Part shown: positions 1 through 64,000 of the stretch, in pieces
How the letters are laid out: each line of letters starts with the position of its first letter
Numbering within the stretch: position 1 is the first letter of the stretch
The notes under the pieces: generated by a model
Told to the model about the DNA's origin: nothing
The model's input: the letters and a program-made list of their open reading frames with translations, nothing else
Database searches by the model: none
Made by a program: the position numbers and the translations under genes
Assembly: GCA_024742355.1 (NCBI GenBank)
Contig: JANSYM010000004.1
Span: forward strand, 124,001 to 188,000
DNA length: 64,000 bases
Direction of reading: 5' to 3'
From: Hyphomonadaceae bacterium
Lineage (GTDB): Bacteria > Pseudomonadota > Alphaproteobacteria > Caulobacterales > Hyphomonadaceae

Positions 1-374
1 TAGACATCATCCACGTACAGTCCGACGCCTGGTTCAAAGCCCCAGAGAGGGTCCTGTTGTCCGACGCCGCGGATGAAGGCAATCAGGGTGGAGTTCGAGC
101 CACGTGCGACTTCAATCGTTGCGTTGGGCGTCGCGCGCTGGATGGAGGTAATATCGACCGCGCCGGTGACTTCGAGGTCTTCGCCACTGAATGCAGAAAC
201 AGACAGGGGAACGTCGAGGGCGTTTTGTTCGCGGCGTTGTGCGGTCACGGTGACAGTGCCAAAGCGGCGCGCTTCGTCCGCGTCATCGCCACTGTCTTGC
301 GCCAGGGCCAGGCCTTGGCCTGCGGTCAGCGCCAGCGTCGATGCCAGCCCCATTCTTAGCAGATTGTGTGTCAT
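1..374 (-). CDS. TonB-dependent receptor, N-terminal part (cut by window edge)
   Basis: About 124 residues are visible, starting at the ATG complementary to 372-374; the rest lies outside the window. The N-terminus is a signal peptide (hydrophobic LASTLALTAGQGLALAQ). A TonB-box-like stretch (FGTVTVTAQRREQ) follows, then the start of the plug domain (DVPLSVSAFSGEDLE, FIRGVGQQDP, GLYVDDV). This N-terminus is typical of iron-complex/vitamin-type outer-membrane receptors. An AraC-family regulator gene lies about 100 bp upstream on the same strand and may control it. The substrate cannot be told from this fragment. The family call is firm. Confidence 0.9.
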   Translation of the reverse strand, partial: MTHNLLRMGLASTLALTAGQGLALAQDSGDDADEARRFGTVTVTAQRREQNALDVPLSVSAFSGEDLEVTGAVDITSIQRATPNATIEVARGSNSTLIAFIRGVGQQDPLWGFEPGVGLYVDDV

Positions 375-473
375 TGCTGTCCTCCGGCAGAGTCTTTGAT
401 TTTGGGGACAGATAGAAGCGTGGCCGGAGGGCAGGCTATGACCCAAACGCTTTTACGGAGTGAACATATTCGC

Positions 474-1574
474 TCAGACTGGTTCGCTATGTGGCGAAGG
501 GCGCCGCGCAAATTTTGCTGGCGTCTCGCCTTTCCAGCGTTTGAAAGCGCGATTGAAGGCGCGGATGTCGGAATAGTCGAGCATCTCTGAAACTCGCGCG
601 ACGGAGTAGCCCTTCTCAAGCAGTGTGACGGCCTCGCTCATGCGATGATCATTGACCAGTTGCCGGAAGGTTGTGCCTTCTGACTCCAGGCGTCGCCGCA
701 ACGTTGCGACGCTGAGCGAGAGCCGGTGAGCGACGATCTCCTGCTGGGTGACCCCCTGGCGGATCAGATCCATCGAGCGGGCGCTGAATGAATTGAACTC
801 GGACGCTGTGGCATGGGTTTCGAGATATGCGATGACCCGGGAATAAATCCCCTCGGAACTCAAATCAATTTCACCGGTCTTCGACATGGGCGCATGCGCG
901 AGTTCGTGGTCGAAACTGAGTTCATATGCCGTTTGATTCAGCGACAGTGGCACATTCCAGAACTGCAAATGCTCTGGCAGGCTTTTGCTGGATGTTCGCT
1001 TCACCGACACCCGCTGCAGCGCACGTTCGGCCAATCCATCGCTCAAACTGTCGAGCAGGCAGTACACTTGAATCAAAACACATTCGCCGATGAAGTCGAT
1101 CATGTCCTGATCATCGCGCATCGTGTATGGAAAATCGCCATCATCGATGATCAAGGAGACCGTTCGATCGGTCACGCGGACTGTATTGTAGTGTTCGCCA
1201 TGCATCATGTTGAAGTGCTTGGCGAGCGAGGTGATGGCATCGCAAAGAGTGGTCGAGTGGTGCAGTTGTGTGGTCACAAACGCCCCGGTCTCGAATGTGA
1301 GCTTTCGTTCAGACAGGTGCGCCGTCAGATCGTCCAGGCGGCGCGCAACTTCGCCTTCAATCCGAAAGAAATCGATCAGGCTGAGTTCTGGCATCACCTC
1401 TTGGTCTTGCCAGTCGCTTCCGAAACCCAGACCTTCGAAAACACGTGCGATATCGACGCCGGCGCGTGCAGCCTCCGCCAGAAACGCCTGCAATCGCGTT
1501 TCACTGATTTGCGGGTTGCGTTTCAAGTGCTCTGTGCTCCCGTGGATCGGTCTTGTACCCTGAACGGGTACCAT
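474..1574 (-). CDS. AraC-family transcriptional regulator
   Basis: A 366-residue regulator with an N-terminal arabinose-binding-like ligand domain (PF12625 type; GEHYNTVRV in the middle) and a C-terminal double helix-turn-helix DNA-binding domain. The second helix-turn-helix carries SVARVSEMLDYSDIRAFNRA and the family ending FKRWKGETPAKF. The frame is open upstream to a TTG at 1685. I prefer the ATG at 1574 because the ligand domain starts soon after it, but neither start has a strong ribosome site. Relatives of this subtype often control lipid, aromatic or TonB-receptor genes. The adjacent downstream TonB receptor is the obvious target (inference). Confidence 0.88.
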   Translation of the reverse strand: MVPVQGTRPIHGSTEHLKRNPQISETRLQAFLAEAARAGVDIARVFEGLGFGSDWQDQEVMPELSLIDFFRIEGEVARRLDDLTAHLSERKLTFETGAFVTTQLHHSTTLCDAITSLAKHFNMMHGEHYNTVRVTDRTVSLIIDDGDFPYTMRDDQDMIDFIGECVLIQVYCLLDSLSDGLAERALQRVSVKRTSSKSLPEHLQFWNVPLSLNQTAYELSFDHELAHAPMSKTGEIDLSSEGIYSRVIAYLETHATASEFNSFSARSMDLIRQGVTQQEIVAHRLSLSVATLRRRLESEGTTFRQLVNDHRMSEAVTLLEKGYSVARVSEMLDYSDIRAFNRAFKRWKGETPAKFARRPSPHSEPV

Positions 1575-1825
1575 AGGCGGCGGTCCATACCAATCGATCA
1601 GTTGGGGCAGACTGGCACAGTCTGGGGCGAGCTCAACACCCGCAACTCGACTGCTGGCGAGGCTGTCATCGCCGAAATGATCCAATTAATGTGAGACCAC
1701 CGGATTATATGTGGTATCTGGCGCAAAAGTTGAATCGATCGCAGACCGTCAGGGCTTTTGTTTCAACTAAGTCGCGATGAACCAAGTCCTTCTTCGGGAG
1801 GATGCTCAGAGTGAGGGGATACCAG

Positions 1826-3082
1826 ATGACTCTGGTAGACGCGGACAATAAAGAAGGAGCCGCGATCGCGGACGCTGGGCCGCAGCGATCACGCCGGCGC
1901 GCGTGCTCGATCGCCTATTTTGCTGGCGATGCAACCAACCCCACGGTTCGCCTGAGACTAAAATCATTCCTGCAAAACGATGCTGATGTGACAGGGTTCA
2001 CCTTTCGACGAAACAAATTCCACAGTGACTTCGTTCCGTTCTGGAACAATGTCGAACTCGGAAACACACAGGATCGCGACTATTTCAAACGCCTGATGGC
2101 GATCGTCAAAGCGCTTCGCATCCTGTGGCGCCACCGGGACCGTCTGCGCAGCGTCGACGTCTTATATGCGCGCCTGTTTGATTCTGCTTTTCTCGCTCTG
2201 ATAATGGCGAAATTGCTCAGACTGGATGCAAAACTCGTCTACGAAATCGAAGACGTCCACGAAGTGTTCTTCCGGAAATCCTTCACCGCCAGGATCATGC
2301 GGTTCCTCGAGCGACGCATCCTGGCGTCTGCAGATCTCGTTGTCTTGCCGTCACCCGGCTTTGCAGAAGGATATCTGGTTCCGGTCCAGGGTTATGAGCG
2401 TCCATATTTTTTGCTCGAGAACCGCATTCAACTCGACGAGGTGCCGCGTGAGAACGCACCTCCATCACCCCGCGCAGAGGCCTGGAAGTCAACGAGGGAT
2501 CGCTGGGTCATTGGGTGGTTCGGTACCTTGCGGTGCACGAAAAGCATGCGCCTTCTGTCAGAGATTGCCGAACGATTGGGAGATCGCGTGTTGATATATA
2601 CCCGCGGATACCCAACCGAGACGGGACTTGATGCGTATATGGAAATCGTCAACCGCCATCCGAACTGGATTCATGAGGGGCCCTACCAGATGCCAGACGA
2701 TCTTGAGGATCTGTATGGGCGTGTCCATTTTGTCTGGTGCCTGGACTTCCACGATGAAAACGGAAACTCGGAATTGCTGCTCGCCTGCCGCATGTATCAT
2801 GGCGGATATTTCGGGGCCGTTCCCCTGTTCACTGAACAGTCCCAGATGGCGCGTCATCTGGCGCCGTATTCAATCGGTCACGCCGTCGCGGACCCGTACG
2901 TTGATGGCATATGTGACCTGGTTCAGGGGATGGACTGGACGCAATACACGCAGCAGCGCGACGCGATACTGGCGCTTCGAAACGAGCTGTTTCTTGAGGA
3001 TGGATCGGGCGTGAGAGCGCTGTTGAACAAACTCTCCGATTCAGAAGCCTTGGAGTCTACGCAGGACGAGAGCGCGTCATGA
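1826..3082 (+). CDS. Glycosyltransferase (GT-B fold, GT4-like)
   Basis: A 418-residue cytosolic glycosyltransferase-like protein. The N-terminal half contains the acceptor-side region (VLYARLFDSAFLALIMAKLL, then KLVYEIEDVHE). The C-terminal donor half begins with WVIGWFGTLR and ends near a GNSELLLACRMYHGG segment, where GT-B enzymes place their nucleotide-sugar-binding acidic residue. An earlier ATG at 1802 sits directly on the GGGAGG and leaves no spacing. The ATG at 1826 has GAGGGG at proper distance, so it is preferred. It converges on the UDP-sulfoquinovose synthase gene, with 9 bp between stops, and a sulfotransferase is nearby. A role in building a sulfated surface glycan is inferred. 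The sugar specificity is unknown. Confidence 0.75.
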   Translation: MTLVDADNKEGAAIADAGPQRSRRRACSIAYFAGDATNPTVRLRLKSFLQNDADVTGFTFRRNKFHSDFVPFWNNVELGNTQDRDYFKRLMAIVKALRILWRHRDRLRSVDVLYARLFDSAFLALIMAKLLRLDAKLVYEIEDVHEVFFRKSFTARIMRFLERRILASADLVVLPSPGFAEGYLVPVQGYERPYFLLENRIQLDEVPRENAPPSPRAEAWKSTRDRWVIGWFGTLRCTKSMRLLSEIAERLGDRVLIYTRGYPTETGLDAYMEIVNRHPNWIHEGPYQMPDDLEDLYGRVHFVWCLDFHDENGNSELLLACRMYHGGYFGAVPLFTEQSQMARHLAPYSIGHAVADPYVDGICDLVQGMDWTQYTQQRDAILALRNELFLEDGSGVRALLNKLSDSEALESTQDESAS

Positions 3083-3091
3083 TGCAGATCG

Positions 3092-4276
3092 CTAGGTGAC
3101 GGGCTCCAGGTTTTTGGGCGCTTCCGTCGGATAGAGATTGCGTGGATCCGCGAGATCCGCGTAGCCACGGGCAAACTCAATCAGGGTATCAATCTTCGCA
3201 GGTGACACCAAAACCGGGTCTACGCCGAACGCTTTTACCCCGTGATTCCGCGCGGCGAGGTCGTTTTCATCGGGTTCGGACCGTGGAGACGCTATACGCA
3301 CCACTTCCGAATCTGATCGATCCGCAAACAGATTTGCCAGATCGTTGATGCGCATGCATTCCGCGATTTGGTTTACCACCTGTACGCGGTGATCGTCACG
3401 TTTTGGCGGCGATGCCAACGCGCCAACAATGCACCCGAGCACGTCTTCGATATGAATGAACGCGCGGGTCTGTTCGCCGGTGCCATAGACAGAAATCGGT
3501 TTACCGAGCGCCGCTTGCAGCGCGAACCGATTGAGGACCGTGCCGAAAGTCGGATCGTAGTCGAAGCGATTGGCCAAACGCGGATCCCGGCGGGTTTCTT
3601 CCGTCTCTGCGCCCCATACTGTCCCCTGGCACAGATCGGTGGCGCGCACACCGTGTTTGGCGGCGTAATAGGCGAGGCCAAGATGATCCATGGCTTTGGT
3701 GAGATGGTATTTCGAGACCGGATTGAACGGATGCAGAGACTCGTGTTCGGGCCCTAATTCTCCGGACGGGTCGACGCGGCGAATCCGCTGATAGCCTTCG
3801 GGGATTTCATATCCCAGTGTTTCATAACCATAGACGCCGATCGAACCGAGGTGGATGATGTGCGCATCGGTCTGCGTTTGGACCAGAGCCTCAAGCAAGT
3901 TTGTTGTCGCCATGAGATTGTTGCGTACGGTGAACAAACCGCCAGATGACGATTCCATGGAATAGGGGACCGAGCGTTGTTCGCCAAAATGAACCAATGC
4001 GTCTGGGCGGATGTCCTCGATGAGGCTGCAAATCGACTCGAACGACTCTGCCACGTCTATTTCATGCGAAGTGATCGGTGTGCCGCCTAACTCATGCCAG
4101 GCCTGAAGCCGCTCATCCAACGATGAGATCGGAACAAGGCTCTCGACGCCTAGCGCCTGACCAATCCGTCGTCGGGAGAAGTTATCGACAATGGACACAT
4201 GATGGCCAAGCCGAGCCAGGCGCAAGGCCGTCGGCCAACCGCAATAACCATCTCCTCCAATGACCATTACCCGCAT
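3092..4276 (-). CDS. sqdB: UDP-sulfoquinovose synthase (SqdB/SQD1 family)
   Basis: A 394-residue extended-SDR enzyme. The family makes UDP-sulfoquinovose from UDP-glucose and sulfite using bound NAD. The N-terminus MRVMVIGGDGYCGWPTAL contains the GxxGxxG nucleotide fold in the form typical of SQD1, followed by VDNFSRRRI. HFGEQRSVPYSM, the active-site YHLTK (Tyr/Lys), LCQGTVWG and TRAFIHIEDV are all diagnostic. The start at 4276 is set by the conserved N-terminus; the frame continues upstream to 4405 without conserved sequence. In phototrophs the product feeds sulfolipid synthesis. Here the neighbours are a glycosyltransferase and a sulfotransferase, and the acceptor could be a lipid or a surface polysaccharide. 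Confidence 0.93.
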   Translation of the reverse strand: MRVMVIGGDGYCGWPTALRLARLGHHVSIVDNFSRRRIGQALGVESLVPISSLDERLQAWHELGGTPITSHEIDVAESFESICSLIEDIRPDALVHFGEQRSVPYSMESSSGGLFTVRNNLMATTNLLEALVQTQTDAHIIHLGSIGVYGYETLGYEIPEGYQRIRRVDPSGELGPEHESLHPFNPVSKYHLTKAMDHLGLAYYAAKHGVRATDLCQGTVWGAETEETRRDPRLANRFDYDPTFGTVLNRFALQAALGKPISVYGTGEQTRAFIHIEDVLGCIVGALASPPKRDDHRVQVVNQIAECMRINDLANLFADRSDSEVVRIASPRSEPDENDLAARNHGVKAFGVDPVLVSPAKIDTLIEFARGYADLADPRNLYPTEAPKNLEPVT

Positions 4277-4570
4277 GGTTACAATTGCCTTGTGTTCGCA
4301 GTTTCCAAAGGAAAACACTCGCAAGAATCTTGCCATCCAGCCTGGTATTTCGTCCGGCCACTGCAAATGCTCACGCTGGCGGCGTCCCAACCTTATTGGC
4401 AACATGTTTCTGATCGCCCCGCAAGGTCAAATCACCCCATTTCGCGTTCGGATTGACAGACGGCGGCGCAAAGCCCTATCCGAAAGCCCGGGCGTTGATG
4501 TTGCTGGAGGGAGGATCGGCACCCGGTGCTGTGCTAAACGACCCTGCAAATCAAACGAACGGCTGGCTTC
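4277..4570. other. Intergenic gap between sqdB and the sulfotransferase gene
   Basis: A gap of about 290 bp between two divergent genes. I see no gene, RNA or clear promoter box in it. It must carry the promoters for sqdB (leftward) and the sulfotransferase (rightward). Confidence 0.5.
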
Positions 4571-5221
4571 ATGCTCTATGATCCAATCCGAAAATTCATT
4601 TTCATCCATATCTGGAAAACCGGTGGTGAATCGGTGGTTTCAGCGCTGCGCGATCATTGCCCGCTCTATTTTCGCAATCGCTATGTCAATAAAGCTATTC
4701 GTCTGGCTCCGGGCCCATCGTCAGCCTTGTTGGGATGGCGGGCCCGATTGGTGAGCGGTCAGCATTTCACCACGTCCGAGATCCGCCGCGAGATGCCGGC
4801 AGAGGCGTTCGATGATGCGTTCAAGTTCACTTTTGTTCGCAACCCGTGGGACTGGCAGGTCTCGAACTATGCATATGCGCTGCAGACACCCGCGCATGGC
4901 CAGCATGAGATTATTCGCAAGCTTGGCAGTTTCGACGCTTACATTCGCTATCAATATGAGCAGCGGGCGCCGACGCAGAGCAGTTTCATAGATGACGAGG
5001 CGGGCGAACAGCTGGTCGATTTTGTCGGTCGATTTGAGAATCTCGACGCTGATTTTCAGAGCGTGTGCGAGGCAATTGGTGTGCGCGCGGAGCTGCCCTT
5101 CCTGAACGCGTCGCAGCGTCGCCGGGATTGGCGAAGCTATTATTCGCACGAGACGCGGAAACTGGTGGAAGAGCTGTTCCAGAGCGACATTGAGCGGTTC
5201 GGTTATCGCTGGGACGCCTGA
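4571..5221 (+). CDS. Sulfotransferase family protein (PAPS-dependent)
   Basis: A 216-residue member of the sulfotransferase-2-like families, which transfer sulfate from PAPS to carbohydrate hydroxyls. The 5'-phosphosulfate loop is seen as FIHIWKTGGESV near residue 11 (K-x-GG form). The 3'-phosphate site is FTFVRNPWDWQVSNYAY near residue 95, with the conserved Arg and Ser. No signal peptide or membrane segment is evident, so it likely acts in the cytosol or at the inner face of the membrane. It is divergent from sqdB, which makes the activated sulfonated sugar. Together with the glycosyltransferase this suggests an anionic surface glycan (inference). The ribosome site is weak. Confidence 0.85.
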   Translation: MLYDPIRKFIFIHIWKTGGESVVSALRDHCPLYFRNRYVNKAIRLAPGPSSALLGWRARLVSGQHFTTSEIRREMPAEAFDDAFKFTFVRNPWDWQVSNYAYALQTPAHGQHEIIRKLGSFDAYIRYQYEQRAPTQSSFIDDEAGEQLVDFVGRFENLDADFQSVCEAIGVRAELPFLNASQRRRDWRSYYSHETRKLVEELFQSDIERFGYRWDA

Positions 5222-5254
5222 TCGGGCGACCCTTGCGAGGCACGCGCTGCGCGC

Positions 5255-5276
5255 GTTGTGAATGAATATTCTATTC
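5255..5276. promoter_or_regulatory. Candidate SorC-regulator site upstream of the PfkB-GH65 operon
   Basis: GTTGTGAAT followed by an interrupted inverted repeat GAATA-TTC-TATTC. The same nonamer GTTGTGAAT, again followed by TATTC, recurs at 9909-9925 in the divergent sorC/pgmB gap. A shared motif in the two control regions of one pathway suggests an operator for the local SorC-type regulator. The similarity is short and the call is inferential. Confidence 0.35.
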
Positions 5277-5357
5277 TATAATACAAATGCCGCCCTTGTC
5301 CTTCGATGACGATAGGGGCGAAAACCCTCCATAGATTGTCACGAGGGCTGCAATGAG

Positions 5358-6341
5358 ATGACCGAGAAACTCAAAATAGCGGTCGGCGGGCCGATTCCGC
5401 GCGATACGATCACCACGCATCTGGGAGAAACCGTGGAGAAGTATGGCTGCGCGCTGTACACGACGGCGGTGCTGTCTTCATGGGTAGATGAAGGATCAGT
5501 GGTCTATCCCGTGACCCATGTTCGAAAATCGGACGAGCCTGAAATCAGGGCGATCCTGGAACAGTTCGATCACGTTGACCTGACCCATATCGACTCGACC
5601 CTGGACCAGGGCGACGTCATCAATCTCAAATATGTCGACAAGAACCGTCGCAATGAACAACAGACCGGGTTCATGAACCCGCTCTTGCCCGAAGACTTTG
5701 AAGACCTTCTCGATTGTGACGCATTCGTATTCGTTCCGATCACCGATTATGAAGTCCCGCTGGAAACGCTGCGTTATCTGAAACAGAACAGCAAGGGCCT
5801 GGTCGTGTTCGATGCGCACGGACCGACCAATGGCTGTTCGAAGCATGGCGAACGGTTCCACAAGTTCTGGGTCGATCGCGATCGCTGGTTGCCGCACATC
5901 GACATCCTGAAAATGAATCTCGAAGAAGCCAAGTGCAGCTGGTTTGAAGGGGAGTATGGGCCCGACGAACTCGCGGGTGTCGAGCAATTGACCATGGATG
6001 AGCTGCCCAAGTTCGCGGCCCATTGCCTCGATCACGGTGTCAAAGGCTTGTATGTGACCCTCGATCAGCATGGCTGCGCCGTCTATTTCAAGGACGAGAA
6101 CGGCAAGATGCGCGAGCATACGGTGAAACGTGTCCTGGTTGATCCGGTGATCGATACAACCGGCTGCGGCGACTCCTTTGCGGGCGGCCTGGCCTTGGGA
6201 TTCCTGAAGACCCAGGACTATGTCAAAGCCTGCCAGTACGGAAACTGCGCCGGCGCGTTTCGATGCGGCAGCACCGAGCTCGACGTCTATAAAACAATGG
6301 CAGAAGCCGCCGCCGTCATCGACGAAACCTACGGCAGCTGA
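5358..6341 (+). CDS. PfkB-family carbohydrate kinase
   Basis: A 327-residue ribokinase-fold kinase. The C-terminal PfkB signature is seen as DTTGCGDSFAGG near residue 269, with the catalytic Asp; Cys replaces the usual Ala of DTTGAGD. The N-terminus is IAVGGPIPRDTI. The family phosphorylates sugars such as fructose, ribose, 2-keto-3-deoxygluconate or nucleosides; the substrate here is not evident. It is followed after 29 bp by the GH65 phosphorylase gene, so it may phosphorylate the non-glucosyl product of phosphorolysis (inference). It is not a close match to sulfofructose kinase despite the upstream sqdB. The start follows a GAGGG. Confidence 0.85.
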   Translation: MTEKLKIAVGGPIPRDTITTHLGETVEKYGCALYTTAVLSSWVDEGSVVYPVTHVRKSDEPEIRAILEQFDHVDLTHIDSTLDQGDVINLKYVDKNRRNEQQTGFMNPLLPEDFEDLLDCDAFVFVPITDYEVPLETLRYLKQNSKGLVVFDAHGPTNGCSKHGERFHKFWVDRDRWLPHIDILKMNLEEAKCSWFEGEYGPDELAGVEQLTMDELPKFAAHCLDHGVKGLYVTLDQHGCAVYFKDENGKMREHTVKRVLVDPVIDTTGCGDSFAGGLALGFLKTQDYVKACQYGNCAGAFRCGSTELDVYKTMAEAAAVIDETYGS

Positions 6342-6370
6342 TCGCACGCGTTCAAACAAGGAATTCTGAC

Positions 6371-8725
6371 ATGCCACAGTCTTTGAGCGATGACGGCTGG
6401 CTCGTCCGCGAGACCGATTTTTCGGCTGAAAAGGCCAATTTCTACGAAACCATTTTTACCGTCGGGAATGGCTATCAGGGAACGCGGGGATCGTTTTCCG
6501 AAGGCCACAAGGGCGAATTATCGGGCACATATCTCGCGGGCGTGTATGATCATCATGACTCCTCTGTGATCGACCAGGTCAACGTGCCCTCCTGGTTGCC
6601 TGTCAGCGTATCGGTGCTGGGGCAGGCATTAAACGTCCAGAATTGCGAGGTGGTTGAACACGCGCGCGTGCTCGACCTGCAAACCGGCCTGTTGCACCGA
6701 TCGACGACCTTCAAGGATGCGAGTGGGCGCCTCACCCGGGTTGAAACCACGCGGTTTTGCAGTTTCGCCGATCAGCATGTTGCCGGCATCGAATTGACCG
6801 TGACGCCCATCAATCATGCCAGCGAGATTGTCATCGATGCCGGCATCGACGGTCAGCGCTACAATCTTGATTGCCTGCCCGCTTACAAGGAGAAACCGGT
6901 CCTGCATCCCGAGATCAAATGGGAAAAGTGGGCGAAGAGCCGGCATCTTGAAACTCGCGAGAAGACGGTCTCAAGCGAGGCCGCCTATTTGAATGCCGTC
7001 ACGATCGATACCGGGATTTCCATCGGCATAGCGTCGAGCCTCGTTTGCGATCACGAACAAACGGGCATCGACGCCTGGAGCGATTATGAAAGCGTCTCGC
7101 AAAAACTGACGGTTCATCCGAAACAGGGCGAAGCCATCAGCGTTCAGAAACTGGTATCGATCTTTACCAGCCGCGATGTCGCCTTCGACCAGGTCGGACC
7201 CGCGTGTCAGCGCAAACTCGCTGAGATCAGCAGCGCCGGACTTGCGCAATGCGTGGCCGATAGCGTCGCCACCTGGCGCGAAAAATGGGACGTGTGCGAC
7301 TGCGTTGTCGAGGGGGATGAGGACGCAACACGGGCTGTTCGGTTCAATATCTATCACATGCTGATTGCCGCCAACGCCAACGATCCGCGTGCGAATATCG
7401 GCGCCAAGTCGATGTCCGGCGAGGGCTATAAGGGCCATGTGTTCTGGGACACGGAGATCTTTCTCCTGCCTTTTTTCATTCTGACCCAGCCGGAGACCGC
7501 CCGGGCGCTGATGCTGTATCGTTACAATACGCTGCAAGGGGCTTTGGAGAATGCTGCGGAGAATGGCTTCGAAGGCGCACAATTCCCCTGGGAATCTGCC
7601 GATACCGGACGCGAAACCACACCAAAATGGACGCATGACGGCCTCAACCGCATCTGGACCGGCGAGGAAGAGATTCACATCACGGCCTGCGTCGCCTATG
7701 GCGCAATCAGCTATGTCGCTCATACAGGAGACTGGCAGTTCATGCTCGATTATGGCGCTGAAATGCTGGCGCAGACCAGTCGGTTCTGGGTCAGCCGGCT
7801 GGAGTATAACGAAGCGGACGAACAGTATGAACTCACCCGGGTGATCGGGCCTGACGAGTTTCACGAGCATATCGACAATAACGCCTTCACCAACCGGATG
7901 GCGCAATGGCATCTGACCCAGTCGGCCAGACTCCTGGCTCAGATCGCGGCGGAGCATCCAGACGTCTATGCCAAGCTCGCGCGTGCGCTCGATCTGTCAG
8001 AAGACGAGATCAAGACCTGGCAGGCGGTCGCTGACAAGGTCCTCATTCCTTACGATTCCGAAACCAGCCTGATCGAGCAATTCTCGGGATATTTCGATCT
8101 TGATGATCTCGAGATTACCGAATGGGATGAAAACGACATGCCCTGCTATCCGGACGGGCGAGATCATTTCACCCTGAACGATACAATGATCCTCAAGCAG
8201 CCGGATGTGATCATGTTGAATTACCTGCTGCCGGATGAGTTTTCGGACGCAGAGAAACAGGTCAATTTCGAGTTTTATGAAAAGCGGACGATGCACAAAT
8301 CGTCCCTCAGCCCTTCGATCCACTGCATCATGGGAATCGAGACCGGCGATTACTCGTCAGCGCTCAAATATTTCACCCGATCTGCTTTCGTCGATCTGGT
8401 CGATAATCAGGGCAACACGCAGGACGGTATGCATATCGCCTCGGCCGGCGGAACCTGGCAGTCCCTGGTGTGCGGCTTTGGCGGCTTGCGGATCAAGAGT
8501 GGCCAGCCGACCTTCAAGCCCTGGCTTCCAGACAGCTGGTCTGGCGTTCGCTTCAAGTTCCTGTGGCAGTCCGATCTGATTTCGGTGCACCTTGCGCATG
8601 GCGCGATGGTGTTCGAGCTGTCGGATCAGGCGAGTGATGATCTGGAAATCCTGGTTCAGGGTGCGCCGGTCATTCTGAAGCCAGGCATCGCCCAGACCAT
8701 CGAACTGGCGCCTTTCACTACGTAG
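6371..8725 (+). CDS. Glycoside hydrolase family 65 alpha-glucoside phosphorylase
   Basis: A 784-residue GH65 enzyme. The family (maltose, trehalose, kojibiose, nigerose phosphorylases and relatives) uses phosphate to split an alpha-glucoside with inversion, giving beta-glucose-1-phosphate. Family marks are FSEGHKGELSGTYLAG near the N-terminus, GHVFWDTEIFLLPF in the (alpha/alpha)6 barrel, and VIGPDEFHEHIDNNAFTN holding the general-acid Glu. ILKQPDVIMLNYLL and the C-terminal SLSPSIH/GTWQ region follow. It lacks a signal peptide and is cytosolic. It is preceded by AAGGAATT, lies in a kinase-GH65 operon, and overlaps the convergent SorC gene by 8 bp. A beta-phosphoglucomutase close by fits the product. 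Which disaccharide is split cannot be read from the sequence. Confidence 0.93.
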   Translation: MPQSLSDDGWLVRETDFSAEKANFYETIFTVGNGYQGTRGSFSEGHKGELSGTYLAGVYDHHDSSVIDQVNVPSWLPVSVSVLGQALNVQNCEVVEHARVLDLQTGLLHRSTTFKDASGRLTRVETTRFCSFADQHVAGIELTVTPINHASEIVIDAGIDGQRYNLDCLPAYKEKPVLHPEIKWEKWAKSRHLETREKTVSSEAAYLNAVTIDTGISIGIASSLVCDHEQTGIDAWSDYESVSQKLTVHPKQGEAISVQKLVSIFTSRDVAFDQVGPACQRKLAEISSAGLAQCVADSVATWREKWDVCDCVVEGDEDATRAVRFNIYHMLIAANANDPRANIGAKSMSGEGYKGHVFWDTEIFLLPFFILTQPETARALMLYRYNTLQGALENAAENGFEGAQFPWESADTGRETTPKWTHDGLNRIWTGEEEIHITACVAYGAISYVAHTGDWQFMLDYGAEMLAQTSRFWVSRLEYNEADEQYELTRVIGPDEFHEHIDNNAFTNRMAQWHLTQSARLLAQIAAEHPDVYAKLARALDLSEDEIKTWQAVADKVLIPYDSETSLIEQFSGYFDLDDLEITEWDENDMPCYPDGRDHFTLNDTMILKQPDVIMLNYLLPDEFSDAEKQVNFEFYEKRTMHKSSLSPSIHCIMGIETGDYSSALKYFTRSAFVDLVDNQGNTQDGMHIASAGGTWQSLVCGFGGLRIKSGQPTFKPWLPDSWSGVRFKFLWQSDLISVHLAHGAMVFELSDQASDDLEILVQGAPVILKPGIAQTIELAPFTT

Positions 8726-9872
8726 ACGCGGCGTGATTGAGCAAATCCGACAGGCGCTCGGCTGCTGCCTGATCAATGATCAGTTCGTTGACCAGGTTCA
8801 TGCGTATGAGTTCCAAAATCGCATCGCCGCGCTCAGCCTGCAGCGCAACGATGACGACGCCGGGTTGGCTGGCATCAGCCGCAGCGCGACTCGCGAGTGA
8901 GCGGACATGTTCAATCTGGATCCCGGTCCACATCTGATTGAGGTCGCTCACCAGTGCGCGATCATCTTCATCAAGGTCGTGCTTCGGGATCAGGATGCCA
9001 CTCAGGTCGCCGACGATCAGCTCGCCCAATCGGCTGGCACTGACCTGGCCGGCATGCATCAACTCTTCGAGCGCGCCGATCAGCGGGGTCTGCGATGACC
9101 CAATGCTCGATATCAGCATATCCAACCGGTCCACCAGCGGATCATCGCCAGAGAACAGGTGTGCGTGGCTGGGTGTGTCGGTCACCAATTGCCGGATCGA
9201 TCGTTGCATATCCGGGTCATAGGCGCGCGGAATGAAAGCGGGGAATCCGGTCATGCTGATCGTCTCGCCTTCGCCGCCATTATAGATATCGTCCAGCAGC
9301 TCCGCCAATCGAGACGCAGAATATCCGCGCTGGGTGAGTTTCACGAACTCCGCGCAGACTGGCAGAAACTCGATGGCCTGGGACGGATCGACCAGACGGT
9401 GCGAGCTGGCAATGCCATCGACCAGGGCGCGAATGGTTCGACCCCAGGCGACGCCAACTGTGCTGGCGCGGGACAGTAGTTCAGCCAGACGCCCAGACGC
9501 GGTTCGTCCGAACCGATTGCGTCGATGCGTCATCGCCGTTTCTGTTTGTCCTGATCCGCTTTCAAAAACGCGAATATTGGGCTGGATGTAACCATGTGCG
9601 CTGCAATAGTCCTGCAGCGAATTGGACAAGGCCGGCGGCGCCAGCAATTCGTCCATTTGCTGCATCCACTCGTTCGTGAACCGCTCTTCGGCAAATCGCT
9701 CGGTGACGATCAGGTATTTCTCCTTTTGCGCATGTGCGAGCAGCCGAGAGACATGCGGTTGGGACAGGCCGCCAAGCGCGTTTCCGATCTCGATTTGCGA
9801 CATGTTGTGGCGCGCCCGCAAATAGGCGGCGCACTGCGCCCGCTGATCCAATGGCAAACTCTTTACGTCCAA
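8718..9872 (-). CDS. SorC/DeoR-type sugar-responsive transcriptional regulator
   Basis: A protein of about 384 residues with an N-terminal helix-turn-helix (MSQIEIGNALGGLSQPHVSRLL) and a long SorC-like sugar-phosphate-binding domain (TVGVAWGRTIRALVDGI, then PVCAEFV and the GELIVGDLSGILI segment). It is divergent from pgmB and convergent with GH65, so it is probably the local regulator of this alpha-glucoside pathway. The start is uncertain. TTG at 9872 has GGAG six bases upstream and is used here. TTG at 9884 is also possible. No ATG is available near the N-terminus. Confidence 0.82.
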   Translation of the reverse strand: MDVKSLPLDQRAQCAAYLRARHNMSQIEIGNALGGLSQPHVSRLLAHAQKEKYLIVTERFAEERFTNEWMQQMDELLAPPALSNSLQDYCSAHGYIQPNIRVFESGSGQTETAMTHRRNRFGRTASGRLAELLSRASTVGVAWGRTIRALVDGIASSHRLVDPSQAIEFLPVCAEFVKLTQRGYSASRLAELLDDIYNGGEGETISMTGFPAFIPRAYDPDMQRSIRQLVTDTPSHAHLFSGDDPLVDRLDMLISSIGSSQTPLIGALEELMHAGQVSASRLGELIVGDLSGILIPKHDLDEDDRALVSDLNQMWTGIQIEHVRSLASRAAADASQPGVVIVALQAERGDAILELIRMNLVNELIIDQAAAERLSDLLNHAAST

Positions 9873-9908
9873 AGCGGGCTCCAATTGTCATGATCGGGAT
9901 GGCCGACT

Positions 9909-9935
9909 GTTGTGAATAACTATTCCGGATAGTCA
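9909..9935. promoter_or_regulatory. Candidate SorC operator in the sorC/pgmB divergent gap
   Basis: It contains GTTGTGAAT, which is shared with 5255-5263. This is followed by two overlapping inverted repeats: GAATA-AC-TATTC and ACTAT-TCCGG-ATAGT. It lies between the divergent regulator and pgmB genes, where autoregulation would be expected. It is seen directly; function is inferred. Confidence 0.4.
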
Positions 9936-10012
9936 TTTTCATGTAAAGCGATTGTTGCCCAATCCATGTTTTGATAGGGCGCTCAGACACATTGAAACAA
10001 TGGAGTGCGCCG

Positions 10013-10639
10013 GTGGCCGCCAAGGGACTGATTTTCGATTTGGACGGCGTTCTCGTGGACACCGTGCCGACGCATTTTGAGGCCTGGTCTCAGATGTTTC
10101 ATGAGTATGGCTATGATTTTGATCAACGGATCTATCGCGATCACGTTGATGGCAAACTTCGCCAGGACGGCGCGCGTGCCGTGATGGTGAACCATAGCGA
10201 AGCCGAGATTGTCGAAGCCTCTGACCGCAAGAATGAGTATTACCTCGAACGCATCCGCGCCGGGCAGTTTGTCGTGTTCGATGCGGCCGCCAAATATGTC
10301 AGGCAGTGCAAGCAGGATGGCCACAAGATCGCTGCCGCTTCGAGCAGTGCCAATGTTCAGTACATATTGGAACAGGCTGGAATCATTGATGAGTTTGATG
10401 TCATCCTGGGCGGTCATCAGGTCACAAAAGGCAAGCCGAATCCGGAGATTTTTCTGAGTGCTGCGCACCAGCTCGGCATGCCGGTTGAAGACTGTATCGT
10501 GTTTGAGGATTCCGAATCCGGTGTTCGCGCCGCGCATGATGGTGGGTTTTTCTGCGTCGGCGTCGTCGATGCAAGCCACGATGCAGACCTGTCTCTGGCG
10601 GATGTCATTGTCGCTTCGGTGGCGGACTACAAACTCTGA
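10013..10639 (+). CDS. pgmB: Beta-phosphoglucomutase (HAD family)
   Basis: A 208-residue HAD phosphatase-like enzyme. The family converts beta-glucose-1-phosphate to glucose-6-phosphate, the step that follows GH65 phosphorolysis. Motif I is FDLDGVLVDT (nucleophile and acid/base Asp) at the N-terminus, followed by the cap domain. Motif II is the SSS of AAASSSANVQ, motif III is KGKPNPEIF, and motif IV is IVFEDSESGVRAA. The GTG at 10013 has a GGAG seven bases upstream and sits right before the conserved core; the frame extends upstream to a TTG at 9971. It is divergent from the SorC regulator. The genome context makes beta-PGM much likelier than another HAD activity. Confidence 0.9.
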   Translation: MAAKGLIFDLDGVLVDTVPTHFEAWSQMFHEYGYDFDQRIYRDHVDGKLRQDGARAVMVNHSEAEIVEASDRKNEYYLERIRAGQFVVFDAAAKYVRQCKQDGHKIAAASSSANVQYILEQAGIIDEFDVILGGHQVTKGKPNPEIFLSAAHQLGMPVEDCIVFEDSESGVRAAHDGGFFCVGVVDASHDADLSLADVIVASVADYKL

Positions 10640-10744
10640 CCATTGCCAGCGCGGGCGACCCGCGTCTCATCCAGAACACAGCAACAATTTCCGTTTCGCC
10701 GCAAACGTGGTAGCCCGACCAAAGCATCTTTTGGGAGGATTGAG

Positions 10745-11980
10745 ATGAAATTATCGACTGTGTTGCTGGCATTATCATGCCTGGCGATCGCGAGCTGTGG
10801 ACAGGCAACGGACACCGACGCCCCGGACACCAGCGCCAGCGCCAGCGCGGAACAGCTGCTGATGGAACAGTTGATTGATGCGCAGCCCGGCGATGTCATC
10901 GAAATCCCTGAAGGCACGTACAATTTCAATCGCGGCCTGAGCCTCACTGTCGATGGTGTCACCATTCGCGGCCAGGGCATGGACAAGACCGTGCTGAGCT
11001 TTGCCGATCAGATTGCCGGGGCTGAAGGCCTGCTGGTCACAGCCAGCGATTTCACCATTGAGGATCTCGCGATCGAAGATGCCAAAGGCGACGCCCTGAA
11101 GATCAATGAAGGCGACAATATCACCATTCGGCGCGTCCGCACCGAATGGACCAATGGCCCGAGCCAGGAAAACGGAGCGTACGGGATCTATCCGGTCCAG
11201 ACGACCAATGTTCTGGTTGAAGGCAATGTCGCAATCGGCGCATCGGATGCCGGCGTCTATGTCGGGCAGTCACGCGATGTCATCGTGCGCAATAACCGCG
11301 CCGAGTACAATGTTGCCGGGATCGAGATCGAGAACACAGTCGGCGCCGACGTTTATGACAATGTTGCCACCAACAATACGGGCGGCATCCTCGTCTTCAA
11401 CATGCCAGAGCTGCAACAGGCGGGTCGCGTCACGCGCGTCTATGACAATCAGGTCTTCGCCAACAATACCGGCAATTTCGGTCACCCGGGCACCCCTGTG
11501 GCGAGCGTGCCTGCCGGCACCGGCGTGATCGTGAATTCCAATGATGATGTCGAGATTTTCAACAATGAGATTTCTGATCACAAGACCGGAAATGTCATCA
11601 TTTCGAGCCTCTACACGACCGGATATTCTGAGAGCTCAACCAGTGAATCCTTCGATCCGTATCCCGAAGGCATTTACATTTATGGCAACACATTCTCTGG
11701 CGGCGGAGACGATCCTGATACGCCGGAACTCGCGCTGGCCCGGGTGATGCTGTTCGGTGAGGATGGGCGCCTGCCGGATATTATCTGGGACGGGTTTTAC
11801 GACGAAGCCAAACATGTCGATGGCGCCATGCCCGCCGCGCTGCGGATCTGTATCGATAATGGCGATGTCGGTGTTCTGAACGCAAATGGACCAAGCGGCT
11901 TTACCGAGCCGTCGACCGATATCTCGGCGTTCGAATGCGCGCTCGAAAAACTGCCCGCGATCGACCTTGGTCGGTCATAG
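10745..11980 (+). CDS. Parallel beta-helix repeat lipoprotein (TIGR03805-like)
   Basis: A 411-residue exported protein. A lipoprotein signal (LALSCLAIASCGQA, lipobox Cys near residue 18) is followed by a right-handed beta-helix of pectate-lyase type. Short repeats are visible, such as FTIEDLAIEDAKGDALKI, ITIRRVRTEW, VIVRNNRAEYNVAGIEI and DVEIFNNEISDH. A late IYIYGNTFSGGG segment and a unique C-terminus follow. The ATG at 10745 follows GGGAGGATTGAG. It is followed 19 bp later by a diheme cytochrome-like lipoprotein gene. The pair corresponds, as far as I recall, to two uncharacterised families (TIGR03805/TIGR03806) that co-occur. Surface carbohydrate binding or cleavage is possible but unproven. 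Confidence 0.82.
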   Translation: MKLSTVLLALSCLAIASCGQATDTDAPDTSASASAEQLLMEQLIDAQPGDVIEIPEGTYNFNRGLSLTVDGVTIRGQGMDKTVLSFADQIAGAEGLLVTASDFTIEDLAIEDAKGDALKINEGDNITIRRVRTEWTNGPSQENGAYGIYPVQTTNVLVEGNVAIGASDAGVYVGQSRDVIVRNNRAEYNVAGIEIENTVGADVYDNVATNNTGGILVFNMPELQQAGRVTRVYDNQVFANNTGNFGHPGTPVASVPAGTGVIVNSNDDVEIFNNEISDHKTGNVIISSLYTTGYSESSTSESFDPYPEGIYIYGNTFSGGGDDPDTPELALARVMLFGEDGRLPDIIWDGFYDEAKHVDGAMPAALRICIDNGDVGVLNANGPSGFTEPSTDISAFECALEKLPAIDLGRS

Positions 11981-11999
11981 ACGTCGCTGAGAATCGAAC

Positions 12000-13139
12000 A
12001 TGATCCGCATCACTGCGATCCTGGTGAGTCTTGGCTTGATGGCGGCAAGTCTTGCCGCATGCACGCCGGAACGCACCGCCGTTGTCTCGCATCCAGAGCA
12101 GAATCCAGAGCGGCTCAGCGCCTGGGGACTGTTCGATGTCTCCAGCGGCGCCTTCGAGCTCAGCGATGGCGTGATCCCGTATGACCTGAATGCGCCATTG
12201 TTCACCGATTATGCGCACAAGCTGCGCACGATCTGGGTTCCGGAAGGTGCGCCGGCGGCGGCGCTGAATGCGGGTGGGGTGCCAGACCTTCCGGTCGGCA
12301 CGGTGATCAGCAAGACGTTTTACTATCCCCGGGCGGGCGGGGACGCTGCGAGCGTCTCGAAAGCTGACGACCCGATTGGGGAATTCAATCCAATCCTCGG
12401 CGATCTTGACGGAGTTCGACTGATGGAAACCCGCCTTCTGGTGCGCCGGGAACAGGGCTGGGAGCCAGTCTCTTATGTCTGGAATGCGGCCCAGACCGAT
12501 GCGGTTCTGACCCGGATTGGCGATGCCGCGCCATTGACGCTGGTTGACCCTGATGGGGAGTCTGCGGATTTCACCTACATCGTGCCCGACATCAACCAGT
12601 GCTCCGGGTGCCACGCCCCGAACAATACGACTCGCGCGATCGAGCCGCTTGGTGTGCGGGCGCGGCATCTGGATAAAACATACACGCATGACGGAGGCTC
12701 GGTGAATCAGCTGACGCTGCTCGCGGACCGCGGGATCCTGGAAGAAACCGAAGCCGACCAACTATTCGCCAATGCGGACTGGACCGACACGTCTCTATCC
12801 GTTGATCAGCGGGCGCGATCCTATCTCGATATCAATTGTTCGCATTGCCACAATCCTGTCGGCCCGGCGGATACGTCAGGTCTGGATTTGACCGTGGACG
12901 CCGAAATCGGGCCGGCGTTGGGGGTCTGCAAACTGCCCATTGCGGCCGGGTCGGGCACCGGCGGTCGGGCGTTCAGCATCGTGCCGGGGGCGCCGGATGA
13001 CTCGATCCTGGTTTACCGCCTGGAGACGACCAAGCCCGGGGCGATGATGCCAGAGCTCGGACGGGCCTTGTCACATGTCGAAGGCGTCATGCTCATTCGC
13101 GAATGGATCGCCGAAATGGATGGCAGCTGCGCAAGCTGA
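12000..13139 (+). CDS. Diheme c-type cytochrome-like lipoprotein (SO2930/HNE_0200 family)
   Basis: A 379-residue exported lipoprotein (GLMAASLAACTPE, lipidated Cys at 21). It carries two heme c motifs, CSGCH at 201-205 and CSHCH at 280-284. Family-typical segments include LSAWGLFD, YDLNAPLFTDYAHKLRTIWVP, RLLVRREQGWEPVSYVWN and the C-terminal MMPELGR. The protein would be anchored in the outer or inner membrane facing the periplasm. It follows the beta-helix lipoprotein gene with 19 bp between them, and co-function is likely. The redox partner and substrate are unknown. Confidence 0.85.
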   Translation: MIRITAILVSLGLMAASLAACTPERTAVVSHPEQNPERLSAWGLFDVSSGAFELSDGVIPYDLNAPLFTDYAHKLRTIWVPEGAPAAALNAGGVPDLPVGTVISKTFYYPRAGGDAASVSKADDPIGEFNPILGDLDGVRLMETRLLVRREQGWEPVSYVWNAAQTDAVLTRIGDAAPLTLVDPDGESADFTYIVPDINQCSGCHAPNNTTRAIEPLGVRARHLDKTYTHDGGSVNQLTLLADRGILEETEADQLFANADWTDTSLSVDQRARSYLDINCSHCHNPVGPADTSGLDLTVDAEIGPALGVCKLPIAAGSGTGGRAFSIVPGAPDDSILVYRLETTKPGAMMPELGRALSHVEGVMLIREWIAEMDGSCAS

Positions 13140-13161
13140 CAGGGTGGCAATACCCGCTTCA

Positions 13162-13171
13162 AATTCGAATT
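13162..13171. promoter_or_regulatory. Perfect 10-bp palindrome upstream of the efflux operon
   Basis: AATTCGAATT is a perfect palindrome about 70 bp before the adaptor gene start and is the only symmetrical element I see in this 101-bp gap. It could be an operator for the efflux operon, but palindromes this short occur by chance. Confidence 0.2.
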
Positions 13172-13240
13172 GATGGCCTATGCAACGCCGACCGAGCGCG
13201 ATAGCAAGATAGGTCAGACAAATGCCGAAAAGGGGTAGCT

Positions 13241-14323
13241 ATGTCGGGACTATTGTCGCTCGGAAAGAAGGTCGCACTCAGCTTCGGGCTCATTTCGATT
13301 GTCGCTGTGTCCGCTTGCAGCGGACCTGAACCCGTTGAATCACCTGATCCGATCAGGCCGGTTAAATTGATTGAGGTTTCTGCTCGTTCAAATGTGTTTC
13401 AGCTCAACCTGCCAGCAGTCATTGAAGCGTCGAACACAAGCGTGCTGACCTTTGAGGTTGGCGGTCGGCTGACCGAACTGAACGTCGTGGAAGGCCAGGA
13501 CGTTACCAAAGGGACGGTCATCGGCCGCCTCGATCAACGTGACTTCCGCAACGCCTTGCAACAAGCACAGGCGCAATACAGCTCGGCTGATTCCGAGTTT
13601 CAGCGCGCCGCGCGCCTGGTGGCGGAGAATGCCATCTCGCAAAGCGTCTACGAACAGCGCCAGACGCAGCGCGATGTTGCGCGTGCGTCCCTGGATACGG
13701 CCCAAAAGGCGCTGGATGACACTGTCCTCAGAACCCCGTTCGAGGGTGTGATCGCGTCCGTTGCGGTTGAGCAATTTGAGAATATCGGCCCACAGCAGGA
13801 AATTGTGGTTCTGCAGACGACCGGTGCCGCCGAAGCGCTGGTGCAGGTGCCCAGCACGCTGGTCGCGAATGCGGAACGTGTGATCCCGACCGAGACTTAC
13901 ATTACGCTGGAGGCAGTTCCGGATCTGCGCGTGCCGGCAGAGATCCTGTCTTTCTCGACGCAGGCCGATGCTTCAACTCAGACCTTCCCGGCGCGGTTCA
14001 TGTTCACGCCGCCGGATGAAATCAACATTCTACCGGGCATGGCGGGATCGCTGCATTCGACCATGGAGATTATCGACCCCCAGCGCGCCGGGCGCGACCA
14101 GGTGCAGATTCCATTAGGCGCGATCCTGTCCGAAGGCGGTGAGGCGTTTGTATGGGTTGTCGATCTCGAGAGCATGACCGTCACCAAGCGTCTGATCGAG
14201 GTCGATCAGGGGATTGGTGAGGACATAGTCGTGCTTTCGGGACTCTCAGAAGGGGAGACCATTGCCGGTGCCGGTGCATCATACCTGTTCGAAGGTATGA
14301 AAATTCGCCGCCTCCAAGACTAG
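13241..14323 (+). CDS. RND efflux periplasmic adaptor (membrane fusion protein)
   Basis: A 360-residue adaptor with a lipoprotein-type signal (ISIVAVSACSGPEP). Its lipoyl/beta-barrel domains surround a coiled-coil hairpin (roughly residues 95-165, rich in Gln/Ala: RNALQQAQAQYSSADSE). TSVLTFEVGGRLTEL and DTVLRTPFEGVIASV are the typical lipoyl-half motifs. It is the first gene of a three-gene efflux operon. The permease starts 9 bp after its stop. The complex would export hydrophobic or amphiphilic compounds across both membranes using the proton gradient. No regulator gene is adjacent. Confidence 0.93.
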   Translation: MSGLLSLGKKVALSFGLISIVAVSACSGPEPVESPDPIRPVKLIEVSARSNVFQLNLPAVIEASNTSVLTFEVGGRLTELNVVEGQDVTKGTVIGRLDQRDFRNALQQAQAQYSSADSEFQRAARLVAENAISQSVYEQRQTQRDVARASLDTAQKALDDTVLRTPFEGVIASVAVEQFENIGPQQEIVVLQTTGAAEALVQVPSTLVANAERVIPTETYITLEAVPDLRVPAEILSFSTQADASTQTFPARFMFTPPDEINILPGMAGSLHSTMEIIDPQRAGRDQVQIPLGAILSEGGEAFVWVVDLESMTVTKRLIEVDQGIGEDIVVLSGLSEGETIAGAGASYLFEGMKIRRLQD

Positions 14324-14332
14324 GGGCGCGTC

Positions 14333-17300
14333 ATGAGTATCGCAGAATTTTCGATCAAGAACCGCTTGATCATGTTCATCGTGATCATCGGATCCATGCT
14401 GGGTGGCTGGTATGCCTATGAAAATATGGGCCGCTTCGAAGACCCGGAATTCACCATTCGCACCGCGGTCGTGGCCACGCAATATCCCGGTGCGTCGCCT
14501 GAAGAAGTCGCGCGCGAGGTCACTGATCCGCTCGAGACCGCCATCCAGCAATTGCAGGAAGTGGACGAGATCAGTTCGGTATCGTCCGACGGATTGTCGA
14601 TCATCAATGTCGACATCAAATACGAATTCTCTCCGAACAAGGAGAGCCTGCAACTGCTCTGGACCAAGCTTCGCAACAAGGTGGCGGACGCATCATCCCA
14701 GTTGCCACCTGGTGCGTCGACGCCATCCGTGAATGACGATTTCGGCGATGTCTATGGGCTCTATTACATGCTCACGGGCGAAGGCTATTCCATGCGCGAG
14801 CTGGAAGATTACGCCAAACGCCTGCGCGGCGACCTGCTCGCGGTGGACGGCGTCGCAAAGGTCACGCTGCACGGCACGCAACGCGAAGCGATCTATGTCG
14901 AAATCTCTCGCGAACGCGCGGCGGCGCTCGGCGTTTCCGTGTCCCAGATCTATAATGATCTCGACCAGCAGAATGCCGTGGTTTCAGCCGGTGACGTCAA
15001 AGTCGGTGATCGCCGCCTGGTGATCCAGCCAACCGGTACGGTCGATTCTGTCGCCGCGATTGAAAATCTTGAAGTCTCGACCGCGGCGTCGGGGACCATC
15101 GTTCACTTGCGGGACATTGCCACCGTGACCCGGGATTATGTTTCGCCATCCGAGCTGGAGCTGCGCTGGAACGGACAACCGGCGATAGCCATTGGGGTTT
15201 CCAACGTACTCGGCGCCAACGTAGTCAAGATGGGCGAGGGGATCGATGCCAAGCTCGCGGCAACGCTGGAGAGCCGTCCGATCGGGATCGAGCTGCATGA
15301 ATATTACCATCAGGGCAAGACCGTGGAGAAGTCCGTCGCCGACTTCGCCATGAACGTGATTGCAGCCCTGGCCATCGTGCTGATCACGCTTTTGATCTTC
15401 ATGGGGCCGCGGTCTGCTGTGATCATTGGCGGGGTTTTGATCCTGACCATCGCTGCGACGCTGCTTGTGATGTTCCTGGTCGACATCCCGATGCATCGAA
15501 TTTCGCTCGGCGCTCTGATCATTGCGCTCGGCATGTTGGTCGACAATGCGATCGTGGTCACAGAGGGTATTCTGGTTGGGATCCAACAGGGGCGGAAAAA
15601 ACTGGACGCTGCGCGAGAAATTGTCGGGCGCACGATCTGGCCGCTGCTCGGGGGCACGCTGGTCGGTATCATCGCCTTCGCGCCGATTGGCTTCGCGCCC
15701 GGGTCTACGGCTGAATTCACCGGTCACTTGTTCTGGGTGATCTTGATATCTCTGCTGCTCAGCTGGGTGTTCGCACTCACCGCCGTGCCGCTGTTCGCCG
15801 ACTTGCTGTTCAAGGACGGAACCGGCTCCGGAACGTTTGAGGCGGAAGGGCGGTTCACCCGTCTCTATAAGAACTTCATGCGCGCTGTTCTGCGCGTGCG
15901 CCTGATTGCTGTCGCCAGCACCATCGGCCTGTTTGCGATCGCGATCTGGGGATTCCAGTTCGTGAAATCGGGATTCTTCCCGGCCTCGACGACGCCTCAA
16001 ATCGTCGTTGATTACTGGTTGCCAGAAGGCACTGATGTCAGCGTCACAAAGGCCGACATGGTGTCCCTCGAACCGTTTCTCGCCGAATTGGAAGGCGTCG
16101 AAGACGTCCAGACGCTGATCGGCGGCGGCGGCTTGCGCTACACGCTCGTCTATTCGCCGGAAAACGAAAACTCAGCCTACGGCCAGTTCCTGATCAAAGC
16201 GGAAAGCTATGATGCGGTCGCCGGACTGGTTCCGCAAATCCAGAACCATATCGATGAGGCCTATCCGAATGCCCAGGCGAAAGTCTGGCGCTTCCAGGTG
16301 GGGCCAGGCGGCGGGTCCAAGATTGAAGCACAGTTCAGCGGCCCGGATCCGCAAGTGCTGCGCGAGTTGGCTAATCAAGCGAAAGCCATCATGGCGACAG
16401 ACAACAAGGCCATCGCCATCAAGGATGACTGGCGCCAACAGGTCAGCGTCATCATCCCGGAATATTCAGAAGCTCGTGGACGGCGGCTAGGCGTCTCACG
16501 GGAAGATCTCGCCATCGCCCTGCAGACGAACTTTTCGGGGCGCAATGTCGGTGTCTACCGTGAAGCTGATCGCCTGATTCCCATCGTGGCGCGGGCGCCA
16601 GCGGTTGAACGCGTGAATGCGCAGGAAATGCTGGGCATACAGATCCCCAGCTCGACAACGGGCCGCGTCGTTCCGCTGGTTGAGGTGGTCGACAGTGTCG
16701 ACCCAATCTGGCGCGACGCCATGCTGCGCCGGGTGGACCGGCAATGGACGATCAAAGCGCAGGCCGATCCGGCAACCGGAGAGCTCGCATCTGATCTTCT
16801 CGACCGCATCCGCCCGCAAATCGAAGCGATACCCCGTCCGCCGGGCTATAGTTTCAAATGGGCCGGTGAGTTTGGCGACAGCGCGGAAGCCAATGGCAAT
16901 CTGGCGTCAACATTGCCGCTCGGCGTGCTGGCCATGGTTCTGGTTGTGGTCGTGTTGTTCAATGCCCTGCGCCAGCCGATGTTGATTTTCCTGGTTGTGC
17001 CTTTGGCTTTGATCGGTGTGGTGCTTGGTCTGGTGATGACGTCGACGGCGCTCGAGTTCATGGCCATTCTCGGGCTGCTGTCGCTCTCCGGATTGCTGAT
17101 CAAGAATGCCATCGTGCTGGTCGACCAGATGGATCTGGAGATCCGCGAAGGCAAACCGCGATTTGATGCTGTGGTCGACAGCGCCGCGAGCCGGGTCCGG
17201 CCCGTGATGATGGGGTCGTTGACGACGGTGCTCGGCGTGATCCCCCTGTTTGGCGATGCCTTCTTCAAATCCATGGCTGTTGTGCTGGTCTATGGTCTGA

Positions 17301-17401
17301 GCTTCGCAACGCTGCTTACGCTCATCATCGTGCCGGTTCTGTACGCCGTCTTTTTCAATGTGAAAGCCAGCGAAACGGCGCCGGCGACGCTCGAGGAGTA
17401 A
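14333..17401 (+). CDS. RND efflux transporter permease
   Basis: A 1022-residue inner-membrane proton-driven pump. The twelve-helix RND pattern is visible: TM1 near residues 10-30, a large periplasmic loop with QYPGASPEEVAREVTDPLE and the docking/porter repeat, then TM2-6 from about residue 335 (LIIALGMLVDNAIVVTEG). A second loop follows, then TM8-12 with GLLSLSGLLIKNAIVLVDQM and RPVMMGSLTTVLGVIPL. TM4 carries Asp-Asn (LVDNAIV) where many HAE-type pumps have Asp-Asp. It is flanked by the adaptor and an outer-membrane factor in one operon. The substrate is unknown. Confidence 0.95.
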   Translation: MSIAEFSIKNRLIMFIVIIGSMLGGWYAYENMGRFEDPEFTIRTAVVATQYPGASPEEVAREVTDPLETAIQQLQEVDEISSVSSDGLSIINVDIKYEFSPNKESLQLLWTKLRNKVADASSQLPPGASTPSVNDDFGDVYGLYYMLTGEGYSMRELEDYAKRLRGDLLAVDGVAKVTLHGTQREAIYVEISRERAAALGVSVSQIYNDLDQQNAVVSAGDVKVGDRRLVIQPTGTVDSVAAIENLEVSTAASGTIVHLRDIATVTRDYVSPSELELRWNGQPAIAIGVSNVLGANVVKMGEGIDAKLAATLESRPIGIELHEYYHQGKTVEKSVADFAMNVIAALAIVLITLLIFMGPRSAVIIGGVLILTIAATLLVMFLVDIPMHRISLGALIIALGMLVDNAIVVTEGILVGIQQGRKKLDAAREIVGRTIWPLLGGTLVGIIAFAPIGFAPGSTAEFTGHLFWVILISLLLSWVFALTAVPLFADLLFKDGTGSGTFEAEGRFTRLYKNFMRAVLRVRLIAVASTIGLFAIAIWGFQFVKSGFFPASTTPQIVVDYWLPEGTDVSVTKADMVSLEPFLAELEGVEDVQTLIGGGGLRYTLVYSPENENSAYGQFLIKAESYDAVAGLVPQIQNHIDEAYPNAQAKVWRFQVGPGGGSKIEAQFSGPDPQVLRELANQAKAIMATDNKAIAIKDDWRQQVSVIIPEYSEARGRRLGVSREDLAIALQTNFSGRNVGVYREADRLIPIVARAPAVERVNAQEMLGIQIPSSTTGRVVPLVEVVDSVDPIWRDAMLRRVDRQWTIKAQADPATGELASDLLDRIRPQIEAIPRPPGYSFKWAGEFGDSAEANGNLASTLPLGVLAMVLVVVVLFNALRQPMLIFLVVPLALIGVVLGLVMTSTALEFMAILGLLSLSGLLIKNAIVLVDQMDLEIREGKPRFDAVVDSAASRVRPVMMGSLTTVLGVIPLFGDAFFKSMAVVLVYGLSFATLLTLIIVPVLYAVFFNVKASETAPATLEE

Positions 17402-17407
17402 AACAAC

Positions 17408-18784
17408 ATGCTCAGAACATCTCTATTGCTTTCCGCCGCCCTGATCGTCAGCGCATGCGCGACAGTGGAGCCCGCTCGTGAAGAGGCGCGGACCATAGCC
17501 TCGGAGCAGATCGCGGATCGCCCCGACTATTGGACCGCGGCGGCGGCCCGCGTGGGCGATGTTGAAACCGGTTGGATCGAGGCGTTCGGTGACCCGGCAC
17601 TGGTCGCGCTGGTTGCCGAAGCACAATCGAATAATCGCGACCTGCGCGCGGCGGCGTTGAACGTCGAACGGTCGCGTCTTCTGGCACAGCAATCGGGCGC
17701 CGCCCTTAGTCCACAGGTCAATGCGACGCTCGGAAATTCCGGGCAGGGGAATTTCGAGGGACAGAGCTCGGACAGTCTGAATGTCGGCCTGCAAGCCAGT
17801 TGGGAACTTGATATCTGGGGCCGTATTCGCTCCGGGCAGCAAGCGGCGATTGAAAGCGCTGAGGCTGCCGATGCCGATTACCGGTTCACGCAATACTCCA
17901 TCGCCGCTGGTGTCGCCCGCGCCTATTTCGGCGCCATCAATGCCCAGCAACAGGCCGAGATCGCGCAGGACATTGTCACAGCTTTGACTGAGACCGCGCG
18001 GATCGTTCAGGTCCAGTTCGATAATGGCGTCGCCACCGCGCAGGATGTCGCGCTCGCACAAGCCAATCTCGCCAGCTCCAGTGATACGCTGGAAAGCGCC
18101 AATGCCAGCAAGGACAGCGCCGTGCGCGCGCTTGAAGTCCTGCTCGGTCGATACCCCTCGACAGAGCTATTTGTCGGCACGACATTGCCGGCCAAGCCTG
18201 CTGACCCACCGGCAGGATTGCCGGCTGAATTGTTGGAGCGCCGTCCCGATCTGATCGCGGCCGAGCGCCGGATTGCAGCGTCGATCGATTCCGTCGATCA
18301 GGCCAAAGCGGCCCGGCTGCCCAGCATCAGCCTGACTGGCGGTGTCAACGGTGCGTCGCCGGAACTGTCAAACATCCTGAACCCGGCAAATCTGGCCTGG
18401 CAGGCGGCCTCCAGCTTGCTGGTTCCGGTGATTGATGGCGGCGCCCGCCAAACCCAGGTCGAGGTCAGCACCGTCGAACAAAGGTCGGCCGTGGAGGCCT
18501 ATGCCAGTGCGGCCCTGAACGCCTTCTCGGAAGTCGAGCAGGCGCTCGCCGATGGCGAGACGATTGCGCGCCGTGAAGTGTTCCTGGAACAGGCTTCCGT
18601 CGCGTCGGACGAAGCGCTTCGGCTGGCACGATTGCAATATAATGAAGGCGAGATCGATCTGCTTTCCGTCCTGCAACTCGAACAGTCGGCTTTTGGTGCG
18701 CGCAGCAATCTGTTGACGTTGCGCCGTCTGGAACTGGATCAGTATATCGATCTGAACCTGGCGCTTGGTGGTGACTGGCGATAG
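17408..18784 (+). CDS. Outer-membrane efflux lipoprotein (NodT/OprM family)
   Basis: A 458-residue TolC-like channel protein. The lipoprotein signal is LLSAALIVSACATVEP. Two homologous halves follow, each with an outer-membrane-efflux repeat: LVAEAQSNNRDLRAAALNVE in the first and LLERRPDLIAAERRIAASID in the second. QASWELDIWGRIRSGQ is a hallmark of the NodT subfamily. It starts 6 bp after the RND permease stop, completing the adaptor-pump-channel operon. Confidence 0.94.
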   Translation: MLRTSLLLSAALIVSACATVEPAREEARTIASEQIADRPDYWTAAAARVGDVETGWIEAFGDPALVALVAEAQSNNRDLRAAALNVERSRLLAQQSGAALSPQVNATLGNSGQGNFEGQSSDSLNVGLQASWELDIWGRIRSGQQAAIESAEAADADYRFTQYSIAAGVARAYFGAINAQQQAEIAQDIVTALTETARIVQVQFDNGVATAQDVALAQANLASSSDTLESANASKDSAVRALEVLLGRYPSTELFVGTTLPAKPADPPAGLPAELLERRPDLIAAERRIAASIDSVDQAKAARLPSISLTGGVNGASPELSNILNPANLAWQAASSLLVPVIDGGARQTQVEVSTVEQRSAVEAYASAALNAFSEVEQALADGETIARREVFLEQASVASDEALRLARLQYNEGEIDLLSVLQLEQSAFGARSNLLTLRRLELDQYIDLNLALGGDWR

Positions 18785-18801
18785 GCTGGACATGTCGGCG
18801 C

Positions 18802-19386
18802 CTAATTCGCGCCCGCCGCCACAATCGCGCGAAGGCGCTGGCGCCATCCCAGGTCGAGGTGTTGTAATTCTCGCAGTGCGCGGTGCGCGTCTTCGCGTTT
18901 TTTCTGCGTTACGGCTTCCCACAAGTGCCGAACGGAAATGCCGTGCGACGGACGATGGGCGCAAACGAGAGCGTCGCCGACGCGGATGTCGCCTTCGTGT
19001 TCGACGCGCAGGTAGAATCCGAGCTGGCCGCGTTGCCAGAACCGGGCGGGAACCGAATCATCTCCGATCCTCAGGCCGAGCTTGAAGCATGGCACGCGGG
19101 GTTGGGTTACGGTGCACACAGCGTCGCCGACGCGATAGCGCGCGCCGATCAGAACGTCTTCATCGCGGCATCCGTTCACCGTCAGGTTTTCCCCAAACTG
19201 CGCGGCTTCCAGCACCGGTCGCGCGAGTGCAGCTTGCCATTCGGCATAATAGTTCTTGGAATAGACGTAGATGGCCTTGTCGCGCCCGCCATGCACAGAG
19301 AGATCGGCCTGTTCATCGCCCGCCAGGTTTGACAAGCCAGCGAACACCGGCCCGGATGTCGGTGTCTTAAAGATACTGGTTTCCAC
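18802..19386 (-). CDS. MOSC-domain protein (YiiM-like), start unclear
   Basis: A cytosolic MOSC beta-strand protein of 194 residues or slightly more. NLAGDEQADLSVHGGRDKAIYVYS and FGENLTVNG are the YiiM/MOSC core, with the conserved Cys in QPRVPCFKLGLR. The C-terminal 3-alpha segment (SVRHLWEAV) matches YiiM, which uses molybdenum cofactor to reduce N-hydroxylated compounds. The GTG at 19386 is the only conventional start. However, the conserved N-terminal strand (IAVGRPRTVTHKGKAVE) is encoded in frame just upstream, between this GTG and the in-frame TGA of the preceding gene. A non-standard AUU/AUC start or a sequence error is possible. Confidence 0.85.
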   Translation of the reverse strand: METSIFKTPTSGPVFAGLSNLAGDEQADLSVHGGRDKAIYVYSKNYYAEWQAALARPVLEAAQFGENLTVNGCRDEDVLIGARYRVGDAVCTVTQPRVPCFKLGLRIGDDSVPARFWQRGQLGFYLRVEHEGDIRVGDALVCAHRPSHGISVRHLWEAVTQKKREDAHRALRELQHLDLGWRQRLRAIVAAGAN

Positions 19387-19461
19387 GGCCTTGCCCTTGT
19401 GGGTGACCGTACGCGGGCGACCAACAGCAATTGTAACGATGGTGTCGATCGGGTGCGGTCC

Positions 19462-20280
19462 TCATTCTGCGTCGTTGAGTGACAAGAGCTGACCTGGCTT
19501 CAGGTGAACGGCTGTGACGCCCTGATCCGTCGCGGCCTCGTTCATGTCGGACAGCGGTGCGTCGACCTCGACATAACCAGGTGCGCCGGTCAGCCCGAAA
19601 TGGATCGGGCTGAGCACATCGGCCCGCAGAAGTTTCGCGGCATCGACGGCCTGTTGAGGCGTCATCACGCGCGGAGAGTACGCGCCCAGAGGCCCCGGGA
19701 CGCTGACACCATTGATCGGCAAGAACGCCACGTCCAATGGTCCGTATTGTGCGCCGATCCGCTCAAAACTGCCGTGCCAGAGCGTATCGCCGCCGTGAAA
19801 AATTTTCGTGTCGCCGCTGACAATCAGCCAACTGACCTGAGCGTCACCGAAGCCATCGCTGGCGGGCAATGCCGTAAACCAGAAACCGCCACGATTGACG
19901 GACTCGTTGAGCGCAACAGGAATGACCTGGAAGCCGCGTGACGCAATATAGGCGGCGATCGGTTCATGGCAGATGACGTAGCCCCGATCTCCAAGCAAGT
20001 CGCGCAAGCCCTGGGCGTCAAAATGGTCGTTGTGGACATGGGTAACGAGTGCATAGCGCCGTTCTGTATTTGCTTCCGGTTTGTGGAAACCTTCCGGCGC
20101 GTCGCCGTTCCAGATGTCAGTCGCCATAGCATCGACGAACACGGTCGTGTTTTCGTCGGCAATCTTGATTCCGGCCCAGGTCAGGCGCTGAACGTCCAGT
20201 TTGGAAGGCTGGGCGGAGGCTTGAGACGCGGTCAAGACGATGGCGACAATACTGAAACGTTTAAACCAGGCAGCGATCAT
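19462..20280 (-). CDS. Periplasmic metallo-beta-lactamase-fold hydrolase (UlaG-like)
   Basis: A 272-residue protein with a cleavable signal peptide (FSIVAIVLTASQASAQ). The MBL metal motif is THVHNDHFDAQG, with later metal ligands in GGDTLWHG and LSPIHFG. The fold resembles the UlaG/N-acyl-phosphatidylethanolamine phospholipase-like branch. The substrate is unknown. The start is the ATG at 20280 after GAAGGA; the longer open frame to 20409 would run over the LysR gene start. It is divergent from a LysR-type regulator, the likely controller. Its TGA is in frame with the following MOSC reading frame. Confidence 0.85.
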   Translation of the reverse strand: MIAAWFKRFSIVAIVLTASQASAQPSKLDVQRLTWAGIKIADENTTVFVDAMATDIWNGDAPEGFHKPEANTERRYALVTHVHNDHFDAQGLRDLLGDRGYVICHEPIAAYIASRGFQVIPVALNESVNRGGFWFTALPASDGFGDAQVSWLIVSGDTKIFHGGDTLWHGSFERIGAQYGPLDVAFLPINGVSVPGPLGAYSPRVMTPQQAVDAAKLLRADVLSPIHFGLTGAPGYVEVDAPLSDMNEAATDQGVTAVHLKPGQLLSLNDAE

Positions 20281-20370
20281 GAAGAGTCCTTCTTCTGGGT
20301 ACGATCCGACACCACGATGCGCGGCGGGCTCTCGGGAGTGTGTGGATGCCCAAATAATAAGTCCAATGGA

Positions 20371-20386
20371 ATATTTCGAAAAATAT
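20371..20386. promoter_or_regulatory. Candidate LysR-type binding site
   Basis: An AT-rich inverted repeat ATATTT-CGAA-AAATAT, centred about 22 bp upstream of the lysR ATG, in the divergent gap with the MBL hydrolase gene. LysR regulators usually bind such interrupted AT-rich dyads near their own promoter. Function is inferred. Confidence 0.4.
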
Positions 20387-20400
20387 GATAGAAATTTTTT

Positions 20401-21288
20401 ATGAAACATCTGATCCCATCCCGACTGAGTTTACTGATCGCGGTATCTGAGTGTGGCAGCCTCACGGCCGCGGCTGACAGGTTGGGGCTGACGCAACCGG
20501 CCCTGAGCTACCGGCTGTCAAAGCTGGAAGACGCGCTCGGAAGTGACTTGTTCAACCGAACCGGGCGACGTCTGTCGTTAAACGCAGCCGGAGAACGGGC
20601 ATTGCACACCGCACAATCCATCGCGCGGGATGTTCAGCGTCTGCAAGATGACCTGAACAGCTTGGCCGGACAATCGACCGAGTGCCTGCGACTGGCGGCG
20701 CATTGCTTCACCACCTATCGCTGGCTGCCGGATGTGACCCGGCGTTTGCGGCACCGCTTTCCCAATCTCGATGTCCAGGTCAATGTGGATGCGACCCGAA
20801 CGCCGCAGGCCTTTCTCGACAGGCGGGAAGTTGAACTCGTTCTGACCGCATATCCGAACTCTTTTAACGAATATCAGACAAGGTTTCTGTTCGAAGATGA
20901 ACTCTTCGCCCTGGTTTCGCGGGATCATCCGCTGGCCGGGACGGGCGAGGTCACGCCGGCAGATTTGAGCGGCGAAAACGTTCTGGTCTATTCTGCGCAG
21001 GGATCGCCGGTCATCGACGAATTCATGCAGCCCGCCGGGTGTTCACCGCGGCTTCTGTCAGAAATGCCCTTAACCGAAGGCATGATTGAAATGGCGCGGG
21101 CCGGACTGGGTGTGGCAGTATTGGCGGGCTGGGTGATGAAGCGCCACGAAAAGACCGGAATGGTGCGCTTACGTCTTGGTCAAGCGGGTATGAAGCGGCG
21201 ATGGCATGCCGTGTATCACGCTTCAAACGACAATCCCGTGCTGCATGCCGTGATCGATGAATTGCGAGATTATCCGCGCGAGGATTGA
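20401..21288 (+). CDS. LysR-family transcriptional regulator
   Basis: A 295-residue regulator. The N-terminal winged helix-turn-helix (LLIAVSECGSLTAAADRLGL, LTQPALSYRLSKLEDALG) is followed by the inducer-binding domain (LAAHCFTTYRWLPDVTRRLR through GLGVAVLAGW). The arrangement resembles MetR-type members. It is transcribed away from a periplasmic MBL hydrolase gene with 120 bp between them, the usual LysR-target layout. The inducer is unknown. Confidence 0.93.
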   Translation: MKHLIPSRLSLLIAVSECGSLTAAADRLGLTQPALSYRLSKLEDALGSDLFNRTGRRLSLNAAGERALHTAQSIARDVQRLQDDLNSLAGQSTECLRLAAHCFTTYRWLPDVTRRLRHRFPNLDVQVNVDATRTPQAFLDRREVELVLTAYPNSFNEYQTRFLFEDELFALVSRDHPLAGTGEVTPADLSGENVLVYSAQGSPVIDEFMQPAGCSPRLLSEMPLTEGMIEMARAGLGVAVLAGWVMKRHEKTGMVRLRLGQAGMKRRWHAVYHASNDNPVLHAVIDELRDYPRED

Positions 21289-21317
21289 CCTCGAGGACCG
21301 AGCGCAGATTTTTGTTG

Positions 21318-21340
21318 TAATGGCATGGTAAATGCCATTA
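21318..21340. promoter_or_regulatory. Perfect inverted-repeat operator upstream of the DsbA-DUF1330-MBL operon
   Basis: Arms TAATGGCAT and ATGCCATTA are perfect inverted repeats separated by GGTAA, ending 29 bp before the start codon at 21370. An imperfect copy with the same 9-5-9 layout (TAATGGCAA, TTGGA, ATGTCAATA) lies at 29306-29328, in the promoter of the oppositely oriented GST-sulfatase-TetR-FGE operon. No U-run follows, so this is not a terminator. The TetR protein encoded at 25853-26479 is the most likely binder. Confidence 0.6.
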
Positions 21341-21369
21341 ATTGCGGTGTGGAGCAGCGGGAGGCCAGC

Positions 21370-22668
21370 ATGCGTTTGAAGACGTTCATTCAGAACAAGG
21401 CCGCGAAGAGTCTGTTCGGTGTGCAAAGGCGGGATGCCAAACGCCGCAAGTTCGAGCGGCAACGCGCGGCGAAGAATGCGCCGCATGTGGTCGACTACTA
21501 TCACGAGGCCAGCGATCCATACTCGCACCTGATGGTGCAGGTTCTGCCGGAATTCTGCAGGCGGTTTGATGTTGAGCTGAACGTCTATCTGGTGGCGCCG
21601 CCGCCAGATTGGGCCGCACCGGAGCGCGAAAAACTCGAAGCCTATGCGCGCACGGACGCGCTGCGGCTCGCCGCTCGCGCTGGCTTGAGTTTCGCTGATT
21701 CCGGCAAGCAGCCGTCCCGCGAAAAACTGGATGCGGCGAACGCTGCGCTGTCACAGGCGCTCGCAAGCGGGGCATTTCTGGAGCGTGCCGAGACAATCGG
21801 AACGCAGCTTTGGAGAGACCAAGACATCGAGCCTGTATCGGCGAGCACCAGCGGAAACGAGTCTTCGCTGACGGAAAGTACCCAGCGCCGCGACAGCATG
21901 GGCCATTATCTCGGCGCGACCCTCTTTTATGGCGGCGAGTGGTATTGGGGCGTCGATCGCCTGCATTACCTCGAAGCCCGCCTGACCCAACTGGGCGCAG
22001 CCAAAGGCGAACACTCCTCCGCAATTTTTGAGCCTCCGCTTGCGCCCGCTGCGGCTGCGCAGGCGCCTCTGAAAACTCGCCCCGAACTCCATTGGTACCT
22101 GTCATTTCGCAGCCCCTATACGGGCATTGTCGCCGATCGCGTCAAGGCGCTCGCGGATGCGTATGGCGCTGACCTGAAGCTGCGCTTCGTCTTGCCCATG
22201 GTGATGCGCGGGATGGAGATCCGGCGTTCGAAGAGTTCGTACATCATGAGTGATGTCGTTCGCGAAGCCGAGCGCCTCGGCATTCCGTTTGGCAATATCT
22301 GTGACCCGGTCGGCAAGCCGGTGGAGGATGGCTATGCGATCCTGCACAAGGCGATCGAGCTTGGGAAAGGGTTCGAGTTCGCGCACTCCTTCTTGAGCGG
22401 TGTCTGGAGCGAAGGGATCGATGCGGGAAGCAATAGCGGTCTCAAACAGATCACTGAACGCGCCGGGTTGGACTGGGATGAGATGAAACAATTGCGCGGT
22501 CAGGACCTCTGGCGCGAGACCGAGGACCGCAATCAGGCCGAGATGCTCAGCTATGATGTCTGGGGCGTGCCGAGTTTCCGCGTGGGTGATGTCGCCGCAT
22601 GGGGACAGGACAGGTTGTGGGTCATCGAAGACGCTTTGCGGGCGATGGCATCGAACGAGACCGCGTGA
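21370..22668 (+). CDS. Tandem thioredoxin-fold protein (DsbA/2-hydroxychromene-2-carboxylate isomerase family)
   Basis: A 432-residue protein with two DsbA-like domains. The first starts near VVDYYHEASDPYSHLMVQVLP. The second starts at LHWYLSFRSPYTGIVADRVK and ends with DVWGVPSFRVGD. The SFRSPYT segment with Ser at the active site, rather than CxxC, is that of kappa GST/HCCA isomerases, which use glutathione. A single-domain relative normally has about 200 residues, so this is a double-length form. The ATG at 21370 follows GGGAGG. It is the first gene of a unit with DUF1330 and an MBL hydrolase. A glutathione-dependent isomerase or transferase role is inferred. Confidence 0.75.
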   Translation: MRLKTFIQNKAAKSLFGVQRRDAKRRKFERQRAAKNAPHVVDYYHEASDPYSHLMVQVLPEFCRRFDVELNVYLVAPPPDWAAPEREKLEAYARTDALRLAARAGLSFADSGKQPSREKLDAANAALSQALASGAFLERAETIGTQLWRDQDIEPVSASTSGNESSLTESTQRRDSMGHYLGATLFYGGEWYWGVDRLHYLEARLTQLGAAKGEHSSAIFEPPLAPAAAAQAPLKTRPELHWYLSFRSPYTGIVADRVKALADAYGADLKLRFVLPMVMRGMEIRRSKSSYIMSDVVREAERLGIPFGNICDPVGKPVEDGYAILHKAIELGKGFEFAHSFLSGVWSEGIDAGSNSGLKQITERAGLDWDEMKQLRGQDLWRETEDRNQAEMLSYDVWGVPSFRVGDVAAWGQDRLWVIEDALRAMASNETA

Positions 22669-22686
22669 ACACAGGAGGAGATTGAA

Positions 22687-23151
22687 ATGGACGTCATTAA
22701 TGAGGTCAGGCCGAGCGATCCGGCGCAAATCAAAGGCATGACGGAACAGGGGCCGGACGGGCCGATCTTCATGGTCAACTTGCTCAAGTTCAAAGACAAG
22801 GCCGAGTATGAAGACGGCCGCGAAACCGATCTTACCGGGCGTCAGGCCTATGGACTCTACGGCGCCGCCGTCGCGGGCATCCTCCCTGATTTTGGCGGGC
22901 GATTGTTCTACATGTCAGACGTCACCTTTCTGTCGCTCGGGCAGGTCGAAGATCTCTGGGACGAAGTCGCAATTGCGGCCTATCCCGATCGCGCCTCCTT
23001 GCTCCGCATGTCCATGTCCGAGGCGTGGCAGGCCGCAAGCGTGCACCGCACCGCTGGGCTCGCCGGGCAGCTTAATATCGAGACGGTAATGCCAAAGGCG
23101 GCGCAGGGGCTGCCATGGATGGAGATGTTTCTGAAGGAGATGAGCGCATGA
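22687..23151 (+). CDS. DUF1330-type small protein
   Basis: A 154-residue soluble protein with the ferredoxin-like DUF1330/dimeric alpha-beta-barrel pattern (PIFMVNLLKFKDKAEYEDG and, later, YPDRASLLRMSMSEAWQ). Its biochemical function is unknown. It starts 18 bp after the DsbA-like gene, behind an AGGAGG, and its stop overlaps the next start (ATGA). The three genes are therefore translated as one unit. Confidence 0.75.
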   Translation: MDVINEVRPSDPAQIKGMTEQGPDGPIFMVNLLKFKDKAEYEDGRETDLTGRQAYGLYGAAVAGILPDFGGRLFYMSDVTFLSLGQVEDLWDEVAIAAYPDRASLLRMSMSEAWQAASVHRTAGLAGQLNIETVMPKAAQGLPWMEMFLKEMSA

Positions 23152-24230
23152 TCTGGCTCAAGCGAGGATTAATCGGTCTGCTCGGTTTGGCGGTGATCGC
23201 CATAATCGGCTTCAATCTTTTCAAGACACAAATCGCGGAGCGCGCCTTTCAGCGCGCGATCGATCAAAACGCGGGCGTCGATCGCAGCGCCGCGCTGCCG
23301 GACGGCTTGCATGTCTATCTTTGCGGTACCGGATCACCGATGCCTGATGCGACGCGCGCCGGGCCCTGCCTGGGCGTTCTGGCGGGGGACCGGGCATATG
23401 TTTTTGATGTCGGGTCTGGCGGGACGCGAAACCTTGGCGCGATGGGGTTTCCGCTCGCGAAATTGGATACGGTTTACCTAACGCATCTGCACTCGGACCA
23501 TATTGACGGTCTGGGAGAGCTTCTGACGCTTGGCTGGATTGGCGGGAACCGGGCAGAGCCCATGCCCGTCAGAGGGCCAACCGGGACCGAAGGGGTCGTC
23601 AACGGCTTCAACGCGGCGTATCGCCTCGACAGTACGTACCGCATTGCGCATCACGGCACAGAGGTGGCCAATCCGAACGGATTTGGCGGCGCGCCGGATG
23701 AGATCACGATCCCTGCGGGGCCAGGCGGTCAATTGGTCGTATTTGAAGACGATGATCTCAAGATCACCGCGATCCGCGTCGACCATGCGCCGATCGACCC
23801 GGCATTCGGCTATCGGATTGACTATAAGGATCGCTCGATCTCGATCAGCGGCGATACGATCTATCAACCGCGCTTTGTCGCGGCCTCCGAAGGCGTCGAT
23901 CTGATGCTGCACGAGGCGCTGAGCAAGGGCATGGTCCAGACGATCGGCGCGGCGCTCGAGGAACGCGGGTTGCGAAACCAGGCGACCATCTTTGAGGATA
24001 TCCTGGACTACCACACCGATCCGGAAGAGGCCGCCAAAGCGGCGCAAGAGGCGGGTGTTGACCACCTTGTCTATTATCACATCGTGCCGCAGCTTCCGGT
24101 GAAACTGCTGGAAACAGTGTTTCTCGGCGACTCCAAGTCGATCTTTGATGGCAAGATCACCGTCGGCGAGGATGGTATGATCTTCACCCTGCCGGCCGGG
24201 TCAGACAAGATCGTGAAATCGAAAAGCTGA
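23148..24230 (+). CDS. Membrane-anchored metallo-beta-lactamase-fold hydrolase (RNase Z/arylsulfatase-like)
   Basis: A 360-residue protein with one N-terminal membrane segment (GLIGLLGLAVIAIIGFNLF). It has an MBL core of the RNase Z/alkylsulfatase-like long form: LCGTGSPMPDATRAGPC, FDVGSGGTRN, then the metal motif THLHSDHIDGL. GDTIYQPRFV (metal Asp) and HIVPQLP follow. The catalytic domain would face the periplasm. The ATG at 23148 overlaps the upstream stop. It faces the sulfatase/FGE operon tail to tail. A role in hydrolysing an ester linked to the same substrate is possible but inferred. Confidence 0.8.
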   Translation: MIWLKRGLIGLLGLAVIAIIGFNLFKTQIAERAFQRAIDQNAGVDRSAALPDGLHVYLCGTGSPMPDATRAGPCLGVLAGDRAYVFDVGSGGTRNLGAMGFPLAKLDTVYLTHLHSDHIDGLGELLTLGWIGGNRAEPMPVRGPTGTEGVVNGFNAAYRLDSTYRIAHHGTEVANPNGFGGAPDEITIPAGPGGQLVVFEDDDLKITAIRVDHAPIDPAFGYRIDYKDRSISISGDTIYQPRFVAASEGVDLMLHEALSKGMVQTIGAALEERGLRNQATIFEDILDYHTDPEEAAKAAQEAGVDHLVYYHIVPQLPVKLLETVFLGDSKSIFDGKITVGEDGMIFTLPAGSDKIVKSKS

Positions 24231-24251
24231 GCGGGACTTCGGCGGGCTGCC

Positions 24252-24878
24252 TTATTGCGCGGCCCGCCGACGACTGAACCAGGTCATGCCGCGCAGACCG
24301 AGCCAACCGATGAGGATGAGCAGCAAGGCCAGCGTCACCCGGACATGGACGAACGTGATGGTCGGCCGAGTGATGAACACTTCGGTATGGTTCAGCGCGC
24401 CGAACTTGTAGCCTTCGCCTGCTTTCATGGCGGGTTCTAGCGTCATCTCGATCATGTCGCGCAAAGAGCGATACCGCACCACGGCGACACGATCGACCTC
24501 GGTGCCATAGTCGCCCAGCATCAATCCGACGCGATTTGACAAGAAGACAGGGTGGCTGGCGCGCTTGAACAGAAGGGGCATCACGACGCCCGCATAGGCG
24601 CGGTCCGATGCTTCGGCTTCCGGACCGTCTTTCAGATTCTCCAGGTTCACGGCGTAGAATTCCCGGCCATCATCGCGCGGAATCATGTCCTCGATATTGG
24701 CGAGGAAACGGCGTTCGCTGTCATCCGCGCTCTCATAGGTCTGTCGGATCTGTTCCAGCAGGCGTTCGCCTTCTTCGATGGAGATCGGTTTGCCAGCGCC
24801 GCCATACCAGGCACTGAACCAGACGAACAAAGCAGTTAGGAAAACAACCCAGGCAATCTTCAGTCTGGTAAGTGTCAT
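24252..24878 (-). CDS. Two-transmembrane protein of unknown function
   Basis: A 208-residue protein I do not recognise. Two hydrophobic segments flank a soluble domain of about 140 residues: residues 8-28 (IAWVVFLTALFVWFSAWYGG) and near the C-terminus (VRVTLALLLILIGWLGLRGM). The loop is charged (ESADDSERRFLANIEDMIP) and would face the periplasm. The C-terminus is Arg-rich (FSRRRAAQ). It is the last gene of the leftward operon, 76 bp after the FGE gene. The start at 24878 is chosen because the hydrophobic segment begins just after it. Confidence 0.65.
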   Translation of the reverse strand: MTLTRLKIAWVVFLTALFVWFSAWYGGAGKPISIEEGERLLEQIRQTYESADDSERRFLANIEDMIPRDDGREFYAVNLENLKDGPEAEASDRAYAGVVMPLLFKRASHPVFLSNRVGLMLGDYGTEVDRVAVVRYRSLRDMIEMTLEPAMKAGEGYKFGALNHTEVFITRPTITFVHVRVTLALLLILIGWLGLRGMTWFSRRRAAQ

Positions 24879-24954
24879 GGTGGCCGTCTTTCGCAATGAG
24901 GGAATATAATTGCGTTTAGCGTGCCAATAGTTTGAGATCAAGCATGGCGCCGGA

Positions 24955-25863
24955 TCAGGGCGGTGTGTCCCGGATAATCCGAAAGCCGATATGGTTTGAC
25001 GAAAAATCGACTTCCTGCGGATGTCGGGCCGCCGGGCGATAGCGTCGGCAGAAATTGTCCGCGCACAAGAAAGAGCCGCCCTTCATCGTCTGCGTGCCGG
25101 GCCCGTAGGGCGTGTCGGTCAGTTCCCAGACATTGCCGATCATGTCGTGCAGGCCCAGGCGATCCGCGTCGAAACATCCAACCGGCGCGACCCCCGAATA
25201 TCCATCCGCGGCTGTATCTGCGACCGGGAAGATGCCTTGCCATGTATTCGCGCGTGGGCCGTCTTCGCCATAGGCGCCGGAAACACTATCAGACGGGTCA
25301 GGAAGCCCCAGCGACGCCGCGTATTCCCACTCGACCTCGCTTGGCAACCGTCCGCCCGCCCATTCGGCATAGGCCTCAGCATCGCGTTTGGACACATGCA
25401 CCACAGGCTCTCGCATGCGCTCGTCAATCGAACTGTCATCGCCTTCCGGTGCACGCCAGTTTGCGGATGCTTCGAGACCCCATGGCGCGCTTGTCTCCGC
25501 GCGTTGACCCGGGTGGATGAATACAGCGGACCCCGCCCCTTCGCGCCCATCGAGAACGCCTTGCTCGGCGTCCGTGACATAGCCTGTCGCGTCAACAAAT
25601 GTCGCAAATTGCGCGTTTGTGACTTCGTGTTTTTGAATCCAGAACCCGTCAACATGAAGGCTGAGGGTCGGTCGCTCTTCGGGATAGACGGGCTGCGCCC
25701 CCTTGGTGAACTGACCCGCAGGTATCTTGACAAATGCGCCGAGGTCAGAGGGCGCCAGGATGCACGTTTTGGCGGGATCCTGCCCATTGCGTTCGGGTGT
25801 TCCGCACGATGCCGCTGTGGCCACAACCGCAAGGGTTAGAATTGCCCGCGTGCTAATCCGCAT
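24955..25863 (-). CDS. Formylglycine-generating enzyme (FGE/SUMF1 family), predicted lipoprotein
   Basis: A 302-residue enzyme. The family converts a Cys in sulfatases to formylglycine. It starts with a lipoprotein signal (LAVVATAASCGTP, Cys 20), unlike many cytosolic bacterial FGEs. The FGE fold is seen as FVKIPAGQFTKGAQ, KHEVTNAQFATFVDATGY, GRLPSEVEWEYAA and GNVWELTDTPYG. The catalytic pair is retained: Cys 267 and Cys 272 in GGSFLCADNFCRRYRPAAR, with the C-terminal NHIGFRIIRD. It overlaps the TetR gene by 11 bp and shares an operon with a Cys-type arylsulfatase, its likely client. Confidence 0.92.
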   Translation of the reverse strand: MRISTRAILTLAVVATAASCGTPERNGQDPAKTCILAPSDLGAFVKIPAGQFTKGAQPVYPEERPTLSLHVDGFWIQKHEVTNAQFATFVDATGYVTDAEQGVLDGREGAGSAVFIHPGQRAETSAPWGLEASANWRAPEGDDSSIDERMREPVVHVSKRDAEAYAEWAGGRLPSEVEWEYAASLGLPDPSDSVSGAYGEDGPRANTWQGIFPVADTAADGYSGVAPVGCFDADRLGLHDMIGNVWELTDTPYGPGTQTMKGGSFLCADNFCRRYRPAARHPQEVDFSSNHIGFRIIRDTPP

Positions 25864-26479
25864 CGACGTTCGCGATCAGACCCTGGATCACCAATCGGAG
25901 GGACGCTTTGGCGCTTTCCGCAGATCGATTCTGGTCCTGTCTCAATTGCCGCCAGGTCGAAAAATCCAAGGTCGCCTCAATCGCGCCGAACAGTTCGCGA
26001 TCGGAGGTCACGGCCTTCGGCAAAAGGGATTTGAGTGATGACCGGGCGAGCTTCGTGTCGCGCTGATACTGCTCGCCGAGAAAATCGGATTGAAACCGTC
26101 GGAGCGCCATGCATACCCGCATCGGGAAGACCATTTCGTACACTTCTGCGCGCCGGTCGATACACTCCATCAGGCGGTCGCGCCACGTCGTCGCCTCATA
26201 GGGGGCGACGATCTTGGGCATCACCGCTTCAGTCAGCTCAGCGGTCATTTCGTCATAGATGCTGTCCATGTCCTCGAAATGGCGAAACACGGTGCGCAGG
26301 CCGACATTGGCCCGTTCGGCGACACTGACGGCACTGGGTGACATATGACCTTCTGAGATCAGATCAAACATGGCTTCGATGATGCGGCGACGACTGCGAT
26401 CGCTGCGCTGCCTGCGTCCATCCTCGGTGCCGGCCTCAAGAGCGGGCCAGGGGTTTTTCTTTTTGACCGCTGTACTCAC
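25853..26479 (-). CDS. TetR-family transcriptional regulator
   Basis: A 208-residue regulator with an N-terminal helix-turn-helix (RSRRRIIEAMFDLISEG, then SVAERANVGLRTVFRHFEDM) and a helical ligand domain. The start is taken at GTG 26479 with GGGGA upstream; a TTG at 26515 is also open. It lies between the sulfatase gene and FGE, overlapping FGE. Two copies of a 23-bp inverted repeat (21318-21340 and 29306-29328) stand at the heads of the two facing operons here. They are its likely operators. Repression relieved by a pathway compound is inferred. Confidence 0.87.
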   Translation of the reverse strand: MSTAVKKKNPWPALEAGTEDGRRQRSDRSRRRIIEAMFDLISEGHMSPSAVSVAERANVGLRTVFRHFEDMDSIYDEMTAELTEAVMPKIVAPYEATTWRDRLMECIDRRAEVYEMVFPMRVCMALRRFQSDFLGEQYQRDTKLARSSLKSLLPKAVTSDRELFGAIEATLDFSTWRQLRQDQNRSAESAKASLRLVIQGLIANVDAD

Positions 26480-26562
26480 GAGCGTCCCCAATGTTGGTGG
26501 CTGTCTGACCGGCAATATACTGCCGACAGCGCAGAAAGGAATAACGGGCGTTGTCGCATCGA

Positions 26563-28236
26563 TCAGTTTTCCCAGATAATGTACTCGTCGCTGTCGTCGA
26601 CGGATTCGACGATCGTTTTGTCGATCGCGATTGGACTGGCAATCTTGTGCGGGTAGAGCGGTCCAACTGACTCCGCGTGATGGGCGTCGAGCAGAGCTTG
26701 CAGTTCAGTGGCTTTCTCGGGTCGCGTTTGCGCCAGATTGTTCTGTTCGGTCGGATCGTCGGCAAGGTTGAACAGCCAGGACTTGTTCTGGCGTCCATCG
26801 ACCTGCAATTTCCAATCACCGGCGCGCACAACGCGATAGGCGCCGGATGACCAGAAGATTGCGTCATTGGGGCGTTGGATCACCCCCTCTCCGGTGGCTT
26901 CAGGCAAAATGTTCTGACCATCAATGATGCGATCGCCTGGCAATTCCGCACCAGCGGCGGCGGCCAGGGTCGGGAACAAATCGATATGTGCGACCGGCGT
27001 ATCGATGACGGTTCCCGGCGCGATCCGATCCGGCCATTTGACGAACATGGGCACACGAATCCCGCCCTCGAACAACGTGATCTTCCAGCCGCGATAGGGT
27101 GCGTTGACTTCTGGCAGCCCAATATAGCCGGCACCGCCATTGTCGCTGCTCAGCACAATGATTGTATTGTCCGCGAGGCCCTCTGCCTCCAGCTTGTCCA
27201 TCACCCGGCCGACGCTTCGGTCGAGGGCATGGATCATCGCCGCATAGACGCGCATCCGTTCCGGCCGCAGGTCGCCGACGGCCTCATAGTCAGCGCGTGT
27301 CGCCTGCAGGGGCGTGTGCGGTCCCCAATGCGCGAGGTACAGGAAAAAGGGCCGATTCTTGTTCGCCTCGATGACGTTCAGGCTCTCATCCGTCCACCAA
27401 TCGGTCAGGTAGCCGCCGGGTTCGAACGCTTCCCCGCCATTGAACGTGGCGGCATAGGACAGCGCCGCCCAGAGAAATTTGTCGATCGGGTCAAAGTCGA
27501 GCTTGGCATTGACCACATCCGGATCATCTTCCGGCAGATAGAGCCCGCTTTCCATAAACAGACTTTCATCGAATCCTTGCGCATTCGGCAGAAAGTCCGG
27601 GTGCCGGCCGAGGTGCCACTTGCCGATATGGACGGTATGATAGTCCTGTTCCTGAAGCAGCTCAGCAATGGTGATTTCTGAGCCAGGCAGTCCCTGGTCG
27701 TCATACCCCAATGCCCCATCTGTGATGTCTCGATTGGGGACGATTTTCGGCAATACGCCGCGATCCATGCCATTGGAAATCGTGGCGATGACCTGGCTCA
27801 TGCCGTCCGGCGTTGGGGTGAATTCAAATCCCGTTCGGGTCGGATAGCGTCCAGTCATCAGCATCGCCCGTGACGGCGCGCATGTACCGGTGCCGGAATA
27901 GGCCTGCGAGTAAATCGCGCCGCCAGCGGCAAGACGATCAATATTCGGTGTCGGCACCAGCCCATTCGCGACGCCGCCGCCAAATGTCGAAATGTCATTA
28001 TAGCCGAGATCATCGAGCAGAATGAACACGATATTCGGCGCTCGCTCCGACGCTGGCATGGTGGCTACAGCCGGGCCCTGTTGCCAGGTGACAGGCTGGT
28101 ACGGCGCCGCATCAATCTTGTTCGCGGCCGCGCGATTCAGCACCAGGTGAGAGAGCAGCGCCGTTCGATTGAACCAGGCGAGAAGACCGGCGCCAAACAC
28201 GATGACCAGCAGGCCGATAATCAGTTTTTTCCACAT
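26563..28236 (-). CDS. Arylsulfatase (family S1, Cys-type), membrane-anchored
   Basis: A 557-residue sulfatase. An uncleaved N-terminal membrane segment (LIIGLLVIVFGAGLLAWF) anchors it to the periplasmic face. The alkaline-phosphatase-like fold is seen as NIVFILLDDLGYNDI (metal Asp pair) and the modification motif C119-A-P-S-R in GTGTCAPSRAMLMTGRYP. HIGKWHLG, AHWGPHTPLQ and LSSDNGGAG follow. The Cys must be converted to formylglycine, which the operon's FGE can do. It follows the GST gene by 11 bp. The substrate is unknown; the S1 family includes enzymes for aromatic, steroid and polysaccharide sulfate esters. Confidence 0.94.
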   Translation of the reverse strand: MWKKLIIGLLVIVFGAGLLAWFNRTALLSHLVLNRAAANKIDAAPYQPVTWQQGPAVATMPASERAPNIVFILLDDLGYNDISTFGGGVANGLVPTPNIDRLAAGGAIYSQAYSGTGTCAPSRAMLMTGRYPTRTGFEFTPTPDGMSQVIATISNGMDRGVLPKIVPNRDITDGALGYDDQGLPGSEITIAELLQEQDYHTVHIGKWHLGRHPDFLPNAQGFDESLFMESGLYLPEDDPDVVNAKLDFDPIDKFLWAALSYAATFNGGEAFEPGGYLTDWWTDESLNVIEANKNRPFFLYLAHWGPHTPLQATRADYEAVGDLRPERMRVYAAMIHALDRSVGRVMDKLEAEGLADNTIIVLSSDNGGAGYIGLPEVNAPYRGWKITLFEGGIRVPMFVKWPDRIAPGTVIDTPVAHIDLFPTLAAAAGAELPGDRIIDGQNILPEATGEGVIQRPNDAIFWSSGAYRVVRAGDWKLQVDGRQNKSWLFNLADDPTEQNNLAQTRPEKATELQALLDAHHAESVGPLYPHKIASPIAIDKTIVESVDDSDEYIIWEN

Positions 28237-28247
28237 GTCTTCAGCCT

Positions 28248-29279
28248 CTAAGCAAACAATTGTTCGCAGCCAGTGCCGTCTATAAGGGCAGCGACCGCGC
28301 CGCGTTCATTGTCGGACAGACCGCTATAATCATCGCGCAGCCATTGCAGGCATTTCACCTGATATTTGAACACCGGCTGGGTCCATGGTCGCCCATCAAT
28401 CTCGGTCTCGAAGTTGGTTTCGCCAGCCATCACCGCTTTTGCATTGGCGACCATAGCGGGCGCATAAGTGCGGCCAATCTCTGCGAGCAATGGCGCCAGC
28501 GCCTCGCTTGCCTCTTCCGCTGTGAACCAGTCATCGTCCGTCGGTTGAACCCCCGACAGGTCTTCCATCAAGTCGACCCAGGCTCGTACGCGTTGCGATA
28601 CCTGATTGGTGATGGCTGCTGAGGTGGGCTCGACAATGGCCAGCTGGGTCAACTGTCCGTAAAGCGCGAAATCGGCGGACGATGGACGGCTGCCAAGCAC
28701 GAATCCCTTGCGCGCGATCAGCGTGTCGAGGCAATCGATCAAGCGCGCATAGGAGCTTTCAATCGTCTCTGCCGTGACATCGTTCGAGCCGACCACATAC
28801 AAGCGGTCGATCTGGCGTTTTGCAAAATCGGCGGCAGCCTTGTCGGCCATGTCTTTTGGCGCGGTGTTCATGCCCCAGTAAACGAGCAAAGGCGCGGCAT
28901 TTTTCCAGTCGGCTTCGTGCGCCCAGCGAAAATGGAACATGGCCTTGGTCAGCCATTCATCGGCATAGTCTTCGATCAGCTCATTGAGGAAGCGCAAGAC
29001 CGGATCGGTTGGAATGACTGAGCGGTCGGAATAGTCTTTCTCAAGGCGGCGAATGATCGGTGTGGAATCCGTCACCGGAACCAGCGCGCCATCGTCGCCA
29101 TCTGGAAAGAAGAATGTCGGCAGAAGCCGGACTTTCGGCTCTGGATAGCCCTCCGGAATGTTTCCATTGCCCCAATATACCGAGTAGGGCAGGTGCCGAT
29201 ATCTGAGCACGCCGAGCATTTTTCGTGTGTACGGCGAACCAGCTGCGCCGGTGAGTTCTAGCCGAGCCATTTTTGTCAT
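28248..29279 (-). CDS. Glutathione S-transferase-like protein, long form
   Basis: A 343-residue protein with an N-terminal thioredoxin-fold GST domain. SPYTRKMLGVLRYRHLPY is the glutathione-site helix, and LLPTFFF and VTDSTPIIRRLE (cis-Pro/Ser region) follow. The helical C-terminal domain contains GSRPSSADFALYGQL. About 100 extra residues (roughly 240-343, ending in CLQWLRDDYSGLSDNERG) extend past the usual GST end. The ATG at 29279 follows an excellent GGAGGAATTTC. It is the first gene of the operon with sulfatase, TetR, FGE and the membrane protein. Glutathione conjugation or isomerisation of the pathway compound is inferred. Confidence 0.85.
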   Translation of the reverse strand: MTKMARLELTGAAGSPYTRKMLGVLRYRHLPYSVYWGNGNIPEGYPEPKVRLLPTFFFPDGDDGALVPVTDSTPIIRRLEKDYSDRSVIPTDPVLRFLNELIEDYADEWLTKAMFHFRWAHEADWKNAAPLLVYWGMNTAPKDMADKAAADFAKRQIDRLYVVGSNDVTAETIESSYARLIDCLDTLIARKGFVLGSRPSSADFALYGQLTQLAIVEPTSAAITNQVSQRVRAWVDLMEDLSGVQPTDDDWFTAEEASEALAPLLAEIGRTYAPAMVANAKAVMAGETNFETEIDGRPWTQPVFKYQVKCLQWLRDDYSGLSDNERGAVAALIDGTGCEQLFA

Positions 29280-29298
29280 GAAATTCCTCCAGGCCGGA

Positions 29299-29328
29299 AC
29301 AGTACTAATGGCAATTGGAATGTCAATA
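29299..29328 (-). promoter_or_regulatory. Promoter with embedded TetR-type operator for the GST-sulfatase-FGE operon
   Basis: On the minus strand a consensus -35 TTGACA (29326-29321) is followed after 16 bp by a weak -10 TACTGT (29304-29299). The 23-bp dyad at 29306-29328 (TAATGGCAA, TTGGA, ATGTCAATA) covers the -35 and most of the spacer. It is an imperfect copy of the perfect dyad at 21318-21340. A repressor bound here would block RNA polymerase directly. Confidence 0.55.
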
Positions 29329-29353
29329 AAATGCCGCGCGGCATCACGCGATG

Positions 29354-30283
29354 CTATTTCAGCAGAAGTATACGCGCCAGATTGGCGGCCACCCGCGCGG
29401 TGACACTGTCCTGATCGAAGCGTGGGCAAACCTCGACAATGTCAGCCAGGGGCAGGGCACCAGGCCGGGTTCGAGCGTGGCTCAAGACATGATCGACGAG
29501 CACTTCAATTGTCGCCAGCGACACACCTCGCGCTGCGGGCGCACTGACCCCGGGAGCGACGGCATGCGGCAGCACGTCCATGTCGATCGTCAGATAGACA
29601 AGATCATTGCGGGCGAACATCGCATCGATTTCCTGTTCGGCGCGGGCTGTATCATGCGCCAATTCATGATCGTGGATGGCGGTGACGCCGAACTTCGCTG
29701 CGCGCTCAATCAGCGCCGCCGTGTTGGCTTCCTCAGCGATGCCGAGGCAGAGATAATCGAAACGATCCGGATCGAGCGCGTGGATCTGGTAGAAGGGTGT
29801 GCCTGAACTCGGACCCGCATCGCCGATGGCCCTCAGATCCAGATGCGCATCCAGGTTGATGATCCCGATACGCTTGTCGGGCCATTTCTGTTTCAAGCCG
29901 GAATAGCTGCCGAAAGCGGTTTCGTGCCCGCCGCCGAGCACGACCAGTCGATCCAGGCTGTCCATCGCTTTCGCAATTTGCTCCGACAACATGACTTGAC
30001 CGGTCTCTAGATCGTCGTCTTCCACGGCGATGGTTCCAAGGTCGGTAAAACCTGATGCCGCTTCCGGCGCGGCGAGGTTGCGCATAGCCTGCCGGATCGC
30101 GTCAGGAGCCTCTTTAGCGCCCACGCGTCCCTTGTTCCGTGCGACGCCCGCATCGCAGGCAAATCCGATCAGGCCGCGCGTCGTGTCCGCTTGCTGAAGA
30201 TGATGCAGGCGCACGGCGCCAGGACCGTCCTCAGGGTCTGTCCGTCCGGTCCAGGGTTCTGGGGGCTGGAAGCTTACGCTCAT
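29354..30283 (-). CDS. hutG: Formimidoylglutamase (HutG, ureohydrolase family)
   Basis: A 309-residue Mn-dependent arginase-fold enzyme, the last enzyme of histidine degradation in this operon, giving glutamate and formamide. Metal motifs are GGGHETAFG, INLDAHLDLR and TIDMDVLPHAVAPGVSAPAA. The N-terminal GFACDAGVARNKGRVGAKEAP is characteristic of HutG. It starts 3 bp after hutU. The family split between HutG and agmatinase is resolved by the hut context. Confidence 0.95.
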   Translation of the reverse strand: MSVSFQPPEPWTGRTDPEDGPGAVRLHHLQQADTTRGLIGFACDAGVARNKGRVGAKEAPDAIRQAMRNLAAPEAASGFTDLGTIAVEDDDLETGQVMLSEQIAKAMDSLDRLVVLGGGHETAFGSYSGLKQKWPDKRIGIINLDAHLDLRAIGDAGPSSGTPFYQIHALDPDRFDYLCLGIAEEANTAALIERAAKFGVTAIHDHELAHDTARAEQEIDAMFARNDLVYLTIDMDVLPHAVAPGVSAPAARGVSLATIEVLVDHVLSHARTRPGALPLADIVEVCPRFDQDSVTARVAANLARILLLK

Positions 30284-30286
30284 CGA

Positions 30287-31954
30287 TCAGAGAATTCCCG
30301 GCAGGTTGAGGTCGTGCTCGCGGGCGCAGTCCACCGCGAGATCATAGCCAGCATCGGCATGCCGCATGACGCCGGTGGCCGGATCGTTCCACAGGACTCG
30401 CGCAATGCGCCGGTCGGCGTCTTCGGTGCCGTCACAGCAAATCACCATGCCGGAATGCTGAGAGAAGCCCATGCCAACGCCGCCGCCATGATGCAGGCTG
30501 ACCCAGGTCGCGCCGCTCGCCGTGTTGAGCAAGGCGTTGAGCAGGGGCCAGTCCGATACAGCATCCGACCCATCGCGCATCGACTCGGTCTCGCGATTGG
30601 GCGAGGCGACGGAACCGCTGTCCAGGTGATCGCGCCCGATCACAACTGGCGCTGAGAGTTCTCCGCTGCGCACCATTTCGTTGAACGCCAGACCAAGCTT
30701 GTCGCGCAGCCCGAGACCGACCCAGCAGATCCGCGCGGGCAGGCCCTGGAAACTGATCCGATCGCGCGCCATGTCGAGCCATTTGTGCAAATGCGGATCA
30801 TCCGGGATCAGCTCTTTCACCTTGGCGTCGGTCTTGTAGATGTCTTCCGGGTCTCCCGACAACGCGCACCACCGGAACGGGCCAACGCCCTTACAGAAGA
30901 GCGGGCGGATATAGGCGGGCACAAATCCGGGAAATGCGAATGCCTCCTCGTAGCCCTCATCCTTGGCGACCTGGCGGATATTGTTGCCATAATCGAAGGT
31001 CGGGACGCCGTCCTGCCAGAATTTGACCATCGCCTCGACATGGACCTTCATCGATGCGCGCGCCGCTGCCTCAACCTGCTTCGGGGCGCTCTGAATCTTT
31101 TCGCGCCATTCCGCAACGCTCCAGCCTTGCGGCAGATAGCCGTTGATCGGGTCATGCGCGGAGGTTTGGTCAGTGACCATGTCGGGGCGCACGCCGCGGG
31201 CATGGATGTCTTCAAACACATCTGCCGCGTTGGCGATCAGTCCGACGGACTTGGCTTCTCCATTGGCCGTCCACCGCTCGATCATCTCCAGCGCTTCGTC
31301 GAGGGAATGTGTCTTTTCGTCGAGATATTTCGTGCGCAGGCGGAAATCCGCGCGTGTTTCGTCGCACTCTACGGCGAGGCAGCATGCCCCGGCCATGACG
31401 GCAGCGAGCGGCTGAGCGCCGCCCATGCCGCCAAGTCCACCCGTCAGGATCCAGCGTCCGGTGAGGTCGCCGGCATAATGCTGGCGCCCGGCTTCAACGA
31501 ACGTCTCATAAGTGCCCTGAACGATGCCTTGCGTGCCGATATAAATCCATGACCCTGCGGTCATTTGCCCGTACATGGCGAGACCCTTCTGATCGAGTTC
31601 ATTGAAGTGATCCCAATTGGCCCAGTTCGGCACGAGATTGGAATTGGCGATCAGGACGCGCGGAGCATCCGCATGTGTCTTGAAGACGCCGACGGGCTTG
31701 CCGGATTGAACCAGAAGCGTCTCGTCGGTTTCCAGCTCTTTGAGCGACGCCACGATCTGGTCAAACGCGGTCCAGTTGCGCGCAGCGCGGCCGATGCCAC
31801 CATAGACGACCAGCTCGCTTGGGTTTTCAGCGACGTCCGGATGGAGGTTGTTCATCAACATCCGCAGGGGCGCTTCCGTCGCCCAGCTTTTCGCTGTCAG
31901 TTCGGGTCCGGTGGGGGGCAGGATTTCGCGGTCGTTTCTGAGCCGGTTATTCAT
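30287..31954 (-). CDS. hutU: Urocanate hydratase
   Basis: A 555-residue NAD-dependent enzyme that converts urocanate to imidazolonepropionate. Its length and sequence are typical: [16 protein letters not shown] and [11 protein letters not shown] near the start, [20 protein letters not shown], the NAD-loop [13 protein letters not shown], and the C-terminal [15 protein letters not shown]. The start overlaps the hutH stop (ATGA), indicating coupled translation. Confidence 0.98.
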
Positions 31955-33492
31955 GAGACGGACTCCTCGAGGGCTGAGTTATCGAAGTTGAGATTTGCAA
32001 TCAGGTCGCCAGATCGGATGAGGCTGGCCGCAAGCGCGAGGTCAGGGGCGAGATAGCGATCTCGATCCAATGGTGGAATCTCGCGCTCGACTGTCATCAT
32101 CGCTTCACGCAAGACCGGACTGGTCTGAAGCGGTGCACGAAAGCGAATGCCCTCGATGCCACAGAGCAGTTCGATACCGAGGATCTGAAACAGATTCTGC
32201 GCCATGCGGTCGAGGCGGCGCGCACCATGCGCAGCCATGCTGACATGGTCTTCCTGATTGGCGGAGGTTGGGGTGGAATCTGTGGAGCATGGATTGGCGA
32301 GATGCTTGTTCTCGCTCATCAGGGCCGCGCTCGTCACCTCGGCGATCATGAAGCCGGAATTCAATCCGGGGTCTTTGGCCAGGAACGCTGGGAGGTCGAA
32401 GCTCAGGCTTGGGTCTACGAGCAGCGCGATACGACGCTGCGAGATGGCGCCGATTTCGGCGATGGCGAGCGCAATCATGTCGGCGGCAAAGGCAACCGGT
32501 TCGGCGTGGAAATTACCGCCAGATACGATCCGGTCCTCGCTGGTCAGGACCAGCGGATTGTCCGTGGCGGCATTGGCTTCGCGGATCAGGCTGGTGGCGG
32601 CAAAGCCCAGCATGTCCATCGCCGCGCCAACGACTTGCGGGTGGCATCGGATGCAATACGGATCCTGAACCCTGGTATCATCGTCGCGATGCGAATCCCG
32701 GATTTCGCTACCATCCAGAAGTGCGCGCATCGTTGCGGCGGCGGATATCTGTCCAGGATGACCGCGCAGGGTGTGGATCTCTGGCAGTAGGGGCGATGTC
32801 GAGGCCATCGCAGCGTCGATGGACAAGGTACAAGTAAGCAGCGAGCTGCGCGCCGCACGGTTGGCTTCAAACAGGCCTGCCAGCGCATGCGCCGTCGAAA
32901 ACTGCGTGCCATTGATGAGTGCGAGGCCTTCCTTTGGGCCTAGAGTAATCGGAGCGAGCCCCGCTGCGCTCAAGGCGTCCGCGCCGGGCATCGTATTGCC
33001 ACCAAAGACGGCTTCGCCTTCGCCGATCATCACCGCCGCCATATGCGCTAGCGGGGCGAGGTCGCCTGAGGCCCCGACGGATCCTTGCGCTGGCACAACC
33101 GGGACCACGTCCGCGGCGATCATCGCTTCGAGCAGGGCCACCAATTCAGGGCGTACGCCCGAAGCGCCTCGGCCGAGCGAGATCAATTTGAGGGCCATCA
33201 TCAGCCGCACGATCGATTTCGGGCTGGCCTCCCCGACGCCGCAGCAATGGGACAGGATGAGGTTGCGTTGAAGCGTTTGCGTATCTTCGGGCGGGATCTG
33301 AACCGAGGCAAGTTTGCCGAAGCCTGTATTGACCCCATAGACGGGCTGATCGCCTTGGGCCGCCTTCTCGATGCGCGCCGCGGATGCCGCGATCAGCGGG
33401 CGGGTTTCCGGGGCCAGACGCGCCGGCACGTTGGTGCGCCAAAACTGCTCGAGCTGTTCGAGACTTACCTTGCCAGGTATTAGAGTCAGCAT
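31951..33492 (-). CDS. hutH: Histidine ammonia-lyase
   Basis: A 513-residue enzyme that deaminates histidine to urocanate. The self-formed MIO cofactor comes from Ala141-Ser142-Gly143 in [16 protein letters not shown]. The family Tyr loop [11 protein letters not shown] and the [16 protein letters not shown] C-terminal helix are present. It overlaps hutI by 7 bp and hutU by 4 bp in the hutIHUG transcription order. Confidence 0.98.
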
Positions 33493-34700
33493 GGGGTTCC
33501 CTCAAAATAGCGAGCGTGCAGCGGCGCGCCGCCAATGCGGTAGGTGAGCTCAGCCGGGTCCTTCAGGTTCCAGACGGCGAGGTCAGCGGCATAGCCTGTC
33601 GCGATTTGTCCGGAAGTGTTGTCACCCAAAGCCCGCGCCGCATTCACGGTCACGCCGCGCAATGTCTCGGACGGCGTCATCTCGAAGAGTGTTGCCGCCA
33701 TGTTCATCGCGAGCAGGAGGGATGTCATCGGCGAGGACCCGGGATTGTAGTCGGACGCGACCGCCATCGGTACGCTCGCACGGCGCAGCATTTCAATTGG
33801 TGGCTTGCGGGTTTCGCGCAGGAAATAGAATGCGCCGGGTAAGATCACGGCGGCGGTACCGGACGCTTGCATGGCGGCGACATCCTGCTCGGTCGCATAT
33901 TCGAGGTGGTCGGCAGACAGAGCGCCGAAGCGCGCGGCGAGGGTGCTGCCGCCAAGCGCGGACAATTGTTCCGCGTGAAGTTTGATCGGCAGTCCTAATG
34001 AGCGGGCCTGCTCGAAAACCCGTTCGATCTGCGCCGGCGTGAACGCAATCGACTCGCAGAAGCCATCGACCGCATCGATCAGGCCTTCACCGGCGAGGCT
34101 CTGCATCGCTGGCAAGCAGACTTGATCGAGATACGCATCGCCGTCCATGTCGGCAGGCACGGCATGGGCGCCAAGGAAGGTCGTGCGAACGCGGATTGGG
34201 CGCTCCTGCTCCAATCGCCGTGCCGCGCGCAGCATCTTGCGTTCGGTTTCAAGGTCGAGGCCGTAACCGGACTTGACCTCGATCATGGTGACGCCCTCTG
34301 CAAGGTATGGATCGAGGCGGGCCACAGCCCCCGCAAGTAACGCGTTTTCGCTGGCCTGCCGCGTCGCCTGAACCGTCGAGAAAATACCGCCGCCGGCCCG
34401 GGCGATCTCTTCATAGGTCGCGCCTTCCAGGCGCATCTCGAACTCGCGGGCGCGTGACCCGGCATGGATGAGGTGGGTGTGGCAGTCGATCAGACCCGGG
34501 GTCACCAGGCGGCCGTCTAGATCTATGATCTCCGCGTCGTGTACGTGTTCTACGTTTTGCCCGGACGGCCCGACAGCGCTGATCGTGCCATCTCGGATGA
34601 CAATCTCACCATCTTCGATCAACCCATATCCATCCGCGCCGGTCATCGTCGCGAGGCGCCCATGTCGTAGAATTCTCGAGGTGTTTCTTGTCGAGCTCAT
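33486..34700 (-). CDS. hutI: Imidazolonepropionase
   Basis: A 404-residue amidohydrolase that opens the imidazolone ring to give N-formimidoylglutamate. The metal site is [45 protein letters not shown] and SDYNPGSSP are family marks. It is the first gene of hutIHUG. No clear ribosome site lies before the ATG at 34700. The upstream bases hold the HutC operator dyad instead, so the message may have a very short leader. Confidence 0.97.
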
Positions 34701-34704
34701 TAAA

Positions 34705-34718
34705 TATGTATAGACATA
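34705..34718. promoter_or_regulatory. HutC operator
   Basis: A perfect dyad TATGT-ATAG-ACATA in the 67-bp gap between divergent hutI and hutC. Its core GTATAGAC matches the HutC/GntR-subfamily consensus GT-N-TA-N-AC. It begins only 5 bp from the hutI start codon and can serve both directions. Urocanate is the known inducer that releases HutC. Confidence 0.75.
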
Positions 34719-34767
34719 ATTAGATTAGATGTTCAAGTGAAGGTCAGATCGATCAGAGGCGCTGCCT

Positions 34768-35421
34768 GTGCACAAATACGAAAAAATTCGCATGGAGCTG
34801 ACCCGCCGGATCAACTCACAGACCTGGCCGGTCGGCACATCCATCCCGCACGAAGACGAGCTTGCCGCCGAATTCGGTGTCGCGCGCGGAACCATTCGCC
34901 AGGCACTCTCCAGCCTCGTGGAGGCGGGATTTCTCGAGAAAAAACGCCGCGCCGGAACCCGCGTGGCTTATCCCAAAGACCACGCATCAACGCTCCGCAT
35001 CGCGCTGGTTCGCGATCAGATCGAGCAAGGCGGTCATGCTTACGCGTATCAGCTGCTGGACGATAAGGTGAGGGACGGCGTTCGCCATGTGCTTTGCCTG
35101 CATGCGCGTGACCGCCGCCCATATCAATTGGAAGACAGGCGCATCAGCCTGGACGGAATTCCGAGCGCGAAACAAGCGGACTTCGCGACGATCAGCCCCA
35201 ATGAATGGCTATTGCAGCAGCAACCCTATTCACGGGTCGAGACAGAGCTCAGCGCTGCGACGCCAAACACGCATGATGTGAAATATCTCGACCTGAAGCC
35301 AGACGAGCCAGTATTCCTCGTCACACGAGAAACCTATCTCGATGCCATCTGGCTGACGCGTGCACGCCTGTCACATCCGGCCAGCGTATACAGCATTCGG
35401 ATGGACAGCGCGTTCCAGTGA
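34768..35421 (+). CDS. hutC: Histidine utilisation repressor HutC (GntR family)
   Basis: A 217-residue GntR regulator. The N-terminal winged helix-turn-helix is seen as HEDELAAEFGVARGTIRQAL and EAGFLEKKRRAGTRV. The C-terminal UTRA-type ligand domain is present (RPYQLEDRRISLDGIP, PDEPVFLVTRETY). The start is the GTG at 34768 with GAGG upstream. It is divergent from hutI across a 67-bp gap holding one operator. Urocanate sensing follows from the family. Confidence 0.92.
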   Translation: MHKYEKIRMELTRRINSQTWPVGTSIPHEDELAAEFGVARGTIRQALSSLVEAGFLEKKRRAGTRVAYPKDHASTLRIALVRDQIEQGGHAYAYQLLDDKVRDGVRHVLCLHARDRRPYQLEDRRISLDGIPSAKQADFATISPNEWLLQQQPYSRVETELSAATPNTHDVKYLDLKPDEPVFLVTRETYLDAIWLTRARLSHPASVYSIRMDSAFQ

Positions 35422-35434
35422 GCCACGGCGCCGC

Positions 35435-36775
35435 TTAGTCTTGTCCCGGTGTTCCCGCCGCGAAGTGTAGTCTGGCGTTTTGCGTGAGAGCGAGTTCGCC
35501 ATATCCGAACGCGAAATCGCGTCCTGTTTCACCGCGATCGACGACGTTGAGCTGGAGCGTTTCAAGTGTCGCGTTGTGCGCGAAAAGCCAGCCGCTCACC
35601 AGCGGGGCTGCGAACGAAGTGCCTGAAATTGGCACCTCCATACCGATCTCGGTGATGTCGATGCCGACGCCGCGGGCAGCAATATCAACGTGACTGCCCT
35701 GGCTGGCGAGCGGGTAGAGAGCCCCGGCCTCATCCACAGCGGTGACCCCGACCACACCGTCATAGGCGGCCGGATAAATGTTGCGGCTGAGCGGTCCGCC
35801 ATTGCCGACCGCTGCGACCAGCGTCCCGTCTGACTCGAGAAATTGCTGCACGGTCCAGGCGACGATGGCATTGTGCGGGCCGGCCAGGCTGGCATTTATC
35901 AGGTCGACGTCCTGCGTCATTTGCCAGTGCATCGCAGCCGCGATTGCTTCAGCGGTGATCGCCTCTTCGGGGCCAGCGACGAAGACGTCTGCCGCGCAGA
36001 TCGAGAGCGAACGCGAGGGATCAACTTGTCTCGCAGCGTCGATCAGGCGGTGCGCAACCGCTGCGCCATGCCGGGAATCCGAGACAGGGCCAGGGTCAAA
36101 TCGCTGCACCTGCGTGATGACTGCTTGAGCAGATGCCGGCAGTGATTTCACAGGGCCATCAATCAGGCCGACATTGCACGCACCGCCATTTGTGGGGGGC
36201 GCGACAAAGACGGAGTCAGATGCGGTTGGCGCGGGCGGACCGTTCGGTTCGAAGACATGATTGGGCGTGTAAAGTCCAACGGGGTCGATGTTGCTCAAGG
36301 TGCTCAGTAGCTCTGTGAGGTTCGCCGGACCGGCGCTTCGGAACAAGTAGAGTATCGCATCGCCCGACAGCGATCGTTCCCGGACCACTCGCAGATTGCG
36401 CCTCGCCATTTCCGCGAGCGCATCAGAAGATGGGTTCAGCGCCAGCACTTCCCCGCGCCGGATACGATCGCCATAGGGGTCAAGCACGATGATGCCGGGC
36501 TCGCGCGTGTCTGCGTCTGACTCAGCCGGATCATCGACGGGCTCTATCTCACGCACTGGCTCTGCGTCGACCTCGCGCACTGCGATATCGGTTACAGTAC
36601 GTTCGCGAACCCGGTCGGTCACCACGCGATCAGCGATGCGATCACGCGCGGCGATGCGGTCTTGCACCCGGTCCATGCGATCGAGCCGCTGGGCGCGATC
36701 CGCTCGCTGCGCTTCGGCGCCGAGCCATGGCAAAACGCCTATCAAGCACAGGACGATTATCCCCGGTCTCCGCAT
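35435..36775 (-). CDS. Subtilisin-like serine protease (S8) with Arg/Asp-rich N-terminal segment
   Basis: A 446-residue exported protease. A signal peptide (PGIIVLCLIGVLPWLGAEAQ) is followed by a low-complexity stretch of alternating Arg/Asp (RADRAQRLDRMDRVQDR and on to about residue 60) and a linker. The catalytic domain has the triad Asp in NVGLIDGPV, His in DSRHGAAVAHRL, the oxyanion Asn region VAAVGNGG and Ser in PISGTSFAAPLVSG. The Asp motif is degenerate but the residue is present. It is divergent from an ECF sigma gene. A promoter-like TGGAAT-N17-CGTAGTC precedes it, so it is a likely target of that sigma factor (inference). Confidence 0.88.
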   Translation of the reverse strand: MRRPGIIVLCLIGVLPWLGAEAQRADRAQRLDRMDRVQDRIAARDRIADRVVTDRVRERTVTDIAVREVDAEPVREIEPVDDPAESDADTREPGIIVLDPYGDRIRRGEVLALNPSSDALAEMARRNLRVVRERSLSGDAILYLFRSAGPANLTELLSTLSNIDPVGLYTPNHVFEPNGPPAPTASDSVFVAPPTNGGACNVGLIDGPVKSLPASAQAVITQVQRFDPGPVSDSRHGAAVAHRLIDAARQVDPSRSLSICAADVFVAGPEEAITAEAIAAAMHWQMTQDVDLINASLAGPHNAIVAWTVQQFLESDGTLVAAVGNGGPLSRNIYPAAYDGVVGVTAVDEAGALYPLASQGSHVDIAARGVGIDITEIGMEVPISGTSFAAPLVSGWLFAHNATLETLQLNVVDRGETGRDFAFGYGELALTQNARLHFAAGTPGQD

Positions 36776-36797
36776 GCGATCCCCTTGTGTTCCTGAC

Positions 36798-36827
36798 GAC
36801 TACGTCGCGTTGGAGTATATCATTCCA
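36798..36827 (-). promoter_or_regulatory. Candidate ECF-sigma promoter of the S8 protease gene
   Basis: On the minus strand, -35 TGGAAT (36827-36822), a 17-bp spacer and -10 CGTAGTC (36804-36798), ending 22 bp before the start codon. A near-identical pair (TGAAAT-N16-CGTAGTC) precedes the Arg/Asp-rich protein gene at 39537-39565. The shared form suggests recognition by the locally encoded ECF sigma factor. Confidence 0.5.
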
Positions 36828-36845
36828 TGGAAAATGAAGAAAATC

Positions 36846-36874
36846 GGGAAGAAATTCGCGATGATGACGTAGTA
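36846..36874 (+). promoter_or_regulatory. Weak candidate autoregulatory ECF promoter
   Basis: GGGAAG-N16-CGTAGTA on the plus strand, just before the sigma gene. The -10 matches the other two local promoters in six of seven bases, but the -35 is poorer. Transcription would start almost at the start codon, so the message would be nearly leaderless. Confidence 0.3.
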
Positions 36875-36879
36875 TCTCT

Positions 36880-37410
36880 GTGAATATGGCGAGGAGTCCC
36901 GAACGTCTGGTCCGCGAAGGCCTGGTCCAGCATCTGCCGAAGTTTCGGCGGTTTGCCCTGTCGCTCGCGCGCAATCAGGCGGATGCGGACGACCTCGTGC
37001 AGGCAGGATTTGAGCGCGCTCTGGCAAAAGCCAGGTCTTACAATCCCGCCTACAAGATCGAAACCTGGGTGTTCAAGATCATCCAAAACTACTGGACCGA
37101 TCAAATGCGGAAACAAGCGAGACGCGGAACCAATGTTGATATTGATGAAGCTTATTCCCTCATGGGCGAAGATGGCCGTCAATCGGTCGAGACCCGCGAC
37201 CTTTCCTTCAAGGCACGCCTGGCGATCGAGCAATTGCCGGAAGATCATCGAAGCGTTGTCGCCCTGGTTCTGGTGAATGGCGAAAGCTACAAGGATGCAG
37301 CGGAGATACTCGGCGTGCCCGTGGGTACGGTAATGAGCCGACTGTATCGGGCGCGGCAGACGCTGATGCAACAATTGGACAGTGATCACACGCGCGGAGG
37401 CCGGGCATGA
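36880..37410 (+). CDS. ECF-type RNA polymerase sigma factor
   Basis: A 176-residue sigma-70 family protein with only regions 2 and 4. Region 2 is seen as RNQADADDLVQAGFERALAK (2.1-2.2) and KIETWVFKIIQNYWTDQMRK (2.4). Region 4 is seen as QLPEDHRSVVALVLVNGESY and AAEILGVPVGTVMSRLYRAR (helix-turn-helix). The GTG at 36880 and the ATG at 36886 are both possible starts. Its stop overlaps the start of the downstream anti-sigma gene (ATGA), the usual arrangement. Confidence 0.93.
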   Translation: MNMARSPERLVREGLVQHLPKFRRFALSLARNQADADDLVQAGFERALAKARSYNPAYKIETWVFKIIQNYWTDQMRKQARRGTNVDIDEAYSLMGEDGRQSVETRDLSFKARLAIEQLPEDHRSVVALVLVNGESYKDAAEILGVPVGTVMSRLYRARQTLMQQLDSDHTRGGRA

Positions 37411-38159
37411 TTCCGGACGATTTCGAACTCATGGCCTATGTCGATGGCGAATTGGATGCGCAGTCGAGCAAACGAATTGCAGAAGCGGTTGAGGCAGACC
37501 CGGCATTGCAGGCAAAAGTCGATGCGCTGATTGAAAGCCGCACGGTGGCACGCGCTGCCTATGCGCCAATGCAAGAGGCGCCTTTGTCTCGAGCGCTGCA
37601 GGACATGATGGACGATCTGGAAGCTGGGCTTGAATCACACAGCGATGCGCCAGCCTGGCAAAGCGCTGACGCGTCACCATCTGGCGGCGCTGGCATGCTG
37701 TCATGGGCCCGCCATCGTGCGGCTGCCATGACCGCGATGGGCGTAGCCGTCGGCGCACTGGCGACATGGGCACTCATGCCTCAGACGCAGACAGAGGCTT
37801 TCTTGACCCTGACCGAAGCGACCGGAACGCAGTTGTCGGATCGCGCTCAACGCGCGTTGAGCCAGACGCCAGCCGGGGAGAACGTAGACGGATTCACTGT
37901 GCAAACCAGTTTTGTGTCTGGCGCGGGGCGGTCTTGCCGTCAGTTTACGCTTGTGGATCAGGATGGGATCGCGTGTTTGGACGCGAGCGAGTGGCATCTC
38001 GTCATTCTCACGGACGTCGCTGGCAGTAGCGACTTTCAAGCTGCGGGCGGCACCGATCCGATGGCAGTGGCGACAGCCGGGCTCGGTGTCGCCAGAGTGC
38101 TAACTGATGAGGAAGAGGCGGCGCAAATTGCGCAGAACTGGCGCCGCCAAGTGGATTAA
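37407..38159 (+). CDS. Anti-sigma factor with one membrane segment
   Basis: A 250-residue protein. An N-terminal anti-sigma domain-like segment is present (DFELMAYVDGELDAQSSKRIAEAVEADP, of the zinc-finger/RskA-like kind but without an obvious Cys pair). A membrane helix lies near residues 106-126 (AAAMTAMGVAVGALATWALM). The C-terminal part would be periplasmic, with two cysteines (SCRQFTLVDQDGIACL). It overlaps the sigma gene by 4 bp. It would hold the sigma at the membrane until a periplasmic signal arrives; the nearby periplasmic protease could be a target or a release factor (inference). Confidence 0.85.
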   Translation: MIPDDFELMAYVDGELDAQSSKRIAEAVEADPALQAKVDALIESRTVARAAYAPMQEAPLSRALQDMMDDLEAGLESHSDAPAWQSADASPSGGAGMLSWARHRAAAMTAMGVAVGALATWALMPQTQTEAFLTLTEATGTQLSDRAQRALSQTPAGENVDGFTVQTSFVSGAGRSCRQFTLVDQDGIACLDASEWHLVILTDVAGSSDFQAAGGTDPMAVATAGLGVARVLTDEEEAAQIAQNWRRQVD

Positions 38160-38929
38160 CGTGAGAAGACCAGTCGCGCCCCGCCGCCATAATCCGGGCC
38201 ACCATCGCTAAGACCCGTAAGCCCGTAGACCTGGACGCGAACCTGGCTGGACAGACCGAAGCTGAGCCATGATGACAGTTCATGGGCATCGTCGACACCG
38301 TCGCTCGCGGCTTGACTAAAATCGTAAGCGAGCCCCCAGCTGGAGCCGGCCTGGGTGTACCGCACCGCGCCGAGCGAACCGAACGCGATATCATTCAGGT
38401 CTCGTCCGTCCGGGTCGCCATTGACGCGGTAACCGCCGCCGCCAAACAGGCTCCAGGTGCCAATATTTCGAATCAGGTCGGCGCTGGCGGAATAGTCCGC
38501 TTCGCCGGTGCCGAGGCCCTGGTCTTCGTCCGCGGTCGGGAGTTTCACCCGTCCCGTCAGATCGAGTTCCCATCTGCCCTGATCGTCGAGCCGGGTGGTT
38601 TTGGTGACCCGCAGATTGAGATCCCCAAATCCGGAGACATCTTCATTCGCCATTCGGATTGGCGCGGCGACATCGCGCACCAGCGGCAAGTCTTCTCCCA
38701 GAAAAATGCCAGGTCCCGACACCTGCAAATAAGGCAAAGACGCGCGAACCGACCAATCGCCATTATCAAGGCCGATGGCGATCGGGGCGTAGAACACGTC
38801 CGTATCCGCGCCGCCACCATAATCGCCGGTGGTGTACTCGGCGCCTGCTGAAACTGAAAACGATTGTGCGTAGGCCAGCGAACCAGCGTAGATCGACCCG
38901 ATGCCGAACATGACTGCGAGTGTCTTCAT
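38156..38929 (-). CDS. Outer-membrane beta-barrel protein (transporter-like)
   Basis: A 257-residue exported protein. The signal peptide is LAVMFGIGSIYAGSLAYAQ. It is followed by alternating amphipathic strands rich in Gly/Asp/aromatics (VSAGAEYTTGDYGGGADTDV, IGLDNGDWSVRASLPYLQ, WELDLTGRVKLPTA), ending in the barrel-type C-terminal GGARLVFSR. It resembles small transporter/phenol-pathway-like barrels. The ATG at 38929 follows GGAGGGATATT. It lies 78 bp downstream of the Arg/Asp-rich gene and converges on the anti-sigma gene with a 4-bp overlap. Confidence 0.75.
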   Translation of the reverse strand: MKTLAVMFGIGSIYAGSLAYAQSFSVSAGAEYTTGDYGGGADTDVFYAPIAIGLDNGDWSVRASLPYLQVSGPGIFLGEDLPLVRDVAAPIRMANEDVSGFGDLNLRVTKTTRLDDQGRWELDLTGRVKLPTADEDQGLGTGEADYSASADLIRNIGTWSLFGGGGYRVNGDPDGRDLNDIAFGSLGAVRYTQAGSSWGLAYDFSQAASDGVDDAHELSSWLSFGLSSQVRVQVYGLTGLSDGGPDYGGGARLVFSR

Positions 38930-39007
38930 AATATCCCTCCAATTGACAACATAGCGCATGCGGGAAAGGTCTGCGAACCTTCCCCGCATGCTGGGCGTGC
39001 GCCCGAC

Positions 39008-39508
39008 CTAATTCCGGCCCGGACGATCCCGAACCGGGCGGTCTCGTACAGGGCGATCGATGCGCGCACGATCAATGCGCGTGACCCGGTCTCGAACGCG
39101 GTCGGTTTGACGGTCGCGCACGCGGTCGATTTGTCGATCCCGCACAATATCTCGGCGTTTGACATCGCGTCTGACGCGATCACTGGGATGATACGCATTC
39201 CACAGGCGCCGCGGATTGATGCCAAGCTCTTCAGCGATTTTCAGGAAGATCCGCTGACGCGATGCATCCGGATAGGCATTGTGAATGCGCTTATACAGAT
39301 GCAACACTTTGCGATGCAGCGCAGGTGGGACGCCCTCAGGTGGCGCAGGTCGGTGCGCGCGATCTGAGACGTCTGACAGGATGACGGCTGGACCGGCAAT
39401 CTCTGCAGGCTCTGCCGCCTGCGCAGCGGCCGATGTGGCGAAATAGGCCGTCGCGCCAACGGCCACGGCGACATAGAGCCCGCACACTGCGATCGTTTTC
39501 AGTTTCAT
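39008..39508 (-). CDS. Exported Arg/Asp-repeat protein
   Basis: A 166-residue protein of unknown function. A signal peptide (GLYVAVAVGATAYFATSAAAQA) and a helical middle (PALHRKVLHLYKRIHNAYP and KIAEELGINPRRLWNAYHP) are followed by a C-terminal tail of about 55 residues. The tail is built almost only from Arg, Asp, Val and Ile (RDRQIDRVRDRQTDRVRDR and on to PVRDRPGRN). A similar Arg/Asp tract is in the nearby S8 protease. The start has an excellent AGGAGG. An ECF-like promoter precedes it. It probably belongs to the sigma factor's regulon. Confidence 0.8.
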   Translation of the reverse strand: MKLKTIAVCGLYVAVAVGATAYFATSAAAQAAEPAEIAGPAVILSDVSDRAHRPAPPEGVPPALHRKVLHLYKRIHNAYPDASRQRIFLKIAEELGINPRRLWNAYHPSDRVRRDVKRRDIVRDRQIDRVRDRQTDRVRDRVTRIDRARIDRPVRDRPVRDRPGRN

Positions 39509-39536
39509 GTCGTGCCTCCTAGTGTTGCGACACCAG

Positions 39537-39565
39537 GACTACGATTGTCGGCCCGAATTATTTCA
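39537..39565 (-). promoter_or_regulatory. Candidate ECF-sigma promoter of the Arg/Asp-repeat gene
   Basis: Minus-strand TGAAAT (39565-39560), a 16-bp spacer and CGTAGTC (39543-39537), 28 bp before the start codon. It shares its -10 heptamer and five of six -35 bases with the promoter of the S8 protease gene. Confidence 0.5.
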
Positions 39566-39589
39566 CGCGGTGTTGTCTGCGCGTGCCGG

Positions 39590-41155
39590 TCACGTCGACT
39601 CGACTTTCACGAAGCTCATCGCAAAGGCGGCGAAGCAGAAGCTCGCGGCGCCGAACAGGACAGCCAGAAGTGGCACCCCGCCAACCATGGGTGCGACGCT
39701 GGATTCCAGCGTTTTCAGGATGGGCCCCATCGTGCCGGCGACCAGCAATTGCGGCAGCACGATGAAGAAATTGAAGATGCCCATATAGATGCCCATTTTC
39801 TTGACCGGCAGCGCGTCCGCCAGGATTGCGTAAGGCAAAGCAAGGATCGATCCCCAGGCCATGCCGAGGCCGACCATCGGGATCAGCAAACCATATTGCG
39901 ATCCGAACAAATGATAGCCGATGAAGCCCGCTGCGCCGGCCAGCAAGTTGAACGCATGCAGACTGCGTGTGCCGACCTTGCGGGCAATATTGGCGATGAC
40001 GAAGGCATAGATGGCGGCAACGCCGTTCTGGACCATGAACATAATCCCGACCCAGTCGCCGGCATCCTGATAGGCTTTGGTGCTGGCATCGGCGGTGTCC
40101 CAGGCCTGCAAGGCGACGGCAGGTGTGGTGTAGATCCACATGATGAACAAGCTGACCCAGGAGAAGAACTGAACCACCGCCAGGCGCTTCATCACCGTTG
40201 GCATTGTTGTAAGGTCACCGAGGACGTCTGACAGGAAGTTGCGTGCGTTGCGATCTGAGCGCACCAAGAGTGAATTCAGCAGGAACAAGGCGCCCAGAAA
40301 AACCGTGCCACCCGTGATGATGTAGAATTGCTGATTCCCGTTCAGGGCATGGACGGCATAGGTCAGGCCCAGGCCGAAGGCCGTGGTCAGGCCGCCCCAA
40401 AGCTGAAAGAAGCCGGCGCCTGGGCGCTCTGACGTTTCGATTCCGCCTTCCTGTTCAAAGATATTGTCGTCATCTTTGCCGAAATCCTCCAACTGTTCAG
40501 GGGAGTATTCCTTGGTTGTGAAAACCGTCCAGGCAACAGCAAGGAAGAGCGCAGCACCGCCAATGTAGAAAGAGATACGGACATTGTCCGGGATGATCCC
40601 TTCCGGCGCTTCATTCGAGACGCCCAGCGCGTTCAGGACGAATGGCGCCGCACTGGCGAGGACGGCGCCTGTGCCGATGAAGATGGTCTGCATCGAGTAT
40701 CCGAGCGGGCGCTGCTTGCTTGGCAGCATGTCGCCGACAAAGGCGCGGAAAGGCTCCATGGTGATGTTCAGGCTGGCGTCGAGAATCCAGAGTGTGCCGG
40801 CCGCAATCCAGAGATAGGGCGAATTCGGCATGATGAAGAGCGCGAGCGTGGTCAGGATTGCACCAACCAGGAAATAGGGGCGCCGGCGACCGAGAGGTCC
40901 CCAAGTCTTGTCACTGAAATAGCCAATGATTGGCTGCATGATGAGGCCGGTTACCGGGCCTGCCATCCACAGCAATGGTACCAGATCCATATCCGCACCA
41001 AGCGTCTGGAAGATCCGCGTAATATTACCATTCTGCAGGGCAAAGCCGATCTGGATCCCGAAAAAGCCGAACGACATGTTGACGATCTGGAACAGGTTCA
41101 GTTCCGGTTTTCGGATCGCGTCATCTGCGCCGGCGGCGCCTCCTGAAACAGCCAT
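39590..41155 (-). CDS. malY: Maltodextrin/sugar permease (MFS, SLC45-like MalY)
   Basis: A 521-residue inner-membrane transporter with about twelve helices. Its N-terminal helix QIVNMSFGFFGIQIGFALQ and loop motif FSDKTWGPLGRRRPYFLVG are those of the SLC45/sucrose-type sugar:proton symporters. In Caulobacter the homologous MalY is encoded beside the maltose TonB receptor. A charged loop in mid-protein (about residues 220-250) is acidic. It follows the GH13 gene by 11 bp with a strong GGAGGAAGAA, so the two form an operon. It would bring maltose/maltodextrin into the cytosol. Confidence 0.88.
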   Translation of the reverse strand: MAVSGGAAGADDAIRKPELNLFQIVNMSFGFFGIQIGFALQNGNITRIFQTLGADMDLVPLLWMAGPVTGLIMQPIIGYFSDKTWGPLGRRRPYFLVGAILTTLALFIMPNSPYLWIAAGTLWILDASLNITMEPFRAFVGDMLPSKQRPLGYSMQTIFIGTGAVLASAAPFVLNALGVSNEAPEGIIPDNVRISFYIGGAALFLAVAWTVFTTKEYSPEQLEDFGKDDDNIFEQEGGIETSERPGAGFFQLWGGLTTAFGLGLTYAVHALNGNQQFYIITGGTVFLGALFLLNSLLVRSDRNARNFLSDVLGDLTTMPTVMKRLAVVQFFSWVSLFIMWIYTTPAVALQAWDTADASTKAYQDAGDWVGIMFMVQNGVAAIYAFVIANIARKVGTRSLHAFNLLAGAAGFIGYHLFGSQYGLLIPMVGLGMAWGSILALPYAILADALPVKKMGIYMGIFNFFIVLPQLLVAGTMGPILKTLESSVAPMVGGVPLLAVLFGAASFCFAAFAMSFVKVEST

Positions 41156-41166
41156 TTCTTCCTCCG

Positions 41167-42588
41167 CTAAGTCTTGTTCTTGTTCGACACCAGAACCACG
41201 CCGCGCCAGGGACCGTAAGTCCGCGTCGCGCCCAGTCTGATCGTATCATTGTTCCCGGTCAGCGCATCGGTCCAGGCGCCGGCAGCCGGGCCATCCGTGA
41301 TGGCGAAATCTGCTGGCTCATCCGACAGATTGAAAAAGACCAGCACGTGGTTGCCATCCTTTTCACGTGCAAAGCTCAGGATCTGGCCGGGATTGTCCGT
41401 CGAGACCGGAATGATGCGGCCGCCCGCGGCGCCATTGTGAAGCGCCGGGTTCTCGGTCTTGATCGCGATCAATCGCTTGATCAACTCGCCATCCGCATGC
41501 GTGCCATCACCCCATTCAATCGGGTCGCGCTCGAAGAATTCCAGCTGGTCCTGATTGCCGACTTCCTGACCATTATGGATGAGCGGGATGCCCTCAGTGA
41601 CGAAGGACAGGGTCAGCATCACGTGATAGGCGTCGCCATAGATCTCGCCGGTGGAGCCGTCCCAGGCGTTCTGGTCATGGTTTTCCGTATACAGCATGCG
41701 ATAGGCATCGAGTGGCCAGGTCGAGATCTGTTGACTGAGATAACCGCGCAGATCACCGGCATCTGACTGGCCCTTGGCGATCCTTTGTGCGGCCTCTTTC
41801 CAGGCCCAGGCATATGTCGCGTCGAACGCCTTTCGGTGCATGTCGCGCTGTTGCCATTCCGCGAGCATGAAGACCGGTTTGATTGCGTTCAGCTCAGCCC
41901 GCGCGGTTTCCCAGAAGTCGAGTGGGACGAAACCGGCAACGTCGCAACGATAGCCGTCTATGTCGAATTCCTCGACCCAGTATTTCAACGCACGTGTCTT
42001 GTAGGCGCGTAGCTCGGGATTGGAGTAGTCGAGGTCGATAATGTCGGCCCAATCGGTCCACGGGGTCGGGTGAAAGTCACCTTTCCAGTCGGTCTCGTAC
42101 CAGTCCGGGTGGTCGGTCACCATCGGATTGTCCCAGGCCGTATGGTTGGCGACCCAGTCGAGAATGACCTTGAAACCCTGGTCATGCGCTGCGTCGACAA
42201 ATGAACGAAAGTCGTCTTCGGTTCCGAATTCCGGATTGACGCCGAAATAGTCCTTCACAGCGTAGGGGCTGCCCAGACTGCCTTTGCGATTGACCTCGCC
42301 GATCGGGTGGATCGGCATCAGCCACAGAATGTCGACCCCGAGCTCGCGCAAGCGCGGCAATTGCGCCTGCGCCGCTTTGAACGTGCCTTCCGGTGTGAAC
42401 TGGCGTGTGTTGATCTGATAGATGACGGCATCATCAGCCCAGTCCGGGTGATCGATCTGAACATATGGAGAGGGGGTGTAGATTGATTCCGATGATTGTC
42501 CGTTTGCAAGATTTTGCGAAACCTGATCGGTGTTGGCGCAAGCGCAGAGGGCAAATGCTGACAGCGCAGCGAGGGCGCGAATAATCAT
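41167..42588 (-). CDS. Alpha-amylase family lipoprotein (GH13)
   Basis: A 473-residue GH13 enzyme with a lipoprotein signal (ALSAFALCACANTD). Barrel motifs are VILDWVANHTA (region I), FDIDGYRCDVAG (nucleophile Asp), VFMLAEWQ (acid Glu) and LYTENHDQN (third Asp). A C-terminal beta domain follows (ILSFAREKDGNHVLVFFNLS). It would hydrolyse alpha-1,4-glucans in the periplasm or at the surface. It is the first gene of a leftward GH13-malY operon and divergent from the GH15 gene. Confidence 0.93.
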   Translation of the reverse strand: MIIRALAALSAFALCACANTDQVSQNLANGQSSESIYTPSPYVQIDHPDWADDAVIYQINTRQFTPEGTFKAAQAQLPRLRELGVDILWLMPIHPIGEVNRKGSLGSPYAVKDYFGVNPEFGTEDDFRSFVDAAHDQGFKVILDWVANHTAWDNPMVTDHPDWYETDWKGDFHPTPWTDWADIIDLDYSNPELRAYKTRALKYWVEEFDIDGYRCDVAGFVPLDFWETARAELNAIKPVFMLAEWQQRDMHRKAFDATYAWAWKEAAQRIAKGQSDAGDLRGYLSQQISTWPLDAYRMLYTENHDQNAWDGSTGEIYGDAYHVMLTLSFVTEGIPLIHNGQEVGNQDQLEFFERDPIEWGDGTHADGELIKRLIAIKTENPALHNGAAGGRIIPVSTDNPGQILSFAREKDGNHVLVFFNLSDEPADFAITDGPAAGAWTDALTGNNDTIRLGATRTYGPWRGVVLVSNKNKT

Positions 42589-42665
42589 GAGACCGTTTCC
42601 TCCAGCATGCGCTTTCTGTCATACGCATTGCGTTCTGCTTGAGGTAAAGCCGATTTTGAGGGAAT

Positions 42666-42749
42666 TTGCAAACGGTTTGGCGCAAAAAATGTGGTTGACC
42701 ATTTTTCATACCTCGACAATCATGCGCAGATAATTGCAAAAATTTGCGA
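42666..42749. promoter_or_regulatory. LacI-type operator region between GH13/malY and GH15 genes
   Basis: TTGCAA at 42666-42671 runs into the dyad CAAAC-G-GTTTG (42669-42679). A tandem TTGCAA-AAAT-TTGCGA lies at 42734-42749 with 10-bp spacing. The same tandem with the same AAAT spacer occurs at 53035-53050 before the TonB receptor. It sits in the divergent gap, 14 bp from the GH15 start codon. Likely binding sites of the LacI regulator at 51976-52995. Confidence 0.6.
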
Positions 42750-42762
42750 AAGGGTGGTCGCG

Positions 42763-45177
42763 ATGAAAAACAAGATTATGGGCGCTCTGTTCGGCGTCTT
42801 TCTGGTTGCGTGTTCGACCGCGGACGCACCCGGTTCAGAAGCGGCACTGAAAGCGGCGCCAGGTGCGCCAGGCGCGCCGGCAACCTGGTCGAATGCTGAG
42901 AAGGTCGCGATCGGAACCTCTTACGAAGCCTATGATGCAGACGGTCAGTATTCTGACGCGAGTCCGACTGCCCCGATCTCGAGAGTCTGGTTTTCGCTGA
43001 CGAGGGACCGGATCACCGAAGTGATGTGGGGGCTTATTCACGAGGCGCAGATCCGCGAGATCCGCTTTGTGCTTGTCGGGCCCGAAGGTGTTCTATCCCC
43101 ATCAGAGCTTACCCTCACCATCGATGGCGCGCCGCTTCCTGCGTCACCTGCGCCTGGCCTCGGATTCTATCATCCTGAGATCGATCGCGCCATTCAGGTC
43201 TCCGTCTTTACAGACCCGGATCGTGAAACGCTCGTGATGAAAGTGGACATGCTGGAGCCATTGCCGGATGGATATCGCCTGTTCGCTTATATCGACCCGG
43301 CGCTGGCGAATACCGGCAGCGGCGATCGTGCGCGCGTCGTCGACAATGGCTTGCATGCGTACGAGGGCGAGGCGCATCTGTTTGTGCGCCTTGCGGGTGG
43401 CGGTGTGCCCGAGCGCTCGGTCGGCTATGTCGGCGCTTCGGATGGGCTCGCAGATATCAGCGATGGCGTGCTGGATGCCGCCTATGGCGCTGCCGATGTT
43501 CCGGGCAATGTTGCCGGCCTGATCGCGCTCGACTTTCATGATCAGCCTCTGGATTCCGGGGCGCCGGATTTTGGTCCGTCGCTCGGTCCGGGGGCGGTTC
43601 TGATTGTCGGGTTTGGCGAAACCTATGAGGCCGCAAAGTCCAATGCCGATCAGACAGCGAGCGCAAATGCACTCGACGTCTATAGCGCCTATTCAGATCA
43701 ATGGCGGGCCTATCTCGACTCGCTTTCAGAATTGCCGCGCATCGCAGAATCTTCCGGCGATGGCGGGGCGTTGGCTTACATGTCTGCGATCAATCTCAAG
43801 GTTATGGAAGACAAGACGCATGCTGGCGCGCTGATCGCGTCATTGTCCAATCCCTGGGGCGAAACAGCGCCAGCTGAGGAGCCGCAAACCGGGTATAAGG
43901 CGGTCTGGCCGCGCGACTTCTTTCAGGTGGCGTCTGCCTTCCTCGCCATGGGGGATGAGGATACGGCGCGCGCGGCGTATCGCTACTTGCCCAAAGTCCA
44001 GGTGACGGATGACACGCCGGGCAATACCGGCGTCACCGGATGGTTCCTGCAAAAGACGCATGTCGACGGCACGCTGGAATGGGTTGCGGTGCAGCAGGAC
44101 CAGACCGCGATGCCGATCATGCTGGGGTGGAAGCTATGGCAAGCGGGCGTGATCTCGGATGACGAAATGGCGCGCAGCTATCAAAGCATGCTGAAACCTG
44201 CCGCGGATTTTCTGGTCGATGGCGGACGCACGGGTTTGCTCTGGAACACCGAATTCGAAGCCTCATTGGGCTACACGCAGCAAGAACGCTGGGAAGAGCA
44301 GGAAGGGTATTCGCCCTCCACGATTGCTGCCGTGATTGGCGGGCTGGTAACAGCGGCCGATTTGGCGGAGCGGTTCGGCGATCCTGACGATGCCCAAAGA
44401 TATCTGGATGCGGCCGACACGCTTGAGCAAAATATCGAGGCCTGGATGTACACGACCAACGGACCGTTTGGTGATGGCGAATACTTCATACGCGTGACCC
44501 GCAATACCGATCCAAACGATCAGGCCATGCTTGGCGACAATAATGGCCGCCCCGGCCTGCCGGAAGATCAGATCATGGATGGCGGGTTCCTCGAGCTGGT
44601 CCGCTATGGCGTGCGAAGCGCCACCGCGCCCTCGATCATGAACTCTGCCAAAGTCTATCAGAGCCGGCGCCGCGAAGACAATCTGCGCAACCTGTACACA
44701 TTCGGCGATGGAACAGAAAACCTGTTCGGCTTTCGTCGATACGGCAATGATGGCTACGGCGAGGACGGCGAACGCGGTACCAATTATCACGAGCTGGACG
44801 GTGGGAATACGCCGGACCAGCGCGGCCGCGTCTGGCCTTTCTTTTCCGGTGAGTTTGCGCATTTCCTATTGGCGATCGGCAGCGATCAAACCCTGGGCGG
44901 GGCCGATATTGAGGGCCTCGTCATGGCGGGCGCGCGCTCGATGGAGTTCTTCGCCAATGAAGGCCTGAGCCTTCCGGAGCAGGTCTGGGACGGCGTTGGT
45001 CCCAATCCGTTCGGCTATGCGCTCGGCGGCGGCACCAATACCGCGACGCCGCTGGCCTGGACCCATGCGGAATATATCAAACTGTTGCGGTCGATCTCGG
45101 ATGGTGCGGTTTGGGATCGTTATGACGTGGTTGCGGCGCGTTATGCTGACAGCCCGAGAAATCAGCCAGAAGAGTAA
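42763..45177 (+). CDS. Glucan 1,4-alpha-glucosidase (GH15) lipoprotein
   Basis: An 804-residue enzyme. A lipoprotein signal (IMGALFGVFLVACSTAD) precedes an N-terminal beta-sandwich domain (to about residue 270) and an (alpha/alpha)6 GH15 domain. Catalytic-site segments include YKAVWPRDFFQVASAFLAMG, VDGTLEWVAVQQDQTAMP and ERWEEQEGYSPSTIAA (acid Glu). DGGNTPDQRGRVWPFFSGE and LSLPEQVWDG (base Glu) complete the site. It would release beta-glucose from maltodextrin ends. The ATG at 42763 is chosen because the signal peptide starts there. It ends directly against the convergent esterase gene. Confidence 0.93.
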   Translation: MKNKIMGALFGVFLVACSTADAPGSEAALKAAPGAPGAPATWSNAEKVAIGTSYEAYDADGQYSDASPTAPISRVWFSLTRDRITEVMWGLIHEAQIREIRFVLVGPEGVLSPSELTLTIDGAPLPASPAPGLGFYHPEIDRAIQVSVFTDPDRETLVMKVDMLEPLPDGYRLFAYIDPALANTGSGDRARVVDNGLHAYEGEAHLFVRLAGGGVPERSVGYVGASDGLADISDGVLDAAYGAADVPGNVAGLIALDFHDQPLDSGAPDFGPSLGPGAVLIVGFGETYEAAKSNADQTASANALDVYSAYSDQWRAYLDSLSELPRIAESSGDGGALAYMSAINLKVMEDKTHAGALIASLSNPWGETAPAEEPQTGYKAVWPRDFFQVASAFLAMGDEDTARAAYRYLPKVQVTDDTPGNTGVTGWFLQKTHVDGTLEWVAVQQDQTAMPIMLGWKLWQAGVISDDEMARSYQSMLKPAADFLVDGGRTGLLWNTEFEASLGYTQQERWEEQEGYSPSTIAAVIGGLVTAADLAERFGDPDDAQRYLDAADTLEQNIEAWMYTTNGPFGDGEYFIRVTRNTDPNDQAMLGDNNGRPGLPEDQIMDGGFLELVRYGVRSATAPSIMNSAKVYQSRRREDNLRNLYTFGDGTENLFGFRRYGNDGYGEDGERGTNYHELDGGNTPDQRGRVWPFFSGEFAHFLLAIGSDQTLGGADIEGLVMAGARSMEFFANEGLSLPEQVWDGVGPNPFGYALGGGTNTATPLAWTHAEYIKLLRSISDGAVWDRYDVVAARYADSPRNQPEE

Positions 45178-46122
45178 TTACTCCGTCAACAGGAATGTCA
45201 GGATCTCGTCCGCCCGCGCCGCCCAGGCAGCCTCGCTGTGATCGGTCCCGGGATAGGTGCGAAAAAGGGCGCGGTCTTCCAGCCAGCCATTGGCGCGAAA
45301 CCAGGCTTCCATGCGTTCTGCGTGCGGGGCGTAGGACGCGTCCAGGGTTTCCGTTCCGCGATCGAACCAGATTTCATGTTTCGCCGGATCGATGCCGCTG
45401 GTTTCTAGGTAGGCTTGCATGACGCTGCTCGCCTGTGCTGCGATCGCGCCATCAGGCTCGGCCAGTGGCCAGTGAATCGAAACCGCCGCGGCGCGGCTGA
45501 ATGTATCGGGATATTCCGCGACCGCATAAAGCGAGATCAAGCCGCCCATGCTGGAGCCCATGATCGTGGTGTGCTCGGCGCCGGGTTTTGTGTTGTAGGT
45601 CTCGTCAATGAACGGTTTCAGCTCTTCCGTGATGAAGCGCAAATAGGCGTCGCCCTTCAGCTCGGGCAGTGTGGGGCCCAGCCATTCGGATGCGGTGTCG
45701 CCGGTCAGGCGTTCGACGGCTTTTTGCGGCGCGTATTCCTGCCACCGCGCATCCGTGTTCCAGATGCCAACAATGATGGCAGGCGGGGCTTTGCCCGCGG
45801 CGATCAGGCGGTCGGCGGCTTCATCAAGTCCCCACTCGACACCCGCATAGGACGTAGACGGGTCAAACAGGTTCTGTCCATCATGGGCGTAAATCACAGG
45901 ATAGGTCTGGCCGCTGTCGGGCGCGTAGCCAGCCGGCAGCCAGACGCTGATATTGCGTGGCTGAACGTGATCTGAGTTGAAGTCCGCGTGGTCCACCACC
46001 TGTGCGGGCCGTGGAGTTGTCGCAGCATCCGCGCTGGTCGGCGTCGGGGGTTCTGTTTTTGTGGTCGTCGGCGTGCACGCAGAGAACAGCGCGGCGCACG
46101 CGACAGCTGATATCATGCGCAT
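45178..46122 (-). CDS. Esterase lipoprotein (alpha/beta hydrolase, esterase D/Fes-like)
   Basis: A 314-residue alpha/beta hydrolase with a lipoprotein signal (AVACAALFSACTPT) and a Thr/Pro-rich linker. The esterase fold is seen as ISVWLPAGYAPDSGQTYPVIYAHDGQ; the nucleophile Ser is in TIMGSSMGGLISLYA, and the acid/His region is at FRTYPGTDHSEAAW. It follows the GH97 gene by 14 bp in a leftward operon, with AGGAG before the start. It may deacylate modified glucans or another ester in the periplasm; its target is unknown. Confidence 0.85.
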   Translation of the reverse strand: MRMISAVACAALFSACTPTTTKTEPPTPTSADAATTPRPAQVVDHADFNSDHVQPRNISVWLPAGYAPDSGQTYPVIYAHDGQNLFDPSTSYAGVEWGLDEAADRLIAAGKAPPAIIVGIWNTDARWQEYAPQKAVERLTGDTASEWLGPTLPELKGDAYLRFITEELKPFIDETYNTKPGAEHTTIMGSSMGGLISLYAVAEYPDTFSRAAAVSIHWPLAEPDGAIAAQASSVMQAYLETSGIDPAKHEIWFDRGTETLDASYAPHAERMEAWFRANGWLEDRALFRTYPGTDHSEAAWAARADEILTFLLTE

Positions 46123-46136
46123 GGCCTTGCTCCTGC

Positions 46137-48215
46137 CTATTCCAGAGGGATGAATGCGATCGCGGTTCCACCGCCAGGCGCCAAAGTGAGCGTCATCGAG
46201 GCGTTCTGGTCGACAGACTGGAAGTCCAGCTCGAGCGGGTAGGGATTGGTTTTCCAGTCCGCATCTGCGCCGTCCTTGTGGATCTGTGCTTCATAGGGAA
46301 ATCCATCCAGGAAATCGAGATTGATCTCGATCGTGCGCGCCTCTTCGTCCGTCACGGCGCCGAGATACCAGGCCTGCGAATTGCGATCCTTGCGTGCCAT
46401 GACGGCGAAGTCTCCTGGATAACCGTCCAGCATGATCGACTCGCTCCAATCTACTGGGACCTGTTTGACGAATTCGAACGCGTCGGGACGTGCTTCATAA
46501 TTACGCGGCAGGTCGGCCGCCATCTGGATCGGGCTGTGCAGCAAGACATAAAGCGCCAGCTGTTTGGCAAGTGTCGTCTGAACCCGCGGGTCTTCGGTGA
46601 CAGGCTTACCGAAATTCAGGTCGAAGATGCCCGGCGTGAAATCCATTGGGCCGGAAAGCATGCGTGTGAAAGGTAGGATAGTGGTGTGGGCTGGATCATT
46701 GGGGGGTTGCCCCCAGGCATTATATTCCTGCCCTCGGGCCCCTTCGCGCGAGAAGGCGTTGGGGTAGGTGCGGCGAAGCCCGGTATCCTTGACCGGCTCA
46801 TGCGCATTGATGGCGATCTTGTGCTGCGCGGCAAGTTTCAGGGCGCGTAAATGGTGGTTCACGGCATATTGGCCGTCATGCCATTCCTTGTAGACCTTGC
46901 CGTCAGCATCGCGGCGCGTGATCTCGCCGCCATCGGCGACATAGCCGGTCTTGATCGCAGGGATACCGAGACGCTCATATAGCGCATATGCGGCTTCGAT
47001 CTGTTCTTCATAATTGGTGATGGCGCCGGATGTTTCGTGGTGACCGATCAGGTAGACATCGCGTTCGGCGGCATAGGCGGCGAGTCCCTCCAGGTCGAAA
47101 TCAGGATAGGCCTGCGTGAAGCTGAAGATCTCGCCATTTGAGAACCAGTCCCCATCCCAACCATGGTTCCAGCCTTCGACCAGGACACCGTCAAAGCCAT
47201 GCTCGGCGGCAAAGTCGATATAAGCCTGCGTCCGCTCGGTCGTGGCGCCGTGGATATCGCCGGAGCCCCAGCTGCACTCATTGATATGCATGCACCACCA
47301 GATGCCGACATATTTGCTCGGCTTGGCCCATGACACGTCACCGAGTGCGTTGGGTTCGTTCAGGTTGAGGATGAGGTCGGAATTGGCGAGCCCGGCGGCG
47401 GTGTCCGACACCTGGACCGTCCGCCATGGCGTGACGAACGCGCCCTCGACTTTGACTTTCGTGCCATCAGACCAGGGCGCGAGTTCAGCCTCCAGGGTGC
47501 CGAGGCGACGCTGGTTCAGCCACATGCCGGCATAATCAACCAGGGCGGCTTCGTGGATGGACAAGAAGGGGCCATTGTCGGGCAGTTCGAGCGTGATCGG
47601 TGTGTGCGCGCGATGCATGTCGCTCATCGGCGTGGTCTTGTATAATTCCTCGTAGCGATTCCAGCCGGCGCCGGGAATCCACCAGGATTTTGAGGTGGGG
47701 TCGATGCGAAACTCGGTCTGTTCGTCGATGATCTGACGTGCCCCGGTGTCCGCAACTTCGTAGCGAAATCCGAAACCATCATCAAAAATGCGGACGCGCA
47801 GCGCGAAGGCCGGTGTGCCATCTGTAAATGCGATCTCGGCGAGCATTTCATTGTGATGGTCTCGAACAAACTGGCGTTCGCCCCATGGCTGTTCCCAGGT
47901 TTCGTCATGGTTGGCGCGGGACACGGAGGCGATGATGAGGTCGCGGTTGAGGTCGCGCCCGGTTTTGAAGGCAAGGCCGAGTGAGGAGGGTTGAATGACA
48001 CGGTCGCCGCGCCAATCGGCGGTCCAGGCGAGCGCGCCGTTCTCTGCGCTCAGTGATACTTGCAGATCGCCGGACGGAGAGCTCACATTCACCTGATCGA
48101 GCGAGATTATCTGGCTGTCCTCAGGGGCGGCAGCGGCGACGTTGAGGTCGCTGGTTGCGCAGCCACTGGCGAGAAGAGCGAAGGCGGCAAGGCTGGCAGC
48201 GATAGGGTGTTTCAT
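46137..48215 (-). CDS. Alpha-glucosidase (GH97, SusB-like) lipoprotein
   Basis: A 692-residue GH97 enzyme with a lipoprotein signal (SLAAFALLASGCATSD). Family marks include the N-terminal beta-sandwich with WTADWRGDRVIQPSSLGLAF. The barrel has YVGIWWCMHINECSWGSGD, FDGVLVEGWNHGWDGDWF (Glu) and IAINAHEPVKDTGLRRTYPN. QEYNAWGQPPNDPAHTTILP with FTRMLSGPMDFTPGIFDL closes the catalytic domain. The ATG at 48215 is chosen for its GGGAGAACGAG. GH97 members of this type are Ca-dependent inverting alpha-glucosidases of the periplasm. It is divergent from the GH13 amylase gene. Confidence 0.93.
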   Translation of the reverse strand: MKHPIAASLAAFALLASGCATSDLNVAAAAPEDSQIISLDQVNVSSPSGDLQVSLSAENGALAWTADWRGDRVIQPSSLGLAFKTGRDLNRDLIIASVSRANHDETWEQPWGERQFVRDHHNEMLAEIAFTDGTPAFALRVRIFDDGFGFRYEVADTGARQIIDEQTEFRIDPTSKSWWIPGAGWNRYEELYKTTPMSDMHRAHTPITLELPDNGPFLSIHEAALVDYAGMWLNQRRLGTLEAELAPWSDGTKVKVEGAFVTPWRTVQVSDTAAGLANSDLILNLNEPNALGDVSWAKPSKYVGIWWCMHINECSWGSGDIHGATTERTQAYIDFAAEHGFDGVLVEGWNHGWDGDWFSNGEIFSFTQAYPDFDLEGLAAYAAERDVYLIGHHETSGAITNYEEQIEAAYALYERLGIPAIKTGYVADGGEITRRDADGKVYKEWHDGQYAVNHHLRALKLAAQHKIAINAHEPVKDTGLRRTYPNAFSREGARGQEYNAWGQPPNDPAHTTILPFTRMLSGPMDFTPGIFDLNFGKPVTEDPRVQTTLAKQLALYVLLHSPIQMAADLPRNYEARPDAFEFVKQVPVDWSESIMLDGYPGDFAVMARKDRNSQAWYLGAVTDEEARTIEINLDFLDGFPYEAQIHKDGADADWKTNPYPLELDFQSVDQNASMTLTLAPGGGTAIAFIPLE

Positions 48216-48251
48216 CTCGTTCTCCCGATAGTTTTTCCAAGTATGGCGCTC

Positions 48252-48344
48252 TTGCAAATTATTGCAATCGAAATTTCGAGATGCTGAGGATCTTCAGCGT
48301 TGCAAAGCTCATATAGGCGAAAAACCGACTTGTCAGGTTTGCAA
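48252..48344. promoter_or_regulatory. LacI-type operator region between GH97 and GH13 genes
   Basis: Four TTGCAA hexamers lie in this 184-bp divergent gap: 48252, 48262 (a 10-bp pair, TTGCAA-ATTA-TTGCAA), 48300 and 48339. The pair repeats the layout seen at 42734-42749 and 53025-53060. It probably allows the LacI regulator to control both GH97-esterase and the GH13-GH13-lacI unit. Confidence 0.6.
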
Positions 48345-48399
48345 AATGATGAAAAGAAAGCACTGAAGATGATTGTAACGCGCGTTGTCGGAGGATGCC

Positions 48400-50307
48400 A
48401 TGCGGGGAGCTAAATTGAACATCACAGGCGGCGTTTTGGCGTCGCTTCTGGCCGCGGGCCTGACAGCTTGTGCCGGCGCTGGGGGCGAAGAAGTCGGCGT
48501 CCAGATTGTGCCGTCCGCGGCGGCGCAGGCGACCCCTGTCGAAGATCGCCGGATCGAGGATGAGATCATCTACTTCGTGTTGCCAGACCGGTTCGAGAAT
48601 GGTGACGAGGGCAATGATCGCGGTGGCATTGAAGGTGGCCGTCTGAAGGACGGATATGATCCCACCGATTATGGATTTTATCATGGCGGCGACCTGAAGG
48701 GGCTCACGCAACGCCTGGATTATATTCAGGGCCTCGGCATGACCGCGATCTGGTTGACGCCGATCTTCGAGAACAATCCGGTGCAGGGGCCTGAGGGCAT
48801 GGAGTCGTCCGGCTATCACGGATACTGGATCACCGATTTCACCAATGTCGATCCGCACATCGGCACCCGCGAGGATTTCAAGACCTTCGTCGACGCTGCG
48901 CACGCGCGCGGGATGAAAGTCTATATGGACATCATCACCAACCATACCGCTGACATCATCGCCTACCGCGAGTGTCATGACCCGGAGGTCACCGGCGGGC
49001 CGACATTCCGCTGCGAGTATCGCTACAAAGGCGATTATCCGTGGACGCGACGGGCTGCGGACGGGGCGGCGATCAATGATGGGTTTCTCGGCGATGATGC
49101 CGTCCACCAGACGGCTGATAATTTCGCTAATCTGACGGAGCCCACCTGGGCGTACACGCCGTTCGTTCCAGAGCAATTCGAGGGCGTGAAAGTGCCGGAC
49201 TGGCTGAACGATACGATCTATTACCACAATCGCGGTGACACCGATTTCGTCGACGAGGATTCGCTCTATGGCGACTTTGCCGGCCTCGACGATCTGAACA
49301 CGGCGCATCCGCGCGTCGTTGAAGGCATGGTCGAAATCTACAAGGACTGGATCACAGCCTATGGCGTCGACGGGTTCCGGATCGATACTGCCAAACATGT
49401 CCGCGACGAGTTCTGGCAGCAATTCGCGCCGGAAATTCTCGACCATGCGAGCGGGCTGGGTATCGATCACTTTCACATGTTCGGCGAGGTTTATGTTGAT
49501 GGGCAAAAGCCGCAGCACCTGGCGCGATTCACCACAGAGGCGGGCCTGCCCACGGTGCTCGACTTCGCATTCCAGTCGAGCGCCCGTGGTCTCATCGTTG
49601 ACGGCAAGCCTGGTCTTCATATGGACGAGCTTTACCGTGCCGACGTGATCTATGCGAACGGTGCCGAAACCGCGCGGCAGTTGCCGACTTTTCTAGGCAA
49701 TCACGATATGGGCCGGTTTGCCGGGTTTCTACGTGAAAGCCAGCCCGATATGAGCGATGAGGAATTGTTTGCCCGCGTGCGGTTAGCCAATGCCTTGATG
49801 TTCTTCGGTCGCGGTGTGCCGACCATCTATTACGGGGATGAGCAGGGCTTTGTGTCTGATGGCGGTGACCGTCTGGCGCGCGAAAACATGTTCCCGAGCC
49901 GGACCGATCTTTACAATGACAATGATCTCATCGCGACCGATGCGACGACGGCGGAGAGCAATTTCGATACCGATCATCCACTCTATCAGGCGATCCGCGA
50001 GTTTGCCCGCATCCGGACGGCTGAGCCGGCACTGCGCCGCGGCGAGCAGATCACGCGCCTGGCGCATCGCGAAGACAGTCTGTTTGTCTTCTCGCGGGTG
50101 GACTACGAAGCCGGTACCGAAATCGTCGTGGCGATCAATGCCGAGGATGAGGTGGAGCAGGTGAGCGTCGCGGTCGATGGGCGATCCGATGCGTTTACAT
50201 CCTTGCTCGGCGCATGCGCTGGTAGCGCGACAGCGCCCGGTAGCTACGCGATGACAATTCCTGCGCTCGACGTCGTGGTCTGCAAGTCAGAATTCGGGGC
50301 CCAGTAA
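48400..50307 (+). CDS. Alpha-amylase (GH13) lipoprotein, SusG-like
   Basis: A 635-residue GH13 enzyme. A lipoprotein signal (LASLLAAGLTACAGAGG) is followed by EIIYFVLPDRFENGDEGND. Barrel motifs are VYMDIITNHTAD, VDGFRIDTAKHV (nucleophile), HMFGEVYVDG (acid) and TFLGNHDMGR (third Asp). A C-terminal beta domain follows. Large loops between residues 175 and 270 resemble surface amylases and pullulanases of TonB-linked loci. The ATG at 48400 follows GGAGGATGCC. Its TAA overlaps the next gene's ATG by one base. Confidence 0.93.
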   Translation: MRGAKLNITGGVLASLLAAGLTACAGAGGEEVGVQIVPSAAAQATPVEDRRIEDEIIYFVLPDRFENGDEGNDRGGIEGGRLKDGYDPTDYGFYHGGDLKGLTQRLDYIQGLGMTAIWLTPIFENNPVQGPEGMESSGYHGYWITDFTNVDPHIGTREDFKTFVDAAHARGMKVYMDIITNHTADIIAYRECHDPEVTGGPTFRCEYRYKGDYPWTRRAADGAAINDGFLGDDAVHQTADNFANLTEPTWAYTPFVPEQFEGVKVPDWLNDTIYYHNRGDTDFVDEDSLYGDFAGLDDLNTAHPRVVEGMVEIYKDWITAYGVDGFRIDTAKHVRDEFWQQFAPEILDHASGLGIDHFHMFGEVYVDGQKPQHLARFTTEAGLPTVLDFAFQSSARGLIVDGKPGLHMDELYRADVIYANGAETARQLPTFLGNHDMGRFAGFLRESQPDMSDEELFARVRLANALMFFGRGVPTIYYGDEQGFVSDGGDRLARENMFPSRTDLYNDNDLIATDATTAESNFDTDHPLYQAIREFARIRTAEPALRRGEQITRLAHREDSLFVFSRVDYEAGTEIVVAINAEDEVEQVSVAVDGRSDAFTSLLGACAGSATAPGSYAMTIPALDVVVCKSEFGAQ

Positions 50308-51959
50308 TGGTCAAATCATCAGAAATAGCGGGTTCGGTTATGCACAAATCGCTCGGCGCCTTGCCATGGTGGAAAGGGGCGGTGATCTATCAGATCTATC
50401 CGCGCAGTTTTCTTGACACCAATGGCGATGGGATTGGCGATCTCAAGGGTATTCTGGCGGGGCTGGATCATATTGCCGGTCTTGGCGTCGATGGCATCTG
50501 GATCTCGCCCTTCTTTACCTCTCCGATGGCGGATTATGGGTATGATGTCGCTGACTTTTGCGGGGTCGACCCAATCTTCGGAACCCTGGAAGATTTCGAT
50601 GCCATCGTTGCGCGGGCGCACGCGCTCGGGCTGAAAGTGATCATCGATCAGGTTTATTCGCACACTTCGGATCATCATGACTGGTTTATCGAGAGCCGTA
50701 CCAGCCGGGATAATCCGCGTGCGGACTGGTATGTCTGGGCCGATCCAAAGGCGGACGGGTCTCCGCCAAACAACTGGCAGTCGGTTTTTGGTGGGCCCAG
50801 CTGGGAATGGGACGCGCATCGCGGCCAGTACTATTTCCATAATTTCCTGAAAGAGCAGCCCGACCTGAATCTCTATAATCCGGAGGTGCAGGATGCCTTG
50901 ATTGCTGCAGGGCGGTTCTGGCTTGAACGTGGGGTGGACGGTTTTCGCCTGGATGCGCTGAACTTCTCGATGCATGATCAAAGTCTTCGGGATAATCCAC
51001 CATCGGGCGTATCGGCGTTCGAGGCCACGCGTCCATTCGACATGCAGGTGCACAAATATAACATGTCCCAGCCAGAGATTGTCGGCTTCATTGAGAAGTT
51101 CCGAGCCATGCTGGATGAATATCCCGGAACCTTCACGGTCGCCGAGGTCGGTGGACCGAATCCGATTGGTGAGATGAAGGCTTTTACAGAGGGCGAAGAG
51201 CGCCTCAATTCTGCGTACAATTTCGACTTTCTCTATGCGAAGTCTCTGGATGCGCCGCGGGTGATGGAGTCGGCGCAGCTCTGGGATCAGACCGCTGACG
51301 AGGGGTGGCCAAGCTGGGCGTTTTCAAACCATGACGCGCCGCGGGCCGTATCGCGCTGGGCGCCGAGCGAGCATCGCGATGAGATGGCGCGCGTGTACAT
51401 GATGCTGTTGCTGACCTTGCGCGGCAATCCGATCATTTATCAGGGCGAAGAGCTCGGCCTGCCGCAAGCGCATGTGCCTTACTCCAAACTGAAGGATCCC
51501 GAAGCGCTGTCGAACTGGCCGAAAACGCTCGGCCGTGACGGTGCGCGAACGCCGATGCCATGGCGGGCCGATGCGGAGAATGCCGGTTTTTCTGGGGTTG
51601 AGCCGTGGCTGCCAGTTGATCCTGAGCATGCAAAACTGGCCGTCGATACGCAGCAGGGCAATGACAGTGTGCTGCGGTTCACGTCTGAGGCGCTCGGGAC
51701 GCGCAAGCGATTTCCTGCGCTCCTGTCGGGTGCAATGCGGTTCGTTGAGACTGGCTCCGACTCGGTTCTGGTGATCGAGCGCGCACTGGAGGGTGAGACT
51801 GTTCTGGCGCTGTTCAATCTTGGAGGTGACGACTATTCCGTCCCGACAGACGTGTTGAGCGGTGGTGACGTGGTCTTGTCTTCAAGGCCTCTTAAGGAAA
51901 ACCTGCTAAACAACAATGTCTTGCCGAAGCGATCGGGCGTCTGGGTCCGCGCGAAATAG
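50307..51959 (+). CDS. Alpha-glucosidase (GH13, oligo-1,6-glucosidase type), cytoplasmic
   Basis: A 550-residue GH13 enzyme without a signal peptide. WWKGAVIYQIYPRSFLDTNG, GDGIGDLKGI and VIIDQVYSHTSDHHDWF are GH13_23-type marks. GVDGFRLDALNFSM (nucleophile), FTVAEVGGPN (acid) and FSNHDAPRAVSRW (third Asp) complete the catalytic set. It cleaves imported maltose and maltodextrins to glucose. It overlaps the preceding amylase gene by one base; a second ATG at 50340 is possible. The lacI gene follows, so the unit is GH13-GH13-lacI. Confidence 0.93.
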   Translation: MVKSSEIAGSVMHKSLGALPWWKGAVIYQIYPRSFLDTNGDGIGDLKGILAGLDHIAGLGVDGIWISPFFTSPMADYGYDVADFCGVDPIFGTLEDFDAIVARAHALGLKVIIDQVYSHTSDHHDWFIESRTSRDNPRADWYVWADPKADGSPPNNWQSVFGGPSWEWDAHRGQYYFHNFLKEQPDLNLYNPEVQDALIAAGRFWLERGVDGFRLDALNFSMHDQSLRDNPPSGVSAFEATRPFDMQVHKYNMSQPEIVGFIEKFRAMLDEYPGTFTVAEVGGPNPIGEMKAFTEGEERLNSAYNFDFLYAKSLDAPRVMESAQLWDQTADEGWPSWAFSNHDAPRAVSRWAPSEHRDEMARVYMMLLLTLRGNPIIYQGEELGLPQAHVPYSKLKDPEALSNWPKTLGRDGARTPMPWRADAENAGFSGVEPWLPVDPEHAKLAVDTQQGNDSVLRFTSEALGTRKRFPALLSGAMRFVETGSDSVLVIERALEGETVLALFNLGGDDYSVPTDVLSGGDVVLSSRPLKENLLNNNVLPKRSGVWVRAK

Positions 51960-51975
51960 AGCCGGAGAAGTCGTG

Positions 51976-52995
51976 ATGGACACCAAGCCGACCACTCGCC
52001 TGGAAGACCTCGCCAAACTGGCGGGCGTGTCTATCTCGACCGCATCGCGTGCATTGAATGACAGCCCGGCGGTGAATGTCCGCACCAAGCAGAAGATCTG
52101 GAAGCTGGCGCGCGAGATGGATTATCCGTTCCGCCACTATATGCCGGCTGGTCCGATTGGGGCCAACGCAACCATATCCATCGTGGTGCCGCGACCGCAA
52201 AGTCGTGAAGGGCGGATGGCTGACCCGTTCTTCTTTGAGCTGATTGCTGGTATTGGTGACGCGGCGCGCGAACGTGGCTGCGATATCTTGCTCAGCTATA
52301 TCGCTCCATCGTCTTATGAGGAATTGGCCACGGCAATGTCGACCAGTCGCTCGGATGGCGTGATCTTCCTGGGGCAGTCCACTTTGCATGATGCCTTCAA
52401 TCGCCTGGCCGAGATCGAAGACCGATTTGTGGTCTGGGGTGCCGCCTTGCCGGAGCAGTCCTACTGTTCTGTCGGCAGCGACAATGTTGCCGGCGGGCGC
52501 CGGGCAACATCGCATCTTGCGCGACTCGGACGGAAGAGCATCATATTTCTGGGAGACACAGATGCGCCGGAAGCCGCCCAGCGTTTGCGGGGTTATCGCG
52601 AAGGGTTGGAATTGGCCGGTCTGCCGTATGAGGACCGACTGATCGTGCCGTCGCACTTTCAGGTGGCTTCGGCCCGCGCTGTGGTCGAGTCTTTGATCGC
52701 GGAAAATGCTTCGTTCGATGGCATCTTCGCGGCGAGTGACTTGATCGCCCTCGGGGCGATGCAGGCCATTCGCCGGGCTGGTCTGTCGGTTCCCGAGGAT
52801 GTTTCAATTGTCGGTTACGACAACGTGCCGTTCGGTGTCTATGCGGAAGTGCCATTGAGTACGATCGATCAGGATACGGGCAAGGCTGGTCGCATGCTTG
52901 TCTCGAAACTGCTCGATTCGTCGGGCCAACGCGGTCCGGACGAGGATCGCATCCCGGCGGAATTGATCATTCGATCTTCCTGCGGTGCGCCTTAG
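51976..52995 (+). CDS. LacI-family regulator of the maltodextrin locus
   Basis: A 339-residue regulator. The N-terminal LacI helix-turn-helix with hinge is RLEDLAKLAGVSISTASRAL, then NVRTKQKIWKLAREMDYPF. The periplasmic-binding-like sensor domain follows (ISIVVPRPQSREG, GVIFLGQSTLH, IVGYDNVPFGVYAEVPLSTI). The ATG at 51976 has GGAGAAG upstream. It is 16 bp after the alpha-glucosidase gene and about 290 bp before the TonB receptor. Repeated TTGCAA dyads in the locus are the likely operators; a maltose-type inducer is inferred. Confidence 0.93.
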   Translation: MDTKPTTRLEDLAKLAGVSISTASRALNDSPAVNVRTKQKIWKLAREMDYPFRHYMPAGPIGANATISIVVPRPQSREGRMADPFFFELIAGIGDAARERGCDILLSYIAPSSYEELATAMSTSRSDGVIFLGQSTLHDAFNRLAEIEDRFVVWGAALPEQSYCSVGSDNVAGGRRATSHLARLGRKSIIFLGDTDAPEAAQRLRGYREGLELAGLPYEDRLIVPSHFQVASARAVVESLIAENASFDGIFAASDLIALGAMQAIRRAGLSVPEDVSIVGYDNVPFGVYAEVPLSTIDQDTGKAGRMLVSKLLDSSGQRGPDEDRIPAELIIRSSCGAP

Positions 52996-53024
52996 CGCGC
53001 TCCAAGGGTCCATTTTTCAAGAAT

Positions 53025-53060
53025 TTGCATTCCATTGCAAAAATTTGCAATGTTTTGCAA
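53025..53060. promoter_or_regulatory. Phased TTGCAA operator array upstream of the TonB receptor
   Basis: Four hexamers at exact 10-bp period: TTGCAT at 53025, TTGCAA at 53035, 53045 and 53055. TTGCAA is itself palindromic, so each neighbouring pair forms a 16-bp dyad and all face the same side of the helix. Further TTGCAA copies at 53190 and 53219 flank the likely TonB receptor promoter. These look like strong cooperative sites for the LacI regulator encoded just upstream. Confidence 0.65.
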
Positions 53061-53287
53061 GACTGCTCGTTTCCATAAAATCTTCGATATTGCGCGCGCC
53101 AAAGGCGGCATAGCGCGCTATTATCGACCTGTTTGCACGAAATATGATGCATTTTGGCCACAGAGGCCTGGCGAAAGTGCATAACAATTTTGCAAAAGGG
53201 GTTGGCGTTTTCATAAATTTGCAATACACAAATTGTCAGACCGTGGTGGAGAGCCACAAACGGCGTGCATGTTTCAGGGAGGATCAG

Positions 53288-56077
53288 TTGAAACAGACAT
53301 TTACCAGTAAGAAGAGTTGGTTGCTCGGCACCGCCGCGCTCGCCCTGGCCGCGAGCGTTCCCGTGCATGCGCAGGATGCGCCAGCCGAAGAAGAAGACGA
53401 GCAAGCCACGCTTGATGTTGTCAAAGTGACCGGTATTCGCGGCTCAATCCAGAACTCGCTGAACGCCAAGAAGAACGCGACATCGATCGTCGAAGCGATT
53501 TCAGCCGAAGACATCGGTAAGCTGCCAGACCTGTCCATCGCCGACTCGCTCGCACGCCTGCCAGGCGTTACTGCGCAACGTGTGCGTGGTCGCGCGCAGC
53601 AAGTTTCCATTCGCGGTCTCGGGCCAGACTTCTCATTGGCCCTATTGAATGGGCGAGAAGTTGTTTCATCCGGCAATAATCGCGGGATCGAATTCGATCA
53701 GTTTCCATCTGAACTGATCGCGCAAGGCGTCGTCTACAAATCGCCTGACGCCCGCCTCGCAGCAACGGGTATCGCAGGCGCTGTCGACCTTCGCACCATT
53801 CGCCCGCTGGACTATACGGAACGTAAAATCAACGTATCCGGCAAGTATGTGTATAATGATAGTGGGCAGCTGAACCCTGACTTCGACGAAGATGGTTATC
53901 GATTGTTTGCATCACTCATCGATCAAAACGATGAAGGTAATGTTGGCTGGAGCTTCGCGATCACGACCCAGTCTAACCCGACCCAATTCACTTCGCGCGA
54001 ATTGAAAACCAATAGCGGTCAAACCGCAATCGATCCGGCAACGGGCCTGGTTTATCCCTCAGATAATCCTCGCACGGGTGTGGTTTCGCGCGAGTTTGAG
54101 CGAACTTCGATTGCCGGCGCTCTTCAGTTCGAACCGTCCGATCGTTGGGAGCTGACAATTGACGGCTTTTACACCGACACCAAGGATGCAGGTATTTTCC
54201 GCGGCGTGGAAACGCCGATCGCTTCCTGGTCGGGTGCGCAGTTCGATAGCACGACCGGCAGCAGCGGATTTGCTGATACGGCGACTTATTCGTCGGTCGT
54301 TCCGATCCTGCGAACGGATACGGAAGGCAACGAAGCTGAAATCGTTCAAATCGGTATAAATACATCATATGATGTGACAGACCGGCTGACCCTCACGGCT
54401 GATTTCAGTCGTTCGGCGCTGGATCGTAAGGATATCGATTATGAGTCATATGCCGGCACTGGCGGCGCCCGGAGCGGCGCACAGGATACGCTGACATATA
54501 ATTTCGACGGCGATGGAGAGTATTCGATCAACTCCATGCTCGACTATACCGACCCTTCTGTTGTCGTTTTGACCGATCCAGGCGGCTGGGGCCAGGTTGG
54601 CTTTATCAACGAGCCTACCGTCGGCGACGAGCTGACTCAAATTCGCCTCGATGCCGAATATGAACTCGACACGCCGTTCATTACGAGCGTTGTCGCGGGT
54701 TACTTGCGGACAGAACGCGAGAAGGACTTCGCGCTCGACAGGACATTCCTGCGCAATAATGCCAGCTGGACGAATGGCGTTGACCCTCTGAATACAAATC
54801 AGCGATTCCTCACCATTCCATCGACATCAATCGTTGGCGCAACAGGGGATGGCGGAACCGGCATTCCAATCATCGCGTATGACCCGGCGCGCCTGTTGAG
54901 CGATGGGACCTACACGCTCGAATCCGCTGTTGGCCCATCTTGGGTCGTGGAAGAGGAAATCGATACGTTCTACGGAATGGCCAATATCGAGACGGCTCTG
55001 GGAACGATGCCTTTGCTTGGTAATGTCGGGTTCCAGTTTATTGAAACCACGCAATCTTCAACTGGTACGCTGACCTTCGGTCAGAATCAGTCTGAGCAAA
55101 CGGTTGAAGAAAGCTATGACAATTTCCTACCGAGCCTGAACCTCAATCTGGAGATCATGGATGACACGTTCATCCGGTTCGCGGCGGCACAGACCCTGAC
55201 GCGCGCGCGCCTGGATCAATTGGCTGCGAACCAGTCTCTTGGTTTTGACTTCACCATCTGTCAGGACACCAATAACGACGAGGTGCCGGACGTGTTGACA
55301 GGTACGGTCACGCCGACGACCACCTGCTTTAGTCAAGGTGGCGGCAACCCATTCCTGCAGCCATATGAATCGACACAGTTCGATCTCGCGTTCGAAAAGT
55401 ACTTTGATGAAACCACGGCGCTTGCGATCGCGGTCTTCCACAAAGACTTGTCCAACTGGGTTCTTGATCGCAGCCTTCTCATTGACGGCACGCAGTCAAT
55501 CCTCGCGGCAGGCGGTGATGCTATTCTTGCGGCAAACCCGGGGGTTGAACTGACGACGTTGAGTGGTCCGACCAATTTCGCGGACGGGTCCATTTCCGGC
55601 TTTGAAGCCTCGTTGAGAATGAACCTGGATAACTTCCTTCCCGAGAACCTCGAAGGCTTCGGGTTCTCTGCCAGCTACACCTATGCTGACAATGGGTTGG
55701 AAGACGAAAACGGCAACGAAATCGAAATTCCAGGTTATTCTGACGAAGTCTGGTCAGGTGATGTCTACTATGAGAATCACGGGTTCCGAAGCCGACTGAG
55801 CGCGCGTTACCGTTCTGGCTATCGAGCGGAGGTTATCGATTTTGGTAACAATCTTATCGGCGCCAGCGCGCTCGACGCGCTCATCGTCGATGCCCAGATC
55901 GGCTATGAGTGGGACGAAGGTCCACTTGAGGGCTTTGCTGTAAATCTTGAGGCTTACAACCTTACGGATGAGCCATTTGCCACCGAGAATGCGACGACCG
56001 ATCCGAGCGTCACCTTCCCAAGTCGGCATGAATTGTATGGCACCACCTACAACATCACGGTGTCGAAGAAATTCTAG
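53288..56077 (+). CDS. TonB-dependent receptor (Caulobacter/Xanthomonas type), likely maltodextrin importer
   Basis: A 929-residue outer-membrane receptor. The start is a TTG at 53288 behind GGGAGGA, giving a proper signal peptide (KKSWLLGTAALALAASVPVHAQ). The ATG 48 codons upstream gives a leader without signal features. The plug domain has VKVTGIRGSIQNSL, DIGKLPDLSIADSLARLPGV, VSIRGLGPDFSLALLNGRE and VDLRTIRPLDY, as in the TIGR01782 family. It ends with the barrel signature YNITVSKKF. In Caulobacter the equivalent receptor MalA imports maltodextrins through TonB. A TTGCAA array precedes it and a terminator follows. Confidence 0.94.
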   Translation: MKQTFTSKKSWLLGTAALALAASVPVHAQDAPAEEEDEQATLDVVKVTGIRGSIQNSLNAKKNATSIVEAISAEDIGKLPDLSIADSLARLPGVTAQRVRGRAQQVSIRGLGPDFSLALLNGREVVSSGNNRGIEFDQFPSELIAQGVVYKSPDARLAATGIAGAVDLRTIRPLDYTERKINVSGKYVYNDSGQLNPDFDEDGYRLFASLIDQNDEGNVGWSFAITTQSNPTQFTSRELKTNSGQTAIDPATGLVYPSDNPRTGVVSREFERTSIAGALQFEPSDRWELTIDGFYTDTKDAGIFRGVETPIASWSGAQFDSTTGSSGFADTATYSSVVPILRTDTEGNEAEIVQIGINTSYDVTDRLTLTADFSRSALDRKDIDYESYAGTGGARSGAQDTLTYNFDGDGEYSINSMLDYTDPSVVVLTDPGGWGQVGFINEPTVGDELTQIRLDAEYELDTPFITSVVAGYLRTEREKDFALDRTFLRNNASWTNGVDPLNTNQRFLTIPSTSIVGATGDGGTGIPIIAYDPARLLSDGTYTLESAVGPSWVVEEEIDTFYGMANIETALGTMPLLGNVGFQFIETTQSSTGTLTFGQNQSEQTVEESYDNFLPSLNLNLEIMDDTFIRFAAAQTLTRARLDQLAANQSLGFDFTICQDTNNDEVPDVLTGTVTPTTTCFSQGGGNPFLQPYESTQFDLAFEKYFDETTALAIAVFHKDLSNWVLDRSLLIDGTQSILAAGGDAILAANPGVELTTLSGPTNFADGSISGFEASLRMNLDNFLPENLEGFGFSASYTYADNGLEDENGNEIEIPGYSDEVWSGDVYYENHGFRSRLSARYRSGYRAEVIDFGNNLIGASALDALIVDAQIGYEWDEGPLEGFAVNLEAYNLTDEPFATENATTDPSVTFPSRHELYGTTYNITVSKKF

Positions 56078-56105
56078 CTCCCTCAAACGAGTTGGATTCC
56101 TCCCG

Positions 56106-56134
56106 AAAGGGCCCGCCTTTGTGCGGGCCTTTTC
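56106..56134 (+). terminator. Rho-independent terminator after the TonB receptor gene
   Basis: Stem GGCCCGC/GCGGGCC with loop CTTTGT (56110-56129), followed by TTTTC. It lies 33 bp after the receptor stop and 57 bp before the halogenase start. It probably limits read-through into the halogenase gene. Confidence 0.8.
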
Positions 56135-56190
56135 TACACCTGGGGATATCCCCTCTGGGCGAGATTGAACGGGCAAGCTAAGACCAAGAG

Positions 56191-57699
56191 ATGCAGAACC
56201 AACATCTGGAACAGATCGTCATTGTCGGGGGCGGCACCGCGGGATGGATCGCCGCCGCAGCCATGTCGCGGCTGCTTGGGCCAGCGGTGAACATTACGTT
56301 GATCGAGTCAGAAGCCATCGGCACGGTCGGAGTCGGCGAGGCAACCATTCCGCAAATCCGCCGCCTCAATGGCGTGCTGGGCCTGGACGAAGACGCGTTC
56401 GTCCGCGAGACCAATGGCACGTTCAAGCTCGGCATCGAGTTCAACGATTGGGGGCATATCGGCGAACGCTATCTGCACACGTTCGGCGATGCCGGCATCA
56501 ATCTCGCCAGCCTGCATTTCCATCATTACTGGCTGCGCGCGCGGGCTGAAGGCAACAGAGCCAGCCTGTGGGATTATTCGCTGCACCACAAGGCGGCCTA
56601 CGCCCATCAGTTCGGACGGCTCGACCGGGTCGGAAATACATCTATGACCGGTTTGGCCTACGCCTTCCACTTCGACGCAGGTTTGTACGCCAAATACCTT
56701 CGAAAGCATGCTGAGGCGAACGGCGTCCGACGCGTTGAAGGCAAGGTAGTCGACGTCGCGCTGGTGCCCGAAACAGGATTTATCGACTCCGTAGCGCTGG
56801 AGCGCGGCGAGACGATTTCAGGTGACCTGTTTATCGATTGCTCCGGATTTCGCGGCCTGCTGATCGGACAGGCGCTTGATGTCGGATATCAGGATTGGTC
56901 GAAATGGCTGCCTTGCAATAGCGCCATGGCGGTGGGCTGCGAGTCGACACAGCCGCTTCTGCCATACACCCAGGCCACGGCGCACGAGGCAGGCTGGCAA
57001 TGGCGCATTCCGCTCCAGCACCGGACCGGCAATGGGCACGTCTTCTGCGATGAATTCACGACTGAGGAAAAGGCCACCGATACACTGCTCGCCAACCTTG
57101 ATGGCGCGCCAATGGGCGATCCCAAGCGCCTGCGTTTCACCACCGGGCGCCGCGAGAAATTCTGGCACAAGAATTGTGTCTCTATCGGCTTGTCGAGCGG
57201 ATTTCTGGAACCCCTGGAATCGACATCGATCCATCTCATTCAGTCGAATGTCTCTAAGTTGATCGAATTGCTTCCGACCAGGGCGTTCGACCCGTCCAAC
57301 GCGGCCGAATACAATCGTCAGGTCAGCCACGAATATGAGTTGGTCAGGGATTTCCTGATCCTGCACTATCACCGGACCGACCGCGACGATTCAGAGTTCT
57401 GGCGCTATTGCCAAAATATGTCGGTGCCAGACAGTCTGACTGACAAGATGGCGCTGTTTGAAGGCAATGGCCTGCTCTACAAGGATCCTGAGGACCTGTT
57501 TCGGGAATCCAGCTGGGTCCAGGTCATGGTCGGGCAGGGGCTGATGCCCAAAAGCTTCCACGCCATGGCCAATCGCCTGTCGTCAGAGCAACTGACGAGC
57601 TTCCTGGCCGACGTTCAGAAACTGATCGACCGCGCGACGCAGGATTTGCCCGGGCACAGTGATTTCATCGCGGCTCACTGCGCCGCAGATTTACAATAG
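56191..57699 (+). CDS. Flavin-dependent halogenase (tryptophan-halogenase family), copy 1
   Basis: A 502-residue enzyme of the PrnA-like family, which uses FADH2, O2 and halide to make HOX for electrophilic halogenation. The FAD loop is GGGTAGW at 13-19. The catalytic Lys is K79 in RETNGTFKLGIEFNDW. The family motif WxWxIP is at 269-274, and the Glu-bearing FLEPLESTSIHLIQ is near 340. Relatives beside TonB receptors in Caulobacterales and Xanthomonas (e.g. BrvH) brominate indole poorly and their true substrate is unknown. It follows the TonB receptor terminator and overlaps copy 2 tail to tail by 25 bp. Confidence 0.92.
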   Translation: MQNQHLEQIVIVGGGTAGWIAAAAMSRLLGPAVNITLIESEAIGTVGVGEATIPQIRRLNGVLGLDEDAFVRETNGTFKLGIEFNDWGHIGERYLHTFGDAGINLASLHFHHYWLRARAEGNRASLWDYSLHHKAAYAHQFGRLDRVGNTSMTGLAYAFHFDAGLYAKYLRKHAEANGVRRVEGKVVDVALVPETGFIDSVALERGETISGDLFIDCSGFRGLLIGQALDVGYQDWSKWLPCNSAMAVGCESTQPLLPYTQATAHEAGWQWRIPLQHRTGNGHVFCDEFTTEEKATDTLLANLDGAPMGDPKRLRFTTGRREKFWHKNCVSIGLSSGFLEPLESTSIHLIQSNVSKLIELLPTRAFDPSNAAEYNRQVSHEYELVRDFLILHYHRTDRDDSEFWRYCQNMSVPDSLTDKMALFEGNGLLYKDPEDLFRESSWVQVMVGQGLMPKSFHAMANRLSSEQLTSFLADVQKLIDRATQDLPGHSDFIAAHCAADLQ

Positions 57700-59189
57700 C
57701 TGTCTATGAAGGCGTCATGTGTCGGCATCGCTTCGACCGCCTGCGCCATCGCCGAACGGATCTGTTGCATGCGCTGTTCGACCGGCACGTCAGGACGATG
57801 GCGCGTCATCGCCGGCGCGCGTTCCGGAACAATGTCCTGTCCGAGATAGACCGCGATCCAGCTTGGGTTGTGGAACAGTTCGCGCTCGTCCGAAATGATC
57901 ATGCCATGGGTTCGGAAATGATCGATCTTGTACCGTAGCCGGTCCGGGATTGGCATATTGGCGCAATATTTCCAGAACGCGTCGTCGCCACGCTGTGTGG
58001 CGGTATAGTGCAGGATGAGAAAGTCGCGAATGCGCTCATATTCGGCAATGGTCAGCGCATTATACTCATCCGCCAGAAGCGGCGACATCGCCTTGTCTGG
58101 GAACAGCGCGAGCAGACGCATGATGCCATACTGAATGAGGTGCAGGCTGGTGGATTCCAGTGGCTCCATGAAGCCCGCCGACAGGCCAATGGCCACGCAG
58201 TTCTTGTTCCAGAACTTGTTCCTGCGGCCGGTCACGAACCGTAAATGCCGAGGCTCCGCCAATGGCGCTCCGTCGAGTGATGACAGGAGAGTCTGCTCCG
58301 CCTTTTCTGCTTCGAGAAATTCGCTGCAATAGACATAACCGTTGCCTGTCCGGTGCTGGAGCGGAATGCGCCATTGCCAGCCTGCGGTCTTGGCCGTGGA
58401 TTTGGTATAAGGCAGGATTTCCTCGGACCTTTCGCACGTCACCGCTACAGCGCGATTGCACGGAAGCCAGTGCGACCAGTCTTCGTATCCGGTTTCCAGG
58501 GTCTTCTCGATCAATAGACCAAAGAAGCCGGAGCAATCCACGAACAGGTCGGCCTCAAACTGACGATTATCCTCCATCGTCACGGATGTGAGAAAGCCGG
58601 AGTCCGGGTCCTGCGCGGCGCTGACGACGCGGCCTTCAACGCGGGTGACGCCGCGCGCTTCGGCATATTTTCGGAGATAAGCGGCATAGAGCGTCGCGTC
58701 GAAATGGTAGGCATAATCGAAGCGCGATTGGATATTGCGCGGATCTGCCAGGGGTTGCGAAAACTTGCCCGCCTTCGATGCCGCCCAGGCCAATGAGTAT
58801 TCGTCGATCGGGGTCTCGTCGCCATTCAGGTGGGCGTGCATCCAGTGCTGGTAGAAGGGGATATGGTCGAACTCGGCGCCATAATGTCCGAACGGGTGAA
58901 AGTATGAGTGACCGGGCCTGGACCAATCGATGAACTCGATGCCAAGCTTGAACGAGCCATGTGTTTCGCGGACAAAAGTTGCTTCATCAATGCCCAGGCG
59001 CTGATTGAAATAGCGGATCGGCGGAATCGTCGCTTCTCCCACGCCAATAGTCCCGATCGCCTCGGATTCGATGAGGGTGATGTCACAGGTCTGGCCGAGA
59101 TCGTTGGCAAGCGCGGCGGCCGTCATCCAGCCAGCGGAACCGCCACCGACAATGACGATTTTCTTGATCGGGGCGTTGGACTTCACCAT
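57675..59189 (-). CDS. Flavin-dependent halogenase (tryptophan-halogenase family), copy 2
   Basis: A 504-residue paralogue of the convergent neighbour. GGGSAGW (15-21) binds FAD, Lys81 in HGSFKLGIEFIDW is the catalytic Lys, and WQWRIPLQHRTGNG carries WxWxIP. FMEPLESTSLHLIQ holds the Glu. All catalytic residues are kept, so it is probably active. It overlaps copy 1 by 25 bp at the 3' ends. The divergent DUF6445 gene starts about 120 bp upstream. It may act on a different position or substrate from copy 1 (inference). Confidence 0.92.
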   Translation of the reverse strand: MVKSNAPIKKIVIVGGGSAGWMTAAALANDLGQTCDITLIESEAIGTIGVGEATIPPIRYFNQRLGIDEATFVRETHGSFKLGIEFIDWSRPGHSYFHPFGHYGAEFDHIPFYQHWMHAHLNGDETPIDEYSLAWAASKAGKFSQPLADPRNIQSRFDYAYHFDATLYAAYLRKYAEARGVTRVEGRVVSAAQDPDSGFLTSVTMEDNRQFEADLFVDCSGFFGLLIEKTLETGYEDWSHWLPCNRAVAVTCERSEEILPYTKSTAKTAGWQWRIPLQHRTGNGYVYCSEFLEAEKAEQTLLSSLDGAPLAEPRHLRFVTGRRNKFWNKNCVAIGLSAGFMEPLESTSLHLIQYGIMRLLALFPDKAMSPLLADEYNALTIAEYERIRDFLILHYTATQRGDDAFWKYCANMPIPDRLRYKIDHFRTHGMIISDERELFHNPSWIAVYLGQDIVPERAPAMTRHRPDVPVEQRMQQIRSAMAQAVEAMPTHDAFIDSYCKSAAQ

Positions 59190-59308
59190 GGTTGGTCACT
59201 CAATCTTTTTCTCGAAAGCGCGCGTGCGCACTATCCCTTTGTGTAGCAGTTTTTTATAGCTGGGTAAGCTGGCAATGCCCAGTTTCAGACGATTGATTTT
59301 GTTGGGAA

Positions 59309-60007
59309 ATGACCGTGAATCCATTTCAGACAGATGGACAAAATGTACGCGTCAAGGAGATCGGCACCGAGCGCACGAAAATCGTTCACATCACGGACTT
59401 TTTCACCCACCCGGAGGCTGTGGTGGCGGCCGCGTGCGAACACTCATTCGCGCGTATAAATCCGCATTATCCAGGTGTGCGGGCGCCGGTCGAGGATGCC
59501 TTGTTGCAGGCTCTGTGCGAAACTGTCTCGGCGCATCGCTCGCCCGGTTCTGAACATCCTGAACGGGCCTGGAACGGCGCGGCGTGGTACTCGATTGTCA
59601 ATTGCCCCCCGGAGCGTCTGACCCCCATTCAGCGCTTGCCGCATTTTGATGGTTTCGACGAAGCACAAGTCGCCGTGATGATCTATCTCAATCGCACCGA
59701 GCATGGCGGCACCGCATTTTTCCGACACCGCTCGACCGGGTTCGAGCGCGTGACCGAGGCGCGCTACCCGGAGTATAAGCAGGGCCTGGAGCGCGATGTT
59801 GCCCGGTCCGGACTCCCGCCAGCGCAATACATCACAGATGGGGCGCCGCATTTTGAAAAGATCGGCGAGAGCGATGCGACCTATAACAGCCTGACCATCT
59901 ATCCCGGCACATTGCTGCACAGCGGGGTCATCAAGAATGACCAGCCTCTGGAAACCGATCCGGCGCGATCGCGCCTGACGATCAACGGTTTCTTCTCGCC
60001 GGCATAA
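59309..60007 (+). CDS. DUF6445-type protein with 2-oxoglutarate/Fe(II) dioxygenase residues
   Basis: A 232-residue cytosolic protein. PGVRAP, RLPHFDGFD, VAVMIYLNRTEHGGTAFFRHRS and YPGTLLHSGVI match the DUF6445 family often found with TonB receptors and halogenases. A dioxygenase-like facial triad can be read as His112-x-Asp114 (PHFD) and His204 (LLHSG), with Arg222 (RSRLTING) placed to bind 2-oxoglutarate. It is divergent from halogenase copy 2. A hydroxylase role is inferred from these residues, not established. Confidence 0.75.
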   Translation: MTVNPFQTDGQNVRVKEIGTERTKIVHITDFFTHPEAVVAAACEHSFARINPHYPGVRAPVEDALLQALCETVSAHRSPGSEHPERAWNGAAWYSIVNCPPERLTPIQRLPHFDGFDEAQVAVMIYLNRTEHGGTAFFRHRSTGFERVTEARYPEYKQGLERDVARSGLPPAQYITDGAPHFEKIGESDATYNSLTIYPGTLLHSGVIKNDQPLETDPARSRLTINGFFSPA

Positions 60008-60030
60008 GCCAACCGGTCTTCGCAGTTGGC
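60008..60030. terminator. Possible convergent terminator hairpin
   Basis: Inverted repeat GCCAAC ... GTTGGC fills the 23-bp gap between the DUF6445 gene and the convergent SDR gene. There is no U-run, so the call is weak. Confidence 0.3.
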
Positions 60031-60825
60031 CTAGAAAATCGTGTTGTACTGGCCGCCATCGATGACGATATTCTGCCCAACGATGAAGCGAGAGAGCTCG
60101 CTACAGAGAAGGGCGGCCATCGGCGCCAGATCATCCGCTTCGCCAACGAATCCTGTCGGAATGGGCTGCGTCGCTCGAAAATGCTCACGGACGATTTCCG
60201 GCTTCGGTTCAAGGCCAAAAGCCTTCGCATAGTCGGCCATGATCTCCTGGGCGCCCTCTGTTGCGAAAATGCCAGGAAGCAGATTGTTGATCACCACGCC
60301 ATGCTTCGCGACTTCACGCGACACGCCGGCGGTGTAATTGATCAAAGCCGACCGTGCCGGGCCAGACATCAGGCGCCAGATCATCGGGCGCTTGGCGGAG
60401 AACGTGGCGATATTCACAATCCGCCCCCAGCCTTTCTCCTTCATCACCGGGATATAGTGGCGCATGATTTCAATCGGACCGATCAGGGCCGTCTCGACGG
60501 AATCGCGCCACATGTCTGGCGTGAGTTCGAGGAAATTTCCGTTTGGATTCGGGGGTTTAATCGTGATGCTGAGAATATCGGGATCAGGGCAGGCCGCGAA
60601 CAGCGCCTGTCGTCCTGCCTCGGTCGAAGAGTCCGCGACCACCGGCGTGACGTTGGCGCCATACTTGTCGGCGATCTCCTGCGCCGCGCGCTTCAGGCGT
60701 TCTTCGCGTCGCGCCGTGATAAAAAGCTCGACGCCGGCTTCCGCCAGTCTTTCCGCGGTTGCGCGGCCGAGACCCGCACTGCCGCCAGCCATGATCGCGG
60801 TCTTGCCTTTGATTTTGAGATCCAT
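60031..60825 (-). CDS. SDR-family oxidoreductase with altered active site
   Basis: A 264-residue Rossmann-fold protein. The cofactor loop GGSAGLG (14-20) and the C-terminal IVGQNIVIDGGQ are typical of classical SDRs. At the catalytic position the usual YxxxK is replaced: RLMSGPARSALINYTAG aligns Ser for Tyr and Arg for Lys. Other SDR groups with such changes are known, so it may use a different mechanism or only bind cofactor. It is the last gene of the leftward operon GMC-DsbA-like-SDR. Confidence 0.85.
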   Translation of the reverse strand: MDLKIKGKTAIMAGGSAGLGRATAERLAEAGVELFITARREERLKRAAQEIADKYGANVTPVVADSSTEAGRQALFAACPDPDILSITIKPPNPNGNFLELTPDMWRDSVETALIGPIEIMRHYIPVMKEKGWGRIVNIATFSAKRPMIWRLMSGPARSALINYTAGVSREVAKHGVVINNLLPGIFATEGAQEIMADYAKAFGLEPKPEIVREHFRATQPIPTGFVGEADDLAPMAALLCSELSRFIVGQNIVIDGGQYNTIF

Positions 60826-60867
60826 GTTCTGCTCCAGATTTGATACGTTTCGTGACTGGGTAGGGCC

Positions 60868-61542
60868 TTAGGAGGCGGACGCTTGCAATCCGGTCTGATC
60901 CAGACGCCAGCGCAGCGTGTCGATCCGATCCTGTCCGAAGAAGGGTTCGCCTTCGAACACCATGGTCGGAACGCCCCAATGCCCTGCGGCTTCCAGCGCT
61001 TGATGATTGGCCTCGACGTCTGCCTTTACGCGATCGAGATCGATGCCGGCTTCCAACTCGTCCAGCGACAGTCCGGTCGACTGGCTGGCATTTGCCAGAT
61101 GATCCCCTTCATCCCACTGCCGAACGCCGCTCCAGATCAGCTGGGCAGCGGCGTGCGCAAAATCGATTCCCTTGCCGCGTTTTTCCGCCTCGACACCAAG
61201 CGCGGTCAGGCGCCAGATGAGGGGCTGTTCCTTCGGCACTTCGAAGGTCTCTCTATCTTGCACAACCGGGTCCGGATTTGGCCAGACGAATGGCAAGCCG
61301 AGAAACGCCGCGCGGCGTCTGGAATCCATGACGATGTAACGCGGACGTTTCTTGTCCGAAGCATCGAAAATCGAAGATTTGGCGCGCAGCGCAATTGGCA
61401 ATACAGGGCGCAATCGGACGGTCACATCATAGTCGTTTCTGAGTCGCAGGAGGTCGGGTGTGACCAGGTATGAATACGGGCTTCGGAAAGACCAGAAGAC
61501 GTCGATGACGGGTCTGGCGGCTGGTTCATTTGTTTCACTCAT
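60868..61542 (-). CDS. DsbA-family protein (2-hydroxychromene-2-carboxylate isomerase-like)
   Basis: A 224-residue thioredoxin-fold protein. The N-terminal FWSFRSPYSYLV has Ser in place of the redox CxxC, as in glutathione-dependent HCCA isomerases and kappa GSTs. The C-terminal GHWGVPTMVFEGEPFFGQDR is the family ending. The start overlaps the GMC oxidoreductase stop (ATGA). It resembles the second half of the tandem protein at 21370-22668. Isomerisation of an aromatic or unsaturated intermediate is inferred. Confidence 0.87.
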   Translation of the reverse strand: MSETNEPAARPVIDVFWSFRSPYSYLVTPDLLRLRNDYDVTVRLRPVLPIALRAKSSIFDASDKKRPRYIVMDSRRRAAFLGLPFVWPNPDPVVQDRETFEVPKEQPLIWRLTALGVEAEKRGKGIDFAHAAAQLIWSGVRQWDEGDHLANASQSTGLSLDELEAGIDLDRVKADVEANHQALEAAGHWGVPTMVFEGEPFFGQDRIDTLRWRLDQTGLQASAS

Positions 61543-63044
61543 CAGGCGAGTTCCTTCGCTGTGTGATTGGGCAAAGATGCGATCATCTTGCGGGCGATCC
61601 GCTCGGCAACCATGACACAGCCGAGATAGGTATTGCCACGCGGAATCGTCGGCATCACGGAAGCGTCAGCGACACGGAGACCAGTGATGCCCCGAACCCG
61701 ACAATCTGCATCCAGTACCGGACCCATGGGACAGGTGCCGACCATGTGACCATAGCTCAGCGTATTGCGCTCCAGCGCCGTGGCGATGGCTTCCGGCGCG
61801 CGCAAATCAATTGGCTCAATTTGCGCACAGCCCAAGGCATTTGCTGCGTCAGATTCTTCCCATTCGGCAATGCGATTGAACGCGTGTTGCAGGCGTGCGG
61901 TCGCATTGTCGGGCAATGGCGGCGCGATCACTGTGGGCCAGTTATCATCGGTATCCGCGAGCCGGACTTTTCCTTGTCCGGAAGAGCGCAGCAGGAACAC
62001 GGCCATCATGAATTCAGTTGGCCCGTCTGAGAGCGGCGGCGCGATCGGGAAGGCGTGATAGTCGACATCCGTGCCGTCTGAGGCACCGATCAGCAGGGAT
62101 TGCGCCGGACCGGCCGTGCCGCCACGCGGGCCATCATGCCGGTAGCGAATTCCCGGTCCGATATGATCGCTCAGCGTCTCGCCAACCGGTAGATCCGCAT
62201 GCACCTCAATGCCGTGCTCAGACAGATGGTCGGCAGGTCCGATTCCCGATCGCATGAGCATGTTGGGCGTCCACAGAGCCCCGGCAGTGACAACCACTTC
62301 ATCGGCCTCGATCGTCTCCCCACTCGCCAGCGAGACGCCGGTGACGCGCGTGCCGTCGATCAGCAGGGTCGCCACTTCGGCATTCGGGCGAATGGAAAGG
62401 TTTTCGCGTGCTCGTACCTTCGGCGTGAGATAGGCGCGGCTGGTGGTCACGCGCCGGGCGGCGGCGTCGATGGTTACAGGAAACACTCCAAGTCCGGGCA
62501 ACTGGCTCGGGTCATTGATGTCGGTCACGGTCTTCGCGCCTTTCTCAAGCATGCCATCCAGGAATGCGAGTTGGGCGCGCCCCATTTCGTCCCGGCGCCA
62601 ACGACGTACGGTCAAAGGGCCGTCATTGCCGTGGAGAGGGGATGACCTGAAATCCATATCTGTTTCCGCAGCAATGAAGGTCGACACGACATCGTCCCAG
62701 GCCCAGCCTTCCAGCCCGGATGCGGCCCAGCTGTCATAATCCTGTGGCAGGCCGCGCAGGGTCGCGAGGCCGTTCACCGCCGAGGTGCCGCCCATCATGC
62801 GGCCTTGCAACATCGGGATCACCTGGTCGCCATTGAACATCGGTGTCAACGCCACGGATTGTGCGCCGAGCCAGGCTTCCGGTGCCCGGGTCGGGTCGAG
62901 CACACCGTCGCCATAGACGTGATCGTCGGGGCCAGCTTCGAGCACGGTGATGTGCAGATCCGGGTGTTCGCTCAGTCGCGCGGCGAGAACCGAACCGGAT
63001 GTGCCGCCGCCAACAATCAGGATTCTTCGAGGTGTGTTTGGCAT
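61542..63044 (-). CDS. GMC-family FAD oxidoreductase (choline/alcohol dehydrogenase-like)
   Basis: A 500-residue flavoenzyme. The FAD loop is ILIVGGGTSGSVLAARLSEH and the GMC signature is MMGGTSAVNGLATLRG. The second signature is GALWTPNMLMRSGIGPADHL. The catalytic His region is YGHMVGTCPMG, followed by NTYLGCVMVAERIA (Asn). It oxidises an alcohol, but the substrate is not known. It is the first gene of the operon and divergent from a TetR gene across a gap with two operators. Confidence 0.92.
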   Translation of the reverse strand: MPNTPRRILIVGGGTSGSVLAARLSEHPDLHITVLEAGPDDHVYGDGVLDPTRAPEAWLGAQSVALTPMFNGDQVIPMLQGRMMGGTSAVNGLATLRGLPQDYDSWAASGLEGWAWDDVVSTFIAAETDMDFRSSPLHGNDGPLTVRRWRRDEMGRAQLAFLDGMLEKGAKTVTDINDPSQLPGLGVFPVTIDAAARRVTTSRAYLTPKVRARENLSIRPNAEVATLLIDGTRVTGVSLASGETIEADEVVVTAGALWTPNMLMRSGIGPADHLSEHGIEVHADLPVGETLSDHIGPGIRYRHDGPRGGTAGPAQSLLIGASDGTDVDYHAFPIAPPLSDGPTEFMMAVFLLRSSGQGKVRLADTDDNWPTVIAPPLPDNATARLQHAFNRIAEWEESDAANALGCAQIEPIDLRAPEAIATALERNTLSYGHMVGTCPMGPVLDADCRVRGITGLRVADASVMPTIPRGNTYLGCVMVAERIARKMIASLPNHTAKELA

Positions 63045-63078
63045 GGGCAGGCTCGTGTCTGTCTTGGTGTGATAGAAT

Positions 63079-63114
63079 TAGGTTGATTAACCTACATTTA
63101 GGTAATACAACCTA
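63079..63114. promoter_or_regulatory. Tandem TetR operators between the GMC and TetR genes
   Basis: Two 16-bp dyads of form TAGGT-N6-ACCTA at 63079-63094 and 63099-63114, exactly 20 bp apart. They lie within a larger 10-bp inverted repeat (AATTAGGTTG at 63076, CAACCTAATT at 63108). They sit in the 112-bp divergent gap and are almost surely sites for the adjacent TetR regulator. Confidence 0.75.
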
Positions 63115-63156
63115 ATTTGTCAACTGACCCCAATTCGAAGCAACGGGATCCTCAAC

Positions 63157-63810
63157 ATGAAAGCGCGCAAAGGCGGGACAGCAGATCGAATTCTCGATGC
63201 AGCGCGAGAGCTGTTCAATTCGAAAGGATATGCGGCGACATCGCTACACGAAATCGCCGCGTCCATCGGCATTTCGCAGGGCAATCTCACCTATCACTTT
63301 CCGTCCAAGAGCGACCTTGCCGCCAGACTTCAGGCGGACGCCCAGGCAGAGGCAAAAGCGCGGCGGGCGGAACGGCAAACTGGCGCCATCGCCGACGATT
63401 ATGTCGAACATCTATTGTTCGCCATGAATCTGGCCTGGAACAATCGATTCTTGTTGCGGGACCGGCGCCAATTCGCCGACAAGCTGAGCCAGGACGAGTC
63501 TGAGTTCGAGGCGGATTTTGACGAATTGCACGCTCTGTTGAAGCGGATTGAGGCAGGTGGCTTGTTTCGACGGGACGCTGTTGAAGACCTGGAAATGCTG
63601 ACGCGATCCATCTGGGTGATGAGTCGATACTGGATCGACTATCTGCGTGACTTTGAGGGGCTGGAGGATATCGCCTGGCAGGACCAGGAGCGCGGCATTG
63701 AGCACCATTTTGCGCTCTTGCTGCCATGTCTGACAGCCGCTGCAAGACGGGACTTTCGGGCCGCACTCACACGGGTGGGCATGCGTGACGGGCGATATCA
63801 GAAGGCGTGA
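63157..63810 (+). CDS. TetR-family transcriptional regulator
   Basis: A 217-residue regulator. The helix-turn-helix is seen as RILDAARELFNSKGYAATSL, HEIAASIGISQGNLTYHFPS. The helical ligand domain contains LLFAMNLAWNNRFLLRDRRQF, similar to TetR proteins with C-terminal domains seen in fatty-acid or terpenoid catabolism. It is divergent from the GMC-DsbA-SDR operon, and two TAGGT-N6-ACCTA sites lie between them. Repression of both directions is expected. Confidence 0.92.
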   Translation: MKARKGGTADRILDAARELFNSKGYAATSLHEIAASIGISQGNLTYHFPSKSDLAARLQADAQAEAKARRAERQTGAIADDYVEHLLFAMNLAWNNRFLLRDRRQFADKLSQDESEFEADFDELHALLKRIEAGGLFRRDAVEDLEMLTRSIWVMSRYWIDYLRDFEGLEDIAWQDQERGIEHHFALLLPCLTAAARRDFRAALTRVGMRDGRYQKA

Positions 63811-64000
63811 CACGCGCCATTATTGCGCCCTGAGTAAAGCCAAACGACAGTTCTGCTCGTTCACGACAGCGCCGACACGCCTCAACACAAAATGTTGACG
63901 TCGCGAACGCGTGCGAATGACTGGCTGCAACCAACCGAGCTTCCGTCGCTACCTCATCTCATTGATTGCGCGCCTTCGATTCTCACGAGCCTGCTTTGTT
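63811..64000. other. Terminal gap with no recognised gene
   Basis: 190 bp after the TetR gene. A small dyad CAACA-CAAAA-TGTTG (63883-63897) is the only structure seen. A 16-codon open minus-strand frame (63949-63999) could be the end of a gene beyond the window but cannot be judged. Confidence 0.4.

Follow-up and report, generated by a model that had tools for sequence, protein, structure and literature searches.

Does one repressor, acting through one operator, control the two convergent gene sets at this locus, and what would such a regulon be for? The initial annotation proposed a sulfatase regulon of two operons and eight genes, defined by a shared inverted repeat and including a TetR gene. 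We examined the window (the whole 64 kb stretch of DNA analyzed), the remainder of the genome, and related genomes. The host is a marine-type bacterium.

Dyads and genes of the window

The initial annotation described one perfect and one imperfect copy of a 9-5-9 dyad, and both were recovered at the positions given in Table 1. O1, TAATGGCAT-GGTAA-ATGCCATTA, has 0 mismatches, and O2, TAATGGCAA-TTGGA-ATGTCAATA, has 3. These were the sole matches to TAATGGCAT-N5-ATGCCATTA at ≤3 mismatches within the 64 kb, and 100 dinucleotide shuffles of the window gave a mean of 0.00 chance matches. A weaker operator, O3, had not been noticed earlier; it carries 4 mismatches to the perfect dyad and 2 to a relaxed pattern (TWWTGRCAYN5RTGYCAWWA), and orthologous sites were found at L097:11203 and L098:2436. 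One further 2-mismatch site, at window position 4669, falls within a sulfotransferase-like coding sequence (named by reading) and was taken as chance.

Table 1. Coordinates of the operators and genes discussed, as window positions.
Feature	Position	Strand	Remark
LysR gene	20401..21288		Just upstream of O1
O1, perfect 9-5-9 dyad	21318..21340	.	Putative promoter around O1
Kappa-GST/HCCA-isomerase-type protein, C-terminal DSBA domain ("DsbA-like")	21370..22668	+	FRSPY motif, no CxxC
DUF1330-like protein, dimeric alpha-beta barrel type	22687..23151	+	Sub-cut-off Pfam match
Metallo-beta-lactamase (MBL)-fold hydrolase	23148..24230	+	HLHSDH motif; N-terminal membrane-anchor-like segment
Two-TM protein	24252..24878	-	DUF1330-like alpha-beta-barrel domain between two hydrophobic helices
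O3, weaker operator	24907..24929	.	28 bp before two-TM gene
Formylglycine-generating enzyme (FGE)	24955..25863	-	Both active-site-pair cysteines (SFLCADNFC)
TetR-type regulator, proposed dyad binder	25853..26479	-	Operator association; conserved recognition-helix region
Cys-type S1 sulfatase "A7"	26563..28236	-	CAPSR; N-terminal membrane-anchor-like segment
GST-family protein	28248..29279	-	GST_N_3 + GST_C_2
O2, imperfect dyad	29306..29328	.	Holds -35-like TTGACA (29326-29321) of the minus-strand operon

The hexamer TTGACA lies inside O2, in agreement with the earlier proposal that this copy overlaps a -35 box. Around O1, the putative boxes are TTGTAA (-35, 21315-21320) and ATTAAT (-10, 21337-21342), and the 16 bp that separate them lie inside the operator.

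The gene calls of the initial annotation stood, with two of them refined. The "DsbA-like" protein lacks the CxxC active site of the disulfide oxidoreductase DsbA and is instead of the kappa-GST/HCCA-isomerase type, because it carries an FRSPY motif and its best PDB match is 2-hydroxychromene-2-carboxylate isomerase (2imd, E 2e-9). A second DsbA match in the window lies at 60910. The other refinement concerns the "two-TM" protein, whose DUF1330-like domain spans residues of about 60-170. Pfam DUF1330 was matched by 0 of 19 members of this family, and the window DUF1330-like protein scored 20.4 bits, below the cut-off of 23. Profile comparison of the two families by hhalign gave a probability of 97.4 (E 9e-12). 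In the structural model (pLDDT 88) the elements follow the order beta-alpha-beta-beta-alpha-beta, with 3dca as the best Foldseek match (E 6e-7), followed by olivetolic acid cyclase and others. The two-TM protein is modeled as a DUF1330-like domain of the dimeric alpha-beta barrel fold that is anchored in the membrane. The proposed regulon places DUF1330-like proteins in a regulatory context, and the two-TM protein shows that they have an anchored form missed by Pfam.

Of solved structures, an MBL-fold "Arysulfatase" (8gyg) and PNGM-1 come closest to the MBL hydrolase, followed by RNase Z. The FGE gave 211 bits to the Pfam FGE-sulfatase domain, and its CADNFC aligns with CHRSYC of 2aii, the cysteines of which we take to be catalytic, so that both catalytic cysteines are present. 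By reading, it also has an N-terminal export-like sequence. The C-x-P-x-R signature occurs as CAPSR in the window sulfatase and in two further sulfatases encoded elsewhere in the genome (see below), and the two sulfatases scanned (one per cluster) scored 188 and 198 bits to Pfam Sulfatase. The best solved relatives of the window sulfatase are kappa-carrageenan S1 sulfatases (6prm, E 8e-72), and a PDB search with the window GST returned no match.

The TetR had no Pfam match at E 0.001, weak NCBIfam matches over residues 22-82 to FabR (22 bits, cut-off 151) and KstR (20 bits, cut-off 280), and PDB TetR-family matches at E 6e-4 and 7e-4. Plasmid records searched with the protein yielded no match. 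Its recognition-helix region is strongly conserved in 47 aligned homologs, with a conservation of 0.74 for the helix-turn-helix region versus 0.52 for the C-terminal rest.

Operator and TetR across relatives

The plain dyad at ≤3 mismatches was too noisy by itself across 101 related genomes (56/101 matched versus 22/101 for the reversed control), and the exact relaxed pattern was therefore adopted. This pattern, whose source sites come in large part from loci that are also counted here, occurred in 28 of the 45 genomes with a homolog of the window TetR (17 lacked an exact site) versus 1 of the 56 without (Fisher p 4e-12, relatedness uncorrected). Outside the genus, it was present in 11/24 TetR-positive versus 1/48 TetR-negative genomes (p 8e-6, relatedness likewise uncorrected). 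At ≤2 mismatches a site was found in 45 of 48 TetR loci and the reversed motif in 0; the exceptions were L099 (a 3.8 kb contig), L128, and L139. The counts leave out locus L147 because of its overlap with L137.

Held-out loci from other orders, with TetR proteins 35-48% identical, all had a site (10/10), with 14 sites in total versus 1 for the reversed motif. The untrained dyad of the initial annotation, allowed ≤4 mismatches, gave 56 sites in 57 loci, over which 60 shuffled half-sites averaged 1.5 with a maximum of 7. A position weight matrix (score ≥12) returned 107 sites versus 3 shuffled and 0 reversed; its training set was 27 sites from these loci, and it is not counted as independent evidence. 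Taken by association, these counts suggest that the TetR has a palindromic operator at its own or target promoters, and they bear out the original proposal of one shared operator with the TetR gene inside the regulon.

All 51 sites at ≤1 mismatch in TetR loci start ≤151 bp upstream of a marker-gene tblastn match and none lies inside one, the reference point for distances being the edge of the match rather than a proven start codon; seven of the 51, in distant relatives, immediately precede the TetR gene. Of 21 GST homologs, window included, 18 had a match to the relaxed pattern at ≤2 mismatches in the 260 bp upstream, and in 11 of those 18 this operator-like site holds TTGACA. Sites at ≤2 mismatches also preceded 19/26 DsbA-like and 9/24 two-TM genes. 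Some of the 7/26 DsbA-like and 3/21 GST genes without an upstream site are operon-internal. The upstream-site count took in all genes; the preceding promoter alignment was confined to 14/21 GST and 9/26 DsbA-like genes, and in the 7 closest of its 9 DsbA-like promoters a TTG is kept immediately 5' of TAATG(G/A)CA.

Sulfatase A7 was accompanied by at least two of the DsbA-like, DUF1330-like, and MBL genes in 26 of the 46 TetR loci outside this genome. In the 22 relatives in which both the DsbA-like and the A7 gene could be oriented, the window being excluded, the two were convergent in 19, on the same strand in 2, and divergent in 1, so the convergent arrangement of the window operons recurs. 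The two operons therefore do co-occur in relatives; their failure to do so would, by the initial annotation, have spoken against the regulon. Across the 101 genomes, 33 of 37 exact sites stand beside marker genes and 4 (L152, L155, L156, L161) have no recognizable marker neighbor; for L157 and L158 the neighbor is merely a 27-28% identical GST. The repressor is not linked to sulfatases everywhere, because in L128, L133, L179, and L180 no other marker gene is near the TetR.

A second cluster in the same genome

Within its own genome the dyad is not scattered over many unrelated loci, a distribution that would have refuted the initial proposal: all 5 sites at ≤3 mismatches lie in two clusters (reversed control, 0). 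Three of these lie ~207 kb from the window pair, in a cluster partly paralogous to that of the window. The relaxed pattern at ≤1 mismatch had 4 matches, none of them outside these two clusters. At ≤3 mismatches this pattern gave 76 sites versus 26 for the reversed control, so that further weak sites are indistinguishable from noise.

The second cluster encodes another TetR (a paralog of the window TetR, 68% identical), two sulfatases, two GSTs, a haloalkane-dehalogenase-type hydrolase, a zinc-dehydrogenase-type oxidoreductase, a TonB receptor, and a CoA ligase. Its AtsA-type sulfatase is nearest to a Pseudomonas arylsulfatase (1hdh, E 2e-100). The hydrolase matched the haloalkane dehalogenase 4mj3 over nearly its full length (E 3e-71); we take 4mj3, 6f9o, and 5esr to belong to subfamily I. 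The DWG nucleophile motif was present in 22/22 aligned homologs from the fetched loci (among which L042 duplicates L103 and L122 duplicates L160), and the HG(N/E/Q)P position was variable; the His block of the alignment was read for a minority of rows. The cluster is flanked by Crp/Fnr-like and MerR-like genes, recognized in their translations by eye, and lies outside the window and beyond the view of the initial annotation. The two-operon, eight-gene regulon was thus right in kind and too small in size: there are five operators and one weaker one, a second cluster, and a second TetR.

A putative route for sulfated small molecules

The best reading is that a TetR repressor controls a regulon, conserved in Alphaproteobacteria, whose products take up, desulfate, and degrade a sulfated small molecule. 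We put the probability that the dyad and TetR form an operator system across two clusters, serving the degradation of a lipophilic molecule of this kind, at roughly 0.8. The motif occurs with similar genes near the same repressor in relatives, and the degradation network therefore looks real and so far undescribed. What began as a guess about two operons can now be tested: the regulon has comparative support, its operator, regulator, and genes are specified, and the operator can serve as a search handle for genes of the pathway. The substrate first suggested, a steroid or aryl sulfate, received no specific support.

In the mechanism we propose, the dyad would be the operator of the window TetR and of its second-cluster paralog. 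At five or more promoters (six is the likely number), the repressor would cover the -35 and -10 boxes or the space separating them, keeping the promoters off until a ligand releases it; the sulfated substrate or a product is the likely ligand. The TonB-dependent receptor would import the molecule, and the Cys-sulfatases, predicted to be anchored or exported and matured by the co-encoded FGE, would desulfate it at the inner membrane or in the periplasm. Later steps may involve the glutathione-dependent enzymes, the DUF1330-type barrel proteins (one membrane-anchored), the MBL hydrolase, the haloalkane-dehalogenase-type hydrolase, the oxidoreductase, and the CoA ligase.

A sulfate-starvation scavenging regulon, in which any sulfate ester is desulfated for its sulfur and the other genes handle the leftovers, would also fit the presence of a genuine FGE and sulfatases of two families under a single operator. 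We consider this unlikely, since the regulator is a local TetR with a private operator instead of a global sulfur regulator, and since the CoA ligase and TonB receptor suggest carbon use. A dedicated route for halogenated and sulfated natural compounds (chlorosulfolipids, halogenated sulfated terpenes or phenols) is a long shot. The unlike sulfatases with their own FGE would strip sulfates, the haloalkane dehalogenase and GSTs would strip halogens, the oxidoreductase and the dimeric alpha-beta-barrel pair would process the product, and the CoA ligase would lead it to beta-oxidation. We know of no pathway for compounds both halogenated and sulfated. In such a route these haloalkane dehalogenases would have a natural function. 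Should the sulfatases and the haloalkane dehalogenase share a substrate, this would point to bacteria that turn over marine natural products carrying sulfate and perhaps halogens.

A polysaccharide utilization system, with sulfatases trimming a sulfated algal polysaccharide such as carrageenan, is suggested by the TonB receptor and by the kappa-carrageenan relatives of the window sulfatase, but we hold it to be highly improbable. Glycoside hydrolases, polysaccharide lyases, SusD, and a SusCD pair were absent from the 20 Pfam-scanned proteins of this genome (8 of the window set, 2 flanking, and a subset of 10 from the second cluster). Glutathione enzymes, a haloalkane-dehalogenase-type hydrolase, and a CoA ligase are moreover ill-suited to sugar catabolism, and the AtsA-type sulfatase is closest to an arylsulfatase. 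Least probable of all is that another regulator binds the dyad with the TetR as a passenger: the LysR gene lies just upstream of O1 and the Crp/Fnr-like and MerR-like genes flank the second cluster, but homologs of each occur in 1/48 TetR loci, that of this genome only, whereas the operator tracks the TetR across genomes and into other orders (35-48% identity) and has the symmetric form expected for dimeric TetR proteins, which bind dyad sites.

Of the open-licence papers searched, none linked DUF1330 with a sulfatase and TetR or with a haloalkane dehalogenase, none concerned a Henriciella sulfatase, and none described a TetR/haloalkane dehalogenase/sulfatase/DUF2855 cluster, as judged by title and start of abstract. 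Searches on bacterial chlorosulfolipid degradation and on DUF1330 operons found only unrelated papers (the latter judged by title), and HCCA isomerase with sulfatase and TetR turned up only biodesulfurization.

Among known systems, KstR of steroid degradation is a TetR-family catabolic repressor with dispersed operators. KstR-type repressors resemble the proposed system as dimeric TetR proteins with palindromic operators over promoters and a regulon in several transcription units, but the window TetR is far below the NCBIfam cut-offs of both KstR and FabR. To our knowledge, its operator and target genes are unlike those of any TetR-family catabolic repressor. The second-cluster hydrolase resembles haloalkane dehalogenases in its near full-length match and DWG motif, and differs in its predicted place under a sulfatase-regulon operator. 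In a bile-salt study of Caenibius tardaugens, the bsd I cluster likewise contains a TetR and palindromes proposed as operators, although those printed there are other sequences (PMC12882949). The same study reports an upregulated arylsulfatase gene, EGO55_09215, which sits outside the bsd I locus-tag range EGO55_16295-16335 (PMC12882949). The Zobellia carrageenan regulon is likewise reported to be a complex regulon for sulfated-compound catabolism in a marine bacterium (PMC5698469); here, in contrast, no carbohydrate-active enzyme is among the 20 proteins scanned, and the regulator is of the TetR type.

Operator dyads and the second cluster

The initial annotation had placed two 9-5-9 dyads before two facing operons, one perfect (O1) and one imperfect (O2), and both were recovered there as the sole matches with ≤3 mismatches in the window, where shuffles expect none; its description of the gene content was also essentially borne out by gene reading and family matches. 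Across the whole assembly (G000; 3.46 Mb, 18 contigs, with the window at C8:124001-188000), the dyad matched five sites at ≤3 mismatches, and its reversed form matched none. Two are the dyads of the window, and the other three lie farther along that contig, close to its end, in a second cluster whose content was resolved by reading the stretch, Pfam on 10 proteins, and tblastn with the window proteins. It comprises a GST, then an operator site; an ADH_N_2/zinc-dehydrogenase-type ("PTGR-like") oxidoreductase, DUF2855, an EF-hand-like protein (by reading), a DJ-1/PfpI protein, and an AtsA-type sulfatase; a GST and a protein without assigned family, then the perfect site; a haloalkane-dehalogenase-type hydrolase, together with a DUF1330-like protein that shares 69% identity with that of the window; and a two-TM protein and a sulfatase (64% and 70% identical to their window counterparts), an AMP/CoA ligase, and a TonB-dependent receptor, at the start of which the third site is located. 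Its TetR is 68% identical to the window TetR. The genome therefore carries two clusters, partly paralogous and under a common operator, and the window set is one of them.

Features of the window and of the second cluster (C8, contig holding the window)
Feature	Position (strand)	Remark
O1	21318-21340	perfect dyad
Predicted O1 promoter boxes	21315-21320, 21337-21342	TTGTAA and ATTAAT, 16 bp apart
DsbA-like gene	21370-22668 (+)
Two-TM gene	24252-24878 (-)
O3	24907-24929	before the two-TM gene; third window copy, weak
FGE gene	24955-25863 (-)
TetR gene	25853-26479 (-)
Sulfatase A7	26563-28236 (-)	Cys-type S1
O2	29306-29328	imperfect dyad
Second cluster (L005/L006)	G000:C8:351609-369512	near contig end; own TetR, two more sulfatases
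Second-cluster sites	C8 352275, 359680, 367748	≤3 mismatches to dyad; 359680 perfect

With a relaxed form of the dyad, four sites were found genome-wide at ≤1 mismatch, all inside the two clusters, and six at 2 mismatches, two of them in the clusters, including O3. At ≤3 mismatches there were 76 sites versus 26 for the reversed control, and weaker sites are therefore uninterpretable. Orthologous copies of O3 occur in two close relatives (L097:11203 and L098:2436), and a site was present upstream of only 9/24 two-TM genes. Another 2-mismatch match, at window position 4669, was taken as chance; it sits in the last of a set of glycosyltransferase-, epimerase-, and sulfotransferase-like genes (1802-5221, by reading).

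TetR as the probable partner of the dyad

The dyad was examined as TetR operator through genome co-occurrence, local enrichment, placement, and held-out loci. TetR homologs (E ≤ 1e-20) were present in 45 of 101 related genomes and the exact relaxed operator in 29, 28 of which were TetR-positive (Fisher p 4e-12, a statistic that ignores relatedness); 17 of the 45 TetR-positive genomes had no exact relaxed site. Under the same caveat on relatedness, the exact operator occurred in 11/24 TetR-positive versus 1/48 TetR-negative genomes outside the genus and in 17/21 versus 0/8 inside it. Reversed, the exact pattern matched at a single site across the 101 genomes. With the dyad as originally annotated and ≤4 mismatches allowed, 57 loci (0.99 Mb) contained 56 sites, whereas 60 shuffled half-sites averaged 1.5 and never exceeded 7; a separate count gave 57 sites, including one duplicate locus, and 1 reversed.

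All 48 TetR matches from the 101 genomes were fetched with their surroundings. Relaxed sites occurred in 24, 37, and 45 of these loci at ≤0, ≤1, and ≤2 mismatches (26, 51, and 90 sites; none reversed), the pattern having been derived from many of the loci on which it was counted, so that the untrained tests are the originally annotated dyad and the held-out loci. With ≤2 mismatches allowed, no site was seen in three loci, namely L128, L139, and L099, the last of which is a contig of 3.8 kb. Each of the 51 sites at ≤1 mismatch starts within 151 bp upstream of a match to a marker gene (a regulon-gene homolog) and none lies inside one, with DsbA-like (15), AtsA-type sulfatase (11), GST (8), dehalogenase type (8), and TetR itself (7) the commonest targets when sites between divergent genes are scored for both. 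A search across the class recovered TetR homologs (E ≤ 1e-25) in 12/289 genomes; each of the 10 held-out loci from other orders, with TetR identities of 35-48%, carried a site at ≤2 mismatches, with 14 sites versus 1 reversed. The recognition-helix region is strongly conserved among 47 aligned TetR homologs. By association, these results strongly support the dyad as a candidate TetR binding site. No other marker gene was found near TetR in L128, L133, L179, and L180, and the regulator's targets therefore vary.

Among 37 exact relaxed sites in the 101 genomes, 27 fell in loci fetched earlier (26 in TetR loci), and the remaining 10 were fetched separately with their neighbourhoods. Six of these adjoin marker genes (L153, L154, L157, L158, L159, and L160), the sole such neighbour in L157 and L158 being a GST 27-28% identical, which places 33/37 exact sites beside marker genes. 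No marker neighbour was recognisable at L152, L155, L156, and L161; the L161 site, from the sole TetR-negative genome with an exact operator, is inside coding sequence. At L155:174-2066 the operator stands at the start of an open frame of 630 residues that includes a membrane-anchor-like segment and is possibly a further regulon member.

A perfect -35 box, TTGACA, is embedded in the left half of O2 and may be the reason for its imperfection. Sites at ≤2 mismatches precede 18/21 GST homologs, 11 of the 18 containing TTGACA (the promoter alignment took in 14 homologs; the counts cover all 21), and 19/26 DsbA-like genes have a site upstream. The predicted boxes at O1 would frame the operator, and both layouts fit steric repression.

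Gene neighbourhood and protein families

Contig ends truncate many of the loci, which makes the synteny counts lower bounds. Gene presence in the 48 TetR loci was A7 37, MBL 30, DUF1330-like 30, DsbA-like 26, FGE 23, AtsA-type sulfatase 23, GST 21, two-TM 15, and dehalogenase type 15. A7 occurred with at least two of DsbA-like, DUF1330-like, and MBL in 26/46 loci (this genome's own two excluded), and in the 22 relatives holding both, DsbA-like and A7 were convergent in 19, same-strand in 2, and divergent in 1. A scan of named genomes confirmed eight loci with a TetR relative, several on the same contigs as among the 101 genomes: five Henriciella MAGs (66-83% identity), a Hyphomonas-labelled genome (84%), a Crocinitomicaceae-labelled one (63%), and Parvibaculum (46%). 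The Crocinitomicaceae-labelled contig (L040) carries a Henriciella-like TetR/sulfatase locus and possibly reflects a misassigned metagenome bin. The window itself most likely belongs to Henriciella or a close relative. Directly after the regulon, histidine utilisation genes occupy 29354-33492 (-): hutG (NCBIfam), then hutU- and hutH-like (by reading).

The FGE has both cysteines and three sulfatases carry CAPSR, which marks a predicted, matched Cys-sulfatase/FGE system. By reading, the start of the FGE (LAVVATAASC) resembles an export sequence, which suggests that the enzyme may work alongside its anchored sulfatase, outside the cytoplasm. The DsbA-like protein has an FRSPY motif and no CxxC, and matched HCCA isomerase in a structure-database search. 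For the MBL protein, the best solved relative was the MBL-fold "Arysulfatase" 8gyg (E 3e-16), with PNGM-1 close behind. The two-TM family, found in 19/101 genomes (E ≤ 1e-10), had no meaningful Pfam match but could be aligned over 106 columns to the DUF1330-like family of the window (hhalign 97.4%, E 9e-12); its model (pLDDT 88) has a beta-alpha-beta-beta-alpha-beta domain between hydrophobic helices and matched dimeric alpha-beta-barrel proteins (3dca, olivetolic acid cyclase, and methylmuconolactone isomerase). The second-cluster hydrolase is, by its sequence, a probable haloalkane dehalogenase; the DWG motif is present in 22/22 aligned homologs from fetched loci (two rows repeat others), and the second halide-binding position varies.

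Putative pathway and related systems

The substrate would be taken up by the TonB receptor, desulfated by membrane-anchored or exported sulfatases, converted further in glutathione-dependent, hydrolytic, and redox steps, and activated by the CoA ligase. The 20 proteins scanned included no carbohydrate-active enzyme, which speaks against a polysaccharide substrate, although the nearest solved relatives of the window sulfatase, carrageenan sulfatases, count the other way. The regulon most likely serves a sulfated compound.

The regulon proposed initially is a real, conserved TetR-type regulon, its regulation strongly supported by genome comparison, but it was drawn too small, and the second cluster and O3 are now added. 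This gene set was not described among the matches listed in the open-licence literature (best 20 of 98 for one query). The nearest reported system is a TetR-containing bile-salt cluster of Caenibius tardaugens (PMC12882949), whose palindromes differ from the dyad described here.
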